DNA from: Candidatus Woesearchaeota archaeon
GTDB lineage: Archaea > Nanobdellota > Nanobdellia > Woesearchaeales > BM511
Reading direction: 5' to 3'
Length of the DNA: 45,766 bases
Assembly: GCA_002867475.1 (NCBI GenBank)
Contig: PKTL01000078.1
Location: 1-45,766 of the forward strand
Shown: positions 1 to 45,766 of the stretch, one piece after another
How the letters are laid out: every line of letters starts with the position of its first letter
Numbering within the stretch: position 1 is the stretch's first letter
Program-made: the position numbers and the translations under genes
The notes under the pieces: model-generated
Databases searched by the model: none
Told to the model about the DNA's origin: nothing
What the model saw: only the letters and a program-made list of their open reading frames with translations

Positions 1-44
1 ATATAAAATTCGAGTTTATTTGTTATTATTGTAAAGTTTTTTAA

Positions 45-73
45 TATATAAACCTTTCTATTTTGATACTATT
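45..73 (-). promoter_or_regulatory. BRE/TATA promoter block, copy A
   Basis: Read on the minus strand, this 29-bp stretch ends in GAAAGG followed by TTTATATA, which fits an archaeal BRE plus TATA box. It lies 12 nt beyond the stop codon of the 1555-residue gene and points out of the left edge of the window, so it should drive a gene not visible here. It matches the block at 7732-7760 at 27 of 29 positions. A 6-bp inverted repeat (TTTAGT-AACA-ACTAAA, 75-90) overlaps the preceding stop codon and sits just upstream of the promoter. Confidence 0.6.
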
Positions 74-85
74 GTTTAGTAACAA

Positions 86-3000
86 CTAAATCACTTCGAA
101 ATATAAATATTTATTCCTTTTTATGTTTCCTCCGTCTGCATAGACGCTTACTCTAACTAGGTTTTCTCCAAGATCAGCGTATTCAGGTACATCAATATAA
201 AACTCTTCAGTTTCAGTTTCTCCTGCGCCTAACCTTCCAAGCCTATAAGTTCTTATTTCCCCTAGATCTGGAAGACTTATTGTCACCCTAACATCATCTA
301 AGGTCTTCGAATAAGTATTTTGAACCTTAGTGAAGATATAGAGTTGATCTCCTGGTGAAACCTCTTGATTTATCACTTCTGTTGATACATAAGTTTGAGA
401 TCTTGCTGAAGTTCCCACGGTACTAAGTCCAACATGGATGTTTTTTGTTGCAATTCTTGTTCTGCCTAATGAATCAGTTACATAAAGTATTACCTTGTAA
501 TCATCTCCAAAAGCATATATGTGTGTTGGATTCATTGCATTACTGAACTTACCATCTCCAAAATCCCAGAAATAAGTGAATGGCGCAATACCGTTTTCAA
601 CTATTGCTGTAAATTTATATGTAACTGGAGCAACAAAACCGCTTATCTTCTCAATTCCAATATCGACATTGAAATTATCGTCGAAAGTACAAGATACTGT
701 TCTTTCCTCATAGATTGTCTGATTAGCTACTTCGCCACAATAATTATCATCGTATAATATTATGCTTCTTGATTGCTCTTGAGTGTTATCAGGCATACAA
801 CTTGTTGTGTTTACCCAATCAGTCCATGAAGTATAAATCATGTTCGGTGTACAGTAATCGCAATCAACAAACTGTGTCTCAGTAAAGGTTTGATTGTTTA
901 CTTCCCCACAATAATTATCGTCGTACAATATCTGTGTCCTAACCTGCTCTTGAGTATTATCTGCTAAGCATGTTCCAACATCAGTCCAAGCTGTCCAACT
1001 AGTATAAACTAGGTTTGGTGTACAATAATCACAATCGATATATGTTCCATTATCGCTTGGAAGACTATCATTTTCTCCACAATTATTTATATCTGTGTAT
1101 GATATCAACCAAAAATTATCTATCTGACAAACATTATTGTCTAATACCCATACAGGTGTGCAATAATCACAATCAACAAACTGTACTTCTGTAAAGCTTT
1201 GGTTGTCTACTTCTCCACAATAATTGTCATCGTATAATATCCTAGTTCTAATCTGTTCCTGTGTATCATCCATATCACATGTTCCTACATCAGTCCAATT
1301 TGTCCAATCAGTATAAACTAGATTTGGAGTACAAAAGTCACAAGGTATGAATTGCGTATTAGTGAAAGTTACATTATCTACTTCACCACAATAATTAGCA
1401 TCATACAATATCTGTATTCTAACCTGCTCTTGAGTATCGTTTGCAAGGCATGAGCCTACATCAGTCCAATCGCTCCAACCAGTACTAGTTATGTTTGGAG
1501 TGCAAAAGTCGCAAGACACATATTGATATTCTGTCTCTGTAACATTGAAAACGCCAACACACTGGTTTTGATCGAACAATATCCTTGTTCTTTCCTGTAA
1601 TTGAGAATCGTTCAGTAAGCATGAGCCTACATTAGTCCAATCACTCCAGTCTGTATATGTCATATTTGTTTCGCAATATATGCAATCTTCATATGTTCCA
1701 TTATCTGCTGGAAGTCCGCCTATTTCACCGCAACTATTCAGATCTATATAACTGATTAATCTTAGATTATCTAGCTGGCAAAGATTATTGTCTAATGTCC
1801 AATTAGGTGTACAAAAGTCGCAAGGTACAAATTGAGTCTCAGTGATTGTTTGGTTATCAACTTCGCCACAATAATTACTGTCATATTGTATAAAGAACCT
1901 GCTTTGTTCTTGGGTGTCATTTGCAAGACAAACACCAACATCTGTCCAATTGCTCCAAGTAGTGTTAGTTATGTTTGGAGTGCAAAAGTCACAAGGTACA
2001 AACTGAGTCTCAGTGAAAGTTACATTATCCACTTCACCACAATAATTACTATCATATTGAGTTAAGAACCTAGTTTGTTCTTGAGTATTGTTTGCTAAGC
2101 ATGAGCCTAGATCAGTCCAATTGCTCCAAGTAGTGTTTACTACAAAAGGTACACAATAATCACAATCAATATATGTTCCGTTGTTTAATGGAAGCCCGTC
2201 TGTTTCTCCACAACTGTTCAAGTCTGTGTAACTGATAAGTCTTGTGTTGTTTGCTAAGCATTCATTAAGATCAAATGCCCAATCTGGAGTACAGAAATCA
2301 CAATCGACAAACTGAGTTTCAAAGATTGTTTCATTATCAACTTCACCACAATAATTACTATCATATTGAGTCAAATATCTTATCTGCTCTTGACTGTCAT
2401 TTGCAAGACAAACATCAACATTTGTCCAAGCGCTCCAAGTAGTATTAGTCATGTTTGGAGTGCAAAAATCACAATATACAAATTGTGTCTCTGTTATTGT
2501 TTGATTATCAAATTCGTTACAATAATTATCATCATATAATATGATGCTTCTTGATTGTTCTTGAGTGTCATTTGCAAGACAAACACCAACATCAGTCCAA
2601 TTAGTCCAATCAGTATAGATAGGATTTGGAGTACAATAATCGCATGAAACATTTCTGTATTCTTCAAAGCTTACATCGTCAACTTCACCGCAGAAATTAT
2701 TATCATACTGTGTTAGATATCTTCCTTGTAATTGGTTATCATCTGGTTGGCAAACACCTATATCTTCCCAATCTGTCCAAGTGGTATTCACTAGATTAGG
2801 AGTGCAGTAATCGCAAAAGATGGTTCTGTATTCATCGAAGATCACATCATCCACTTCACCACAGAAATTGATGTCATACTGTGTTAATGACCTGATCTGT
2901 TCTTGAGTGTCATCTGGTTGACAAAGATTATAATCTACCCAGTCACTCCAACTAGTGTTCACTAAGTTTGGTGTGCAACTGTCACATGGAACTTCTTTAT

Positions 3001-4753
3001 TGAAGATATTTGTCAAGTTGTCAAATTCTCCGCAATAGTTAGCATCATATATTGTTTCGATACTTTGATATATCTGAATGTCATCTACACAGTCCCCTAC
3101 TGGAATCCAATCTGTAGAAACTGATTGTATATCAGGAGTGCAGTAATCACAGTAAACATCTCTGTATTCAGTAAAAACCATATCATCTACTTCACCACAA
3201 TAATTGCTATCATATTGTGTTAGGTATCGTGTTTGCTGTTGAGTGTTATCTGGTTGACAAACTCCAAAGTCTGCCCAAACACTCCAAGTAGTGTTCACTA
3301 AGTTTGGTGTGCAACTGTCACATGGTACAAACCTTGTCTCAGTGAAAACTTCATCATCTACTTCTCCACAATAGTTAGAATCGTATAATGTTCTGCTTCT
3401 TTCCTGTTTTTGAGTGTCATTTGTAAGGCATGCACCAACATTTGTCCAAGCACTCCAATCAGTATATACTAAGTTAGGTGTGCAAAAATCACAATTTTCA
3501 TATGTTCCTGCATCGCTTGGTAAATTATCTGTTGTTCCGCAATTGTTAATATCAGTATATGATATTAATCTAAGATTGTTTGTAAGGCAAGGATTAGTGT
3601 TTTTTACCCAGTTTTCAACACATACTGGGTCCTCTATATAGAGGTTTAAGTATACTGTGTCATCAGTATTTACTTTTCCTACGCACAGAGGGCTGTCTGC
3701 TATTCCTGTAAGGCTTAATTGATAGCTTCCGCTGTTTTCAAAAGTGTGATAAAAACTATATTCTTCAGGGTTGATTGCTTGACTGTTTGCTGGGTTTGAA
3801 AAGCTTACAGATTCAAGAAGCGTTCCTTCATTATATACTCTTAATGTTAGATCTGTTGGAAGAGTTATGTATGAATCTTCATCAGCCATGTAGTTGCTTA
3901 TCTTACCATATGTGAAGTATACTTCTTCTCCTTCAGTAGGTCTAACGCTTGACATAAGTAGATTGTTTAGGATTGTATAGCACTCATCAAGTGGTCTGTC
4001 GGGAAGTACTGTGAAAACTTTTCCTGCACTTTCTGGTTCGCTTGTTAAGCATTGATCATCTGTTACAAAGCTTGTTATCTGTGCTGTGTAAGTTCCATCC
4101 ATTTCTGGAACCCAAGTGAATGCTAGTTTTCTAACTTCATCCATGAATAATGGGTTTGAATGGTCTATATCCATATATCTTAGTTCTGTTGATATTATAT
4201 TATCATTCTCATCTAGGATCTGGAATAAGATCTCTGTATCTGCTGAATAATGATCTAGTATGAATTCTGGAGGAACATAACTTACACCATTATCTGCTTC
4301 GGTAAAAGCACTGTATACACTTGCACCAATGCTTGTATTGAATTCTACTGTTACTGGTTCGTTTGCGTAAGCATCATTTATTATCTGCATGTCCATTATT
4401 GGCGCTCTGCATGTTGATACTTTGTAAAAGTTTATTGTGAAAGGAAAATCTGCTGTACCTGTTCCATACCAATTTACATGATATTCTTGAGGGATATAAC
4501 TATCACTAAAGAAGTATGTTGCGTATCCATTAGGAGTCCTTAATGCTGTTGGATAAGGTATTGTTATCTCCCCATTGGTTGTTGATTGGTCGAACCATGG
4601 TCCGCTAACCTCGCTGCATGTTGAATCTAGGCAGTCATATACTACTGCTCTAACGTTATTTACGTTGAAATCATGATTTATGTATGCTGTAGCGCTTGCG
4701 AACGCTGTAAATACAAACATCATCATGATGTATATTGCTATTTTTCCTTTCAT
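86..4753 (-). CDS. Giant secreted Cys-rich TSR-like repeat glycoprotein with PKD domain
   Basis: A 1555-residue probable surface protein. It begins with a signal peptide (basic MKGK, hydrophobic stretch, ASA-like cleavage near residue 21). Residues about 25-375 look like beta-rich, Ig-like modules. Residues about 377-1355 hold 18 repeats: 14 long (about 57 residues; WxxW, Cys, Q-x-R, YDxNYCGEVD, CDxCTPN) and 4 short (about 46 residues; RLISYTDxNxCG...NGTY). The long unit resembles a thrombospondin type-1 repeat. I count about 39 N-x-S/T sequons in the array. A PKD domain follows (about 1360-1450; FWDFGDG, PTHIYAFGDDY), then a CARDB/Ig-like C-terminal domain. There is no C-terminal membrane anchor or sorting motif. 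It is the last gene of an operon with the lipoprotein and EF-hand-like protein; the start is supported by GGGGGA 5 nt upstream. S-layer or adhesin roles are both possible; I cannot choose. Confidence 0.85.
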   Translation of the reverse strand: MKGKIAIYIMMMFVFTAFASATAYINHDFNVNNVRAVVYDCLDSTCSEVSGPWFDQSTTNGEITIPYPTALRTPNGYATYFFSDSYIPQEYHVNWYGTGTADFPFTINFYKVSTCRAPIMDMQIINDAYANEPVTVEFNTSIGASVYSAFTEADNGVSYVPPEFILDHYSADTEILFQILDENDNIISTELRYMDIDHSNPLFMDEVRKLAFTWVPEMDGTYTAQITSFVTDDQCLTSEPESAGKVFTVLPDRPLDECYTILNNLLMSSVRPTEGEEVYFTYGKISNYMADEDSYITLPTDLTLRVYNEGTLLESVSFSNPANSQAINPEEYSFYHTFENSGSYQLSLTGIADSPLCVGKVNTDDTVYLNLYIEDPVCVENWVKNTNPCLTNNLRLISYTDINNCGTTDNLPSDAGTYENCDFCTPNLVYTDWSAWTNVGACLTNDTQKQERSRTLYDSNYCGEVDDEVFTETRFVPCDSCTPNLVNTTWSVWADFGVCQPDNTQQQTRYLTQYDSNYCGEVDDMVFTEYRDVYCDYCTPDIQSVSTDWIPVGDCVDDIQIYQSIETIYDANYCGEFDNLTNIFNKEVPCDSCTPNLVNTSWSDWVDYNLCQPDDTQEQIRSLTQYDINFCGEVDDVIFDEYRTIFCDYCTPNLVNTTWTDWEDIGVCQPDDNQLQGRYLTQYDNNFCGEVDDVSFEEYRNVSCDYCTPNPIYTDWTNWTDVGVCLANDTQEQSRSIILYDDNYCNEFDNQTITETQFVYCDFCTPNMTNTTWSAWTNVDVCLANDSQEQIRYLTQYDSNYCGEVDNETIFETQFVDCDFCTPDWAFDLNECLANNTRLISYTDLNSCGETDGLPLNNGTYIDCDYCVPFVVNTTWSNWTDLGSCLANNTQEQTRFLTQYDSNYCGEVDNVTFTETQFVPCDFCTPNITNTTWSNWTDVGVCLANDTQEQSRFFIQYDSNYCGEVDNQTITETQFVPCDFCTPNWTLDNNLCQLDNLRLISYIDLNSCGEIGGLPADNGTYEDCIYCETNMTYTDWSDWTNVGSCLLNDSQLQERTRILFDQNQCVGVFNVTETEYQYVSCDFCTPNITSTGWSDWTDVGSCLANDTQEQVRIQILYDANYCGEVDNVTFTNTQFIPCDFCTPNLVYTDWTNWTDVGTCDMDDTQEQIRTRILYDDNYCGEVDNQSFTEVQFVDCDYCTPVWVLDNNVCQIDNFWLISYTDINNCGENDSLPSDNGTYIDCDYCTPNLVYTSWTAWTDVGTCLADNTQEQVRTQILYDDNYCGEVNNQTFTETQFVDCDYCTPNMIYTSWTDWVNTTSCMPDNTQEQSRSIILYDDNYCGEVANQTIYEERTVSCTFDDNFNVDIGIEKISGFVAPVTYKFTAIVENGIAPFTYFWDFGDGKFSNAMNPTHIYAFGDDYKVILYVTDSLGRTRIATKNIHVGLSTVGTSARSQTYVSTEVINQEVSPGDQLYIFTKVQNTYSKTLDDVRVTISLPDLGEIRTYRLGRLGAGETETEEFYIDVPEYADLGENLVRVSVYADGGNIKRNKYLYFEVI
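689..3625 (-). repeat. Coding tandem repeat array (18 units)
   Basis: This stretch codes for residues about 377-1355 of the secreted protein. Units of about 171 bp (long) and 138 bp (short) occur in the order short, 7 long, short, 2 long, short, 3 long, short, 2 long. Units are diverged at DNA level but keep fixed Cys, Trp and YDxNYCGE positions. Long units 1-5 carry Asp-Asp where most of units 6-14 carry Asp-Asn-x-Thr/Ser, so sequons are concentrated in the later units. Confidence 0.85.
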
Positions 4754-4782
4754 TTTTCCCCCATTAAAATGATCTTATTTCT

Positions 4783-6060
4783 TTAGTAGTTAATAGGTGT
4801 TGTAAATTGTGGAACTGCTCCACCACCATCATTACCAACTAATCCACCTCCAACTTCATTTGCTGGTGGCTTTTCACAGGTTGGACAATCTTTACCGCCA
4901 AACTGATCTTTTGCACTTAATCTTAAAAGATAGGATCCTGTCAGTTTTGCTGCATCAAATGCAAACATAGTTGAATATTTATCACCCGTTGGATCATTAA
5001 AAGATAATATTACCCCATTAGGTGTTTTCTCATATCCAGTAAATCCATCTTCTAAAGTTATTACTGTTGTTCCAGTTTTACCATCAACACCTACATAATC
5101 CAATACTAATGCTTGATTGACTGGTTCTGTTGGGAAACCATTTTGAAAAGATGCATCGCTTGTTGTTACATGCTGTGTTACTTGGCTTAATGCATAATCT
5201 CTTTTATTAGTTTTATTTGTTACTGGAAAACTTTTGTAATTATTTTCGTTTTCATCTAAAATATCTGAAAGTTCTTTTTCATCATCTCCAAAAAAGTGAT
5301 TTATTAAGTCCCCAGCAAGAGTATATCCTGCACCAACCAAAGCTCCAGGAGCATTTGCTATTATCGCACCAGAAGATGTGTTTACAGCATATTCATTTAA
5401 TCTTTTGACTAATCCATTAAAATCATCAAGTTCATATGTCAATTCAGATTTTTCTGTTCCAAAATTTATTTCAAGCTCATAATTATTATCTTCAAAACTT
5501 CCAATCTGTTTTAAATTCATAGATATATTTCCATTTCCATTTGAAAAATTCAATATATTTTCTAGATTTAGTCCTACTGTTGGAAGAAATCCTGCATTAA
5601 CATAATCTTCTGGTAATTCTTTATGTAATATCATTGCTGATGCCATGTCTCTTCCATCAAATTGTCTAGATGAGTCATAATTTAAAAATAGATTTTCACT
5701 TTTACCTTCTTCTAAAGGTAATTGAGAATCATTCAATAAATATGCTTGAGTTATGCCTTTCCTGTCTAGTAAGTGTGAATTGTTTCTTACCCAATCATCA
5801 ACTTCATTATGCTTGTATTCTAGCTGTTTTCCTACTAATTTAGCATTAGCAGAACTATTATTCGCTGCATGAGCTTTAAGAGTGCTTTCTAATCCTTTTA
5901 ATTTTTGTGAAGCAAGCTCTGCTTCTTGCTGTGATACTTGCAGTTCTTGTGCTGTTAATTTTTGCGGACCTAGATCAACAACACCTTTTGTTGTTGTAGC
6001 TGCGCATCCACCTAAATACAGTGATAGTGCTGCGATTGTTGGAACTATTATCTTTTTCAT
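4783..6060 (-). CDS. Putative surface lipoprotein
   Basis: A 425-residue protein with a lipoprotein-type signal peptide: MKK, a hydrophobic run, then the lipobox-like LGGC with Cys at residue 19. A Gln/Glu/Ala-rich stretch at about 40-65 may form a short coiled coil. The middle is not recognisable. Near the C-terminus there is a CPTC pair followed by a Gly-rich low-complexity tail. Several N-x-S/T sequons are present. It lies 5 nt after the EF-hand-like gene and 29 nt before the giant repeat gene, in the same orientation, so the three are probably co-transcribed. GAGGT about 7 nt upstream supports the start. The family is unknown; the lipobox is the only functional clue and the modification enzyme in this organism is not known. 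Confidence 0.75.
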   Translation of the reverse strand: MKKIIVPTIAALSLYLGGCAATTTKGVVDLGPQKLTAQELQVSQQEAELASQKLKGLESTLKAHAANNSSANAKLVGKQLEYKHNEVDDWVRNNSHLLDRKGITQAYLLNDSQLPLEEGKSENLFLNYDSSRQFDGRDMASAMILHKELPEDYVNAGFLPTVGLNLENILNFSNGNGNISMNLKQIGSFEDNNYELEINFGTEKSELTYELDDFNGLVKRLNEYAVNTSSGAIIANAPGALVGAGYTLAGDLINHFFGDDEKELSDILDENENNYKSFPVTNKTNKRDYALSQVTQHVTTSDASFQNGFPTEPVNQALVLDYVGVDGKTGTTVITLEDGFTGYEKTPNGVILSFNDPTGDKYSTMFAFDAAKLTGSYLLRLSAKDQFGGKDCPTCEKPPANEVGGGLVGNDGGGAVPQFTTPINY

Positions 6061-6065
6061 ATTGA

Positions 6066-7622
6066 TTACCTCTTGATATTAAATCCTATTATTTTATCTC
6101 CTAATTTGAATTTTTTTGGTTGTTGTATTAGTATTGGTATTAATGCATCAAGACTACTTGGATTACTTTTAAGCCAATCTTGAGATTTTCCACTATAATA
6201 TGCTTCTAGAACTAATGCTTCTTGAGAATTCAAACCTAGCTCTTTAATTAAAAAATCATTAAATCCTGCTGAATTATAACTTGTTACATTTCCTTCATTC
6301 AAATATAATGCATCATTAAAAAAATCAAAAGTTGACTTTATTTCACCTCTTTCATCTAATAAACCAATTATATTAGGCCCATCTATATTTACATTATATA
6401 ATAAAGGTTTGACTCCATCATTAATTTGATCAACCTCAAATTCTGAAGGGATCATGCTTGCTAATTGTCCTCCAAGATCTTTTGCAGTTTCATCTGCAAT
6501 ATTTGAAGATATAACAGGTTCTGCTTTTTTAGCAGGTACAGCTGGTTTTTTCTCTGGTTTTGGCGCTGGTTTAACGATTGGTTTTGGTTTTGCTTCTAGT
6601 TTCCCAGCACCACCATAAACACTTGCTAAAATATTATCATTAAATTTTACTGCAACTTCAAAATTGCCCTTTTCCCAATCAAAAGTTTTAGCATTTTCAT
6701 ATTTGCTTAGATCAATATAGAATTCTCCTTTTCTTTTTTTGAAATCATCTGAACTAAAACTTATAGGCTTATCTAAATCATTGATTTTTTTATCGTTATT
6801 CGAATCGTAGTTTATCTTGAATTCAGTTCCTTTCTTATAGAGACCATCAGAAATACCTACATTTATTCCGTCTATTTTTTCATCTTTACCTTTTTGGAAG
6901 TATAATGTTCCTATTCCTCTTTCTGGAACAGAATATGTTTGGTCTTTTTCAGTGAATGGTTCCATTGTTTTTGGATCCACTTTGCTAGATACGTGTCTTC
7001 CTTTAGAAGAATCTTTTGCCCATGCATCAACTACTGCTTCATAATCACTTTGTTTATCTTCTTTAAGCGATTTAGGCTTTGATACGCCTTTTTCATAACT
7101 TACATCAATTTTATGTTCTATTGTTGTTGCTTTTGCTTGAGGCTCTGAAGCTATAGCATTTGAATTGCTACCGTACATTCCTAGTGTTGCTGTTGCAATC
7201 ACTGCTGCTGCAAGACCTGCTGCAACTGCTTTTTTGACTCCGGTTTTTAGTCCTGAATAAAATTTTGTTTGTTCTGGTTCTTCTTGAAGTGTTATGTTTA
7301 CACCATCATAAAGTTTTGATGCTAATCCAGTTGCTATTTCTTTTTCATCTTGATTTGATAGTTTGTTGATTATACTGCTTACGTCATCATTTGTCAATCC
7401 TTCTCTTGAAGTATATTTGTCAAGCATCTCATATAATGCACCGTGAATATTATTTGGAGATTGTTCGCTTGAATAGTTTGTTTTTATGGGATCATGGTCG
7501 ATGATTCCATCTATCAAGTCGTTTAAAGTTTTATATCCTGCATTAGCCATAAATGAATCTTCTTTAGAAATATGATTTTTTCTTTTATCTGGCATATGGT
7601 ATAGGTTTGGTTTTTCTTTCAT
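6066..7622 (-). CDS. Membrane protein with EF-hand-like calcium loop and Pro/Lys linker
   Basis: A 518-residue protein of unknown family. Residues 1-130 are hydrophilic and probably cytoplasmic; residues 131-151 (AVAAGLAAAVIATATLG core) form one TM helix; the rest is probably outside. Residues 273-284 (DSNNDKKINDLD) resemble a dockerin/EF-hand calcium loop inside a beta-rich domain. A Pro/Lys/Ala-rich linker (about 342-369) leads to a second domain of about 140 residues. The start is backed by a GGGG run about 7 nt upstream. It is the first gene of the operon that ends with the giant repeat protein, and is driven by the promoter at 7732-7760. The topology matches that of the next gene upstream (7781-8899). 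A role in anchoring or assembling the surface protein is plausible but unproven. Confidence 0.75.
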   Translation of the reverse strand: MKEKPNLYHMPDKRKNHISKEDSFMANAGYKTLNDLIDGIIDHDPIKTNYSSEQSPNNIHGALYEMLDKYTSREGLTNDDVSSIINKLSNQDEKEIATGLASKLYDGVNITLQEEPEQTKFYSGLKTGVKKAVAAGLAAAVIATATLGMYGSNSNAIASEPQAKATTIEHKIDVSYEKGVSKPKSLKEDKQSDYEAVVDAWAKDSSKGRHVSSKVDPKTMEPFTEKDQTYSVPERGIGTLYFQKGKDEKIDGINVGISDGLYKKGTEFKINYDSNNDKKINDLDKPISFSSDDFKKRKGEFYIDLSKYENAKTFDWEKGNFEVAVKFNDNILASVYGGAGKLEAKPKPIVKPAPKPEKKPAVPAKKAEPVISSNIADETAKDLGGQLASMIPSEFEVDQINDGVKPLLYNVNIDGPNIIGLLDERGEIKSTFDFFNDALYLNEGNVTSYNSAGFNDFLIKELGLNSQEALVLEAYYSGKSQDWLKSNPSSLDALIPILIQQPKKFKLGDKIIGFNIKR

Positions 7623-7649
7623 TTTTGAACCCCGGGTGAAAGTTTTATG

Positions 7650-7705
7650 TTTTCATCACATAAAAGTGCTTTGTTGAATTGATTGTTGTCACTCTTTGAT
7701 GAAAA
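7650..7705 (-). promoter_or_regulatory. Inverted repeat in the 5' leader of the EF-hand-like gene
   Basis: TTTTCATCA (7650-7658) and TGATGAAAA (7697-7705) are perfect 9-bp complements separated by 38 nt. With the TATA box at 7732-7739 on the minus strand, transcription should start near 7708, so the stem would begin almost at the 5' end of an mRNA leader of about 85 nt. No known riboswitch class is recognised. Confidence 0.35.
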
Positions 7706-7731
7706 TCTTTTAGAAAAGGAAGGTAGATTAC

Positions 7732-7760
7732 TATATAAAGCTTTCTATTTTGTTACTATT
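7732..7760 (-). promoter_or_regulatory. BRE/TATA promoter block, copy B
   Basis: On the minus strand this reads AATAGTAACAAAATAGAAAG followed by CTTTATATA, a strong archaeal BRE/TATA arrangement for the three-gene surface operon starting at 7622. It is 27/29 identical to the block at 45-73. The direct repeat ACTATTTAG occurs at 7755-7763 and 7772-7780, immediately upstream of and overlapping the element, and may be a regulator site. Confidence 0.65.
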
Positions 7761-7780
7761 TAGAAATGATAACTATTTAG

Positions 7781-8899
7781 TTAAATTTGTTGAAGTTTTT
7801 TATCAAGTTCTAATACAGATCCTGTTTCTTTGCTTAAATGAGAAAGATAAGTCTTGTTTGAATAAAGATTCTCTTTTAATGATCTTAATGTCGAGCTATC
7901 ATAATTATTTTCATCAACCATCCTATTAAGCTCTTTTGCACGGTCTTTCCATTTCCAGACATCTTGACTTGACCCAAGAAGCACATCTTTTAGACCATTA
8001 TTAGTCATTGAAGAATTTACTCTTGCAAAATAAGTCTTCTCTTTTCCTATAGGAGATATACCTTCTTTCTTTTTTGCAAATAAATTCATATAATTTTTAG
8101 CAAACATAGATATTCCTTTTGCTGATTGAGCTGTTTTTCCTTTCAGCTTGATATAGCTATTTTTTAATACGTTAGCAATCTTATCTTTAGCTACATCTAT
8201 ATCGCTTAAGATTGCATAGCCATCAACTATCTTGAGATCTCTTCCTCTTTCTATCTCATCTCTTGAATATATTCCATCACCATTCGAATCGATTATTAAG
8301 GAAACTTTGCTATCTATAGAAGGATTAGCAACTTTTGTCTTAAAAGTGTATTCTCCGTCCGATTCTAGATTTATAGAAGTCTTTCCAAGAACAGGTTTAG
8401 CCACATGGGAAGAAGGAATAGTTTCCTTAGCATCTTCTTTGACAATATTATTTTTTAAGATATTTTCAAGACCTTCTACTTTCTCTTTAGTTTTTGCAAT
8501 AACACTTTTTAGTTCTGGAGATTCATTTATTTTTTCCTCAACTTCCACCAATACATTTTCTGCACTATTAGAAGCTTTTTCAGCTGTTTGAACTATAGGA
8601 GTTGCAATCTTAGAAAACAATTCAGGTTTTTTTGTTATAGTATAAGCACCAACAGCATAAGTTAATGTTGAAGTGAATATCATTGCAGAAGCAAGAGAAA
8701 GACAATACTGGATGGTAGAATTGTCAAGAAAACCTTGAGATTTAGGATGATCTCTCATAATTATCTGTCTTTTTCTTTCATCAGCAGCATGAGCTTTGTA
8801 AAAATGATTAGCTGAAACTCCCGGATCATTACCTTTAACAATATGAAACTTTCTGAGCAATTCTCCGAGTCCATGTTTTCCTTTTAATTTTTGAACCAT
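7781..8899 (-). CDS. Single-TM protein with canonical EF-hand loop
   Basis: A 372-residue protein of unknown family. I place the start at 8899 because the upstream 16 codons are hydrophobic/aromatic leader-like and the MVQKLKGKHG start gives a basic cytoplasmic segment. Residues about 62-86 form a TM helix. A Glu/Lys-rich helical stretch (about 105-155) may be a coiled coil. Residues 204-215 (DSNGDGIYSRDE) match an EF-hand loop with D1, N3, D5, G6 and E12. The C-terminal third is helical and Lys-rich. The layout (cytoplasmic basic head, TM, beta-rich part with calcium loop) is like that of the 518-residue protein downstream, although sequence similarity is slight. A TATA-like TTTTTATAT lies about 38 nt before the start. 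Confidence 0.72.
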   Translation of the reverse strand: MVQKLKGKHGLGELLRKFHIVKGNDPGVSANHFYKAHAADERKRQIIMRDHPKSQGFLDNSTIQYCLSLASAMIFTSTLTYAVGAYTITKKPELFSKIATPIVQTAEKASNSAENVLVEVEEKINESPELKSVIAKTKEKVEGLENILKNNIVKEDAKETIPSSHVAKPVLGKTSINLESDGEYTFKTKVANPSIDSKVSLIIDSNGDGIYSRDEIERGRDLKIVDGYAILSDIDVAKDKIANVLKNSYIKLKGKTAQSAKGISMFAKNYMNLFAKKKEGISPIGKEKTYFARVNSSMTNNGLKDVLLGSSQDVWKWKDRAKELNRMVDENNYDSSTLRSLKENLYSNKTYLSHLSKETGSVLELDKKLQQI

Positions 8900-8981
8900 T
8901 TTAACCACTTTGAAATAATAAGTAATATTTTGAAATATAAAAATCAATTGTTTTAATAAATCCTAGTTTACTTTATGTAAA

Positions 8982-9284
8982 TTACTTATTAGAAATTATA
9001 TCATCCACTATTTTCCCTAAACCTTCCTTGACATTATCAAAAGTTCGTTCGATCTCATACCCTGTTCTATAGACAAAAGAAGGCAATTCGCCAGATTTGT
9101 AAGAATCAAAAAGATAGGTTCCACCAAAACAAACAGAAGGTATAAGAGTTGCTACAGCAGCACATTTTAAAACTAGAGATTTCCAATTTGTTTCATATTT
9201 TTCAGGATTTTGTTGCCTATCAATCTCATATTTGAGCTTCTTGCTTAGAAGACTTTTTTCCTCAAATTTTCTAGGATTTACCAT
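8982..9284 (-). CDS. Small single-TM protein, unknown
   Basis: A 100-residue protein starting at MVNPRKFEEK; a longer reading with 21 more codons (to 9347) is possible but begins with an unlikely hydrophobic leader. Residues 1-35 are charged, about 36-59 form a TM helix (core VLKCAAVATLIPSVCFGG), and the rest is a short amphipathic tail. It is the first of the leftward genes after the divergent intergenic region. It repeats the basic-head/TM/outer-tail plan of its two larger neighbours on a small scale. No family is recognised. Confidence 0.6.
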   Translation of the reverse strand: MVNPRKFEEKSLLSKKLKYEIDRQQNPEKYETNWKSLVLKCAAVATLIPSVCFGGTYLFDSYKSGELPSFVYRTGYEIERTFDNVKEGLGKIVDDIISNK

Positions 9285-9404
9285 ATTTACATACCATTTA
9301 TGATTTGTAAGGAATGTTGTTTTTACTAATAAAATTAACTGATACATATTTATTCACGAGAATTGAGTCAAGTTGAGATTATTGAAAAATTATACTCTAC
9401 TTCA

Positions 9405-9481
9405 CTTTGTCAAAAAAAGACAAAGCTTCCGTCACACCAACTGCAATTGCTATGCAATTGCAGCAGTAGCAGGTGGTGACG
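9405..9481. promoter_or_regulatory. Two adjacent stem-loops in the divergent intergenic region
   Basis: The first is CTTTGTC-A7-GACAAAG (9405-9425), a perfect 7-bp stem. The second runs from 9430 to 9481: outer stem CGTCAC/GTGACG plus ACC/GGT with one bulge, and an inner perfect 9-bp stem TGCAATTGC-TAT-GCAATTGCA (9442-9462). It is GC-richer than the surroundings. It lies upstream of the aglB TATA box, so it is not part of the aglB leader. It could be an operator, a small RNA, or a remnant of a mobile element. Confidence 0.5.
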
Positions 9482-9514
9482 ATTATAATTTTATCAATTT
9501 GACTGTGCCATTCA

Positions 9515-9571
9515 CTAGAAAACTTTATAAAGAAATGTGAAAAAGTATTTCTAATACGTATTGCTGGGGGG
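9515..9571 (+). promoter_or_regulatory. aglB operon promoter and ribosome binding site
   Basis: TAGAAAA (9515-9521) followed by CTTTATAAA (9523-9531) fits BRE plus TATA; transcription should start near 9552. GGGGGG (9566-9571) sits 5 nt before the aglB start at 9577, giving a short leader with a G-rich Shine-Dalgarno site. Confidence 0.65.
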
Positions 9572-9576
9572 TAATT

Positions 9577-12417
9577 ATGAAAAAAAACATTAGAAAAAAT
9601 AAGAATTTTAAAGATAATAATGAAGAGATCGAGCTCGATCTTTCAAAAGTCAAAGATGGATACAAAAAAGTTGTAAATAACGATTATGTAAAAAAATATG
9701 CATACCTTATTCTACTCATAATCCCAATAATCCTTGCAGCCCATTTCAGGCTTTACCCTTCAGACCTCCCAATAACTGAAGACTGGGCTAGAAACTCTAT
9801 CGAATCAAGCATAAAGAGTAATATCGCTTCCCAAATAAACCAGCAATATCCAAACCTCCCTACATCTAATAAGAATAATATGATCAATGAGAACTATGCG
9901 ACATTTCTTGAAAGCAATAAAGCCGATATAGAAAGTGCAGTTGTTGAGAATGCAAAAATGTTTAGAGATCAGTTCAAAGATGAAGATGGCAACACATATC
10001 TTTTAGCAATCGACCCTTATTATTACTATAGGCAAGTTGAGAATATGATTGAGACAGGCCATGCATATGATGATATAATTGAAGGAGTTCCTACAGACAC
10101 TCACATGTATGCACCAATAGGTAAAAAAATGTCAAATAATTTGAAAGGTGCAAGCTTCCACGTTTGGCTAAGCACATTCTGGCACAAATTCCTTAATCTT
10201 TTTACAGATATCAGCGTTATGGGTTCATTTTTCTATATGCCTGTTATAATCTCAGCACTTAGTGTTATTCCAGCATTTTTTATTGCTAGACGTGCTGGTG
10301 GAAACCTCGCAGGTTTTTTTGCGGGAATGATTGTTGGACTTCACTCAGTTTTCTTAGGACGAACCCCTGCAGGATTCAGCGATACTGATGCGTATAATGT
10401 GCTTTTTCCTTTAATGATCTCTTGGCTTTTCATAGAAGCTTTCGAAAATAAAGATCTGAAGAAAAAATTGACTCTTGCAAGTCTTGCTGGACTTACAGCA
10501 GGAATATACAGCTTTGCATGGAGCGCGTGGTGGTATATCTTTGACATTATCTTAATCTCTATGATTGGATATGTTATATATTATGGAATACTACATAGAG
10601 ATGAATTAAAAAAAGGTTTCAAAAATTATATTTCACAAGAAAACGTAAAAAATCCTTTGATGATACTTGGTACTTTTTTTGTTTCCACATCTATAATGGC
10701 AACTATTTTTGGTAGAAATTTATTTTTTGTAGCAAAAGCCACATTAGCCCCTATAAATAGTCTTGCGATTCAAGATTCTGCAAAAGCAGACCTTTGGCCT
10801 AATGTTTTTACTACAGTTGCCGAACTTAATACTGCTAGCCTTAATAGTATCATAAATGGTCTTGGTGGAAAATTCATGTTCATAATAGCACTTATGGGAA
10901 TGATAATGACAATCAGCAGCACAAAAAACAAGAAAAATCTTGGATTTTTAGGTGGAAGCTTTGGTTGGTTACTACTTCTATTAAGCTTTAGTGCAAAGCT
11001 TTCAGTAACTCAATTCATTATTCTCCTTGGAATCCCTGTTGCATTAATACTTTCATATTACCTATTGTACAAGGAAACAAATATTGATATCAAGTACGCA
11101 GTATTCTTTACTATATGGTTCCTTGGTACAGTCTATACGACAACAAAGGGTATAAGGTTCCTACTGCTTATGGTTCCTGTTTTTGGAGTCGCTTATGGTA
11201 TTGCTATAGGAAAATTCTATAGATACATCATCGATTGGGTTGATGAAGAGCTTGATCTTAACAAAAAAATTGGATCGATCCTTATTGGAGGATTACTATT
11301 ACTATTATTAATTGCTCCTATAAAGGATGCTAATGCTACTGCTCTAAATGAAGTTCCTAGCATGAATGATGGATGGTTCCAAAGCCTTGATAAGATAAAT
11401 CAAGAAGCAGCACCTGACGCGATAATCAATTCTTGGTGGGATTTTGGTCACTGGTTCAAAGCTATAGGAGACAGAGCGGTCACTTTTGATGGTGCAAGCC
11501 AGAACACGCCGATGGCTCATTGGATTGGACGAAGCTTGCTTACTAGTAATGAAGAAGAATCTATAGGTATTCTTAACATGCTTGATTGCGGTTCAAATAA
11601 TGCTTTTGAAAAACTACAAGAATATGGTTTTTCAACTATTGAAAGCGTTGATATATTAAGAGAGATCACAAAATCTGATGAAGATGATGCAAAAGATATC
11701 TTTGAAGATAATGGATTATCTGGTTCACAAATTAATGAGATGATTGCACTTACTAAGTGTGATGCTCCTGAAAATTATTATATCACTAGTGAAGATATGA
11801 TCGGTAAAAGCGGTGTTTGGGCTCATTTTGGAAGCTGGGACTTTAGACGTGCTCTTATCTGGAACGAATACAGGAATCTCCCAAGATCCGAATTTGATTC
11901 AAAATTAAAAGAATTAGGTTTCAACGATACTGAAATAAGCGACATTTATTATGGTATCCAGCCACTTAGCGAAGGAAGAAGCGCTAATACTTGGATTGCT
12001 CCTTGGCCTAGTTATGCATCAGGATTATCATCATGTCAAGAAACTACTGAATTGATAGTTTGCCAGTCAGGACTTATTATAAATAAATCAGATAATATGA
12101 GTGCTTACATCCCTACTCAAGATGGAAACCTTCACCCTAAAAGATTCTCTTATGTAGATAATGAAACTTTTGTTATGGATGAATATGAAAAAGGTAAAGT
12201 TTTGACTGGAAGTGACGGCAGCTTTATTGGTGCAAGCCTAATCAAGCAAGGAAACAATTATTACAGCATCCTTATGCACTATGAACTTGTAGGAAGCACA
12301 TTCAATAAGCTTTTCTATTATGATGGTGCAGGCCTTGATCACTTCGAAAAATTCAGTGATGTAAGAGATGTCACGGGTGCTAGGATAATCGTTTGGAAAG
12401 TTAATTGGGAAAAATGA
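9577..12417 (+). CDS. aglB: Archaeal oligosaccharyltransferase AglB (STT3 family)
   Basis: Transfers a lipid-linked oligosaccharide to Asn of N-x-S/T sequons on the outer membrane face. It has 946 residues: a charged N-terminal tail, TM1 (about 40-57), a first external loop with DPYYYYR (146-152), a DTD motif (269-271), about 12 further TM helices, the TVAELN motif (412-418; counterpart of SVSE/TIxE) and a C-terminal globular domain with WWDFG (620-624). A DMIGK segment (740-744) resembles the DK/MI helix. All acidic residues expected for metal binding are visible. The first loop is longer than usual (about 80 extra residues before DPYYYYR). It leads an operon of ten overlapping or near-touching genes for glycan building, and is divergent from the envelope genes that include the sequon-packed repeat protein. 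Confidence 0.95.
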   Translation: MKKNIRKNKNFKDNNEEIELDLSKVKDGYKKVVNNDYVKKYAYLILLIIPIILAAHFRLYPSDLPITEDWARNSIESSIKSNIASQINQQYPNLPTSNKNNMINENYATFLESNKADIESAVVENAKMFRDQFKDEDGNTYLLAIDPYYYYRQVENMIETGHAYDDIIEGVPTDTHMYAPIGKKMSNNLKGASFHVWLSTFWHKFLNLFTDISVMGSFFYMPVIISALSVIPAFFIARRAGGNLAGFFAGMIVGLHSVFLGRTPAGFSDTDAYNVLFPLMISWLFIEAFENKDLKKKLTLASLAGLTAGIYSFAWSAWWYIFDIILISMIGYVIYYGILHRDELKKGFKNYISQENVKNPLMILGTFFVSTSIMATIFGRNLFFVAKATLAPINSLAIQDSAKADLWPNVFTTVAELNTASLNSIINGLGGKFMFIIALMGMIMTISSTKNKKNLGFLGGSFGWLLLLLSFSAKLSVTQFIILLGIPVALILSYYLLYKETNIDIKYAVFFTIWFLGTVYTTTKGIRFLLLMVPVFGVAYGIAIGKFYRYIIDWVDEELDLNKKIGSILIGGLLLLLLIAPIKDANATALNEVPSMNDGWFQSLDKINQEAAPDAIINSWWDFGHWFKAIGDRAVTFDGASQNTPMAHWIGRSLLTSNEEESIGILNMLDCGSNNAFEKLQEYGFSTIESVDILREITKSDEDDAKDIFEDNGLSGSQINEMIALTKCDAPENYYITSEDMIGKSGVWAHFGSWDFRRALIWNEYRNLPRSEFDSKLKELGFNDTEISDIYYGIQPLSEGRSANTWIAPWPSYASGLSSCQETTELIVCQSGLIINKSDNMSAYIPTQDGNLHPKRFSYVDNETFVMDEYEKGKVLTGSDGSFIGASLIKQGNNYYSILMHYELVGSTFNKLFYYDGAGLDHFEKFSDVRDVTGARIIVWKVNWEK

Positions 12418-12746
12418 GAAAGACTCGGATAAGAAGTATAGTTTTAGTTATACTTTTTACTCTTATCACTACTATTGCTCAAATCTTGATGAAAAAAGGT
12501 GCGGTTAGTGGAATATTCAATCTTTTCGTCTTTTTTGGTCTTGCTTTCTATGGCTTTGGCACTTTGATGTTTATAGTTGCATTAAAGGATGGAGAGCTTT
12601 CAATCCTTTACCCATTGATCAGTCTTAGCTTTGTCTGGGTTGCTCTTTCATCATATTTTCTTCTTGGTGAATCATTAGGGATCTCAAAAATATTAGGGAT
12701 ATTTTTAATAATTTTAGGTATTGGTCTTTTGGGGGTTAAAAGATGA
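12414..12746 (+). CDS. SMR/EamA-type small transporter, subunit 1
   Basis: A 110-residue protein with four TM helices and typical small-multidrug-resistance/EamA half-transporter signatures (AQILMKKGA in TM1; ILYPLISLSFVWVAL in TM3). I start it at the ATG overlapping the aglB stop as ATGA; an in-frame ATG 9 nt earlier is possible. It overlaps the next gene, a similar protein, by 4 nt, so the two are probably a heterodimer like ArnE/ArnF, the proposed flippase for lipid-linked aminoarabinose. Its place right after aglB suggests movement of a polyprenyl-linked sugar, but the substrate is inferred. Confidence 0.8.
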   Translation: MRKTRIRSIVLVILFTLITTIAQILMKKGAVSGIFNLFVFFGLAFYGFGTLMFIVALKDGELSILYPLISLSFVWVALSSYFLLGESLGISKILGIFLIILGIGLLGVKR

Positions 12747-13078
12747 AATTAATTATTCTTTCCTTGATGTTCATAGCTACTTGGCTTGGTGCTTTTGGAA
12801 GCCTTTACTTGAAAAAAGGAAGCGGTAAAGTCTCAAGAAATCTTCTTAGTTTCTTGAACATCAATCTTTTCATAGGGATCTTTTTGTATCTTTTATCAAC
12901 TGGTTTTTACATATACCTTCTTCAAAATACTGATCTGACAATACTTTATCCATTGACTAGCATGACCTATATCTGGGTTATGATACTCTCAAAATTCAAG
13001 CTTAGTGAAACTATCAATAAGAGCAAGATGATTAGTATTTGTTTGATAATCTTAGGAATTGTGGTGATTATGCAATGA
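12743..13078 (+). CDS. SMR/EamA-type small transporter, subunit 2
   Basis: A 111-residue protein with four TM helices, paralogous to the previous gene (GSLYLKKGSGK in TM1; LTILYPLTSMTYIWVMI in TM3). It overlaps the upstream gene and the downstream methyltransferase by 4 nt each (ATGA), so translation is probably coupled. The pair arrangement suggests an antiparallel heterodimer. Like its partner it is a candidate subunit of a glycolipid flippase for the AglB pathway; a drug-export role cannot be excluded but the operon position argues against it. Confidence 0.8.
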   Translation: MKLIILSLMFIATWLGAFGSLYLKKGSGKVSRNLLSFLNINLFIGIFLYLLSTGFYIYLLQNTDLTILYPLTSMTYIWVMILSKFKLSETINKSKMISICLIILGIVVIMQ

Positions 13079-13713
13079 GTCAAGAAAAAGAATGGGAAAG
13101 TATATGGAAGGAAAGAAGATCTCCTTTGAAAAAAATGGTTGATTTAGGTAGAGAAGTCTATAACCTATTCTTTAGAAGAATTCTAAAAAAATATCTGAAT
13201 AAGGACAGTGAAATGGTTGAGCTTGGGTGTGGAACCGCTACATTAGGATTGTCATTATGCCAGGATATAACAAGTTATACTGGAATTGATATATCAAAAA
13301 ATGCTCTTTTGATATCTAAAAATAATGCTAAAATGCAAGGCATAAGCAATGCTGAGTTTCTTATTGATGATTGTACAGATCTAAAGATAAAAAAGAAATT
13401 TGATGTTGTTTGGAGTCAAGGATTGATTGAGCATTTCGAAAAACCAATAGATATTGTAAAAGAACATTTGAAAGTTACAAAAAAGAATGGTTATTCAGTG
13501 ATAAGCGTACCGTATAAATTCTCTTACATGATAATCTGGTATTGGATTACCCGTCCAAGATTATTAAGAAGATTCTGGCCTTGGACTGAACAGATATTTT
13601 TCTCTGGAAAAGATCTGAAAAAAATTGGTATAGAAATTGGAAAACCTTTCAAGGTTAAACTTATTCAACCGTTTATTTTAGGTGTTATATTATTGGTGAT
13701 AAAAAATGAATAA
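13075..13713 (+). CDS. Class I SAM-dependent methyltransferase
   Basis: A 212-residue protein with the Rossmann methyltransferase motif VELGCGTATLGLSL (near residues 48-61), an acidic motif II (YTGIDISKNAL) and the WSQGLIEHF post-motif region typical of the Methyltransf_11/25 group. The start is set at the ATGA overlap with the SMR-type gene; an upstream in-frame ATG exists inside that gene but the overlap start fits the operon pattern. The C-terminal part is hydrophobic (Trp-rich) and may contact the membrane. Placement between a transporter pair and a GT-C enzyme suggests methylation of a lipid-linked glycan; the acceptor is unknown. Confidence 0.8.
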   Translation: MSQEKEWESIWKERRSPLKKMVDLGREVYNLFFRRILKKYLNKDSEMVELGCGTATLGLSLCQDITSYTGIDISKNALLISKNNAKMQGISNAEFLIDDCTDLKIKKKFDVVWSQGLIEHFEKPIDIVKEHLKVTKKNGYSVISVPYKFSYMIIWYWITRPRLLRRFWPWTEQIFFSGKDLKKIGIEIGKPFKVKLIQPFILGVILLVIKNE

Positions 13714-15493
13714 GGAAAAAATTATGAAAAAGATCAAAAATCTTGATTGGCAAGATAAGGCCTTTTTAGTTTCGCTAATTATTGTATTTATCATCCAAGT
13801 TTTTGTTCTTAGTGGCTTGCATCAATTACCAGGACCTATATATGGAGGGGATGTTTATTTTCACCAAGGGATAATCCATCACATGGATAATACTTTAGAA
13901 CCTTGGAAAGATCCTATTTTCAAAGAAGAATATGTTTTTTATCCTTCATTCATGCATTTCTTGGTTGCGTTATTATCTAAGATTACAGGTTTAAGCGTTT
14001 ATAGTACAACCATCTATTTTTCAGCGATCATGACGTTGACATCAATGAGTATAATGTATTTTCTTGGGAAAAGATTCATGTCGAAAACAACTGGATTGAT
14101 CCTTGCAATTCTTTATGGTGCAAGCTTTAGATTTACTCATGCAAGCGCATTTGCTTCTGCAGTTATGATACCTTTAACAGTATACTTCTATTATTTTTCA
14201 AAAAATAAAAAAGAATATATGATTGGAGGACTTCTGTATGCAATAGGTTCAGTCCAATCAATATTAATAGTTTTAGGAATTCCGATATTAGCATTAGTTA
14301 ACATCGCTAAAAGATTACTAATTGCAAAAAAGAAAAATAAGGAATGGAAAAAATTATTTACTGATCACGCATATTATTCTTTAGGTTTTATCATTGGACT
14401 TCCAATATTTTTAATATTTTATTGGGGGCCTGTTCTTTTCAAATATAAGCTGCACACTATTAATCCATGGCAAGAGTATACTGCTAGTGGTGTTCAAAGC
14501 TTGACTTTTGGAAAAATCATAAGTACTGTTTCAGGTATTTTTTTCAATTTTAGTTCAGGAATCAAGATCATATTTTCTCTTGTTGCGTTATTTGGAATAT
14601 ATTACACATTTACAAAAAAGAAATATTTTCCACTCATAGTTTTCTTTGCTGGATTTCTTGCGACAATCCATCCTATTATAACCATGCCTCTTTTTGGAAC
14701 AAGTTTTGGATGGTATAGGTTTCCAGTATATCTTGTTTTTTCATCTATAATATTTATCGCAGCAGGTTTCAACGCTATAATAAATATAAAAACTAAATAT
14801 ACTAATTATAAACCAATAGTTATTGCATTGATATCTTTGATACTTCTGATGAATATATTGGTTGGAATAAATGCTTTTAAGACCAATAAATGGACCCAGA
14901 TAGGTTTTACTGAAAGTCCTCAAGTTGATACGTTTCAAAAGGTTGGTGATTGGTTGAAAGAAAACGATCCTGATGCTGTTGTCCTGTCACTACATCCTGA
15001 AAGCTCTTTTGCATTGTTTGGAGTTTCCGGTATAAAACAGGTTACTAGTAGAAGAACCCATGCGAATCTTTTTGTTGATATCAATGAGAGGAATGCTGAC
15101 GCTGCTATCATGCTTTTCTCTAATAATACAGAGGTTGTTAAAGAACTCATAGAAAAATATGATGTTTCTTACATTTTTATTGAATCATATGGTATCCAAG
15201 CACAACAGCAATGTTTCAATTATAAGGATCAGATGGAACTAGAGGGTTATGGAGATCTAGGTATGAATTGTTATATTACTGATAATAATTATCTTGATTC
15301 TGTCAAGGAAGCGGGTCTTGATTATAGAAAAGTTCTGGCAAGGCTTGATCCTGCAGAAGCAGACGGTCCAAGAATAGAGCTTATAAGTATTATACCTTCT
15401 CAAAATCTTATCAATGGATATATTCAAAATAATAGTATTCAGATATTTAATGAAAATCAAGTAATATTATTGAGGTTGAATAATGAAAATTAA
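13706..15493 (+). CDS. GT-C fold-like polytopic membrane glycosyltransferase candidate
   Basis: A 595-residue integral membrane protein with roughly 10-11 TM helices followed by a soluble C-terminal domain (from about residue 405). The first external loop carries IYGGDVYFHQG (Asp49), the place where GT-C enzymes hold a catalytic acidic residue. The soluble part includes VGDWLKENDPDAVVLS, reminiscent of the post-membrane domain of AglB/PMT relatives. There is no WWDxG motif. It overlaps the methyltransferase by 8 nt and the next GT2 by 11 nt. I infer transfer of a sugar from a polyprenyl-phosphate donor on the outer face, with the flanking GT2 genes as likely makers of such donors. Confidence 0.65.
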   Translation: MNKEKIMKKIKNLDWQDKAFLVSLIIVFIIQVFVLSGLHQLPGPIYGGDVYFHQGIIHHMDNTLEPWKDPIFKEEYVFYPSFMHFLVALLSKITGLSVYSTTIYFSAIMTLTSMSIMYFLGKRFMSKTTGLILAILYGASFRFTHASAFASAVMIPLTVYFYYFSKNKKEYMIGGLLYAIGSVQSILIVLGIPILALVNIAKRLLIAKKKNKEWKKLFTDHAYYSLGFIIGLPIFLIFYWGPVLFKYKLHTINPWQEYTASGVQSLTFGKIISTVSGIFFNFSSGIKIIFSLVALFGIYYTFTKKKYFPLIVFFAGFLATIHPIITMPLFGTSFGWYRFPVYLVFSSIIFIAAGFNAIINIKTKYTNYKPIVIALISLILLMNILVGINAFKTNKWTQIGFTESPQVDTFQKVGDWLKENDPDAVVLSLHPESSFALFGVSGIKQVTSRRTHANLFVDINERNADAAIMLFSNNTEVVKELIEKYDVSYIFIESYGIQAQQQCFNYKDQMELEGYGDLGMNCYITDNNYLDSVKEAGLDYRKVLARLDPAEADGPRIELISIIPSQNLINGYIQNNSIQIFNENQVILLRLNNEN

Positions 15494-16205
15494 AAAGATT
15501 ACAATACTTATATGTGCATATAATGAAGAAAAGAACATTGTTATTCTTCATAAGAGGTTGGAAAAAACTCTTGAAAAGATAAGAGAGATTTCTTTTGATT
15601 GTATCTATATCATTGATGGAGATGATAAGACTTATACTAATCTTAAAAAACTGACTTCTGATGATAAGAATGTCAAGATTAATTATTCTAAAAGATTGAG
15701 AGGTTTTGGTAATGCTTTTAGAAAAGGATTTTCGCTTATTAAGGATTCTGATTATATAATAACAATGGATGCTGATCTTAATCACATGCCTGAAGAGATT
15801 CCCAATTTCATAAAAGAAGTTGAGAAAAAGAATTATGATATCATAATTGGGTCTCGAAAAGTTAAAGGAGCAAGTAGCGAGATATATCAGAAATGGAAGG
15901 TTTTCTTAAGCGATACAATAAACCAGATATTTAAGATAATATTTAGGATAGATATCTTAGATAAGACTTCAGGGTATAGGATGCTTAAAGCTTCAGTTGC
16001 TAAAGATATATCAAAGAAAACAAAGATGGATAGTTTTGAATTCTTGATGGAATTCTTGATAATTGCAAATAGGGAAAAACTTAAAGTAAAAGAGATACCC
16101 ATAACTTTCAAGAAAAGAATTCATGGAGAAAGTAAATTACATATAGTCAAAACTAGTATAGGATATCTAAAATTAATGATTAATAGTGTGGTGAGAAAAA
16201 AATGA
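15483..16205 (+). CDS. GT2 glycosyltransferase, dolichol-phosphate-sugar synthase-like
   Basis: A 240-residue GT-A fold protein: ILICAYNEEKNIVIL at the N-terminus, a metal-binding DxD in MDADLNHMPEEI, and a KTSGYRMLKA region typical of DPM1-like enzymes. It probably charges a polyprenyl phosphate with a sugar. One oddity: the usual VDDGSxDxT nucleotide-binding segment reads IIDGDDKTYTNL, so the Asp-Gly-Ser step is altered. GAGG about 8 nt upstream supports the start. It overlaps the GT-C-like gene, a natural user of a polyprenyl-phosphate sugar, and gmd. Confidence 0.8.
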   Translation: MKIKKITILICAYNEEKNIVILHKRLEKTLEKIREISFDCIYIIDGDDKTYTNLKKLTSDDKNVKINYSKRLRGFGNAFRKGFSLIKDSDYIITMDADLNHMPEEIPNFIKEVEKKNYDIIIGSRKVKGASSEIYQKWKVFLSDTINQIFKIIFRIDILDKTSGYRMLKASVAKDISKKTKMDSFEFLMEFLIIANREKLKVKEIPITFKKRIHGESKLHIVKTSIGYLKLMINSVVRKK

Positions 16206-17170
16206 GTAAGACAGCATTGATAACGGGAATAACAGGGCAAGATGGTTCATATCTTGCAGAATTGCTATTAGAGAAAGGATATAAAGTATATGGGATATTT
16301 AGAAGGCTTAGCACTCCAAATTATGATAGGATAAAACACATATTAGATAAGATTGAGCTTATCGAAGCAGATCTTGGTGATCAAGCATCATTAAATAATG
16401 CGGTGATTACTTCTAAACCTGATGAGATATATAACCTTGCTGCTCAAAGCTTTGTTGGTACTAGCTGGAAACAACCACTTCTTACTTCTGAAATAACTGG
16501 ACTTGGCACCACTAGACTTCTTGAAGCTATGAGACTTTTTGCTCCAAAGGCAAAATTCTATCAAGCTTCAACTTCTGAGATGTATGGAAATTCAAACAAT
16601 GATTTTCAAGATGAAGATACTAAATTTCACCCAACTTCACCATATGCGATTTCAAAACTTTATTCCCATTGGATGACTGTCAATTACAGAGAGAGTTATG
16701 GTTTGTTCACTTGCTGTGGAATTCTTTTCAATCATGAATCTGAAAGAAGAGGTATTGAGTTTGTAACAAAGAAGATCACAGATGGTGTTGCAAAGATAAA
16801 ACTTGGTCTTGCTGATGAGCTTATTCTTGGAAATCTTGATAGTAAAAGAGATTGGGGTTATGCTAAAGATTATGTTGAAGCAATGTGGTTAATGCTACAA
16901 CAGAATAAGCCTGAAGATTTTGTTATCAGTACTGGAGAAACCCATACGGTGGAAGAATTTGTTGTTGAAGCTTTCAAAGCTGCAGGTATTGATAATTGGA
17001 AAGATTATGTAAGACAAGATCCTAGATTCATGAGACCTTCAGAGCTTCATGTTTTGCAAGGTAAATCTGATAAGGCGAAAAAGATTCTTGGATGGGAGCC
17101 TAAAGTTAAGTTCAATGAACTTGTTAAATTGATGGTTGAGGATGATTTAAAAAGACTTTCAAAAAAATGA
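16202..17170 (+). CDS. gmd: GDP-mannose 4,6-dehydratase
   Basis: Converts GDP-D-mannose to GDP-4-keto-6-deoxy-D-mannose. The 322-residue protein has the NAD(P)-binding GITGQDGSYLAELL at the N-terminus, the active-site STSEMYG and SPYAISKLYSHW (Tyr-x-x-x-Lys), and the family-specific NHESERRGIEFV and KRDWGYAKDYVEAMWLMLQQ. Length is slightly short for the family (about 340-370). It is followed with a 4-nt overlap by an Rmd-like reductase, so the product is probably GDP-D-rhamnose. GDP-mannose could come from the nucleotidyltransferase and PMI-type cupin at the right end of the window. Confidence 0.92.
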   Translation: MSKTALITGITGQDGSYLAELLLEKGYKVYGIFRRLSTPNYDRIKHILDKIELIEADLGDQASLNNAVITSKPDEIYNLAAQSFVGTSWKQPLLTSEITGLGTTRLLEAMRLFAPKAKFYQASTSEMYGNSNNDFQDEDTKFHPTSPYAISKLYSHWMTVNYRESYGLFTCCGILFNHESERRGIEFVTKKITDGVAKIKLGLADELILGNLDSKRDWGYAKDYVEAMWLMLQQNKPEDFVISTGETHTVEEFVVEAFKAAGIDNWKDYVRQDPRFMRPSELHVLQGKSDKAKKILGWEPKVKFNELVKLMVEDDLKRLSKK

Positions 17171-18060
17171 GAGCTTTGATTACAGGTATAAATGGTTTTG
17201 TTGGACAGCATCTTGAGAATTTTATTCATGATAAAGGTGTTGAAGTTTTTGGGATAGAAAACAAAAAAACAAATTATATTGAATGTGATATCACAGATAA
17301 ATCTAGATTAAAAGAGGTTATAGCTGAAGTGAAGCCTGATTGGATATTTCACCTTGCTGCAATCAGCGCTGTTGGGATCTGTGAAAAAGATCCTGAATTG
17401 GCAAGAAAAGTTAATGTTGAGGGTTTTAGAAATCTATTAAGTTCTATTGATGAGCTTGGTTTGAAATGTAGGATTCTTTTTACTAGCACTTCAAATGTTT
17501 ACGGAAGGATTGGAAAAGAGGTTTTATCTGAAGATGATAAGACAGAACCAGTATCTGTATATGCTAAAACTAAATTAGCTGCTGAAAAGATTATTTCCGA
17601 TTTTCCAAAAGTTGATGTTGTCATTAGTAGAAGTTTCAATCATATAGGTCCTGGACAATTGAAAGGTTTTATCACTTCAGACTTTGCAAGCCAAATAGCT
17701 GATATTGAAAAAAGTGATGATAAGAAAGGTTCTATATCTGTTGGTAATCTTTTATCAATAAGGGATTATACAGATGTAAGAGATATTGTTGAAGCTTATT
17801 ATCAACTTATTAAAAAAGGAGAATGTTCAAAAATTTATAATATTTGTTCTGGAAAAGGGTTTTCTGGAAAAGACATATTAGATATCTTGCTTGGTTTTAG
17901 TAATTCTGAAATAGAAGTGGTATCTAGAAGCTTTAGACAAAATGATATTGATAAGCTAATAGGTAATAATGATAAGTTTTTTTCATTGACTGGTTGGAAA
18001 CCAAAAATTTCAATAGAAAAAAGCTTGAAAGACATATTAGATTACTGGAGGCAGAAATGA
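17167..18060 (+). CDS. rmd: GDP-4-keto-6-deoxymannose reductase (Rmd-like)
   Basis: A 297-residue extended SDR protein. It has GINGFVGQHLENF for the cofactor, TSTSNVYG, the catalytic YAKTK, and FNHIGPGQLKGFITSDFA, a block typical of GDP-4-dehydro-6-deoxy-D-mannose reductases of the Rmd type. It probably reduces the Gmd product to GDP-D-rhamnose. The fucose-forming GMER/Fcl enzyme would read differently here, which is why I prefer rhamnose; a talose product is a weaker alternative. It overlaps gmd and the next GT2 by 4 nt each. Confidence 0.85.
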   Translation: MRALITGINGFVGQHLENFIHDKGVEVFGIENKKTNYIECDITDKSRLKEVIAEVKPDWIFHLAAISAVGICEKDPELARKVNVEGFRNLLSSIDELGLKCRILFTSTSNVYGRIGKEVLSEDDKTEPVSVYAKTKLAAEKIISDFPKVDVVISRSFNHIGPGQLKGFITSDFASQIADIEKSDDKKGSISVGNLLSIRDYTDVRDIVEAYYQLIKKGECSKIYNICSGKGFSGKDILDILLGFSNSEIEVVSRSFRQNDIDKLIGNNDKFFSLTGWKPKISIEKSLKDILDYWRQK

Positions 18061-18734
18061 AAATTTTTGTTATTATTCCTGGTTATAATGAAGGTTCTGC
18101 TATAGGAAAAGTTATCAAGGATCTTATCAAGGCAGGTTATACTAATGTAATTGTTGTTGATGATGGTTCCAAAGATGATACTGGAAAAGTTGCTTATGAT
18201 TCTGGAGCAACTGTTTTGACACATATAATCAATAGAGGTCAAGGTGCTGCGTTAAAGACTGGAAACCTTTATGCTTTAGAAAATGATGCTGAAATAATTG
18301 TTCATTTTGATGCTGATGGTCAGATGCAGGTGTCTGATATCAAAGCTATGTGCAAACCTATTGTTGATAATAAAGTAGATATGACTATTGGTTCTCGTTT
18401 TCTTGGAAAAGCTGAAAACATTGATTCTGGGAAAAAAATCATGCTGAAGCTTGCAAGGTTTGTCGTATATATTCTTTATGGATTGTGGCTTACAGACAGC
18501 CAGAACGGTTTTCGTGTGATGAACAGGAAAGCTGCGAAGAAAATTGAGATAAACAGTGATAGGATGGAGCATGCTGGAGAGATCCTTGGAGAGATTAAGA
18601 AGAAAAAGATAAGGTTCAAGGAAGTTCCAGTAACAATTAAATATACTGACTACTCTATGGGTAAAGGACAGCATTGGACAAGAAGCTTTAGTCTTGGTGT
18701 TAGGATGCTTCTTAGATGGATACTTAAAAGGTGA
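18057..18734 (+). CDS. GT2 polyprenol-phosphate glycosyltransferase
   Basis: A 225-residue DPM1-like enzyme: IIPGYNEGSAIGKV, intact VVDDGSKDDTG, metal-binding HFDADGQMQ, SRFLG and LTDSQNGFRVMNRKA. The start is placed at the ATGA overlap with rmd, with GGAGG about 8 nt upstream; an in-frame ATG 63 nt earlier lies inside rmd and is unlikely. It is followed 7 nt later by a DUF2304 membrane protein, a pairing commonly seen with this GT2 branch. It probably loads a sugar onto a polyprenyl phosphate at the inner membrane face. Confidence 0.87.
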   Translation: MKIFVIIPGYNEGSAIGKVIKDLIKAGYTNVIVVDDGSKDDTGKVAYDSGATVLTHIINRGQGAALKTGNLYALENDAEIIVHFDADGQMQVSDIKAMCKPIVDNKVDMTIGSRFLGKAENIDSGKKIMLKLARFVVYILYGLWLTDSQNGFRVMNRKAAKKIEINSDRMEHAGEILGEIKKKKIRFKEVPVTIKYTDYSMGKGQHWTRSFSLGVRMLLRWILKR

Positions 18735-18741
18735 TATAAAG

Positions 18742-19077
18742 ATGGAACTATTTCAGATTTTGATTATAATTTTTGCGTTATTTGCTTTTAGTAGAGTAAT
18801 GATACAGCGAAAGAATAAGAATTTTAGTTTTAATGAATTTATTTTTTGGGGAGGAATCTGGATTGTGCTTATAGCTGTAAGCTTCTCAAAACCGATCTTA
18901 ACTTATGCTGCTGGAATCCTTGGATTTAGTAGAGGCGTTGACATATTGATATATGGAGGAATAATAGTTTTGTTTTATATGCTCTATAGGTTATATGCTA
19001 AGGTTGATAAGCAACAGCAAGAGATCACTGAGCTTGTGAATAGGATAGCTGTTGATAATCCTAAAAAGAAAAAATGA
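18742..19077 (+). CDS. DUF2304 membrane protein
   Basis: A 111-residue protein with three predicted TM helices (about 3-20, 33-50, 65-85) and a Lys-rich tail, fitting the DUF2304 family often found next to polyprenol-phosphate GT2 genes. It may anchor or assist the preceding GT2; no catalytic residues are apparent. I start it at MELFQILI, with GGTGAT upstream; a longer reading overlaps the GT2 gene. It ends the aglB operon, 6 nt before the convergent Bro-N gene. Confidence 0.75.
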   Translation: MELFQILIIIFALFAFSRVMIQRKNKNFSFNEFIFWGGIWIVLIAVSFSKPILTYAAGILGFSRGVDILIYGGIIVLFYMLYRLYAKVDKQQQEITELVNRIAVDNPKKKK

Positions 19078-19083
19078 TATTAA

Positions 19084-19917
19084 TTATCTGTTAATTCTTT
19101 TTCTTTTAATCTTTTCTGGTTCTGTTAAATAATTTTCATTCGAAACTACACTTTTCCCAATCTGATCTTCAATATTTTTTCTTGTATCAGCTGCTATACT
19201 GCCACCATCATTAGCATCCTTTTTTAACTCATTGAACCTTTTTGAATCCCTTTCCCTAGTGAATCTTGTTGTTACATTCTCTCCAAGCATAGTAAGAATT
19301 AGTTCAGTGTCATCCATGTGATCACGAAGATTCTCATTTTCAAGATTCTTGAACTTTTTATATTCCTCAACACTTTTTCCAAATGTAGCTTTTGATATCT
19401 CATTTGTAAGTATAGCAAATCCAAAATCATGATTTACACCCCTATTTTTCCATTCGTCTGTCAATTCCTGCCTTATGGAAATTCCTCTCACTCTCTTTTC
19501 AATCCATTCATCACTATACCCTTTCTCCTTATAGATTATTTTCATTCTTTCTTGAGCTAATTCAGGATTTTCTATCTCTTTTACTCTTTCATATCCGACT
19601 TTTGCAAGCCATAACTTGAAAGGCTCAGCTTTCTTGGAAGGTATTGATTGAATTATCCTAAATAAGGATTCAGTATTAGCACAATCTGTTTCTCTTAATT
19701 TCCCATCAGGTGATTCCATTTTCAACTGTACACAATTTGTGGACAGTTCAATTCCATGTTCTAATTCTCTTTTTTTAAGCATAGACCAATAATTTCTAGG
19801 ATTATTACTATCTGTTAAAACATGGACTACATCAATTACTGAGAAATACCATTCATTATCATGCCAAACTCTTCTAATATTATTTCCTTGAAAGATAGCT
19901 AGATTATTTTCAACCAT
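19084..19917 (-). CDS. Bro-N domain protein (phage antirepressor / DinD-like)
   Basis: A 277-residue protein. Residues about 5-105 match the Bro-N fold (FQGNNIRRVWHDNEWYFS, VLTDSNNPRNYW, ESLFRIIQSIPSKKAEPFK). The remainder (WLAKVGYERVKEIENPE, RGISIRQELTDEWKNRGV) resembles the DNA-damage-inducible protein D / Bro-N group of bacteria and viruses. The start is at 19917: TTTATAAAG at 19940-19948 (read as TATA on the minus strand) lies about 27 nt upstream, so the message is probably leaderless. It is a lone gene in the opposite direction to both flanking glycan operons and unrelated to them, which suggests insertion by transfer. Confidence 0.82.
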   Translation of the reverse strand: MVENNLAIFQGNNIRRVWHDNEWYFSVIDVVHVLTDSNNPRNYWSMLKKRELEHGIELSTNCVQLKMESPDGKLRETDCANTESLFRIIQSIPSKKAEPFKLWLAKVGYERVKEIENPELAQERMKIIYKEKGYSDEWIEKRVRGISIRQELTDEWKNRGVNHDFGFAILTNEISKATFGKSVEEYKKFKNLENENLRDHMDDTELILTMLGENVTTRFTRERDSKRFNELKKDANDGGSIAADTRKNIEDQIGKSVVSNENYLTEPEKIKRKRINR

Positions 19918-19939
19918 AAAAATAGAAATGATAAGATTA

Positions 19940-19999
19940 TTTATAAAGTTCACGTGACTATGTCCTGTGACATGGTAAAACTGATATATTAATATATCA
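19940..19999. promoter_or_regulatory. Palindrome-rich divergent promoter region
   Basis: This region separates the Bro-N gene (minus) from the GT2 operon (plus). It holds the Bro-N TATA box (19940-19948), an 8-bp palindrome TCACGTGA (19950-19957) at the BRE position, an inverted repeat ATGTC-CTGT-GACAT (19960-19973), and an 18-bp perfect palindrome TGATATATTAATATATCA (19982-19999). A TATTA-type box near 20004-20013 could drive the plus-strand operon. Confidence 0.55.
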
Positions 20000-20031
20000 T
20001 AGATAATTTATTAAATGTTAAAGAAATAAAA

Positions 20032-21063
20032 ATGAAAGATAAAAACCCTTTTGTCACTGTTGGTGTTATTGCAAGAAATGAAGAGAAGCATATAGGTGAG
20101 ACTATAACCAATCTTACAAAGATTGATTATCCAAATGACTCTTTTGAGATAATCTTGGTTGATGGAAACTCAAACGATAAGACTAGAGATATTGTTAAGG
20201 ATATTGCTAAGAAAAGCAAGATATTGATCAAGGTTGTTAATGAGAAAGATTTTGGTTTTTATGGACCTTGTTTTGCAAGGAACCTTGTTGTTAAGAATTC
20301 TAGTTCTAAAGCTAAATATGTTGCTTTTACTGATGCTGATTGCAAGGTTGAAAAAGGTTGGTTAAAGAACCTTGTTGAAATCATGGAATCTAAAGGAAAG
20401 AAGAAAGATATTGCTGGATCTGGTGGTCCAAGATTGATATATGATGATGATCCTGTGATTGCAAAAATCATAAATTTCTATATGAGTTCGTTTTTAGGCA
20501 GTGGTGGAAGCAGTGCTTTTTCAAAGAAGAAAATTGAGTTTGCTGAATCCATCGCTAATTATAACGCAATATACAAAAAAGAGATCCTCATTAAGATCCC
20601 TTATGATGATAAGCTTGTGCTTTCTGATGATAATGAAGTGAACTATAGAATAAGAAAAAAAGGGTATAAATTTTTATACAATCTTGATGCAAAAGTATGG
20701 CATCATGAAGATCCATCAATTTGGCAATTTGCAATCAACATGAAAAGGTATGGAGATAATATAAGTAGACCTACTTTAAAACATGGAAAGCTTATCAGAT
20801 GGTTTAGTGTTATTCCTTCACTTTTCTTGATAGGTCTTGTTTTTGGAGGGTTACTCAGTTTAATATTTACTCCCATAAGATATGTATATCTTGGAGTTAT
20901 AGGTCTTTATTTCATTCTCGTATTATTGAATAGTATTTTGATGATTGTTTCTTCAAGATGTCTGCTTGGAATTCTTGGAATTATCCTTGCACCTATACAG
21001 CATATATGTTATGGGTATGGGTTTATCCTTGGTCTTTTCAAAAATAAGAAATTGGTGAAATAA
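20032..21063 (+). CDS. GT2 glycosyltransferase with C-terminal membrane helices
   Basis: A 343-residue protein: GVIARNEEKHIGET and VDGNSNDKTRDI at the N-terminus, metal-binding FTDADCKVEKGW, a substrate-side DDNEVNYRIRKKG, and about three TM helices in the last 100 residues. This layout is typical of GT2 enzymes that work at the membrane on polymeric or lipid-linked glycans. It starts the heptose operon and is separated from hddC by one base. No strong Shine-Dalgarno site is seen; an AT-rich TATA-like stretch about 24 nt upstream suggests a leaderless start. Donor and acceptor are unknown. Confidence 0.82.
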   Translation: MKDKNPFVTVGVIARNEEKHIGETITNLTKIDYPNDSFEIILVDGNSNDKTRDIVKDIAKKSKILIKVVNEKDFGFYGPCFARNLVVKNSSSKAKYVAFTDADCKVEKGWLKNLVEIMESKGKKKDIAGSGGPRLIYDDDPVIAKIINFYMSSFLGSGGSSAFSKKKIEFAESIANYNAIYKKEILIKIPYDDKLVLSDDNEVNYRIRKKGYKFLYNLDAKVWHHEDPSIWQFAINMKRYGDNISRPTLKHGKLIRWFSVIPSLFLIGLVFGGLLSLIFTPIRYVYLGVIGLYFILVLLNSILMIVSSRCLLGILGIILAPIQHICYGYGFILGLFKNKKLVK

Positions 21064-21064
21064 T

Positions 21065-21757
21065 ATGCAGGTAGCAATTCTTGTTGGAGGAAAAGGCACA
21101 AGATTAAAACCTTTGACTGATGACACACCTAAACCTATGGTTCTTGTAAATGGCAAGCCTTTTCTTTATTATCTTGTTGAATATTTTAAGAAGAAAGGAG
21201 TGGATGATATTATTTTTCTTACTGGTTATATGTCTGAAAAGATTGAAGATTATTTTGGTGATGGGTCAGATTTTGGAATTAAGATAAGATATTCTGTTGA
21301 ATCAAAACCTCTTGGTACTGCTGGAGCCATAAGGAATGCATATGAGCTTTTAGATGATGAGTTCATAGTGGTTAATGGAGATACATTGGTTGAGTTTGAT
21401 CTTCAAGGATTTGTTGAAAATCATAAGAATAAAGATAATCCTATCAGTATGCTAATCATAAGAAAGGTTGGTAAAAGATTTGGTAACATAAAGGTTGAAA
21501 AAGATATTGTTTCGGGTTTTAGTGAGAAAGAAAACCCTACCGGTTTTATCAACGCGGGAATCTATCTCTTGAATAAATCAGTTCTTGATAAGATTGAAGA
21601 GGATATGTTTATATCAATAGAAAATGATGTTTTCCCAAAATATGTTGGGAAGATGACTGCTTTTATGACAGATGGTTATTTTATTGATATAGGAACTATT
21701 GACACTTATGAAGAATTCAAGAAGGATATTTTAGAGCTTGAAAAGAGGTTATTATGA
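21065..21757 (+). CDS. hddC: Heptose-1-phosphate guanylyltransferase (HddC-like)
   Basis: A 230-residue sugar-phosphate nucleotidyltransferase: AILVGGKGTRLKPLTDDTPK (substrate-binding loop), PLGTAGAIRNA, the metal-binding VNGDTLVEFD, NAGIYLL and FIDIGT. On its own it could be any NDP-sugar pyrophosphorylase. The next three sugar enzymes are GmhB, HddA and GmhA, so D-glycero-alpha-D-manno-heptose 1-phosphate is the likely substrate and GDP-heptose the product. It overlaps gmhB by 4 nt. Confidence 0.82.
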   Translation: MQVAILVGGKGTRLKPLTDDTPKPMVLVNGKPFLYYLVEYFKKKGVDDIIFLTGYMSEKIEDYFGDGSDFGIKIRYSVESKPLGTAGAIRNAYELLDDEFIVVNGDTLVEFDLQGFVENHKNKDNPISMLIIRKVGKRFGNIKVEKDIVSGFSEKENPTGFINAGIYLLNKSVLDKIEEDMFISIENDVFPKYVGKMTAFMTDGYFIDIGTIDTYEEFKKDILELEKRLL

Positions 21758-22317
21758 TGAATAAAGCAATATTTATTGATAGGGATGGAACCATCAATAA
21801 GGATTCAGGGTACACTCATAAATTAGAGGATCTAGAATTTGAGGATAATGCTATTGAAGGGCTTAAGCTTATCAAGGAAAAGCTTCCATTCTATAAGATA
21901 ATAATTATAACAAACCAAGCAGGTATAGCTAAAGGACATTATGATGAAAATGCCTTCCATTCATTTATGGATCATCTTTTGGAAGTTCTTGAAAGAAAAG
22001 GGATTGGTATAGAAGATTATTATTTTTGTCCACATCATGAGAAAGGACTTGGAGATTATAAGAAAGCATGTGATTGCAGAAAACCAAATCCTGGAATGAT
22101 ATTGAAAGCTATCAAAGATCATGATATAGATACTTCTAAGTCTTATATGATCGGTGATAAATGGGCTGATGTGAAAGCTGGAGATAATGCTGAACTAAGA
22201 TCTATTCTTGTTATGACTGGTGATAAAGGAAATGATATTGAAAATAAGGTCGAATCCGCATTTATCGCTAAGGATCTTAAAGACGCTATAGAATATGTTG
22301 TTCGAGATAAGAATTAG
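21754..22317 (+). CDS. gmhB: Heptose 1,7-bisphosphate phosphatase (GmhB-like HAD)
   Basis: A 187-residue HAD phosphatase with FIDRDGTINKD (nucleophile and acid/base Asp), ITNQAGIAKG, the zinc-loop pattern C-x-H...C-x-C in FCPHHEKG and ACDCRKPNPG, and MIGDKWADVKAG. These are the GmhB/histidinol-phosphatase hallmarks. It removes the C7 phosphate from heptose 1,7-bisphosphate. Two adjacent ATG codons make the exact start uncertain by one residue; AGAGG lies just upstream. Confidence 0.88.
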   Translation: MMNKAIFIDRDGTINKDSGYTHKLEDLEFEDNAIEGLKLIKEKLPFYKIIIITNQAGIAKGHYDENAFHSFMDHLLEVLERKGIGIEDYYFCPHHEKGLGDYKKACDCRKPNPGMILKAIKDHDIDTSKSYMIGDKWADVKAGDNAELRSILVMTGDKGNDIENKVESAFIAKDLKDAIEYVVRDKN

Positions 22318-22321
22318 AAAC

Positions 22322-22333
22322 ACATATAAATAA
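22322..22333 (+). promoter_or_regulatory. Internal promoter before hddA
   Basis: ATATAAATAA (22324-22333) is centred about 25 nt before the hddA ATG at 22353, in the only sizeable gap (35 nt) of the heptose operon. This spacing fits a leaderless transcript beginning at the ATG. Confidence 0.5.
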
Positions 22334-22352
22334 TGCTATTTTAGATTTCTCC

Positions 22353-23375
22353 ATGGGGGAAAGGAAAATTATTATCAATTCTAGGGCTCCTGTCCGTATC
22401 AGTTTTGGTGGTGGCGGAACAGATGTTGATCCATTTTGCAAGGAGCATGGTGGCGCAGTTATCAGTGCTGCTATCAATAGATATGCATATTCTAGTCTTG
22501 AAGTAAGCGATAAGTATGTTTTTAAAAGCGGTAATTTTGATTGTGATCTTGAATTTGATAAGATTGAAGATATGGATTATGATGGTAATCTTGATCTTAT
22601 AAAATCTATAGTGAAGCATTATAACAAAAAGGATAAGTATAAGATATTTCTTGATGTTGAAGCTCCTCCTAGAAGCGGGCTTGGTAGTAGTGCTAGTGCT
22701 TTTGCGAGTGTCATTGGTCTTTTTAATCATATGAAACAGCATGAAAGGATAACTGATTATGAAGTTGCAGAACTTGCATATAATCTTGAGCGTGAAGAAT
22801 TGAAGAATGCTGGTGGAAGGCAGGATCAGTACGCAGCTGTTTTTGGTGGATTGAACTATATAGAGTTTAAAGGTGATAATTTTGTTCGTGTAAATCCTTT
22901 GAAATTGAAAAAAGAGTATGAGCTTGAGCTTGAAAAAAATCTTTTGCTTGTACATATTGGTTCAAGAAAGGACTCTGGAGATATAATTGGCGATCAAAAT
23001 AAGAATTATGAGAAAGGAAAGAACAAGGATCCGCTTTTTCAAACTAAAGAGATAATGGATAAGATGAAATATTCCCTTCTTAGGGGAGAGCTTGATGAGT
23101 TTGGGAATCTTTTGGATAAAGCATGGAAACTAAAAAAACAATTCTCTAAGATGGTTTCTAATTCTGAAATTGATAAGATTTATGATACTGCTTTAAATAA
23201 TGGCGCTCTTGGTGGTAAAATCACTGGTGCTGGTGGCGGAGGGCATATGCTTTTCTATTGTCCTGGCAATACTAAGAATGATGTTTTGAAAGAACTTCTT
23301 AAATTAGGTGTTACACATGTTCCTTTCAATTTTGATTATGAAGGTCTTGTAACTTGGGAGATTAAAAATGAATGA
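22353..23375 (+). CDS. hddA: D-glycero-alpha-D-manno-heptose 7-phosphate kinase (HddA)
   Basis: A 340-residue GHMP kinase: SRAPVRISFGGGGTDVDPF at the N-terminus, the ATP-binding PPRSGLGSSASAFASV, and KITGAGGGGHMLFY at the C-terminus, which is the HddA/HSP-kinase style of the family. It phosphorylates heptose 7-phosphate at C1. The ATG at 22353 is followed directly by a G-rich run, but the TATA box 25 nt upstream suggests the ATG is the mRNA 5' end, so I keep it. It overlaps gmhA by 8 nt. Confidence 0.88.
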   Translation: MGERKIIINSRAPVRISFGGGGTDVDPFCKEHGGAVISAAINRYAYSSLEVSDKYVFKSGNFDCDLEFDKIEDMDYDGNLDLIKSIVKHYNKKDKYKIFLDVEAPPRSGLGSSASAFASVIGLFNHMKQHERITDYEVAELAYNLEREELKNAGGRQDQYAAVFGGLNYIEFKGDNFVRVNPLKLKKEYELELEKNLLLVHIGSRKDSGDIIGDQNKNYEKGKNKDPLFQTKEIMDKMKYSLLRGELDEFGNLLDKAWKLKKQFSKMVSNSEIDKIYDTALNNGALGGKITGAGGGGHMLFYCPGNTKNDVLKELLKLGVTHVPFNFDYEGLVTWEIKNE

Positions 23376-23940
23376 TGTTGCTAGTTTAATTGAAGATAGT
23401 ATTGAAGTTAAGAAAAGATTGCTTCAGGATGAAAAGCTTGTTGAAAAGATAAATGTTGCTTGTGATAAGATCCTTGATTGCTATTCAAAAGGTGGAAAAG
23501 TCATTTTCATGGGTAATGGTGGAAGTGCAGCTGATGCTCAACACTTATCTACTGAATTTATATCAAAATTTCTTCTTGAAAGAGGAAGCCTTGCCTCTAT
23601 TGCTCTTAATTGTAATACTTCTACACTTACTGCTATAGGAAATGATTATGGTTTTGATTATGTTTTTTCAAGACAGATCGAAGGATTGGCAAATGAAAAT
23701 GATGTAGTATTTGGAATAAGCACTAGTGGTAATTCAGCAAATATTCTTGAAGCTTTGAAAAAAAGCAAAGAGAAAGGATGCTATTTTATAGGACTAACTG
23801 GTGAAAAAGGAGGAGCTATGAAAGAAGGTGTTGATTTACTTCTTAATGTTCCTTCAGATCACACGCCAAGAATACAGGAAGCACATATAATGATAGGGCA
23901 TATTATTTGTGAGATAGTTGAGAGGAGGATGTTTAGATGA
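23368..23940 (+). CDS. gmhA: Sedoheptulose-7-phosphate isomerase GmhA
   Basis: A 190-residue SIS-domain protein with the GmhA signature FMGNGGSAADAQHLSTEFI, SIALNCNTSTLTAIGNDYGF, GISTSGNSANILEAL and a C-terminal IQEAHIMIGHIICEIVE. It isomerises sedoheptulose 7-phosphate to D-glycero-D-manno-heptose 7-phosphate, the first committed step of the heptose pathway. Length and all core motifs match the family. It overlaps the TagD-like gene by 4 nt. Confidence 0.92.
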   Translation: MNDVASLIEDSIEVKKRLLQDEKLVEKINVACDKILDCYSKGGKVIFMGNGGSAADAQHLSTEFISKFLLERGSLASIALNCNTSTLTAIGNDYGFDYVFSRQIEGLANENDVVFGISTSGNSANILEALKKSKEKGCYFIGLTGEKGGAMKEGVDLLLNVPSDHTPRIQEAHIMIGHIICEIVERRMFR

Positions 23941-24362
23941 AAACAGTAATTACATATGGAACTTTTGACATGTTTCATATTGGTCATTTGAAATTATTGG
24001 AAAGGGCTAAAGAATTAGGTGATAGATTAATTGTTGCGGTTTCTAGTGATGAATTAAATAAGGTTAAAGGGAAAAAAGTTATTATTCCTTATGATCAAAG
24101 AGCTAAGATTGTTGAAAGCATAAAATTTGTTGATATGGTCATTCCTGAAGATAATTGGGAACAGAAGATAAAAGATGTTAAGGATAATAATGTTGATATT
24201 TTTGTAATGGGGGATGATTGGGAAGGAAAGTTTGATTTTCTAAAAGAGCATTGCGAGGTTGTGTATCTTTCAAGGACAAAAAATGTTTCGACAACCCAAT
24301 TCAAGAACAGTGCTGAATCTATAATAAAATTACTTGAGCAGATGGTAAAAGAATTAGAATGA
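23937..24362 (+). CDS. tagD: Glycerol-3-phosphate cytidylyltransferase-like (TagD)
   Basis: A 141-residue nucleotidyltransferase of the cytidylyltransferase family: YGTFDMFHIGHLKLLERAK (HxGH), IVAVSSDELN, MVIPEDNWEQKI, IFVMGDDWEGKFDFLKEHCE and RTKNVSTTQFK (the ISTT-like loop). The match to bacterial teichoic-acid TagD is close, so CDP-glycerol from CTP and glycerol 3-phosphate is the best guess; a related substrate is possible. It overlaps the CDP-alcohol phosphotransferase gene by 4 nt, which would be the user of its product. Confidence 0.85.
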   Translation: MKTVITYGTFDMFHIGHLKLLERAKELGDRLIVAVSSDELNKVKGKKVIIPYDQRAKIVESIKFVDMVIPEDNWEQKIKDVKDNNVDIFVMGDDWEGKFDFLKEHCEVVYLSRTKNVSTTQFKNSAESIIKLLEQMVKELE

Positions 24363-25009
24363 AGATTTATGAGAAAATAACTAAAGGAACCGGCATTATA
24401 GACCATTATGTTTTTCGTCATATGGTTTATTTTTTAATAAAAATATTTGGTTTTAGAAAAATACATCCTAATTGGATAGTTCTTTTCAATTTAGTATTTG
24501 CAGGTTTTTGCGCTTATCTTATATCTATTGGAGATCTTGCTATTGCTTTGATTGGAAGCTTTCTTTTTATATTCTTTGACATGTTCGATCTTCTTGATGG
24601 AGCAGTTGCTAGAGTTTATGGGAAAACTTCAAAATTTGGTGGTTTCTTTGACGGATTAGCTGATATATTGGCAGAGATACTTATTCTTATTTCTGTAGGT
24701 ATATATTTTTCAGAACTGATGAAGGTGCTTTACTTATTGATATTTATTTTAGTTATAATTGTGATAAATCTTAGAATAAAATGGATACTTGAAGATAAAG
24801 AAGTACAAATCAATCTTTTAGATCTTAAGGTTTCTAGTTTTATGGATAAGGTAAAATATTTAGTTATTTTAGCAACAAGAAATGATTCTAGAAAAATTAT
24901 TATCTTTTTAGGACTATTATTCTCTAATATTTATTTGATAATAATTTATTTTGTTGGACTTTACTTTTTATCTATGGTTTCATCGTTAGGAAAAATAATT
25001 GGAAAATGA
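24359..25009 (+). CDS. CDP-alcohol phosphotransferase
   Basis: A 216-residue membrane enzyme with the full family motif D-x2-D-G-x2-A-R-x8-G-x3-D-x3-D (DLLDGAVAR, then G-GFF-D-GLA-D) and about six TM helices. It transfers an alcohol phosphate from a CDP-alcohol to a hydroxyl acceptor. Translation is coupled to the TagD-like gene (4-nt overlap), so CDP-glycerol or a similar soluble CDP-alcohol may be the donor, with a glycan or lipid as acceptor. Archaeal phospholipid synthesis is the other possibility, but the operon speaks for glycan modification. Confidence 0.85.
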   Translation: MKIYEKITKGTGIIDHYVFRHMVYFLIKIFGFRKIHPNWIVLFNLVFAGFCAYLISIGDLAIALIGSFLFIFFDMFDLLDGAVARVYGKTSKFGGFFDGLADILAEILILISVGIYFSELMKVLYLLIFILVIIVINLRIKWILEDKEVQINLLDLKVSSFMDKVKYLVILATRNDSRKIIIFLGLLFSNIYLIIIYFVGLYFLSMVSSLGKIIGK

Positions 25010-26115
25010 AAAGGATAGCAGTTGTTTATAGTGTAAAAGATGGTTTTGGTGGCATGTATGCTTTCTGGAGAGATCTTATAAATTCGATACCTGAATATAA
25101 GTTTACTTTCTATTGCACTGTTGAACCCATACCTAAATCAGGTTTTGATTATGTCTATGAAAAGTCTCTTATTGGAAACTTCTTATCAAAAATAAATCTT
25201 CAGGATTCTCTTGGCGGATTAACTGCTTTAAGGTATAGAAAAGAACTTGAGAAGTATGATGTGGTGCTATTTAGTCAAGCTAATGCTTGGCCTATAGCTA
25301 GATCATTGAAAAATGTGAGAAAGATAAATATCCTTTTTGGCACTGCCAGAGCTTGCGCAAATGCTTGGAAAGGGAAAAATTTAGCAGGAGTTATCTTATT
25401 TAAGATCAAAGAATTTTTTGAGAAGAAAGGTGCAAGTTTATGTGATAAGATATTAACAATTTCTGAATTTTCAAAAAAACATCTAGTTGAAGAAAATATA
25501 AAGAAACCTATTGTTGATTGCGGGCTTGGTGTCGACCTATCCAGATTTAGTGTTAAATTTAATGATAAAGATTTAAGGGAAAAATATGATTTTGATAAAA
25601 AAGATTTTCTTCTTCTTTTTGTTGGACGTTGGAGTCCAGGAAAAGGAAATGATATAGTTACTGAAACCATGAAAAAGGTTTCAAACAAGAAAATAAAGAT
25701 GGTTTGTGTTGCTAAAAAGCCTAAGGATTATAAAGAGCTTAAAAAATATGGTATCTATTTCATTACAGGCATACCTGACACGGATTTGCATAAGATATAT
25801 AGGATGTCAGACCTGTTCTTTTTTCCATCAAGATATGAAGGTTATGGTCTTGTAACTGCGGAAGCCGCAGCTAGTAGTATTCCAATAATCACAACCTCTA
25901 CAGGTTTTCCTTGGAAACTAAGAAAAAACAAAGTTTTATCAAGATACATCCTCCCTATAGATTCAGATATAAATGTTTTTAAGGAAAGGATACTTGAACT
26001 TTATTCTGATAAGAAAAAAAGAGAATTGGTTGTGAAGGAATACTTGAAGAACAAGGATCTTTTCGATCTTAGCATATCTATGGATAAGTTCAGAAAGGAG
26101 ATAATAGGAAGATGA
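25006..26115 (+). CDS. GT4 family glycosyltransferase
   Basis: A 369-residue GT-B fold protein. The second half shows LFVGRWSPGKGNDIV, PDTDLHKIYRMSDLFFFPS and the E-x7-E motif in YEGYGLVTAEAAASSIPII, typical of GT4 retaining enzymes. The first half has a GGMYAFWRDLI loop. It overlaps its neighbours by 4 nt on each side. Sugar donor and acceptor cannot be read from the sequence; heptose or galactose transfer is suggested only by neighbours. Confidence 0.85.
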   Translation: MKRIAVVYSVKDGFGGMYAFWRDLINSIPEYKFTFYCTVEPIPKSGFDYVYEKSLIGNFLSKINLQDSLGGLTALRYRKELEKYDVVLFSQANAWPIARSLKNVRKINILFGTARACANAWKGKNLAGVILFKIKEFFEKKGASLCDKILTISEFSKKHLVEENIKKPIVDCGLGVDLSRFSVKFNDKDLREKYDFDKKDFLLLFVGRWSPGKGNDIVTETMKKVSNKKIKMVCVAKKPKDYKELKKYGIYFITGIPDTDLHKIYRMSDLFFFPSRYEGYGLVTAEAAASSIPIITTSTGFPWKLRKNKVLSRYILPIDSDINVFKERILELYSDKKKRELVVKEYLKNKDLFDLSISMDKFRKEIIGR

Positions 26116-27086
26116 AAAACATATTAGTTACTGGAGGCGCTGGATATATTGGAAGCCATACTGTGAAGATATTGCTTGATAAAGGATATTCAGTCATTAT
26201 TATTGATAACCTCAGTAAAGGAAATAAGAAATTGATAGATCCTAGAGCTAAATTTTATAATTTTTCGTTAGATGATAAGAATAAGATCCTAGAAGTGTTT
26301 GATTCTTTTCAGATCGATTTTGTGATTCATTTTGCTGCTTTTATTGAGGCTGGTGAATCCATGAAAGACCCTCAAATATTTTTCAAAAACAATGTTGTAA
26401 ATACTATCAATCTTTTAGAAGTTATGCTTGAAAAAGATGTGAAGAAGATCATATTCTCTTCAACAGCTGCTGTTTATGGAGAACCTGAATATGTTCCTAT
26501 TAATGAAATCCATCCAAGAAAACCTACTAATTATTATGGTCTTTCAAAGCTTATGATAGAGAACATTCTTGAAAGCTATAATCATGCTTATGGATTAAAA
26601 TCTATTTCTCTTAGGTATTTCAATGCGTCAGGTGCTGATGAGGGTGGGAGTCTTGGTGAGATGCATATGCCAGAAACTCATCTGATCCCTTTAATACTTA
26701 AGGTTGCTAATGGATCAAGAGATAAGATCTATATTTTCGGTGATGATTATGATACAGAAGATGGAACTTGTGTCAGGGATTATATACATGTTAATGATTT
26801 AGCTGATGCTCACATTCTTGCTATGGAAAAGCTTGATGAGATCGGTTTTGATTTTTTCAATCTTGGAAACTCACAAGGATTTAGCGTTAAGAAAGTAATA
26901 TATATCTGTAAAGAAGTCACAGGTAAAAATATCAAGGTTGAGATTGCTAAAAGAAGAGAAGGTGATCCTGCAAGATTGATTGCTGATTATAGTAAAGCTA
27001 AAAATGTTCTTGGTTGGGAACCTAAAAGGGATATTTATGAAATAGTTAAGACTGCTTGGAAGTGGCATGAAAATGAGAATTCTTGA
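26112..27086 (+). CDS. galE: UDP-glucose 4-epimerase
   Basis: A 324-residue extended SDR enzyme: TGGAGYIGSHTVKILLDKGY, HFAAFIEAGESMKDP, SSTAAVYG, catalytic YYGLSK and SLRYFNASGAD, all close to bacterial GalE. It interconverts UDP-glucose and UDP-galactose (or the N-acetyl forms). It overlaps the following GT4 gene by 20 nt, unusually long for this operon. It would feed UDP-galactose into the glycan. Confidence 0.92.
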   Translation: MKNILVTGGAGYIGSHTVKILLDKGYSVIIIDNLSKGNKKLIDPRAKFYNFSLDDKNKILEVFDSFQIDFVIHFAAFIEAGESMKDPQIFFKNNVVNTINLLEVMLEKDVKKIIFSSTAAVYGEPEYVPINEIHPRKPTNYYGLSKLMIENILESYNHAYGLKSISLRYFNASGADEGGSLGEMHMPETHLIPLILKVANGSRDKIYIFGDDYDTEDGTCVRDYIHVNDLADAHILAMEKLDEIGFDFFNLGNSQGFSVKKVIYICKEVTGKNIKVEIAKRREGDPARLIADYSKAKNVLGWEPKRDIYEIVKTAWKWHENENS

Positions 27087-28209
27087 AATAAATGATTACA
27101 TAGATAGGATAGGCGGTGCAGAAGTCATATGCAATCGAACTATTGAACTTCTTTCAAAAGATAATGATGTTTATAGCTTAAGTTTTGATAATAAAAAAAG
27201 TGGTGAAAAAAATATTTTTATTCCTCAAAAAAATGCTTCTTTGTTGAATAGATATCTGTTTAATCCATTTCTATATAAGCAGATAAGAAAAGAGATCATG
27301 AGGATTGAACCAGATATTATCCACTTGCATAATATTAATGAAGCTCCAATTACAATACTTTATGCTTGCAAAGGTTATAAGGTTATACAAACCGTTCATT
27401 CATATGGAGTGTTATGTCCAACCAGTTGGTCTGTATACAAGAAAGATTATAAAATATGTGATGGTGCTTCAGGATTGAAATGCTTTGGTCATGGATGTAT
27501 TCCTCTTAAGCTAAAGATTCCTTTTATTGGTTATTTATCATGGTTTAAATTATTGCAGAAGATTAAGAAAAAAAGAATTTATGGATTTATCACACCTTCA
27601 AAACGATTAAAAGAATGGATGGACAATAATGGATTTAATAATGTTATTAATATAAGCAATCCTATAACTTTTGAAAGATATAAAAAGTTTGATGATAAAT
27701 ATTTGAAGAAATCTTTTGATAATAAAAAAATCCTTTATGTTGGAGGAATTAGCAAGCTTAAAGGTGTTGATAAGGCTTATAATGAATTGAAAAAATTATC
27801 TTCAGAATATAAGGTGAATATTATAGGAAACGGGCCTTTACTAGAAAAATTAAAAGAGAGGAAGAATATTTCTCTTTTAGGTTCAATACCTCATGATAAG
27901 CTAGAAAAATATTATGAGGATGCAAGCATTGTAATTGTGCCTTCTGTTTGGATGGATAATTTTCCAACAGTTATACTTGAAGCATGCTCATATGGGAAGC
28001 CTGTGATAGGAAGCGACAGAGGAGGAATTCCTGAAATGGTTGATGATAATGACCTCATATTTTCAGATTTCAAGCAGATAAACAAGAAGATAATAGGATT
28101 ATTTGATGATTATGAGAAGTATTCTAAAACAGCTAAAAGAAATTATGGCTTCTCTGACAAATTCTCTCAAGATAAATACAAAAAAGAAATAATGAGGTTT
28201 TTTAATTAA
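27067..28209 (+). CDS. GT4 family glycosyltransferase
   Basis: A 380-residue GT-B protein with IGGAEVICNRTIELL at the N-terminus, HTVHSYG-like core (QTVHSYGVLCPTSW), a Cys-rich insertion (KICDGASGLKCFGHGC) often seen in GT4 enzymes of polysaccharide loci, and ILYVGGISKLKGV in the C-terminal half. The E-x7-E motif reads MDNFPTVILEA, with Asp in place of the first Glu. A start at 27073 is an equally good alternative. It ends the heptose operon and overlaps the convergent HAD gene by 8 nt. Confidence 0.83.
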   Translation: MKMRILEINDYIDRIGGAEVICNRTIELLSKDNDVYSLSFDNKKSGEKNIFIPQKNASLLNRYLFNPFLYKQIRKEIMRIEPDIIHLHNINEAPITILYACKGYKVIQTVHSYGVLCPTSWSVYKKDYKICDGASGLKCFGHGCIPLKLKIPFIGYLSWFKLLQKIKKKRIYGFITPSKRLKEWMDNNGFNNVINISNPITFERYKKFDDKYLKKSFDNKKILYVGGISKLKGVDKAYNELKKLSSEYKVNIIGNGPLLEKLKERKNISLLGSIPHDKLEKYYEDASIVIVPSVWMDNFPTVILEACSYGKPVIGSDRGGIPEMVDDNDLIFSDFKQINKKIIGLFDDYEKYSKTAKRNYGFSDKFSQDKYKKEIMRFFN

Positions 28210-28594
28210 TCTCTTTTTTTAAAATTTCATGTATTTCGTCAAAACTTTTATCTATAAATTCTGATGGACGGATTGCTTTGTCATCTATATAAAACCCATT
28301 ATGACCACACCAAGGTTTTCCCGTGTGTATCTCATCATAAGGAACTTCATGCTTATCTAGCCAACTAAATATCTTTTTTAAGGTTATAGCATTTATTCTA
28401 CCTATATTTGCCTTATGTGTTTTCATGTTCCTAGCCGTATCAATTATGATATAAAATCCTTTATCCTTATACTCTTTTAATTTATTCAGGATTTCTACAT
28501 TTGGCAATATAGCACTATAATCTTCATCTGGACATTTATGCTTACAAAGAGTTCCATCAAGGTCTATAACTATAACATTATTCTCAATAACCAT
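28202..28594 (-). CDS. Small HAD-family phosphatase (capsule-type)
   Basis: A 130-residue cap-less HAD protein: IVIDLDGTLCKHK (nucleophile Asp), IIIDTARNMKTHKANIGRIN, TGKPWCGHNGFYIDDKAIRP. This resembles the short HAD proteins annotated as capsule biosynthesis phosphatases. It follows a glycosyltransferase gene by one base and lies close to the nucleotidyltransferase-kinase genes at 29721-32083, with which such phosphatases are often grouped. It may dephosphorylate a small intermediate for a nucleotide-activated modification. Confidence 0.78.
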   Translation of the reverse strand: MVIENNVIVIDLDGTLCKHKCPDEDYSAILPNVEILNKLKEYKDKGFYIIIDTARNMKTHKANIGRINAITLKKIFSWLDKHEVPYDEIHTGKPWCGHNGFYIDDKAIRPSEFIDKSFDEIHEILKKEIN

Positions 28595-28595
28595 C

Positions 28596-29663
28596 TTATG
28601 CCCTTTTCATGATTTCTTCATATAATAAATCAGCGATTTTTTCATGAGTGAAATTTTCTGCTAATTTGAGACTATTTTTTTGAATTTTTGCAAGTTCTTT
28701 CTGATTCTTCTGATAATACTTTATTTTCTTAACCAGGTCTTCATAATCTCCTTTCTTGAACATTATGCAATTCTTCTTATTTATAAAACCTAGATCCTTA
28801 TATATCGAGTTATCTGTACATACCATTACGCACCCAGCTGCTATACCTTCATAGGTTCTTGCAGGTGGAAAATTAAGTACGCTTTCATCATTTATGAACA
28901 TCTGATACCTATTCATCATTTCAACTGCATCATAGCTAAAATCTTTTGTCTGTGGATAAACAGGCAACCTAATATCAATAACTTTTTGATATAAAAGATT
29001 TTCTCTATCAAAAGCTAATTTATATCGTATAGGATGCATAAAATTATTCTTCCCAAAAAACTCCATATAACTTTTTATTTCTTCTTTTTTACATCTAGGA
29101 TCATTAATAGGATTAAGTGAACCGAGTATAACTGCTTTTTTTTGCCTTTTATAAAAAGTATTTAATGGTTGAAATCTTTTATGATACCCGAAAGGGATAG
29201 AAACAACTTTATTTTTAAATGTAGGATAATATTTCATAAAAAAATCAGAATATTTATCATGATAATTATATCCTAGTAAATAAGTAATGTTATTTTTCAA
29301 CAAAAAATTATTAGTTTCAAGTGGATTAAAAAAAAAATCTAAAAGATGAAAAAAAGATTTTCCTTTAAAATTACTTAAATCTAATTCATTAACTTTTTTA
29401 TGAACCCCATTTAAATCCAATAAAATATCACTTTCAGTAAATTTATTTAAACTTAATACATATTTAAACTTAAAAGGATTAATTTTATGATATAAAAACA
29501 TAGCAAGATAATTTCTAATTAATTTTATAGTTATTTTCTCACTAATATAAAATATTGGCTTATGATTTAATATAAATATTTTATAATAATTTAAAATATT
29601 ATTTACTCTAATACCAAGATTATCAAAAGGATCTACAACAATTAAATTTTTTTTTATAGACAT
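28596..29663 (-). CDS. Putative glycosyltransferase (GT1/CgeB-like)
   Basis: A 355-residue protein starting at MSIKKNLIVVDP (an ATG 18 nt upstream is less likely). The C-terminal half has NDESVLNFPPARTYEGIAAGCVMVCTD, DLGFINKKNCIMFKKGDYED and EKIADLLYEEI, which match the Glycos_trans_1_2/CgeB-like group. The N-terminal half is poorly conserved and AT-rich. A TATA region at 29686-29697 lies about 28 nt before the start, suggesting a leaderless message. The donor sugar is unknown. Confidence 0.7.
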   Translation of the reverse strand: MSIKKNLIVVDPFDNLGIRVNNILNYYKIFILNHKPIFYISEKITIKLIRNYLAMFLYHKINPFKFKYVLSLNKFTESDILLDLNGVHKKVNELDLSNFKGKSFFHLLDFFFNPLETNNFLLKNNITYLLGYNYHDKYSDFFMKYYPTFKNKVVSIPFGYHKRFQPLNTFYKRQKKAVILGSLNPINDPRCKKEEIKSYMEFFGKNNFMHPIRYKLAFDRENLLYQKVIDIRLPVYPQTKDFSYDAVEMMNRYQMFINDESVLNFPPARTYEGIAAGCVMVCTDNSIYKDLGFINKKNCIMFKKGDYEDLVKKIKYYQKNQKELAKIQKNSLKLAENFTHEKIADLLYEEIMKRA

Positions 29664-29685
29664 GAGGATAAAAAAAATCAAAAAA

Positions 29686-29697
29686 CTATATAAATAT
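29686..29697. promoter_or_regulatory. Shared TATA region between divergent genes
   Basis: CTATATAAATAT is the only TATA-like block in the 57-bp gap between the minus gene starting at 29663 and the plus gene starting at 29721. Its centre is about 28 nt from one ATG and about 30 nt from the other, so one near-symmetric element could set both leaderless starts. Confidence 0.5.
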
Positions 29698-29720
29698 TCT
29701 TATTTAAATTAAATTAAAAA

Positions 29721-31361
29721 ATGATTAATAAAAAGCTAATAGCAATTATTCCCGGAGCTGGAAAACCTAAAAATCCTCTTTTTCCTAATGTTTATGATCT
29801 TATGATTCCTTTAAATGGTAAACCTACTATTAATTACATATTGGAAGAGCTTGAAAATAAAGAAATTGATCAAGTGATAATAATTCTTGATAAAAAGGAT
29901 TTAAGGACTAGAAAATATTTAGAATTCATGAATTTTAATATAAAGATAACTCTTCTTGATATTGAAAATTCTTTATCTCTTCTTGAAAGCATAAAATTAG
30001 CATGCTCAGAGATCAAAGATGATAATCATAGCATATTGATCAATCTTGGAGATACTATCTATTTTGGAGAACATAATAAAAAGATAGATTACTTAATAAC
30101 CTCTAAAGAGAACCTATATAACTCAAAGAATTGGTGTTATGTCGAAAATAAGAACGAAACTCAGTTATTTCATGATAAACCAGATGAATATATAGGAGGT
30201 GAAGTCATAACAGGAATATATTATTTTAAAGAAGGATCTTATTTCCAAGAACTTATAGAAAATTCAAATGAAGATGAATCTTTTGCATCAATAATTTCAA
30301 AATATTCCTCAAAATACCTGTTTGAATTGATCGATGAGAATTCAAAATGGCTTGATACCGGAAATCTGAACCATTACCAAGATTCAAAAATATTTTTTTT
30401 GAGGAAAAGACATTTCAATTCATTTAATTATGATCCATTTAAAGGTATAATAACAAAGAAGAGCAAGAATAATAGCAAAATACTTTGGGAGATTAATTGG
30501 TATAATAATATACCTAAAGAGGTTAGAATATTTTCACCAAGATTAATTGATTATACAATCTCTGATGATTCATCAGAATATTCTATAGAATTTTATGGAT
30601 ATCCTTCACTTACAGAGCTTTACATATATGGGAAACTTTCAAACGAATACTGGAAAATAATCATGAAAAAGATAATAAGGTATTTATCTTTTGTTAAAAA
30701 TAATTTCTCAACATCCATGGACAAGGAATCCATGAAAAAAATGTATATCAATAAAACCTTAGAAAGAATTGAAAAGATTGATTTTATACCTAATATTAAA
30801 GATGTTAAAACTTATATGATAAATGGAAAAAAATACACTAATCCTTTCAATTCATTAAATGAAAAAAAACTAAATGAGCTGATGGAATCATTATCAAAAG
30901 ATGAAAATTTTACCATACTTCATGGTGATCTTTGCTTTAATAATATTCTTTTTGATATTAATACAGGTATATTCAAAACTATTGATCCGAGAGGAAACTT
31001 TGGAAAAACATCAATTTATGGAGATATCAAATATGATATTGCAAAATTAAGACATAGCATAAATGGCATGTATGATTATATCACAACAGACCTATTCAAG
31101 ATTGAAAAAGAATTAATTACTGAATCAGAATATGTAATAAATTATTCTTTTTTCAATTCAAAAAAATATGATGGATTAAAAAAATGGTTTGATAAACAGA
31201 TCTCTAAAGAATATGATTTGAACTTGATAAAGATAGTTGAAGGATTATTATTCATCACTATGATACCCTTGCATTCAGATAACACGAACAGACAAAAAAT
31301 TATGCTTGCAAAAGGAATTGAATTATGCTCAGAATATTTCAATAAGGAGAAGAATATATGA
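29721..31361 (+). CDS. Fused nucleotidyltransferase and choline/aminoglycoside kinase-like protein
   Basis: A 546-residue two-domain protein. Residues about 1-230 resemble an NTP-transferase (AIIPGAGKPKNPLFPNVYD, PLNGKPTINYILEELE, INLGDTIYFG, WLDTGNLNHY). Residues about 290-540 carry a kinase-like HGDLCFNNILFD, KTIDPRGNFG and YGDIKYDIAKL, as in choline/aminoglycoside phosphotransferases. The first loop lacks the usual GxGxRLxP. The fusion suggests phosphorylation and nucleotide activation of one small molecule or sugar. It overlaps a second nucleotidyltransferase by 4 nt. The substrate is unknown. Confidence 0.78.
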   Translation: MINKKLIAIIPGAGKPKNPLFPNVYDLMIPLNGKPTINYILEELENKEIDQVIIILDKKDLRTRKYLEFMNFNIKITLLDIENSLSLLESIKLACSEIKDDNHSILINLGDTIYFGEHNKKIDYLITSKENLYNSKNWCYVENKNETQLFHDKPDEYIGGEVITGIYYFKEGSYFQELIENSNEDESFASIISKYSSKYLFELIDENSKWLDTGNLNHYQDSKIFFLRKRHFNSFNYDPFKGIITKKSKNNSKILWEINWYNNIPKEVRIFSPRLIDYTISDDSSEYSIEFYGYPSLTELYIYGKLSNEYWKIIMKKIIRYLSFVKNNFSTSMDKESMKKMYINKTLERIEKIDFIPNIKDVKTYMINGKKYTNPFNSLNEKKLNELMESLSKDENFTILHGDLCFNNILFDINTGIFKTIDPRGNFGKTSIYGDIKYDIAKLRHSINGMYDYITTDLFKIEKELITESEYVINYSFFNSKKYDGLKKWFDKQISKEYDLNLIKIVEGLLFITMIPLHSDNTNRQKIMLAKGIELCSEYFNKEKNI

Positions 31362-32083
31362 AAATAAATATTGTTATACCAATTGCTGGCAGAGGATCAA
31401 GATTTAGCAAAGTAGGTTTTGAACTACCAAAACCACTTATAGATGTGAAAGGAAAACCAATGACATATTGGGCTGTGAAAAGCTTTGAAAATCTTGAAAA
31501 ATTTGACATTGATTATGTCTTTGTTGTCTTGCAAGAACACGTTGATAATTATAATATTGATGAAGAGATTAAAAAGATTCTTCCTGGAAAAAAAGTTACT
31601 ATAATATCTATACCAGAAGTTACAAGAGGACAATCAGAAACCTGTCTTAAAGCAGAAAAATATATTGATAATGATGAAAGACTAATAATATATAATGGAG
31701 ACACATATTCTGTTTCTAATCTAGAGCCTGAAATCAATAATGATGAAATTGAAGGTATAATACCTTGCTTTCAGAGCGAAGATCCAAGATATAGCTATGC
31801 GAAACTAAATAATAAGAGCTATGTTGAAGAAGTTGCTGAAAAGAAAGCTATATCCACAAATGCTTCTTCAGGATTATATTATTTTAGATATGGAAAAGAC
31901 TTTGTAAAAGCAGCTAAAGCTGCTATAAATAATAATATAACTCATAATAATGAATATTATGTTGGACCATTATACAATGCACTTATAAAAGAAGGGAAAA
32001 AAATAAAAATATGTGATATCAAATCTAATTGGGTTCTTGGAACGCCTGAAGAAAGGGATTTCTTCATAAAAAACTTTAATTAA
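31358..32083 (+). CDS. Sugar-phosphate nucleotidyltransferase-like protein
   Basis: A 241-residue GT-A fold nucleotidyltransferase: VIPIAGRGSRFSKVGFELPK (loop and Lys), LIDVKGKPMTYWAVKSF, IYNGDTYSVSNLE, and a C-terminal WVLGTPEERDFF. It belongs to the capsule-type branch of the family often found with small HAD and kinase partners. It overlaps the fused gene upstream by 4 nt and is one base from a GT4 gene. Substrate cannot be assigned. Confidence 0.82.
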   Translation: MKINIVIPIAGRGSRFSKVGFELPKPLIDVKGKPMTYWAVKSFENLEKFDIDYVFVVLQEHVDNYNIDEEIKKILPGKKVTIISIPEVTRGQSETCLKAEKYIDNDERLIIYNGDTYSVSNLEPEINNDEIEGIIPCFQSEDPRYSYAKLNNKSYVEEVAEKKAISTNASSGLYYFRYGKDFVKAAKAAINNNITHNNEYYVGPLYNALIKEGKKIKICDIKSNWVLGTPEERDFFIKNFN

Positions 32084-32084
32084 A

Positions 32085-33209
32085 ATGAAAAAAATAGCAA
32101 TAATTGGTTATAATTTCAATCATCCTAATGGGAATATTAGAAATTCTCTTCCTTTCATTGAGATGTGTAAGAAACATAAAGATATTGAGATTCATCTAAT
32201 AATGCCAAGATATTGGAAAGATCATCAAAAGAATTGGCAAAAATATGATAATAAAACTTATGAAGATCTAAAAATAAAAAATTTAAAGATATACAAACTA
32301 GATTCTTTTTTTTCAGGCCATGAATGGTTATATTATCTCAAAGACTTGGAGAAAACTCTTAAAAAAATCAAACCAGATACCATACTTTCTGAAGATGATT
32401 ATTTTATGATAAATACATATAAAGCTTGTAAATTTGCAAAAAAGCAAGATATTCCTTTTTTAAATTATTCATGGGATAATTTATTTATCAACACATATGG
32501 ACCTTTCAAATATTTTGAAAAATTTATCTTAAAAAACACCACTAAATTTATCGCAGGTACAAAAGATGTCAGAAAAGTAATGATACGAAAAGGAATATCT
32601 TCAAAAAATATTGTTGTTATACCTCAATCAGGAGTAAATCTTGATTTTTTTAAGCCTAAAGAGGTGAAAAAAGAATATATACTCTATGCTGGACAAATAA
32701 GTGAGCATAAAGGAATAGATACAATATTGAACGCAATCAAAATATTAAAAAAGGAAAATATTGAATGGCATTTTTTAGGAAAAGGACCACTTAAAGATAA
32801 AATATTAAAGATATCAAAAAGAAATAAGAATATCAAAGTTCATGATTGGGTTGATTATGAAAAAATGCCTGAATTTTTATCTAAAGCTAAAATATTTCTT
32901 TATCCATCAATTCCAACCAAGATTTGGGAAGAGCAATATGGATTTGCAATGCTTGAAGCAATGGCTTGTGGTGTCCCTGTTATCGCATCTAACACTTCAG
33001 GACCAAATGCAATAATAGAAAATAAAAAAGACGGTATCTTAATCGATGTGGATGATGAAGAAGCTCTAGCAAGAAACATAGATGAATTATCAAAAGATAA
33101 AAAGAAATATTCTTTGATTAGAGATAATGCTATGATTAAAGCCAAAGAATTAAGCTTATTAAATATTTCAGAAAAATTTTATTTATTATTCAAAAAAATT
33201 ATTGATTAA
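32085..33209 (+). CDS. GT4 family glycosyltransferase
   Basis: A 374-residue GT-B protein with [51 protein letters not shown] and the E-x7-E motif in [19 protein letters not shown]. The N-terminal half carries [14 protein letters not shown] and a [17 protein letters not shown] acceptor-side region. It is the last gene of its three-gene operon and overlaps the convergent UDP-glucuronate decarboxylase by 11 nt. Neighbours suggest a UDP-sugar donor, but this is not seen directly. Confidence 0.85.
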
Positions 33210-34131
33210 TTCCTTTCTTAAAATATTCGATTGTTTTTTTCAAACCTTCTTGCAAATTTATTTTTGGTTCCCAATCTAATTTCTCTTTTGCGAGTGTTAT
33301 ATCTGGTTTTCTTAATTTAGGATCATCTTCAGGAAGATTAGAAAAAGATATTTTTGATTTTGAATCTATTAAATCTATTACCTTGTCTGCTAATTCCAAC
33401 ATAGTAAATTCATTTGGATTTCCTAGATTTATAGGACCTGATTCATTAAATTCCATCATTTTTATTATACCTTCTATAAGATCAGATACATAGCAAAAAC
33501 TTCTGGTTTGTGTTCCATCCCCATAGATAGTTATATCTTTACCTTTCAATGCCTGATTTATGAAATTACTTACTACTCTTCCATCATCCTTATCCATATT
33601 AGGACCATAAGTATTGAAGATCCGAATTATCTTTACATCAAGATCATATTTTCTTTTATAATCCATACAAAACGTTTCAGCAACCCTTTTACCTTCATCG
33701 TAACAAGATCTTATACCTATAGGATTTACATTTCCCCAATATGATTCTTTTTGAGGATGTTCTAAGGGATCACCATAAACTTCTGAAGTTGAAGCATGAA
33801 GCAATCTAGCATTATTCTTTCTAGCTAATTCCAAAAGATTTATTATTCCCAAAACACTTGTTTTTAATGTGAAAACAGGATTTTTTTGATAATGTGGTGG
33901 TGATGCAGGACACGCTAGATTATATATCTCATCACATTCAACATCTAATTTTTCAATTATGTCATGATTGATGAAACTAAAATTTTTATCTGTGAACAAT
34001 TTAGAAATATTATTTTCGCTTCCGGTATATAGGTTATCCACACATATAACTTTGTTCCCTTTTTTTAATAATGCTTCGCAAAGATGACTTCCTAAAAAAC
34101 CTGCTCCTCCAGTAACTAAAACCGTTTTCAT
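33199..34131 (-). CDS. uxs: UDP-glucuronate decarboxylase (UDP-xylose synthase)
   Basis: A 310-residue SDR enzyme with [59 protein letters not shown] and [19 protein letters not shown], all diagnostic of UXS. It converts UDP-glucuronate to UDP-xylose. The substrate comes from the UDP-glucose dehydrogenase two genes upstream. Although it is separately transcribed, its promoter contains a 21-bp sequence identical to one in the dehydrogenase promoter. Confidence 0.93.
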
Positions 34132-34151
34132 ATTAATAAGATTATTTCTTT

Positions 34152-34172
34152 TTTTTAAAAAAGTATTGATTT
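34152..34172 (-). promoter_or_regulatory. uxs promoter with 21-bp element shared with ugd
   Basis: The plus strand reads TTTTTAAAAAAGTATTGATT followed by T; on the minus strand the T/A-rich end serves as a TATA-like box about 25 nt before the uxs ATG. The same 21 bp occur at 36322-36342 before ugd. Confidence 0.55.
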
Positions 34173-34235
34173 AAACTAATAATCTCTTTTTCAAGATTAA
34201 AATATTATAAATATTTACAAAATTTATAAACAGAA

Positions 34236-35003
34236 CTAATTAACACATTTTTTTATTTTAATAGCTAAATCATATGAAAACAACCCATATTTGATTTTAT
34301 AATCAATATTAGATAAATAATGGAAAGGTAATAAGATTTTATCCCTTATAGGTTTATTAAATAATAATGATAAAAAAATATCTAGATACATAGTTAAAAC
34401 ACCAATAAATAAACTAGATTTATGAACCTTTTCAACAATAAACTGATCATTAAAAGAAGACTTCATCAATAATGAATATAAATTTTTATAAGAATAATGC
34501 CTATGAAAACTATCCCATCCAGGCTTACTTTTTCCAGGTTTTTTTTTATTTTTTAAGAAAAATAAAAAATCATAAATTTGAGAAAAATATTTTCTAAAAT
34601 AAAATATAAAATTTGTAGGATCAAAAATAGAAAATAAACCTTTATGAGGCACAGTAATTATTAAAGTTCCTTTATCTTTTAAAATTCTATAAATTTCATT
34701 TAAAGATTTGATTTCATCTTTGACATGTTCAAATACATCAGCTAAAATTATAACATCAAAAAAATCAGAATTATAATTAGTTTTTTCCATGAATGAAACC
34801 TGAAAATTGATATTATTAAACAATTTTTTTGCTTTATTTATATCATTAACAGAGGGATCAAATCCAAAACAATTTTCACATTTATTTTTAAAATGATAAG
34901 TTGCATAACCAAAATTGCAACCAGCATCTAAAAGATTATTAACTTTTTTTGGAATCCAATTATAAACTAACTTATTTCTACCAGTTAACTTTAACTCATT
35001 CAT
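34236..35003 (-). CDS. Class I SAM-dependent methyltransferase
   Basis: A 255-residue protein with NLLDAGCNFGYATYHFKNK (motif I), CFGFDPSVNDINKAK (motif II), IILADVFEHVKDEIKSL and LKDKGTLIITVPHKG, typical of Methyltransf_11/23. The C-terminal half is aromatic and hydrophobic, perhaps membrane-facing. It overlaps ugd by 4 nt. It may O-methylate a sugar, for example a uronic acid or pentose residue, but the acceptor is inferred from context only. Confidence 0.82.
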   Translation of the reverse strand: MNELKLTGRNKLVYNWIPKKVNNLLDAGCNFGYATYHFKNKCENCFGFDPSVNDINKAKKLFNNINFQVSFMEKTNYNSDFFDVIILADVFEHVKDEIKSLNEIYRILKDKGTLIITVPHKGLFSIFDPTNFIFYFRKYFSQIYDFLFFLKNKKKPGKSKPGWDSFHRHYSYKNLYSLLMKSSFNDQFIVEKVHKSSLFIGVLTMYLDIFLSLLFNKPIRDKILLPFHYLSNIDYKIKYGLFSYDLAIKIKKCVN

Positions 35004-36298
35004 TTTTTTCCAACACCTAAATACTTGAATTCATTCTCAATCATTTTTTTAGATGAATAAATGTTCCTTCCATCAAAAATATGTAATGAAGATAATGATT
35101 CTTTTATCTTATCCCAACTAGGATTCCTGAATTCATCCCATTCAGTAAGCAAGACTATACAATCCGCACCTTTTACTGAATCATAGAGGTCTTCAGAATA
35201 ATATATATCTGGAAAATATTGTTTTGTATTTTCCATCGCTTCTGGATCGAAAGCCCTAACTTTTGCACCTTCATATAATAATTGTTTTATTAGCACTAAA
35301 GATGGTGCTTCACGCATATCATCTGTTTTAGGCTTGAATGATAATCCCCATATAGCAAAAGTTTTGTCTTTCAAATCTTCACCAATCAGCATCTTTAGCC
35401 GTTTAATAATTGAATCTTTCTGTCTTGAATTGACTTTTTCTATTGATTCAATAAGGTCATTTTCCAATCTATATTCTTTAAGTGTTGCTGATAATGATTG
35501 AACATCTTTTGGAAAGCATGAACCTCCATAACCTACTCCTGCTTGGAGAAATCTTGGACCAATTCGATCATCAAGACCAATACCTTTAGCAACCTCTTTT
35601 ATATCCGCTCCTATCTTTTCACATAAAGGAGCTAATTGATTCATGAAACTTATCCTGCATGCAAGCATTGCGTTTGATGCATACTTGATTAATTCAGAAC
35701 TTTTTATATCTGTAAAAACTAAAGGTTTATGAGTTCTTGCAATGCTTGAATAAAGGTCAGCCATTATCTCTTCTGCCTTTTCTGATTCAATACCAACAAC
35801 TATCCTATCCGGTACCATAAAATCTTGTACGGCACTTCCTTCTTTCAAGAATTCAGGATTTGAAACGATATCAAATTCCACATCAGTCAATTCAGAGATT
35901 GTTTTTTTTACCTTGTCAGCTGTGCCTACTGGAACTGTTGATTTATTGACTATCAATTTATAGGAATTCATATTTTTCCCTATTTCTTTTGCGACTTGCA
36001 AAACGAAAGTTAGATTTGTTGAACCATCCTCATTTGGAGGTGTTCCTACAGCAATGAATATTATCTCAGAATTTTTAATTGCTTTAATTCCATCAAGAGT
36101 AAATATTAATCTCTTTTCCTTTGAATTTCTTATTATTAATTCATCAAGACCGGGTTCATAGATTGGAACTATACCTCTATTTAACTGATTTATCCTTTCT
36201 TGATTCACATCAACTATTACTACTTCATTTCCTAATTCTGCAAGGCAAGTACCTGTAACTAAACCAACATAACCTGCACCAAAAACTGCTATTTTCAT
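35000..36298 (-). CDS. ugd: UDP-glucose 6-dehydrogenase
   Basis: A 432-residue three-domain dehydrogenase: KIAVFGAGYVGLVTGTCLAE (NAD site), VGTPPNEDGSTNL, SNPEFLKEGSAVQDF, the catalytic GGSCFPKDVQSL, and GLSFKPKTDDMREAPS. It oxidises UDP-glucose to UDP-glucuronate with two NAD. It is co-transcribed with the methyltransferase and shares a promoter element with uxs, which uses its product. Confidence 0.95.
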   Translation of the reverse strand: MKIAVFGAGYVGLVTGTCLAELGNEVVIVDVNQERINQLNRGIVPIYEPGLDELIIRNSKEKRLIFTLDGIKAIKNSEIIFIAVGTPPNEDGSTNLTFVLQVAKEIGKNMNSYKLIVNKSTVPVGTADKVKKTISELTDVEFDIVSNPEFLKEGSAVQDFMVPDRIVVGIESEKAEEIMADLYSSIARTHKPLVFTDIKSSELIKYASNAMLACRISFMNQLAPLCEKIGADIKEVAKGIGLDDRIGPRFLQAGVGYGGSCFPKDVQSLSATLKEYRLENDLIESIEKVNSRQKDSIIKRLKMLIGEDLKDKTFAIWGLSFKPKTDDMREAPSLVLIKQLLYEGAKVRAFDPEAMENTKQYFPDIYYSEDLYDSVKGADCIVLLTEWDEFRNPSWDKIKESLSSLHIFDGRNIYSSKKMIENEFKYLGVGKK

Positions 36299-36321
36299 CT
36301 TAATAATGGTTTGAGCTTTGT

Positions 36322-36342
36322 TTTTAAAAAAGTATTGATTTG
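36322..36342 (-). promoter_or_regulatory. ugd promoter with 21-bp element shared with uxs
   Basis: A 21-bp stretch identical to 34152-34172 begins 24 bp before the ugd ATG (21 bp for uxs). It provides the TATA-like T6A-rich core and an upstream AAATCAATAC part that may be a BRE or regulator site. Confidence 0.55.
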
Positions 36343-36357
36343 ATTCTCATAAATCAT

Positions 36358-37119
36358 TTATTGATTAGTAATTCCAATATCTGTAAAATCTATTTCAGGA
36401 TAATAACTTGCAAATCGTTTTATTCTTTCAATTTGATTTTTATTCAATTCTTTAAAACCCCTTCCTGATAAACCTTTATTGAATCTTGTGCCTTTTGATC
36501 CAGATGTTTTTTTAATTATATTAATAATTTTTTCTTGAGGATAATTAAGTCCAAGATGTTTAAGAATTCTATTAATAGTTTTTTCTTTTTTTAAAGTTAA
36601 ATCTTCAAAGTTAACAAATAAAATATTTTTATATTGTTCTTTTGATTTTTTCCAACTTATAAAAAAATTTATATGCCAAGGCACAACCAAATCTATTATC
36701 AAATCATATTGCTTTTCTTTTGAAAGCTTCGAAAATTCATTTTTTTCAATATATGCTTGTGATAATTCACAACTTTCTTTTAAAAAATGGTCCCTTGTAC
36801 TAATAACAATATCAAATATACTTCTTAATGTAACAATAGGTTTAATATTATAAGCTTTAAATATTTTTAATGAAAATTCATGACCTATAATGTGCTGAGT
36901 TATTATCTTATTTCCAAAACTATTAAACATGATCGCTAAAAAATCAATTTCTTGCTCTCTTCTTCCCCCATATAATAACCAGTTTCTTGCTTTATACCCT
37001 GTAATTTCTTCCATAGTTTTTCTTAAAAAAGTACTTCCTGACTTAGGCATCCCACATATAAAGATTAAGTTAAATAATTTAGGTATAAAAAATAATTTTA
37101 AAAAAAATTGATAAATCAT
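36358..37119 (-). CDS. PAPS-dependent sulfotransferase
   Basis: A 253-residue sulfotransferase. The 5'-phosphosulfate-binding loop is ICGMPKSGSTFLRKTM (about residues 21-36); the 3'-phosphate-binding region is around VTLRSIFDIVISTRDHF; ILFVNFEDLTLKKEK and SGSKGTRFNKGLSG match later family blocks. A hydrophobic N-terminal stretch (about 3-20) may be a membrane anchor or part of the first strand. TTATATAAAT (37141-37150) is centred about 26 nt before the ATG, so the message is probably leaderless. It lies just downstream of the PAPS-making operon, so it is the likely user of PAPS, on a glycan or protein. Confidence 0.88.
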   Translation of the reverse strand: MIYQFFLKLFFIPKLFNLIFICGMPKSGSTFLRKTMEEITGYKARNWLLYGGRREQEIDFLAIMFNSFGNKIITQHIIGHEFSLKIFKAYNIKPIVTLRSIFDIVISTRDHFLKESCELSQAYIEKNEFSKLSKEKQYDLIIDLVVPWHINFFISWKKSKEQYKNILFVNFEDLTLKKEKTINRILKHLGLNYPQEKIINIIKKTSGSKGTRFNKGLSGRGFKELNKNQIERIKRFASYYPEIDFTDIGITNQ

Positions 37120-37140
37120 CCTATCTGAGGATTTTAAACT

Positions 37141-37150
37141 TTATATAAAT
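37141..37150 (-). promoter_or_regulatory. Sulfotransferase promoter (TATA box)
   Basis: TTATATAAAT, 22-31 nt before the sulfotransferase ATG at 37119. The rest of the 111-bp gap up to 37230 is AT-rich and holds no gene that I can see. Confidence 0.55.
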
Positions 37151-37230
37151 TTTTCTATACATTGCCAATATAAAATATATTATATTAATACTAATCTTAT
37201 TAAAATATAAAAATTAGGCAAATTCTGGGG

Positions 37231-37806
37231 TTATGATAAAATCTGAGTTATTTTCTCAGCACATTCTTCAATGCTTTCTTTTCCTGTATTTATTGTTATT
37301 TCTGGACTGTTTGGTTTCTCATATTCTTGGTCTATTCCTGTAAAGTCTTTTATCTCACCTTTCCTTGCTTTTTTGTATAGTCCTTTTGGGTCACGTTTTT
37401 CACACTCTTCCAAAGAACAATCAACAAAGACTTCTATAAAATCATCTCCAATAAGACTTCTTGCAAAATCCCTATCTTTTCTAAATGGACTTATAAAACA
37501 TACTAACACTGTAACTCCAGATTCATAAAGAAGTTTGGTTACTTCGGCAACTCGTCGAATGTTTTCTTCTCTATCTTTAGAACTAAACCCCATATCTGAA
37601 TTCAAGCCATGTCGTACATTGTCTCCATCTAAGACAAAGGTCAATATTTTTTTATCGTGAAGGTTTTTTGCTACTTCATTTGCAATTGTTGATTTGCCAG
37701 AACCAGAAAGACCTGTAAACCATAAGACCTTATTTGAAAAACCTAATAATTTACGCCTATCATTAAGACTTATTGAATGCTCATGCCATTTAATGTTTTC
37801 ATTCAT
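37231..37806 (-). CDS. cysC: Adenylylsulfate kinase
   Basis: A 191-residue APS kinase with an intact P-loop [18 protein letters not shown] (residues 29-46), [20 protein letters not shown] (60-79), the [13 protein letters not shown] helix, and [14 protein letters not shown]. It phosphorylates APS to PAPS. It is the last gene of the operon cysD-DUF2061-cysN-cysC and overlaps cysN by 4 nt. All catalytic motifs are present, in contrast with the decayed copy fused to CysN. Confidence 0.95.
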
Positions 37807-39575
37807 GGTAGAAATATTATCCTCTCATCTCGTAAATATTCTAATATTGCTATAGTATTTTCTTTCATATCCATGTCAGGTTTTAATAAAAGGTCTGATG
37901 CACCATTTTCGCTAGATATTTTAATAACTTTAATTTCGTCTTCTCCAACTATCATTTTTAGCATTTGTATATCCTCATAGGTCAGATCACTTGCTGTAGC
38001 GATAATTAAGGTTCCTGATTTTATCATTAGATTTGCTATTTCTCCTAATCTTCGGACATGTTCTGATGAATTTTTTTTAATATCAATATTTAATCCACTT
38101 ACAATATTGCTCATCCCAACATAATATACATTTCTTCCATGGTCAAAAAGCTCTCTTTCAACCATTTTTCCAAGAGGTTTCTTATCATATTCTTTTTCTC
38201 CAGTTATTAATACCATGCATGGTTTTTGTGCAAAACGAACACTTCTCTCTTCAAAAGTCACACTGCTTTTTTCCCATTTCTCTTCTCTAAGAAGAAGCTG
38301 TTTCTGTATCTTGCTTGCTCTCTTGTCCATGTTAGCAGTTATTATTCCACCGCCAGAAATAAGATATTCATCAACTATCACGAATCGTCCCAGTTCTTCA
38401 ATATCTTTTGCTAGATCAAAAGCTAAAGGATCATTCAATTCTAAAATGCATTCTGCAACGTCATGTCTTTCAACTTGTTCCTTATTGTTTGAATCAAGGC
38501 TTGTTGCATCGATTATTCTTTCAATTGATCGAAGTCTCATCTTGACCTTATCGGTCCCTACTTTTAGATAATATGTTTTATCTTTTGTTAAGGGAGAATG
38601 GCTCATCCAGAAAATGTTTGCTTTTATCAATGAACTTGATTGGCACATCTTCTCAGTTTTTTTACATATAACTTCTCCTCTTTTGACATATATCTGTTCT
38701 TCGAGAGTAAACCCGATTGATTCTCCGGATAAAGCACTATCCATTACAGGTGTATTGAAGGATTCTATTGTTTTTATCTTAGAAGTCTTGTTTGATGGTA
38801 AAAATACTATTTCATCTCCTACATTTATCTTTCCTGTTTCTATCTTTCCTGCAAAAACTCGTCTGTCATCTCCTTTATCTGTGAACTTGTATATGTCCTG
38901 TAATGGCATTCTGAAAGGTTTTTCAAAAGATGCTTTGCTTTTTTCAAAGCTATCTAAAAAATCCAATACAGTAGTTCCTTTATACCAATCCATTTTTTTA
39001 GATTTTTCTGCTATATTATCTCCTTCAAATGCAGATATAGGTATGAATCCTTTTGGTTTTATACCTATCTCTTTTAAGAAATTAGAATATTCTTGTTTGA
39101 CTTCCTCATATCTTTTTTCAGAATGATCAACAAGATCCATCTTGTTTATACATACAAGTATCTGTTTTATTCCAAGCATAGACAATAAATAACCATGTCT
39201 TTTTGAGTTTTCCATTACACCTTCTTTAGCATCAATAAGAAGTATAGCTGATTCGGCACGTGAAGCACCAGTTATCATATTTTTCAAAAATTCTATATGT
39301 CCTGGCGCATCGATTATAAGGTAGTCTCTTTTTTTTGTTTGAAAATGTATTCTTGCCGCGTCTATTGTTATTCCTTGTGCTTGTTCATTTTTTAATGCGT
39401 CAAGCAAAAATGCATATTCAAACGGTCTTGAATTACTTTTACAATAAGCTTTTACTGATTCAAGCTTTCCATCTGGAAGACTTCCAGTGTCAGAAAGAAG
39501 CCTTCCAAGAAGTGTACTTTTTCCATGATCCACATGACCTACAACCACAAGACGTAAGAAATCTTCATTCTTCAT
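37803..39575 (-). CDS. cysN: Sulfate adenylyltransferase GTPase subunit with decayed APS-kinase domain
   Basis: A 590-residue protein. Residues 1-430 are a CysN-type GTPase: [14 protein letters not shown] (G1), [10 protein letters not shown] (G2), DAPGHIEF (G3), NKMD (G4), then EF-Tu-like beta barrels. Residues about 450-590 align with APS kinase ([42 protein letters not shown]), but the P-loop is replaced by GEKEYDKK and DGDN by VGMS, so this part should not be catalytic. The arrangement looks like a CysNC fusion whose kinase half has lost function while a separate CysC is encoded downstream. It overlaps the DUF2061 gene by 11 nt. Confidence 0.92.
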
Positions 39576-39777
39576 CTAGAACACCCCAAGAGATATTGTT
39601 CCATGCTCGTTCATGAAAATAATATATTGTCATTTTAACAAAGACTTCTATTATGCCAAGTGAAATAGCAAACTTAACACTGCCTGTAACTAGAAATACC
39701 ATAATTAGAGTAGCAATTGATGCTGTAACTCTCCAAGTTATGCTTTTAGTAACACTTCTTTTTGGATGTTCTTTCAC
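39565..39777 (-). CDS. DUF2061 small membrane protein
   Basis: A 70-residue protein with two hydrophobic segments (about 14-32 and 36-53) and the DUF2061 pattern [18 protein letters not shown] and [17 protein letters not shown]2061 proteins are often encoded with sulfate adenylyltransferase or APS kinase genes, as here, where it sits between cysD and cysN and overlaps both (4 and 11 nt). Its function is unknown; membrane tethering or transport linked to sulfate activation is a guess. Confidence 0.85.
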
Positions 39778-40655
39778 ATATATCCCTCCCTTCTTAGTGT
39801 TTCAAGGCCACCACCATCATCCTTATCCTGTGCTCGACCGCTTCGCTCAGCTATCTTAGAGAATTTACCGCTTTCAAGTTCAGCAATTATTTCAGCAACA
39901 TTCTTTGCTGTTGATTCAACAGGTGTTGTGCAAGGATAGCAACCTAGAGACCTATAACGCCTCCCTTCTCCTTGGTCATAATATAAGCTAACTGTAGGGA
40001 TATTCTCTCGTTCAATATATTTCCATATGTCCAGCTCTGTCCAATCAAGTATAGGATGTATACGGATATGTGTTCCTGGTGCAAAATCCGTGTTGAATTG
40101 GTTCCATAGCTCTGGTGGTTGATCATCAAGATTCCAATCATTTTCCTTATTTCTAGGACTAAAATATCTTTCTTTTGACCTGCTTCCTTCTTCATCCGCT
40201 CTTAGACCAACTATAACTCCTGTATAAGGTTCCTTATTATTATCAACATCATATTTTCCAGTCTCATGGTTCATTCGATATCTTTTCCAAGCTCCTGAAA
40301 GAGTATTTTTTAAGGCTTCAGTCTTTAGATTTCTACAGCATTGTATCCTATCAACATTTCCATCAGGAAAAGTTTGTTTATCATTGAGTGCATCAGTATT
40401 TTCTCCATAGACCATGTTAAGGTTCCATTTACGAGCCAGATTATCCCTGTATTCTATCATTTCTGGAATTTTATAATGAGTATCTATATGGGCTAAGGTT
40501 ATAGGTACATGGCCAAAGAATGCTTTTCGTGCAAGCCATAAAAGAACTGTGCTGTCTTTTCCTATACTCCAAAGCATTGCAAGATTATCAAAATTTGCAT
40601 ATGCTTCACGAAGAATATATATCGCTTGAGCCTCCAACTGATCCAACCTATCCAT
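39774..40655 (-). CDS. cysD: Sulfate adenylyltransferase subunit 2
   Basis: A 293-residue PP-loop ATPase: [20 protein letters not shown] (SxGKDS), [49 protein letters not shown] and [15 protein letters not shown], all as in bacterial CysD. With CysN it makes APS from sulfate and ATP. I place the start at 40655 because a TATA box (40677-40685) is then about 26 nt upstream, matching leaderless genes nearby; an ATG at 40670 is too close to it. PAPS reductase (CysH) can resemble CysD, but the CPCTTPVES tail and partner genes support CysD. Confidence 0.94.
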
Positions 40656-40668
40656 AAAAAATTCTAAC

Positions 40669-40693
40669 AAATAACTATTTATATAAGTTATTT
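40669..40693. promoter_or_regulatory. Inverted repeat flanking the cysD TATA box
   Basis: AAATAACT (40669-40676) and AGTTATTT (40686-40693) are perfect 8-bp inverted repeats on either side of ATTTATATA, the cysD TATA box. A dimeric regulator bound here would block TBP. The adjacent divergent gene encodes an AbrB-PhoU protein. Confidence 0.55.
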
Positions 40694-40718
40694 ATATAAA
40701 TTATATAAATTATATAAA
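40692..40718 (+). promoter_or_regulatory. Triple TTATATAAA promoter of the AbrB-PhoU gene
   Basis: Three perfect back-to-back copies of the 9-bp unit TTATATAAA. The first is centred about 29 nt before the ATG at 40725, the usual place for a leaderless start. Confidence 0.5.
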
Positions 40719-40724
40719 AATAAG

Positions 40725-41585
40725 ATGTATAGGAAAATAATAAAGCAAGGTAAAGGAGCATATACTATCAGCCTTCCAAAAAATTGGATTGAGAAAAACA
40801 ATCTTTCAAACAGCAATCAAATAGAAGTTATTGAAGAAGGATTAGACCTCCTTATAAAATCAAAAAAAAAGAAAAGCGAAAGTAACATATCTATAGAGCT
40901 TGACGAATATTCAACAACAGAATATAGAAATATAATCGGAAGTTTATATAGAGGAGGATATGACACCATAGAGATAAAAGCAAAAAAGAAATTAAAAATA
41001 AAAAATCTTCAAGAAGCAATAAATTCTATCTATGGATTAGAGCTCTTCTATGAGAATAATAATTATATCATAAAAACTATCTACTTAACTGAAAGTACAA
41101 ATATAAATGATCACATAAAACTGATGGTATCTTCAATATCACAGATCCAAAACCTCATAATCCTTGATGTTGAAAACAACAATAAGGATTCAAGCAAAGA
41201 GATAAATAGATTAAGAAACATAATATTAAAACAAAGAGATCTTATAATCAGGATAATAAAAAAAGAAAAATTATTTGATAATAACATCTTCCCATTCTAC
41301 AATATTTCCATAAGCCTATGGAATATTGCAAGAAGCTATATGCATATGTATGAAGATATAAAAAACATAAAGAATATCCAATTATTTGAAAGCGTAGCTG
41401 ATTATTTTAATAGTTCCTTTTCAAGCTTTAAATTATCAGAGAATGAGCTTAGACTAAGAAATAAAAAATATCAAAAACAATATTTAGAAACCACTAATTC
41501 AAATTCAAACATGAAACCTTATCTGGTTTCAGCATTATTCCAGATACAGCAATGCGATTCTTATTTATACCTACTTAGCAAGTGA
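40725..41585 (+). CDS. AbrB/SpoVT-PhoU domain regulator
   Basis: A 286-residue protein. Residues about 1-45 form an AbrB/SpoVT-like DNA-binding domain (KQGKGAYTISLPKNWIEKNNL, VIEEGLDLLI). Residues about 90-280 are helical and PhoU-like. Archaeal proteins of this build are annotated as phosphate-uptake regulators, but no phosphate genes are here; it is divergent from cysD and shares a 69-bp promoter region with it, so control of sulfate activation is likelier. It overlaps the convergent cysQ by 15 nt. Confidence 0.8.
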   Translation: MYRKIIKQGKGAYTISLPKNWIEKNNLSNSNQIEVIEEGLDLLIKSKKKKSESNISIELDEYSTTEYRNIIGSLYRGGYDTIEIKAKKKLKIKNLQEAINSIYGLELFYENNNYIIKTIYLTESTNINDHIKLMVSSISQIQNLIILDVENNNKDSSKEINRLRNIILKQRDLIIRIIKKEKLFDNNIFPFYNISISLWNIARSYMHMYEDIKNIKNIQLFESVADYFNSSFSSFKLSENELRLRNKKYQKQYLETTNSNSNMKPYLVSALFQIQQCDSYLYLLSK

Positions 41586-42356
41586 AACCAGTTCTTCATG
41601 ATTCTTATTGTTTGAAGCGACAAACCCATTTAGAAGAGTGTTTTCTTGATTAAACCTTATCTTGTTACCTTCTAAATCTGTTATCTTTCCACCTGCTTCA
41701 ATTAGTACCGCAGTCATTGCACATATATCCCATTCGTGAGTGTTTCCAAACCTAAAATACACATCGCTAGTCCCATTTGCAATCAAACAGCCTTTAAGCG
41801 AGCTCCCTTTAGGAACAGTATTCTTAAACAATGGAATGATTTTTTGTTCTTTCTCTCCTGCGTGGGATCTACTGATAGAAAGATTCATCTCTTCAAATCT
41901 TGAATTATCTGAAACAGTTATTTCCCTTTTTCCTTCTTTAATCTCTTCGAAAGCACCGTTTCCTTTTACAGCATAGAAAAGTTCGTCTATCGCTGGAGAA
42001 TAAACCATCCCTAAAACAGGTTCTTCATCTTTTACAAGAGCTACATTTATTGTGAATTCCCCATTTTTCTTGATGAATTCCTTAGTTCCATCAATTGGAT
42101 CTATTATCCAGACATATTCATTTTCTAATCTTGAAAGATCATCTGCATCTTCTTCTGTAAGTATTGAATATCTAGGAAAGTTCTCTTTTAATCCTTTTAC
42201 TATTATCTCATTTGCTTCCAAGTCTGCTTTTGTCAAAGGACTGTTATCAGACTTCATATCGACATTGAAATCTTCATTTTCATAGATTTCCATTATTCTT
42301 TGCCCTGCTTTAATAACAAGCCCTTTAGAGACTTCAAACTCTTTTTCTAAATACAT
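41571..42356 (-). CDS. cysQ: 3'(2'),5'-bisphosphate nucleotidase CysQ
   Basis: A 261-residue inositol-monophosphatase-family enzyme: PLTKADLEANE (40-50), LTEED (66-70), WIIDPIDGTKEFI (83-95), and EWDICAMTAVLIEAGG (208-223), the metal-binding set of CysQ. It hydrolyses PAP, the by-product of sulfotransferases, to AMP. A generic inositol phosphatase is possible, but the KEFI variant after DGT and the nearby PAPS genes support CysQ. It overlaps the flippase gene by 23 nt. Confidence 0.9.
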   Translation of the reverse strand: MYLEKEFEVSKGLVIKAGQRIMEIYENEDFNVDMKSDNSPLTKADLEANEIIVKGLKENFPRYSILTEEDADDLSRLENEYVWIIDPIDGTKEFIKKNGEFTINVALVKDEEPVLGMVYSPAIDELFYAVKGNGAFEEIKEGKREITVSDNSRFEEMNLSISRSHAGEKEQKIIPLFKNTVPKGSSLKGCLIANGTSDVYFRFGNTHEWDICAMTAVLIEAGGKITDLEGNKIRFNQENTLLNGFVASNNKNHEELVSLAK

Positions 42357-43779
42357 TTTTCCCTGTCACCAAAAATTCCTTAAATAATATTTTGTCTTCT
42401 TTTTCAAGTCCTAAGATCAAAAGCATCAATAAATAAATAGTGGCCCCTATTGGAACGATTATTAAAATAGGCAAAAATAAGATATATTTTAAAGACGCCA
42501 CCATCACTAAAGCAGATATTATAACCTTGAGATAATATAATTTAAATTTAATTTTTATAAAATTCTTATTAATATAATAATACATCAATATAAAATTCAA
42601 AGCCATTGTAAATACTGTTGTGAATGCTGCTGCTTTATATGAATATAGAGGTATGAATATTAAATTTAGAATTATATTGAATATTGCTCCAATCATCATT
42701 ATAATGCTAAATCTTTTTTGCTCATCAATAGAATTCAAAAGATTCCCCATTATCAGGTTCAAAAACAAAAATAATTCAGACCATATCAAGACCTGTAAGG
42801 ATATTGTTGAACCGACAAAAGACCTACCATAAATGAAAAAGATAAACCGATCTGCAAGCAAAGTTGTAGCTAAAACAATAGGCAATATTAATGTAAATAT
42901 ATATCTAAATATACGTAAAAAAAGTTGTCTTAAAAGAGACTTATTTTCAACAAAAAGCTTAGACATTGAAGGTAACAATGCAACCATCAATAACCCTGGA
43001 ATTATATTCAATGTATCTATTAATTTATATGCAGCATTATACCATCCAGTAACTTCATTATTAACCATCAATGAAAGCATTATAGTGTCTATTCTAAAGA
43101 TTATGAAAGTAAAAGATGCTATAAAAAAATAAGGAAGTGCCTTAGTTGCTAATTTCTTCCATTTTTCAATATTGAATAAAGGCAATATATTTATTCTTTT
43201 CATGATAAATACTGTTAAAATGATAAATTGGGATAAATTAGAAATTAAAAGAACCAAAATAAAATATGGTAAAGATTTTGTCTTAAAAAGAATAAAAACC
43301 CCTAAAATCAATGCTATAATTCTTTCACAAAATGAAGCAAATGAACCATATTGCATCTGATTATTGCTTTCAAAATATGCTATGAAAATACCACTAAATA
43401 TGGATATGAACTGTATAAATGCAGCAAAAATAAGTGAAAGCTGTAATATTTTATTATCATTAAAAAACCAGGCATATATAGATATTATAAATAACACTAT
43501 TAAACCTAAAGATAATTTTATTCCAATAATGTTTCTTATAAATTCTTCAGCCTTTTTTTGATTCCTTGCAACATCTTTTAATATGATTACATTAAGACCA
43601 AAATTTACTATTAAAAAAAATACTGATGCAAAAGCAAAAGCAAAACTATATTGTCCAAGACCCACATCACCAAGATTCCTAGCAATAGCAACAATCAATA
43701 TATATCCAATAATACTATTAATTAATCTACTAGCTGTAAGCCAGGCAGTGTTAGTTAGGATTGTTTTTTTTAATGACAT
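42334..43779 (-). CDS. Wzx-like polysaccharide/oligosaccharide flippase
   Basis: A 481-residue polytopic protein with about 12-14 TM helices, of the MVF/PST superfamily: SLKKTILTNTAWLTASRLIN at the N-terminus, ARNLGDVGLGQYSFAFAFAS, and GWYNAAYKLIDTL in the middle. These are the usual Wzx/RfbX signatures. It would move a lipid-linked oligosaccharide outward, in parallel to or instead of the SMR pair. It lies between cysQ and the PMI-type cupin in one operon, linking flipping with sulfation and mannose supply. Confidence 0.87.
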   Translation of the reverse strand: MSLKKTILTNTAWLTASRLINSIIGYILIVAIARNLGDVGLGQYSFAFAFASVFFLIVNFGLNVIILKDVARNQKKAEEFIRNIIGIKLSLGLIVLFIISIYAWFFNDNKILQLSLIFAAFIQFISIFSGIFIAYFESNNQMQYGSFASFCERIIALILGVFILFKTKSLPYFILVLLISNLSQFIILTVFIMKRINILPLFNIEKWKKLATKALPYFFIASFTFIIFRIDTIMLSLMVNNEVTGWYNAAYKLIDTLNIIPGLLMVALLPSMSKLFVENKSLLRQLFLRIFRYIFTLILPIVLATTLLADRFIFFIYGRSFVGSTISLQVLIWSELFLFLNLIMGNLLNSIDEQKRFSIIMMIGAIFNIILNLIFIPLYSYKAAAFTTVFTMALNFILMYYYINKNFIKIKFKLYYLKVIISALVMVASLKYILFLPILIIVPIGATIYLLMLLILGLEKEDKILFKEFLVTGKNVFRKRV

Positions 43780-43806
43780 TAAGAAATAAAAAGAAAATAA
43801 TTATTT

Positions 43807-44163
43807 TTAAACCCTTCCATAATCATCTGAGAATCTTTCTATGTCATCTTCTTCTAGGTATTCTCCTTTTTGGATCTCGTAGATGACAACTCCTTTTTCG
43901 CCTGCTTTGATCCTGTGCTTTGCCATCTTTGGTATGAAAACTTCATCAAGCTCATAAACAGGTTTTTCTTCTTCATCAAGAACAAACACACCAGAACCAG
44001 ATACTATCAACCAGGTTTCTTCTCTATGCTTATGCCTTTGATAGCTTAAGCTTTGGCCCGGCTTGACAGTAATAATCTTCTCTTTTTTACCAGGTTCTTC
44101 ATTAATATTTACAAAATGACCCCATGGACGAGCCTCATGATATAAAGATAGTTTCTGATTCAT
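43807..44163 (-). CDS. Mannose-6-phosphate isomerase type II cupin
   Basis: A 118-residue single cupin: EARPWGHFVNINEE, VKPGQSLSYQRHKHREETWLI (metal-binding His-Lys-His and Glu), SGSGVFVLDEEE and PKMAKHRIKA. It corresponds to the stand-alone C-terminal half of ManC/AlgA. I start it at 44163, one base after the upstream stop codon; eight more codons upstream would overlap that gene. It would isomerise fructose 6-phosphate to mannose 6-phosphate for GDP-mannose. Confidence 0.87.
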   Translation of the reverse strand: MNQKLSLYHEARPWGHFVNINEEPGKKEKIITVKPGQSLSYQRHKHREETWLIVSGSGVFVLDEEEKPVYELDEVFIPKMAKHRIKAGEKGVVIYEIQKGEYLEEDDIERFSDDYGRV

Positions 44164-44164
44164 C

Positions 44165-44755
44165 TTATATCTTTTCACCTTCCACAAGAATATTCTTCTT
44201 AAGCCCTTTATAATCCTTGTCGAATTCTGAACTTGTCAACATTAAAAAAGAAAAAACTTTTAGGTACTTATCAGACATTTTAGATGATAATTCCAATAAT
44301 ACTTCTTTTTTATTCTCAAGGTCTTTTTTATTCTTGAACAAAAAAAGCATATCTATATCTGAACCATTCTCCAACTCATTTCTTGCAAAAGAACCGTATA
44401 TCCATACATCAGCATCTATTTCTTGAGTTTTTAGAAAAACTACAATCTCTTCTTTCAATTCAAAAACAATATTTTCCTGTTTCTTGAATATATTAGACAA
44501 AATATCAAAATAAACATTACCTTCTTTTAATCTTACTAAACTGGATTTACCACTTACTCTATATGTGATAATATTCATCTCTTTATAGTCATCTATTATC
44601 AATTTTGCTTGATTAGAACTTATACCTGCTTCTCTTGCTATAAAGGATATGCTTTGCTCTATATTCCTATAATTATATAATGCTTTCAAGATGTTTATTT
44701 TAGCTTTGCTATCAAGCAATTTTTCAATATCGAGCAAAAATTTCTTCCTATCCAT
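44165..44755 (-). CDS. Winged-helix and minimal nucleotidyltransferase protein
   Basis: A 196-residue protein. The first half is a winged-helix-like domain (SFIAREAGISSNQAKLIIDD, NIITYRVSGKSSLVRL). The second half has the minimal nucleotidyltransferase motif YGSFARNELENGSDIDMLF (GS-x10-D-x-D). There is no HEPN partner, so a toxin-antitoxin role is not supported. It starts the operon cupin-wzx-cysQ and may be its regulator. The 66-bp gap upstream is almost pure A/T with several TATA-like boxes. Confidence 0.78.
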   Translation of the reverse strand: MDRKKFLLDIEKLLDSKAKINILKALYNYRNIEQSISFIAREAGISSNQAKLIIDDYKEMNIITYRVSGKSSLVRLKEGNVYFDILSNIFKKQENIVFELKEEIVVFLKTQEIDADVWIYGSFARNELENGSDIDMLFLFKNKKDLENKKEVLLELSSKMSDKYLKVFSFLMLTSSEFDKDYKGLKKNILVEGEKI

Positions 44756-44821
44756 TTTAATATAAATATTAAATATATAATATATTTATTATATAAGTTT
44801 TTTGTATATACTTTGATCAAA

Positions 44822-45655
44822 TCATACCCCTTTCCATTCTTTCAAAGCTTTCTCAAACCTTTCTGGTGTTCCTGTATCGAACCATTGACCGCTAAAGACG
44901 TAGCCAAAAAGCTCTCCTTTCTCTGCGAGTTGTGGAAAAACATCTTTTTCATACATTGAAAAACCTTCAGGAACAATATCTAGTACTGAAGGTTCCCAGA
45001 TAGATAAACCAGAATTAATAAGATTGCTTTGAGCATCTTCACGCTTTGGCTTCTCTACAAAATTCATTATCCTGTTTCCTTTCATCGCTGCTACGCCATA
45101 TGCTGAAGGATCTTCAACAGTGGTTAAAGCGACAGTTATCTTTGCACCGTTCTCCTTATGAGATTCATACATCTCTTCCAAATCTATATCTTTTAGCTCA
45201 TCACCGTTTGTCACTACAAATGGACCGTCTAAATGCTCTCTAGCAAGCTTTATTGCTCCAGCGCTACCGAGTGGTTCTTCTTCTACTACATGTATTATTT
45301 CCACACCCCATTTGGAGCCGTCACCAAAGTAATCTATGACTTTATCAGCCATGTGACCAATAGAAAACACAAACTTAGTAATACCATATTTCTTGAAAAG
45401 ATCAAATAAGTGTTCTGGAACTGTTTTTCCTTGTATTGGGAGAAGCGCTTTTGGCATCTCATAAGTGATCGGTCTAAAACGTGTTCCTTTTCCACCAAGC
45501 AAGAACACTGCAACCCTTGGCCTATTATGTCCAAGGCTTCTTGATAATAATACTTCTATAGCATGACTTCTATTCTTTATCTTTGTGCCATCCACAAAAG
45601 AATCTAAGTCTTTTACCATGTCTTCATCGATTGTGATTGATATTCGTTCTTTCAT
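44822..45655 (-). CDS. Ribbon-helix-helix domain fused to sugar nucleotidyltransferase
   Basis: A 277-residue fusion. Residues 1-45 are a CopG/Arc-like ribbon-helix-helix DNA-binding domain (RISITIDEDMVKDLDSFVDG, NRSHAIEVLLSRSL). From about residue 48 it is a complete GT-A nucleotidyltransferase: VFLLGGKGTRFRPITYEMPK, PLGSAGAIKLA, VTNGDELKDID, FVEKPKRED and WFDTGTPERF. With the PMI cupin two genes downstream and Gmd in the window, mannose-1-phosphate guanylylation is the likeliest reaction; glucose 1-phosphate is an alternative. AGAGGGG sits 5 nt before the start. The fusion suggests that the enzyme may also bind DNA. Confidence 0.88.
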   Translation of the reverse strand: MKERISITIDEDMVKDLDSFVDGTKIKNRSHAIEVLLSRSLGHNRPRVAVFLLGGKGTRFRPITYEMPKALLPIQGKTVPEHLFDLFKKYGITKFVFSIGHMADKVIDYFGDGSKWGVEIIHVVEEEPLGSAGAIKLAREHLDGPFVVTNGDELKDIDLEEMYESHKENGAKITVALTTVEDPSAYGVAAMKGNRIMNFVEKPKREDAQSNLINSGLSIWEPSVLDIVPEGFSMYEKDVFPQLAEKGELFGYVFSGQWFDTGTPERFEKALKEWKGV

Positions 45656-45660
45656 ATTCT

Positions 45661-45753
45661 CCCCTCTAAAAACCTAAAAGTATTACTTTATCATACCTTT
45701 TTCTTTATAAGTTTTATGGAAAGCACTAGACACTAGACATTCTCAAATGAGAT
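45661..45753 (-). promoter_or_regulatory. Promoter and repeats upstream of the RHH-nucleotidyltransferase gene
   Basis: AGAGGGG (minus strand of 45661-45667) is the ribosome binding site. CTTTATAAG (45703-45711) gives a TATA box about 50 nt before the ATG. Further upstream are a perfect tandem repeat of the 7-mer CACTAGA (45725-45738) and an inverted repeat TCTCA-AA-TGAGA (45742-45753), both of a size that RHH proteins recognise. Confidence 0.5.
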
Positions 45754-45766
45754 TTTTAAATAAAAT

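Follow-up and report, generated by a model that had tools for sequence, protein, structure and literature searches.

A predicted thrombospondin-repeat-like module, apparently a conserved carrier of N-glycans, in secreted proteins of Woesearchaeota-type archaea

Among the archaeal surface proteins described so far, the S-layer protein of Sulfolobus acidocaldarius has 31 predicted N-glycosylation sites (PMC5744192), and in archaellins the sites are confined to one sub-domain (PMC11607397). The protein considered here is encoded in the window, that is, the whole stretch of 45,766 nucleotides analyzed, which is an entire contig of a 1.67-Mb assembly (95% complete) of a Candidatus Woesearchaeota archaeon. 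It gathers its potential N-glycosylation sites in a tandem array of Cys-rich units resembling thrombospondin repeats (TSRs), which is followed by a PKD domain. Most likely the protein acts outside the cell as a stalk or adhesin that is glycosylated and stapled by disulfides, where glycosylation and the adhesive role are inferred, and its TSR-like module looks like a conserved carrier of N-glycans. The main features of the repeat gene and its neighbors are listed in Table 1.

Table 1. Features of the repeat gene and neighboring genes in the window
Feature	Coordinates	Strand	Description and basis
Secreted repeat protein (P0001)	86..4753	minus	1555 aa; ORF and translation
Putative signal peptide	4685..4753	minus	residues ~1-23; hydrophobic N-terminus MKGKIAIYIMMMFVFTAFASATA, read directly from the sequence
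N-terminal region	3623..4684	minus	residues 24-377; 1 sequon; without family match
Tandem Cys-rich TSR-like units	689..3622	minus	residues 378-1355; 18 units (14 long, 4 short); 39 sequons
Short unit 1	3485..3622	minus	
Short unit 2	2156..2293	minus	
Short unit 3	1676..1813	minus	
Short unit 4	1025..1162	minus	
PKD domain	452..628	minus	residues 1376-1434; Pfam PF18911, E 1e-11; PDB collagenase PKD matches
Weak NEW3/NPCBM_assoc-like beta domain	143..358	minus	residues 1466-1537; Pfam PF10633, E 0.0077, below cut-off
Four co-directional genes	4783..9347	minus	425, 518, 388 and 121 aa; signal/lipobox or hydrophobic segments
AglB/STT3 oligosaccharyltransferase	9577..12417	plus	WWDFG motif present; only copy found in the genome

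The units are bounded by Cys residues and are either long (55-57 aa, n = 14) or short (46 aa, n = 4), with four Cys in each unit (positions 1, 19, 39, and 55). The motif WxxW occurs in 13 of the 14 long units and is followed by Q-x-Q-x-R in the register known from TSRs; its two residues, W10 and W13, are almost invariant across the module family. The initial annotation of this DNA had described an ORF of 1555 residues with 14 long and four short Cys-rich repeats, the same number of WxxW-containing long units, and about 39 sequons, up to five per unit, some of them overlapping WxxW. All these counts were reproduced, for a gene located on the minus strand. The same annotation called the product a coat protein, a designation that finds no support, as the repeat protein has no C-terminal hydrophobic segment or anchor in its sequence and the Pfam scan assigns it to no S-layer family. 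Pfam hits of the repeats to Fer2_2, PriCT_2, Aca2_YdiL, and Iron_traffic were summed or sub-threshold, with no single convincing stretch, and were discarded as repeat artefacts.

The resemblance to thrombospondin repeats, already remarked on in the initial annotation, is borne out by the predicted fold. The AlphaFold2 model of two adjacent units, built from an alignment of the window's own units only, has a mean pLDDT of 89.7, and its top Foldseek matches in PDB are the TSRs of thrombospondin-1 (7yyk, 3r6b, 1lsl), followed by properdin and semaphorin-5A (Sema5A). TSR constructs make up 14 of the top 16 matches, with probabilities up to 1.00; the best E-value is 1.5e-3, so that no match reaches E 0.001. 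A single unit, modeled with 51 aligned units at pLDDT 92.9, matches the third TSR of BAI1 (7r84, TM 0.55/0.62), with E-values that are weak because the unit is short. The predicted models have the three-stranded fold with an irregular Trp strand that is characteristic of TSRs. The profile comparison with TSP1 proposed along with the two-unit model gave nothing significant by phmmer, hmmsearch, or hhalign: the Pfam family TSP1_CFP_C scores 25.2 bits on the repeat protein, under the cut-off of 27, with no single stretch passing; the best match of a unit to TSP1 families has E 0.036; hhalign against true TSRs gives a probability of 4%, with the register W..W..C..R as expected; and hmmsearch of PDB with the expanded unit alignment finds no match. 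Further, the units have four Cys, not the six that form three disulfides in TSRs. On the basis of its predicted fold the unit can thus be called TSR-like, though not a confirmed member of the TSP1 family.

The absence of a sequence-level match, the missing pair of Cys, and the weak E-values of the single unit would also fit a new kind of Cys-rich beta module with no relation to TSRs, whose similar short three-stranded shape has misled AlphaFold2 and Foldseek. Of the alternatives considered here, this one keeps the most weight, but we judge it unlikely, given the dominance of TSR constructs among the two-unit matches and the position of WxxW and Q-x-Q-x-R in the TSR register. A TSR-like fold remains our preferred assignment for the units.

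Sequons of the form N-{P}-[ST] are concentrated in the repeats: 39 of the 40 are found there, with one in the N-terminal 377 aa and none in the C-terminal 201 aa. A unit contains at most five, and in four units an N-W-T sequon falls within WxxW itself. When the repeat region is shuffled, 16.5±3.5 sequons are expected, and none of 5000 shuffles reaches 39. The control motifs are rarer, with three occurrences of the reversed [ST]-x-N and 12 of D-x-[ST], and among offsets 1-6 from N to S/T, offset 2 is the commonest. Tandem copies inherit their sequons, and simple shuffles therefore overstate independence, so that a further control permuted the residues inside each alignment column. In 13 units of the window, 31 sequons are observed against 22.7±1.7 after such permutation, and in 38 units of relatives 176 are observed against 149.6±3.9; in neither case do any of 2000 permutations reach the observed number. 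With a single unit per genome (22 genomes), a control that removes sequence relatedness only in part, the numbers are 94.5 and 76.1, respectively. The N and S/T residues are thus coupled beyond the column composition, as expected if the sequon itself were selected, and from these alignments it looks selected. At unit position 44, four units of the window have D, and in three of these the hydroxyl residue at +2 is also gone (DDEV, DDMV, and DDVI), the fourth being DDVS.

The module is not restricted to the window. The long-unit profile matches 24 of 353 genomes of the order, several of them through short-type units only, and the expanded profile adds eight genomes elsewhere in the class, which brings the total to 32; the named matches are Candidatus Woesearchaeota assemblies. 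The backbones carrying the modules are very different, comprising proteins of 484-2100 residues and larger ones, for instance, one of 3175 aa with 13 units and 139 sequons and another of 4007 aa with 210 sequons. Several module-bearing relatives have C-terminal membrane segments, and two module-bearing proteins of one genome have a common N-terminal domain. The sequons are kept along with the unit: 21 other species, from the Woesearchaeota-type order and others of the class, retain two to seven of them. Genome means range from 2.0 to 7.0 sequons per long unit, and the protein of the window, with 2.4, is at the low end, below most relatives, and hence is not an extreme case. Two sites are nearly universal, namely unit position 7 (N-T-S/T-W), a sequon in 20 of 22 genomes, and unit position 44 (N-x-T, at the start of the last strand), a sequon in 21 of 22. 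Positions 15, 22, and 30 are common sequon sites in relatives, with 15 and 30 absent from the window protein. Two outcomes had been named in advance as fatal to the idea of a heavily glycosylated repeat protein, namely the lack of a sequon excess over shuffled composition and the existence of relatives that keep the repeats and lose the sequons; the excess is present, and the relatives retain their sequons. In the open literature searched, TSR-like modules of DPANN archaea are the subject of no paper, one elsewhere being possible, and the module family is apparently undescribed.

Sequon enrichment is not specific to the repeat protein. In a background sample made up of the window and 20 further genome stretches (L077-L096, ~300 kb), secreted-like ORFs contain 594 sequons when the repeat protein is left aside, 1.93 times the shuffled expectation, compared with 1.00 times in cytosolic-like and 1.04 times in multi-TM ORFs, the secreted and cytosolic classes being split by a crude hydrophobicity rule. 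Some secreted proteins are denser in sequons than the repeat protein, with 24 in 431 aa, 192 in 3859 aa, and 149 in 3250 aa. As could be expected of an AglB substrate, the repeat protein itself is secreted and has sequons that are both in excess and coupled. Most simply, a single N-glycosylation system of general scope would serve the entire secretome, with the modules as prominent carriers. Comparison of AglB presence with the secretome sequon excess in sister genomes draws on too few secreted proteins from the stretches sampled, and absence of AglB is uncertain in incomplete assemblies. Sequon excess across a secretome might serve as a readout of N-glycosylation from the genomes of unculturable organisms.

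The sequons could instead be a by-product of an Asn/Thr-rich TSR-like scaffold, in which N and T are structural residues of turns and beta strands and little or no glycosylation occurs. The repeats are indeed rich in N, T, and D, and tandem duplication copies sequons. A scaffold of this kind does not explain why the reversed motif is so rare, why N and S/T are linked within rows beyond the column frequencies even with one unit per genome, or why the same directional enrichment is seen in the secretome and not in cytosolic ORFs; we therefore find this explanation rather improbable and prefer selection for the sequons as such.

The initial annotation combined the sequon-packed protein with a glycan factory of its own, and only the first part of this proposal stands: sequon packing appears to be selected and is kept in relatives, whereas a dedicated factory is not supported by the gene neighborhoods. 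The idea that the neighboring aglB and glycan locus make an N-glycan reserved for this one coat protein was suggested by the presence, on the same contig and 5-40 kb away, of aglB (at 9577) and of a glycan locus that includes genes for GDP-heptose and for sulfation, together with the finding of a single AglB in the genome. However, aglB is transcribed divergently from the repeat gene, on the opposite strand, and the survey of gene neighborhoods suggested earlier did not detect adjacency of module and AglB in any other genome where both positions are listed, the two being on separate contigs or more than 90 kb apart. For instance, the module and AglB are at 163 and 431 kb in G271 and at 505 and 277 kb in G429, respectively; in G391 modules at 156, 528, and 572 kb compare with AglB at 251 kb, and in other genomes separate contigs are involved. 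AglB is found in 300 of the 353 genomes of the order, with or without the module, and therefore co-occurrence with the module says little. The heptose marker HddA was sought in ten further genomes of the order, nine of which bear the module; nine of the ten have no match, and the remaining one has a partial match that is weak and below cut-off. Moreover, other secreted proteins equal or exceed the repeat protein in sequon density, and AglB, if single-copy, must serve all substrates. Neither a conserved neighborhood nor co-occurrence with the repeat protein was thus found for the glycan locus in the genomes compared, a dedicated factory is very unlikely, and the glycan genes next door look like coincidental neighbors of a protein that the general system would modify.

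The neighborhood has several features of its own. The four genes between the repeat gene and aglB may be transcribed together with the repeat gene as one unit. One of them, encoding the 425-aa protein with a lipobox-like LGGC, was considered as a tracer of a conserved cluster and rejected as an orphan, since 144 other genomes of the order yield no relative. Genes of the glycan locus include a GDP-mannose 4,6-dehydratase-like one at 16202 and a GDP-D-glycero-alpha-D-manno-heptose cassette at 21065-23940 (plus strand) with HddC-, GmhB-, HddA-, and GmhA-like genes, the HddA model scoring 252 bits. A lone minus-strand ORF (19084-19953) is located inside the plus-strand glycan operon. The sulfate block at 36358-43779 (minus strand) includes genes for a sulfotransferase, an APS kinase, a CysN-like protein fused to an APS-kinase-like domain, a CysD-like protein, and an inositol-phosphatase/PAP-phosphatase-like protein, and is adjoined by a Wzx-type flippase gene; this combination of sulfate activation and transfer with a flippase suggests a sulfated surface glycan. 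Within the glycan locus, short AT-rich tandem repeats lie inside genes or between them (29543-29598, 33156-33209, 40676-40718, and 44758-44795).

Finally, C-mannosylation of the Trp residues as in animal and apicomplexan TSRs, hinted at in the initial annotation and in keeping with the nearly regular WxxW of the long units and the near-invariance of W10 and W13 in the family, is extremely improbable, since the mannosyltransferase Dpy19 (PF10034) is above cut-off in none of 22 module-bearing genomes, and we know of no archaeal C-mannosylation. One of these genomes has a weak partial Dpy19 match of 18 bits, below the cut-off (G226:C51:5260-5529), the sole case among the 22.

Taken together, we consider it probable, at a level well short of certainty, that the protein is a secreted TSR-fold stalk whose modules carry N-glycans attached by the general AglB. 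According to this model, 18 TSR-fold modules and then a PKD domain would form an extended surface or extracellular stalk. The modules would belong to a mobile family, appended to unrelated secreted or membrane-anchored proteins in Woesearchaeota-type DPANN archaea and others of the class. Each module would be an N-glycan carrier in which selection maintains the sequons N7, just before the first Trp, and N44, where the last strand begins, with three further ones (15, 22, and 30) being common. As for the rest of the secretome, glycosylation of the modules would fall to AglB, the general oligosaccharyltransferase of the cell, and the outcome may be a rigid, glycan-coated, protease-resistant spacer or adhesin. 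More speculatively, and with little more than an outside chance of being right, the glycans at N7, beside the Trp ladder, and at N44, on the last strand, could provide the stabilization and secretion quality that animal TSRs owe to C-mannose and O-fucose; if so, one fold has been glycan-stabilized twice, by different chemistries. The findings point to a module family of uncultured symbiont-type archaea for which the thrombospondin-repeat fold is predicted; its position-conserved sites are a concrete sign of DPANN N-glycosylation, read from sequence only, in which the exact asparagines can be named.

Compared with the TSRs of TSP-1 (1lsl, 3r6b, 7yyk), properdin, Sema5A, and BAI1, the archaeal modules are likewise tandem units of ~57 aa, with WxxW followed by a Cys, a Q/R-rich strand, and another Cys, and with a predicted three-stranded fold for which TSRs are the top Foldseek matches. 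They differ in having four Cys instead of six, in lacking a significant sequence-profile match, in bearing N-glycan sequons at fixed sites, and in that no Dpy19 C-mannosyltransferase was found in the module-bearing genomes. Like the S. acidocaldarius S-layer protein and archaellins, the repeat protein is secreted and sequon-dense, with the sites gathered in one part of the protein; unlike them, it consists of TSR-like tandem modules with a PKD domain, and its module is spread across many unrelated backbones. With PKD-containing archaeal surface proteins (PDB 1l0q, Surface layer protein) it shares the C-terminal PKD domain, whereas its repeat region is unrelated to theirs and the PKD match here covers just 59 residues.
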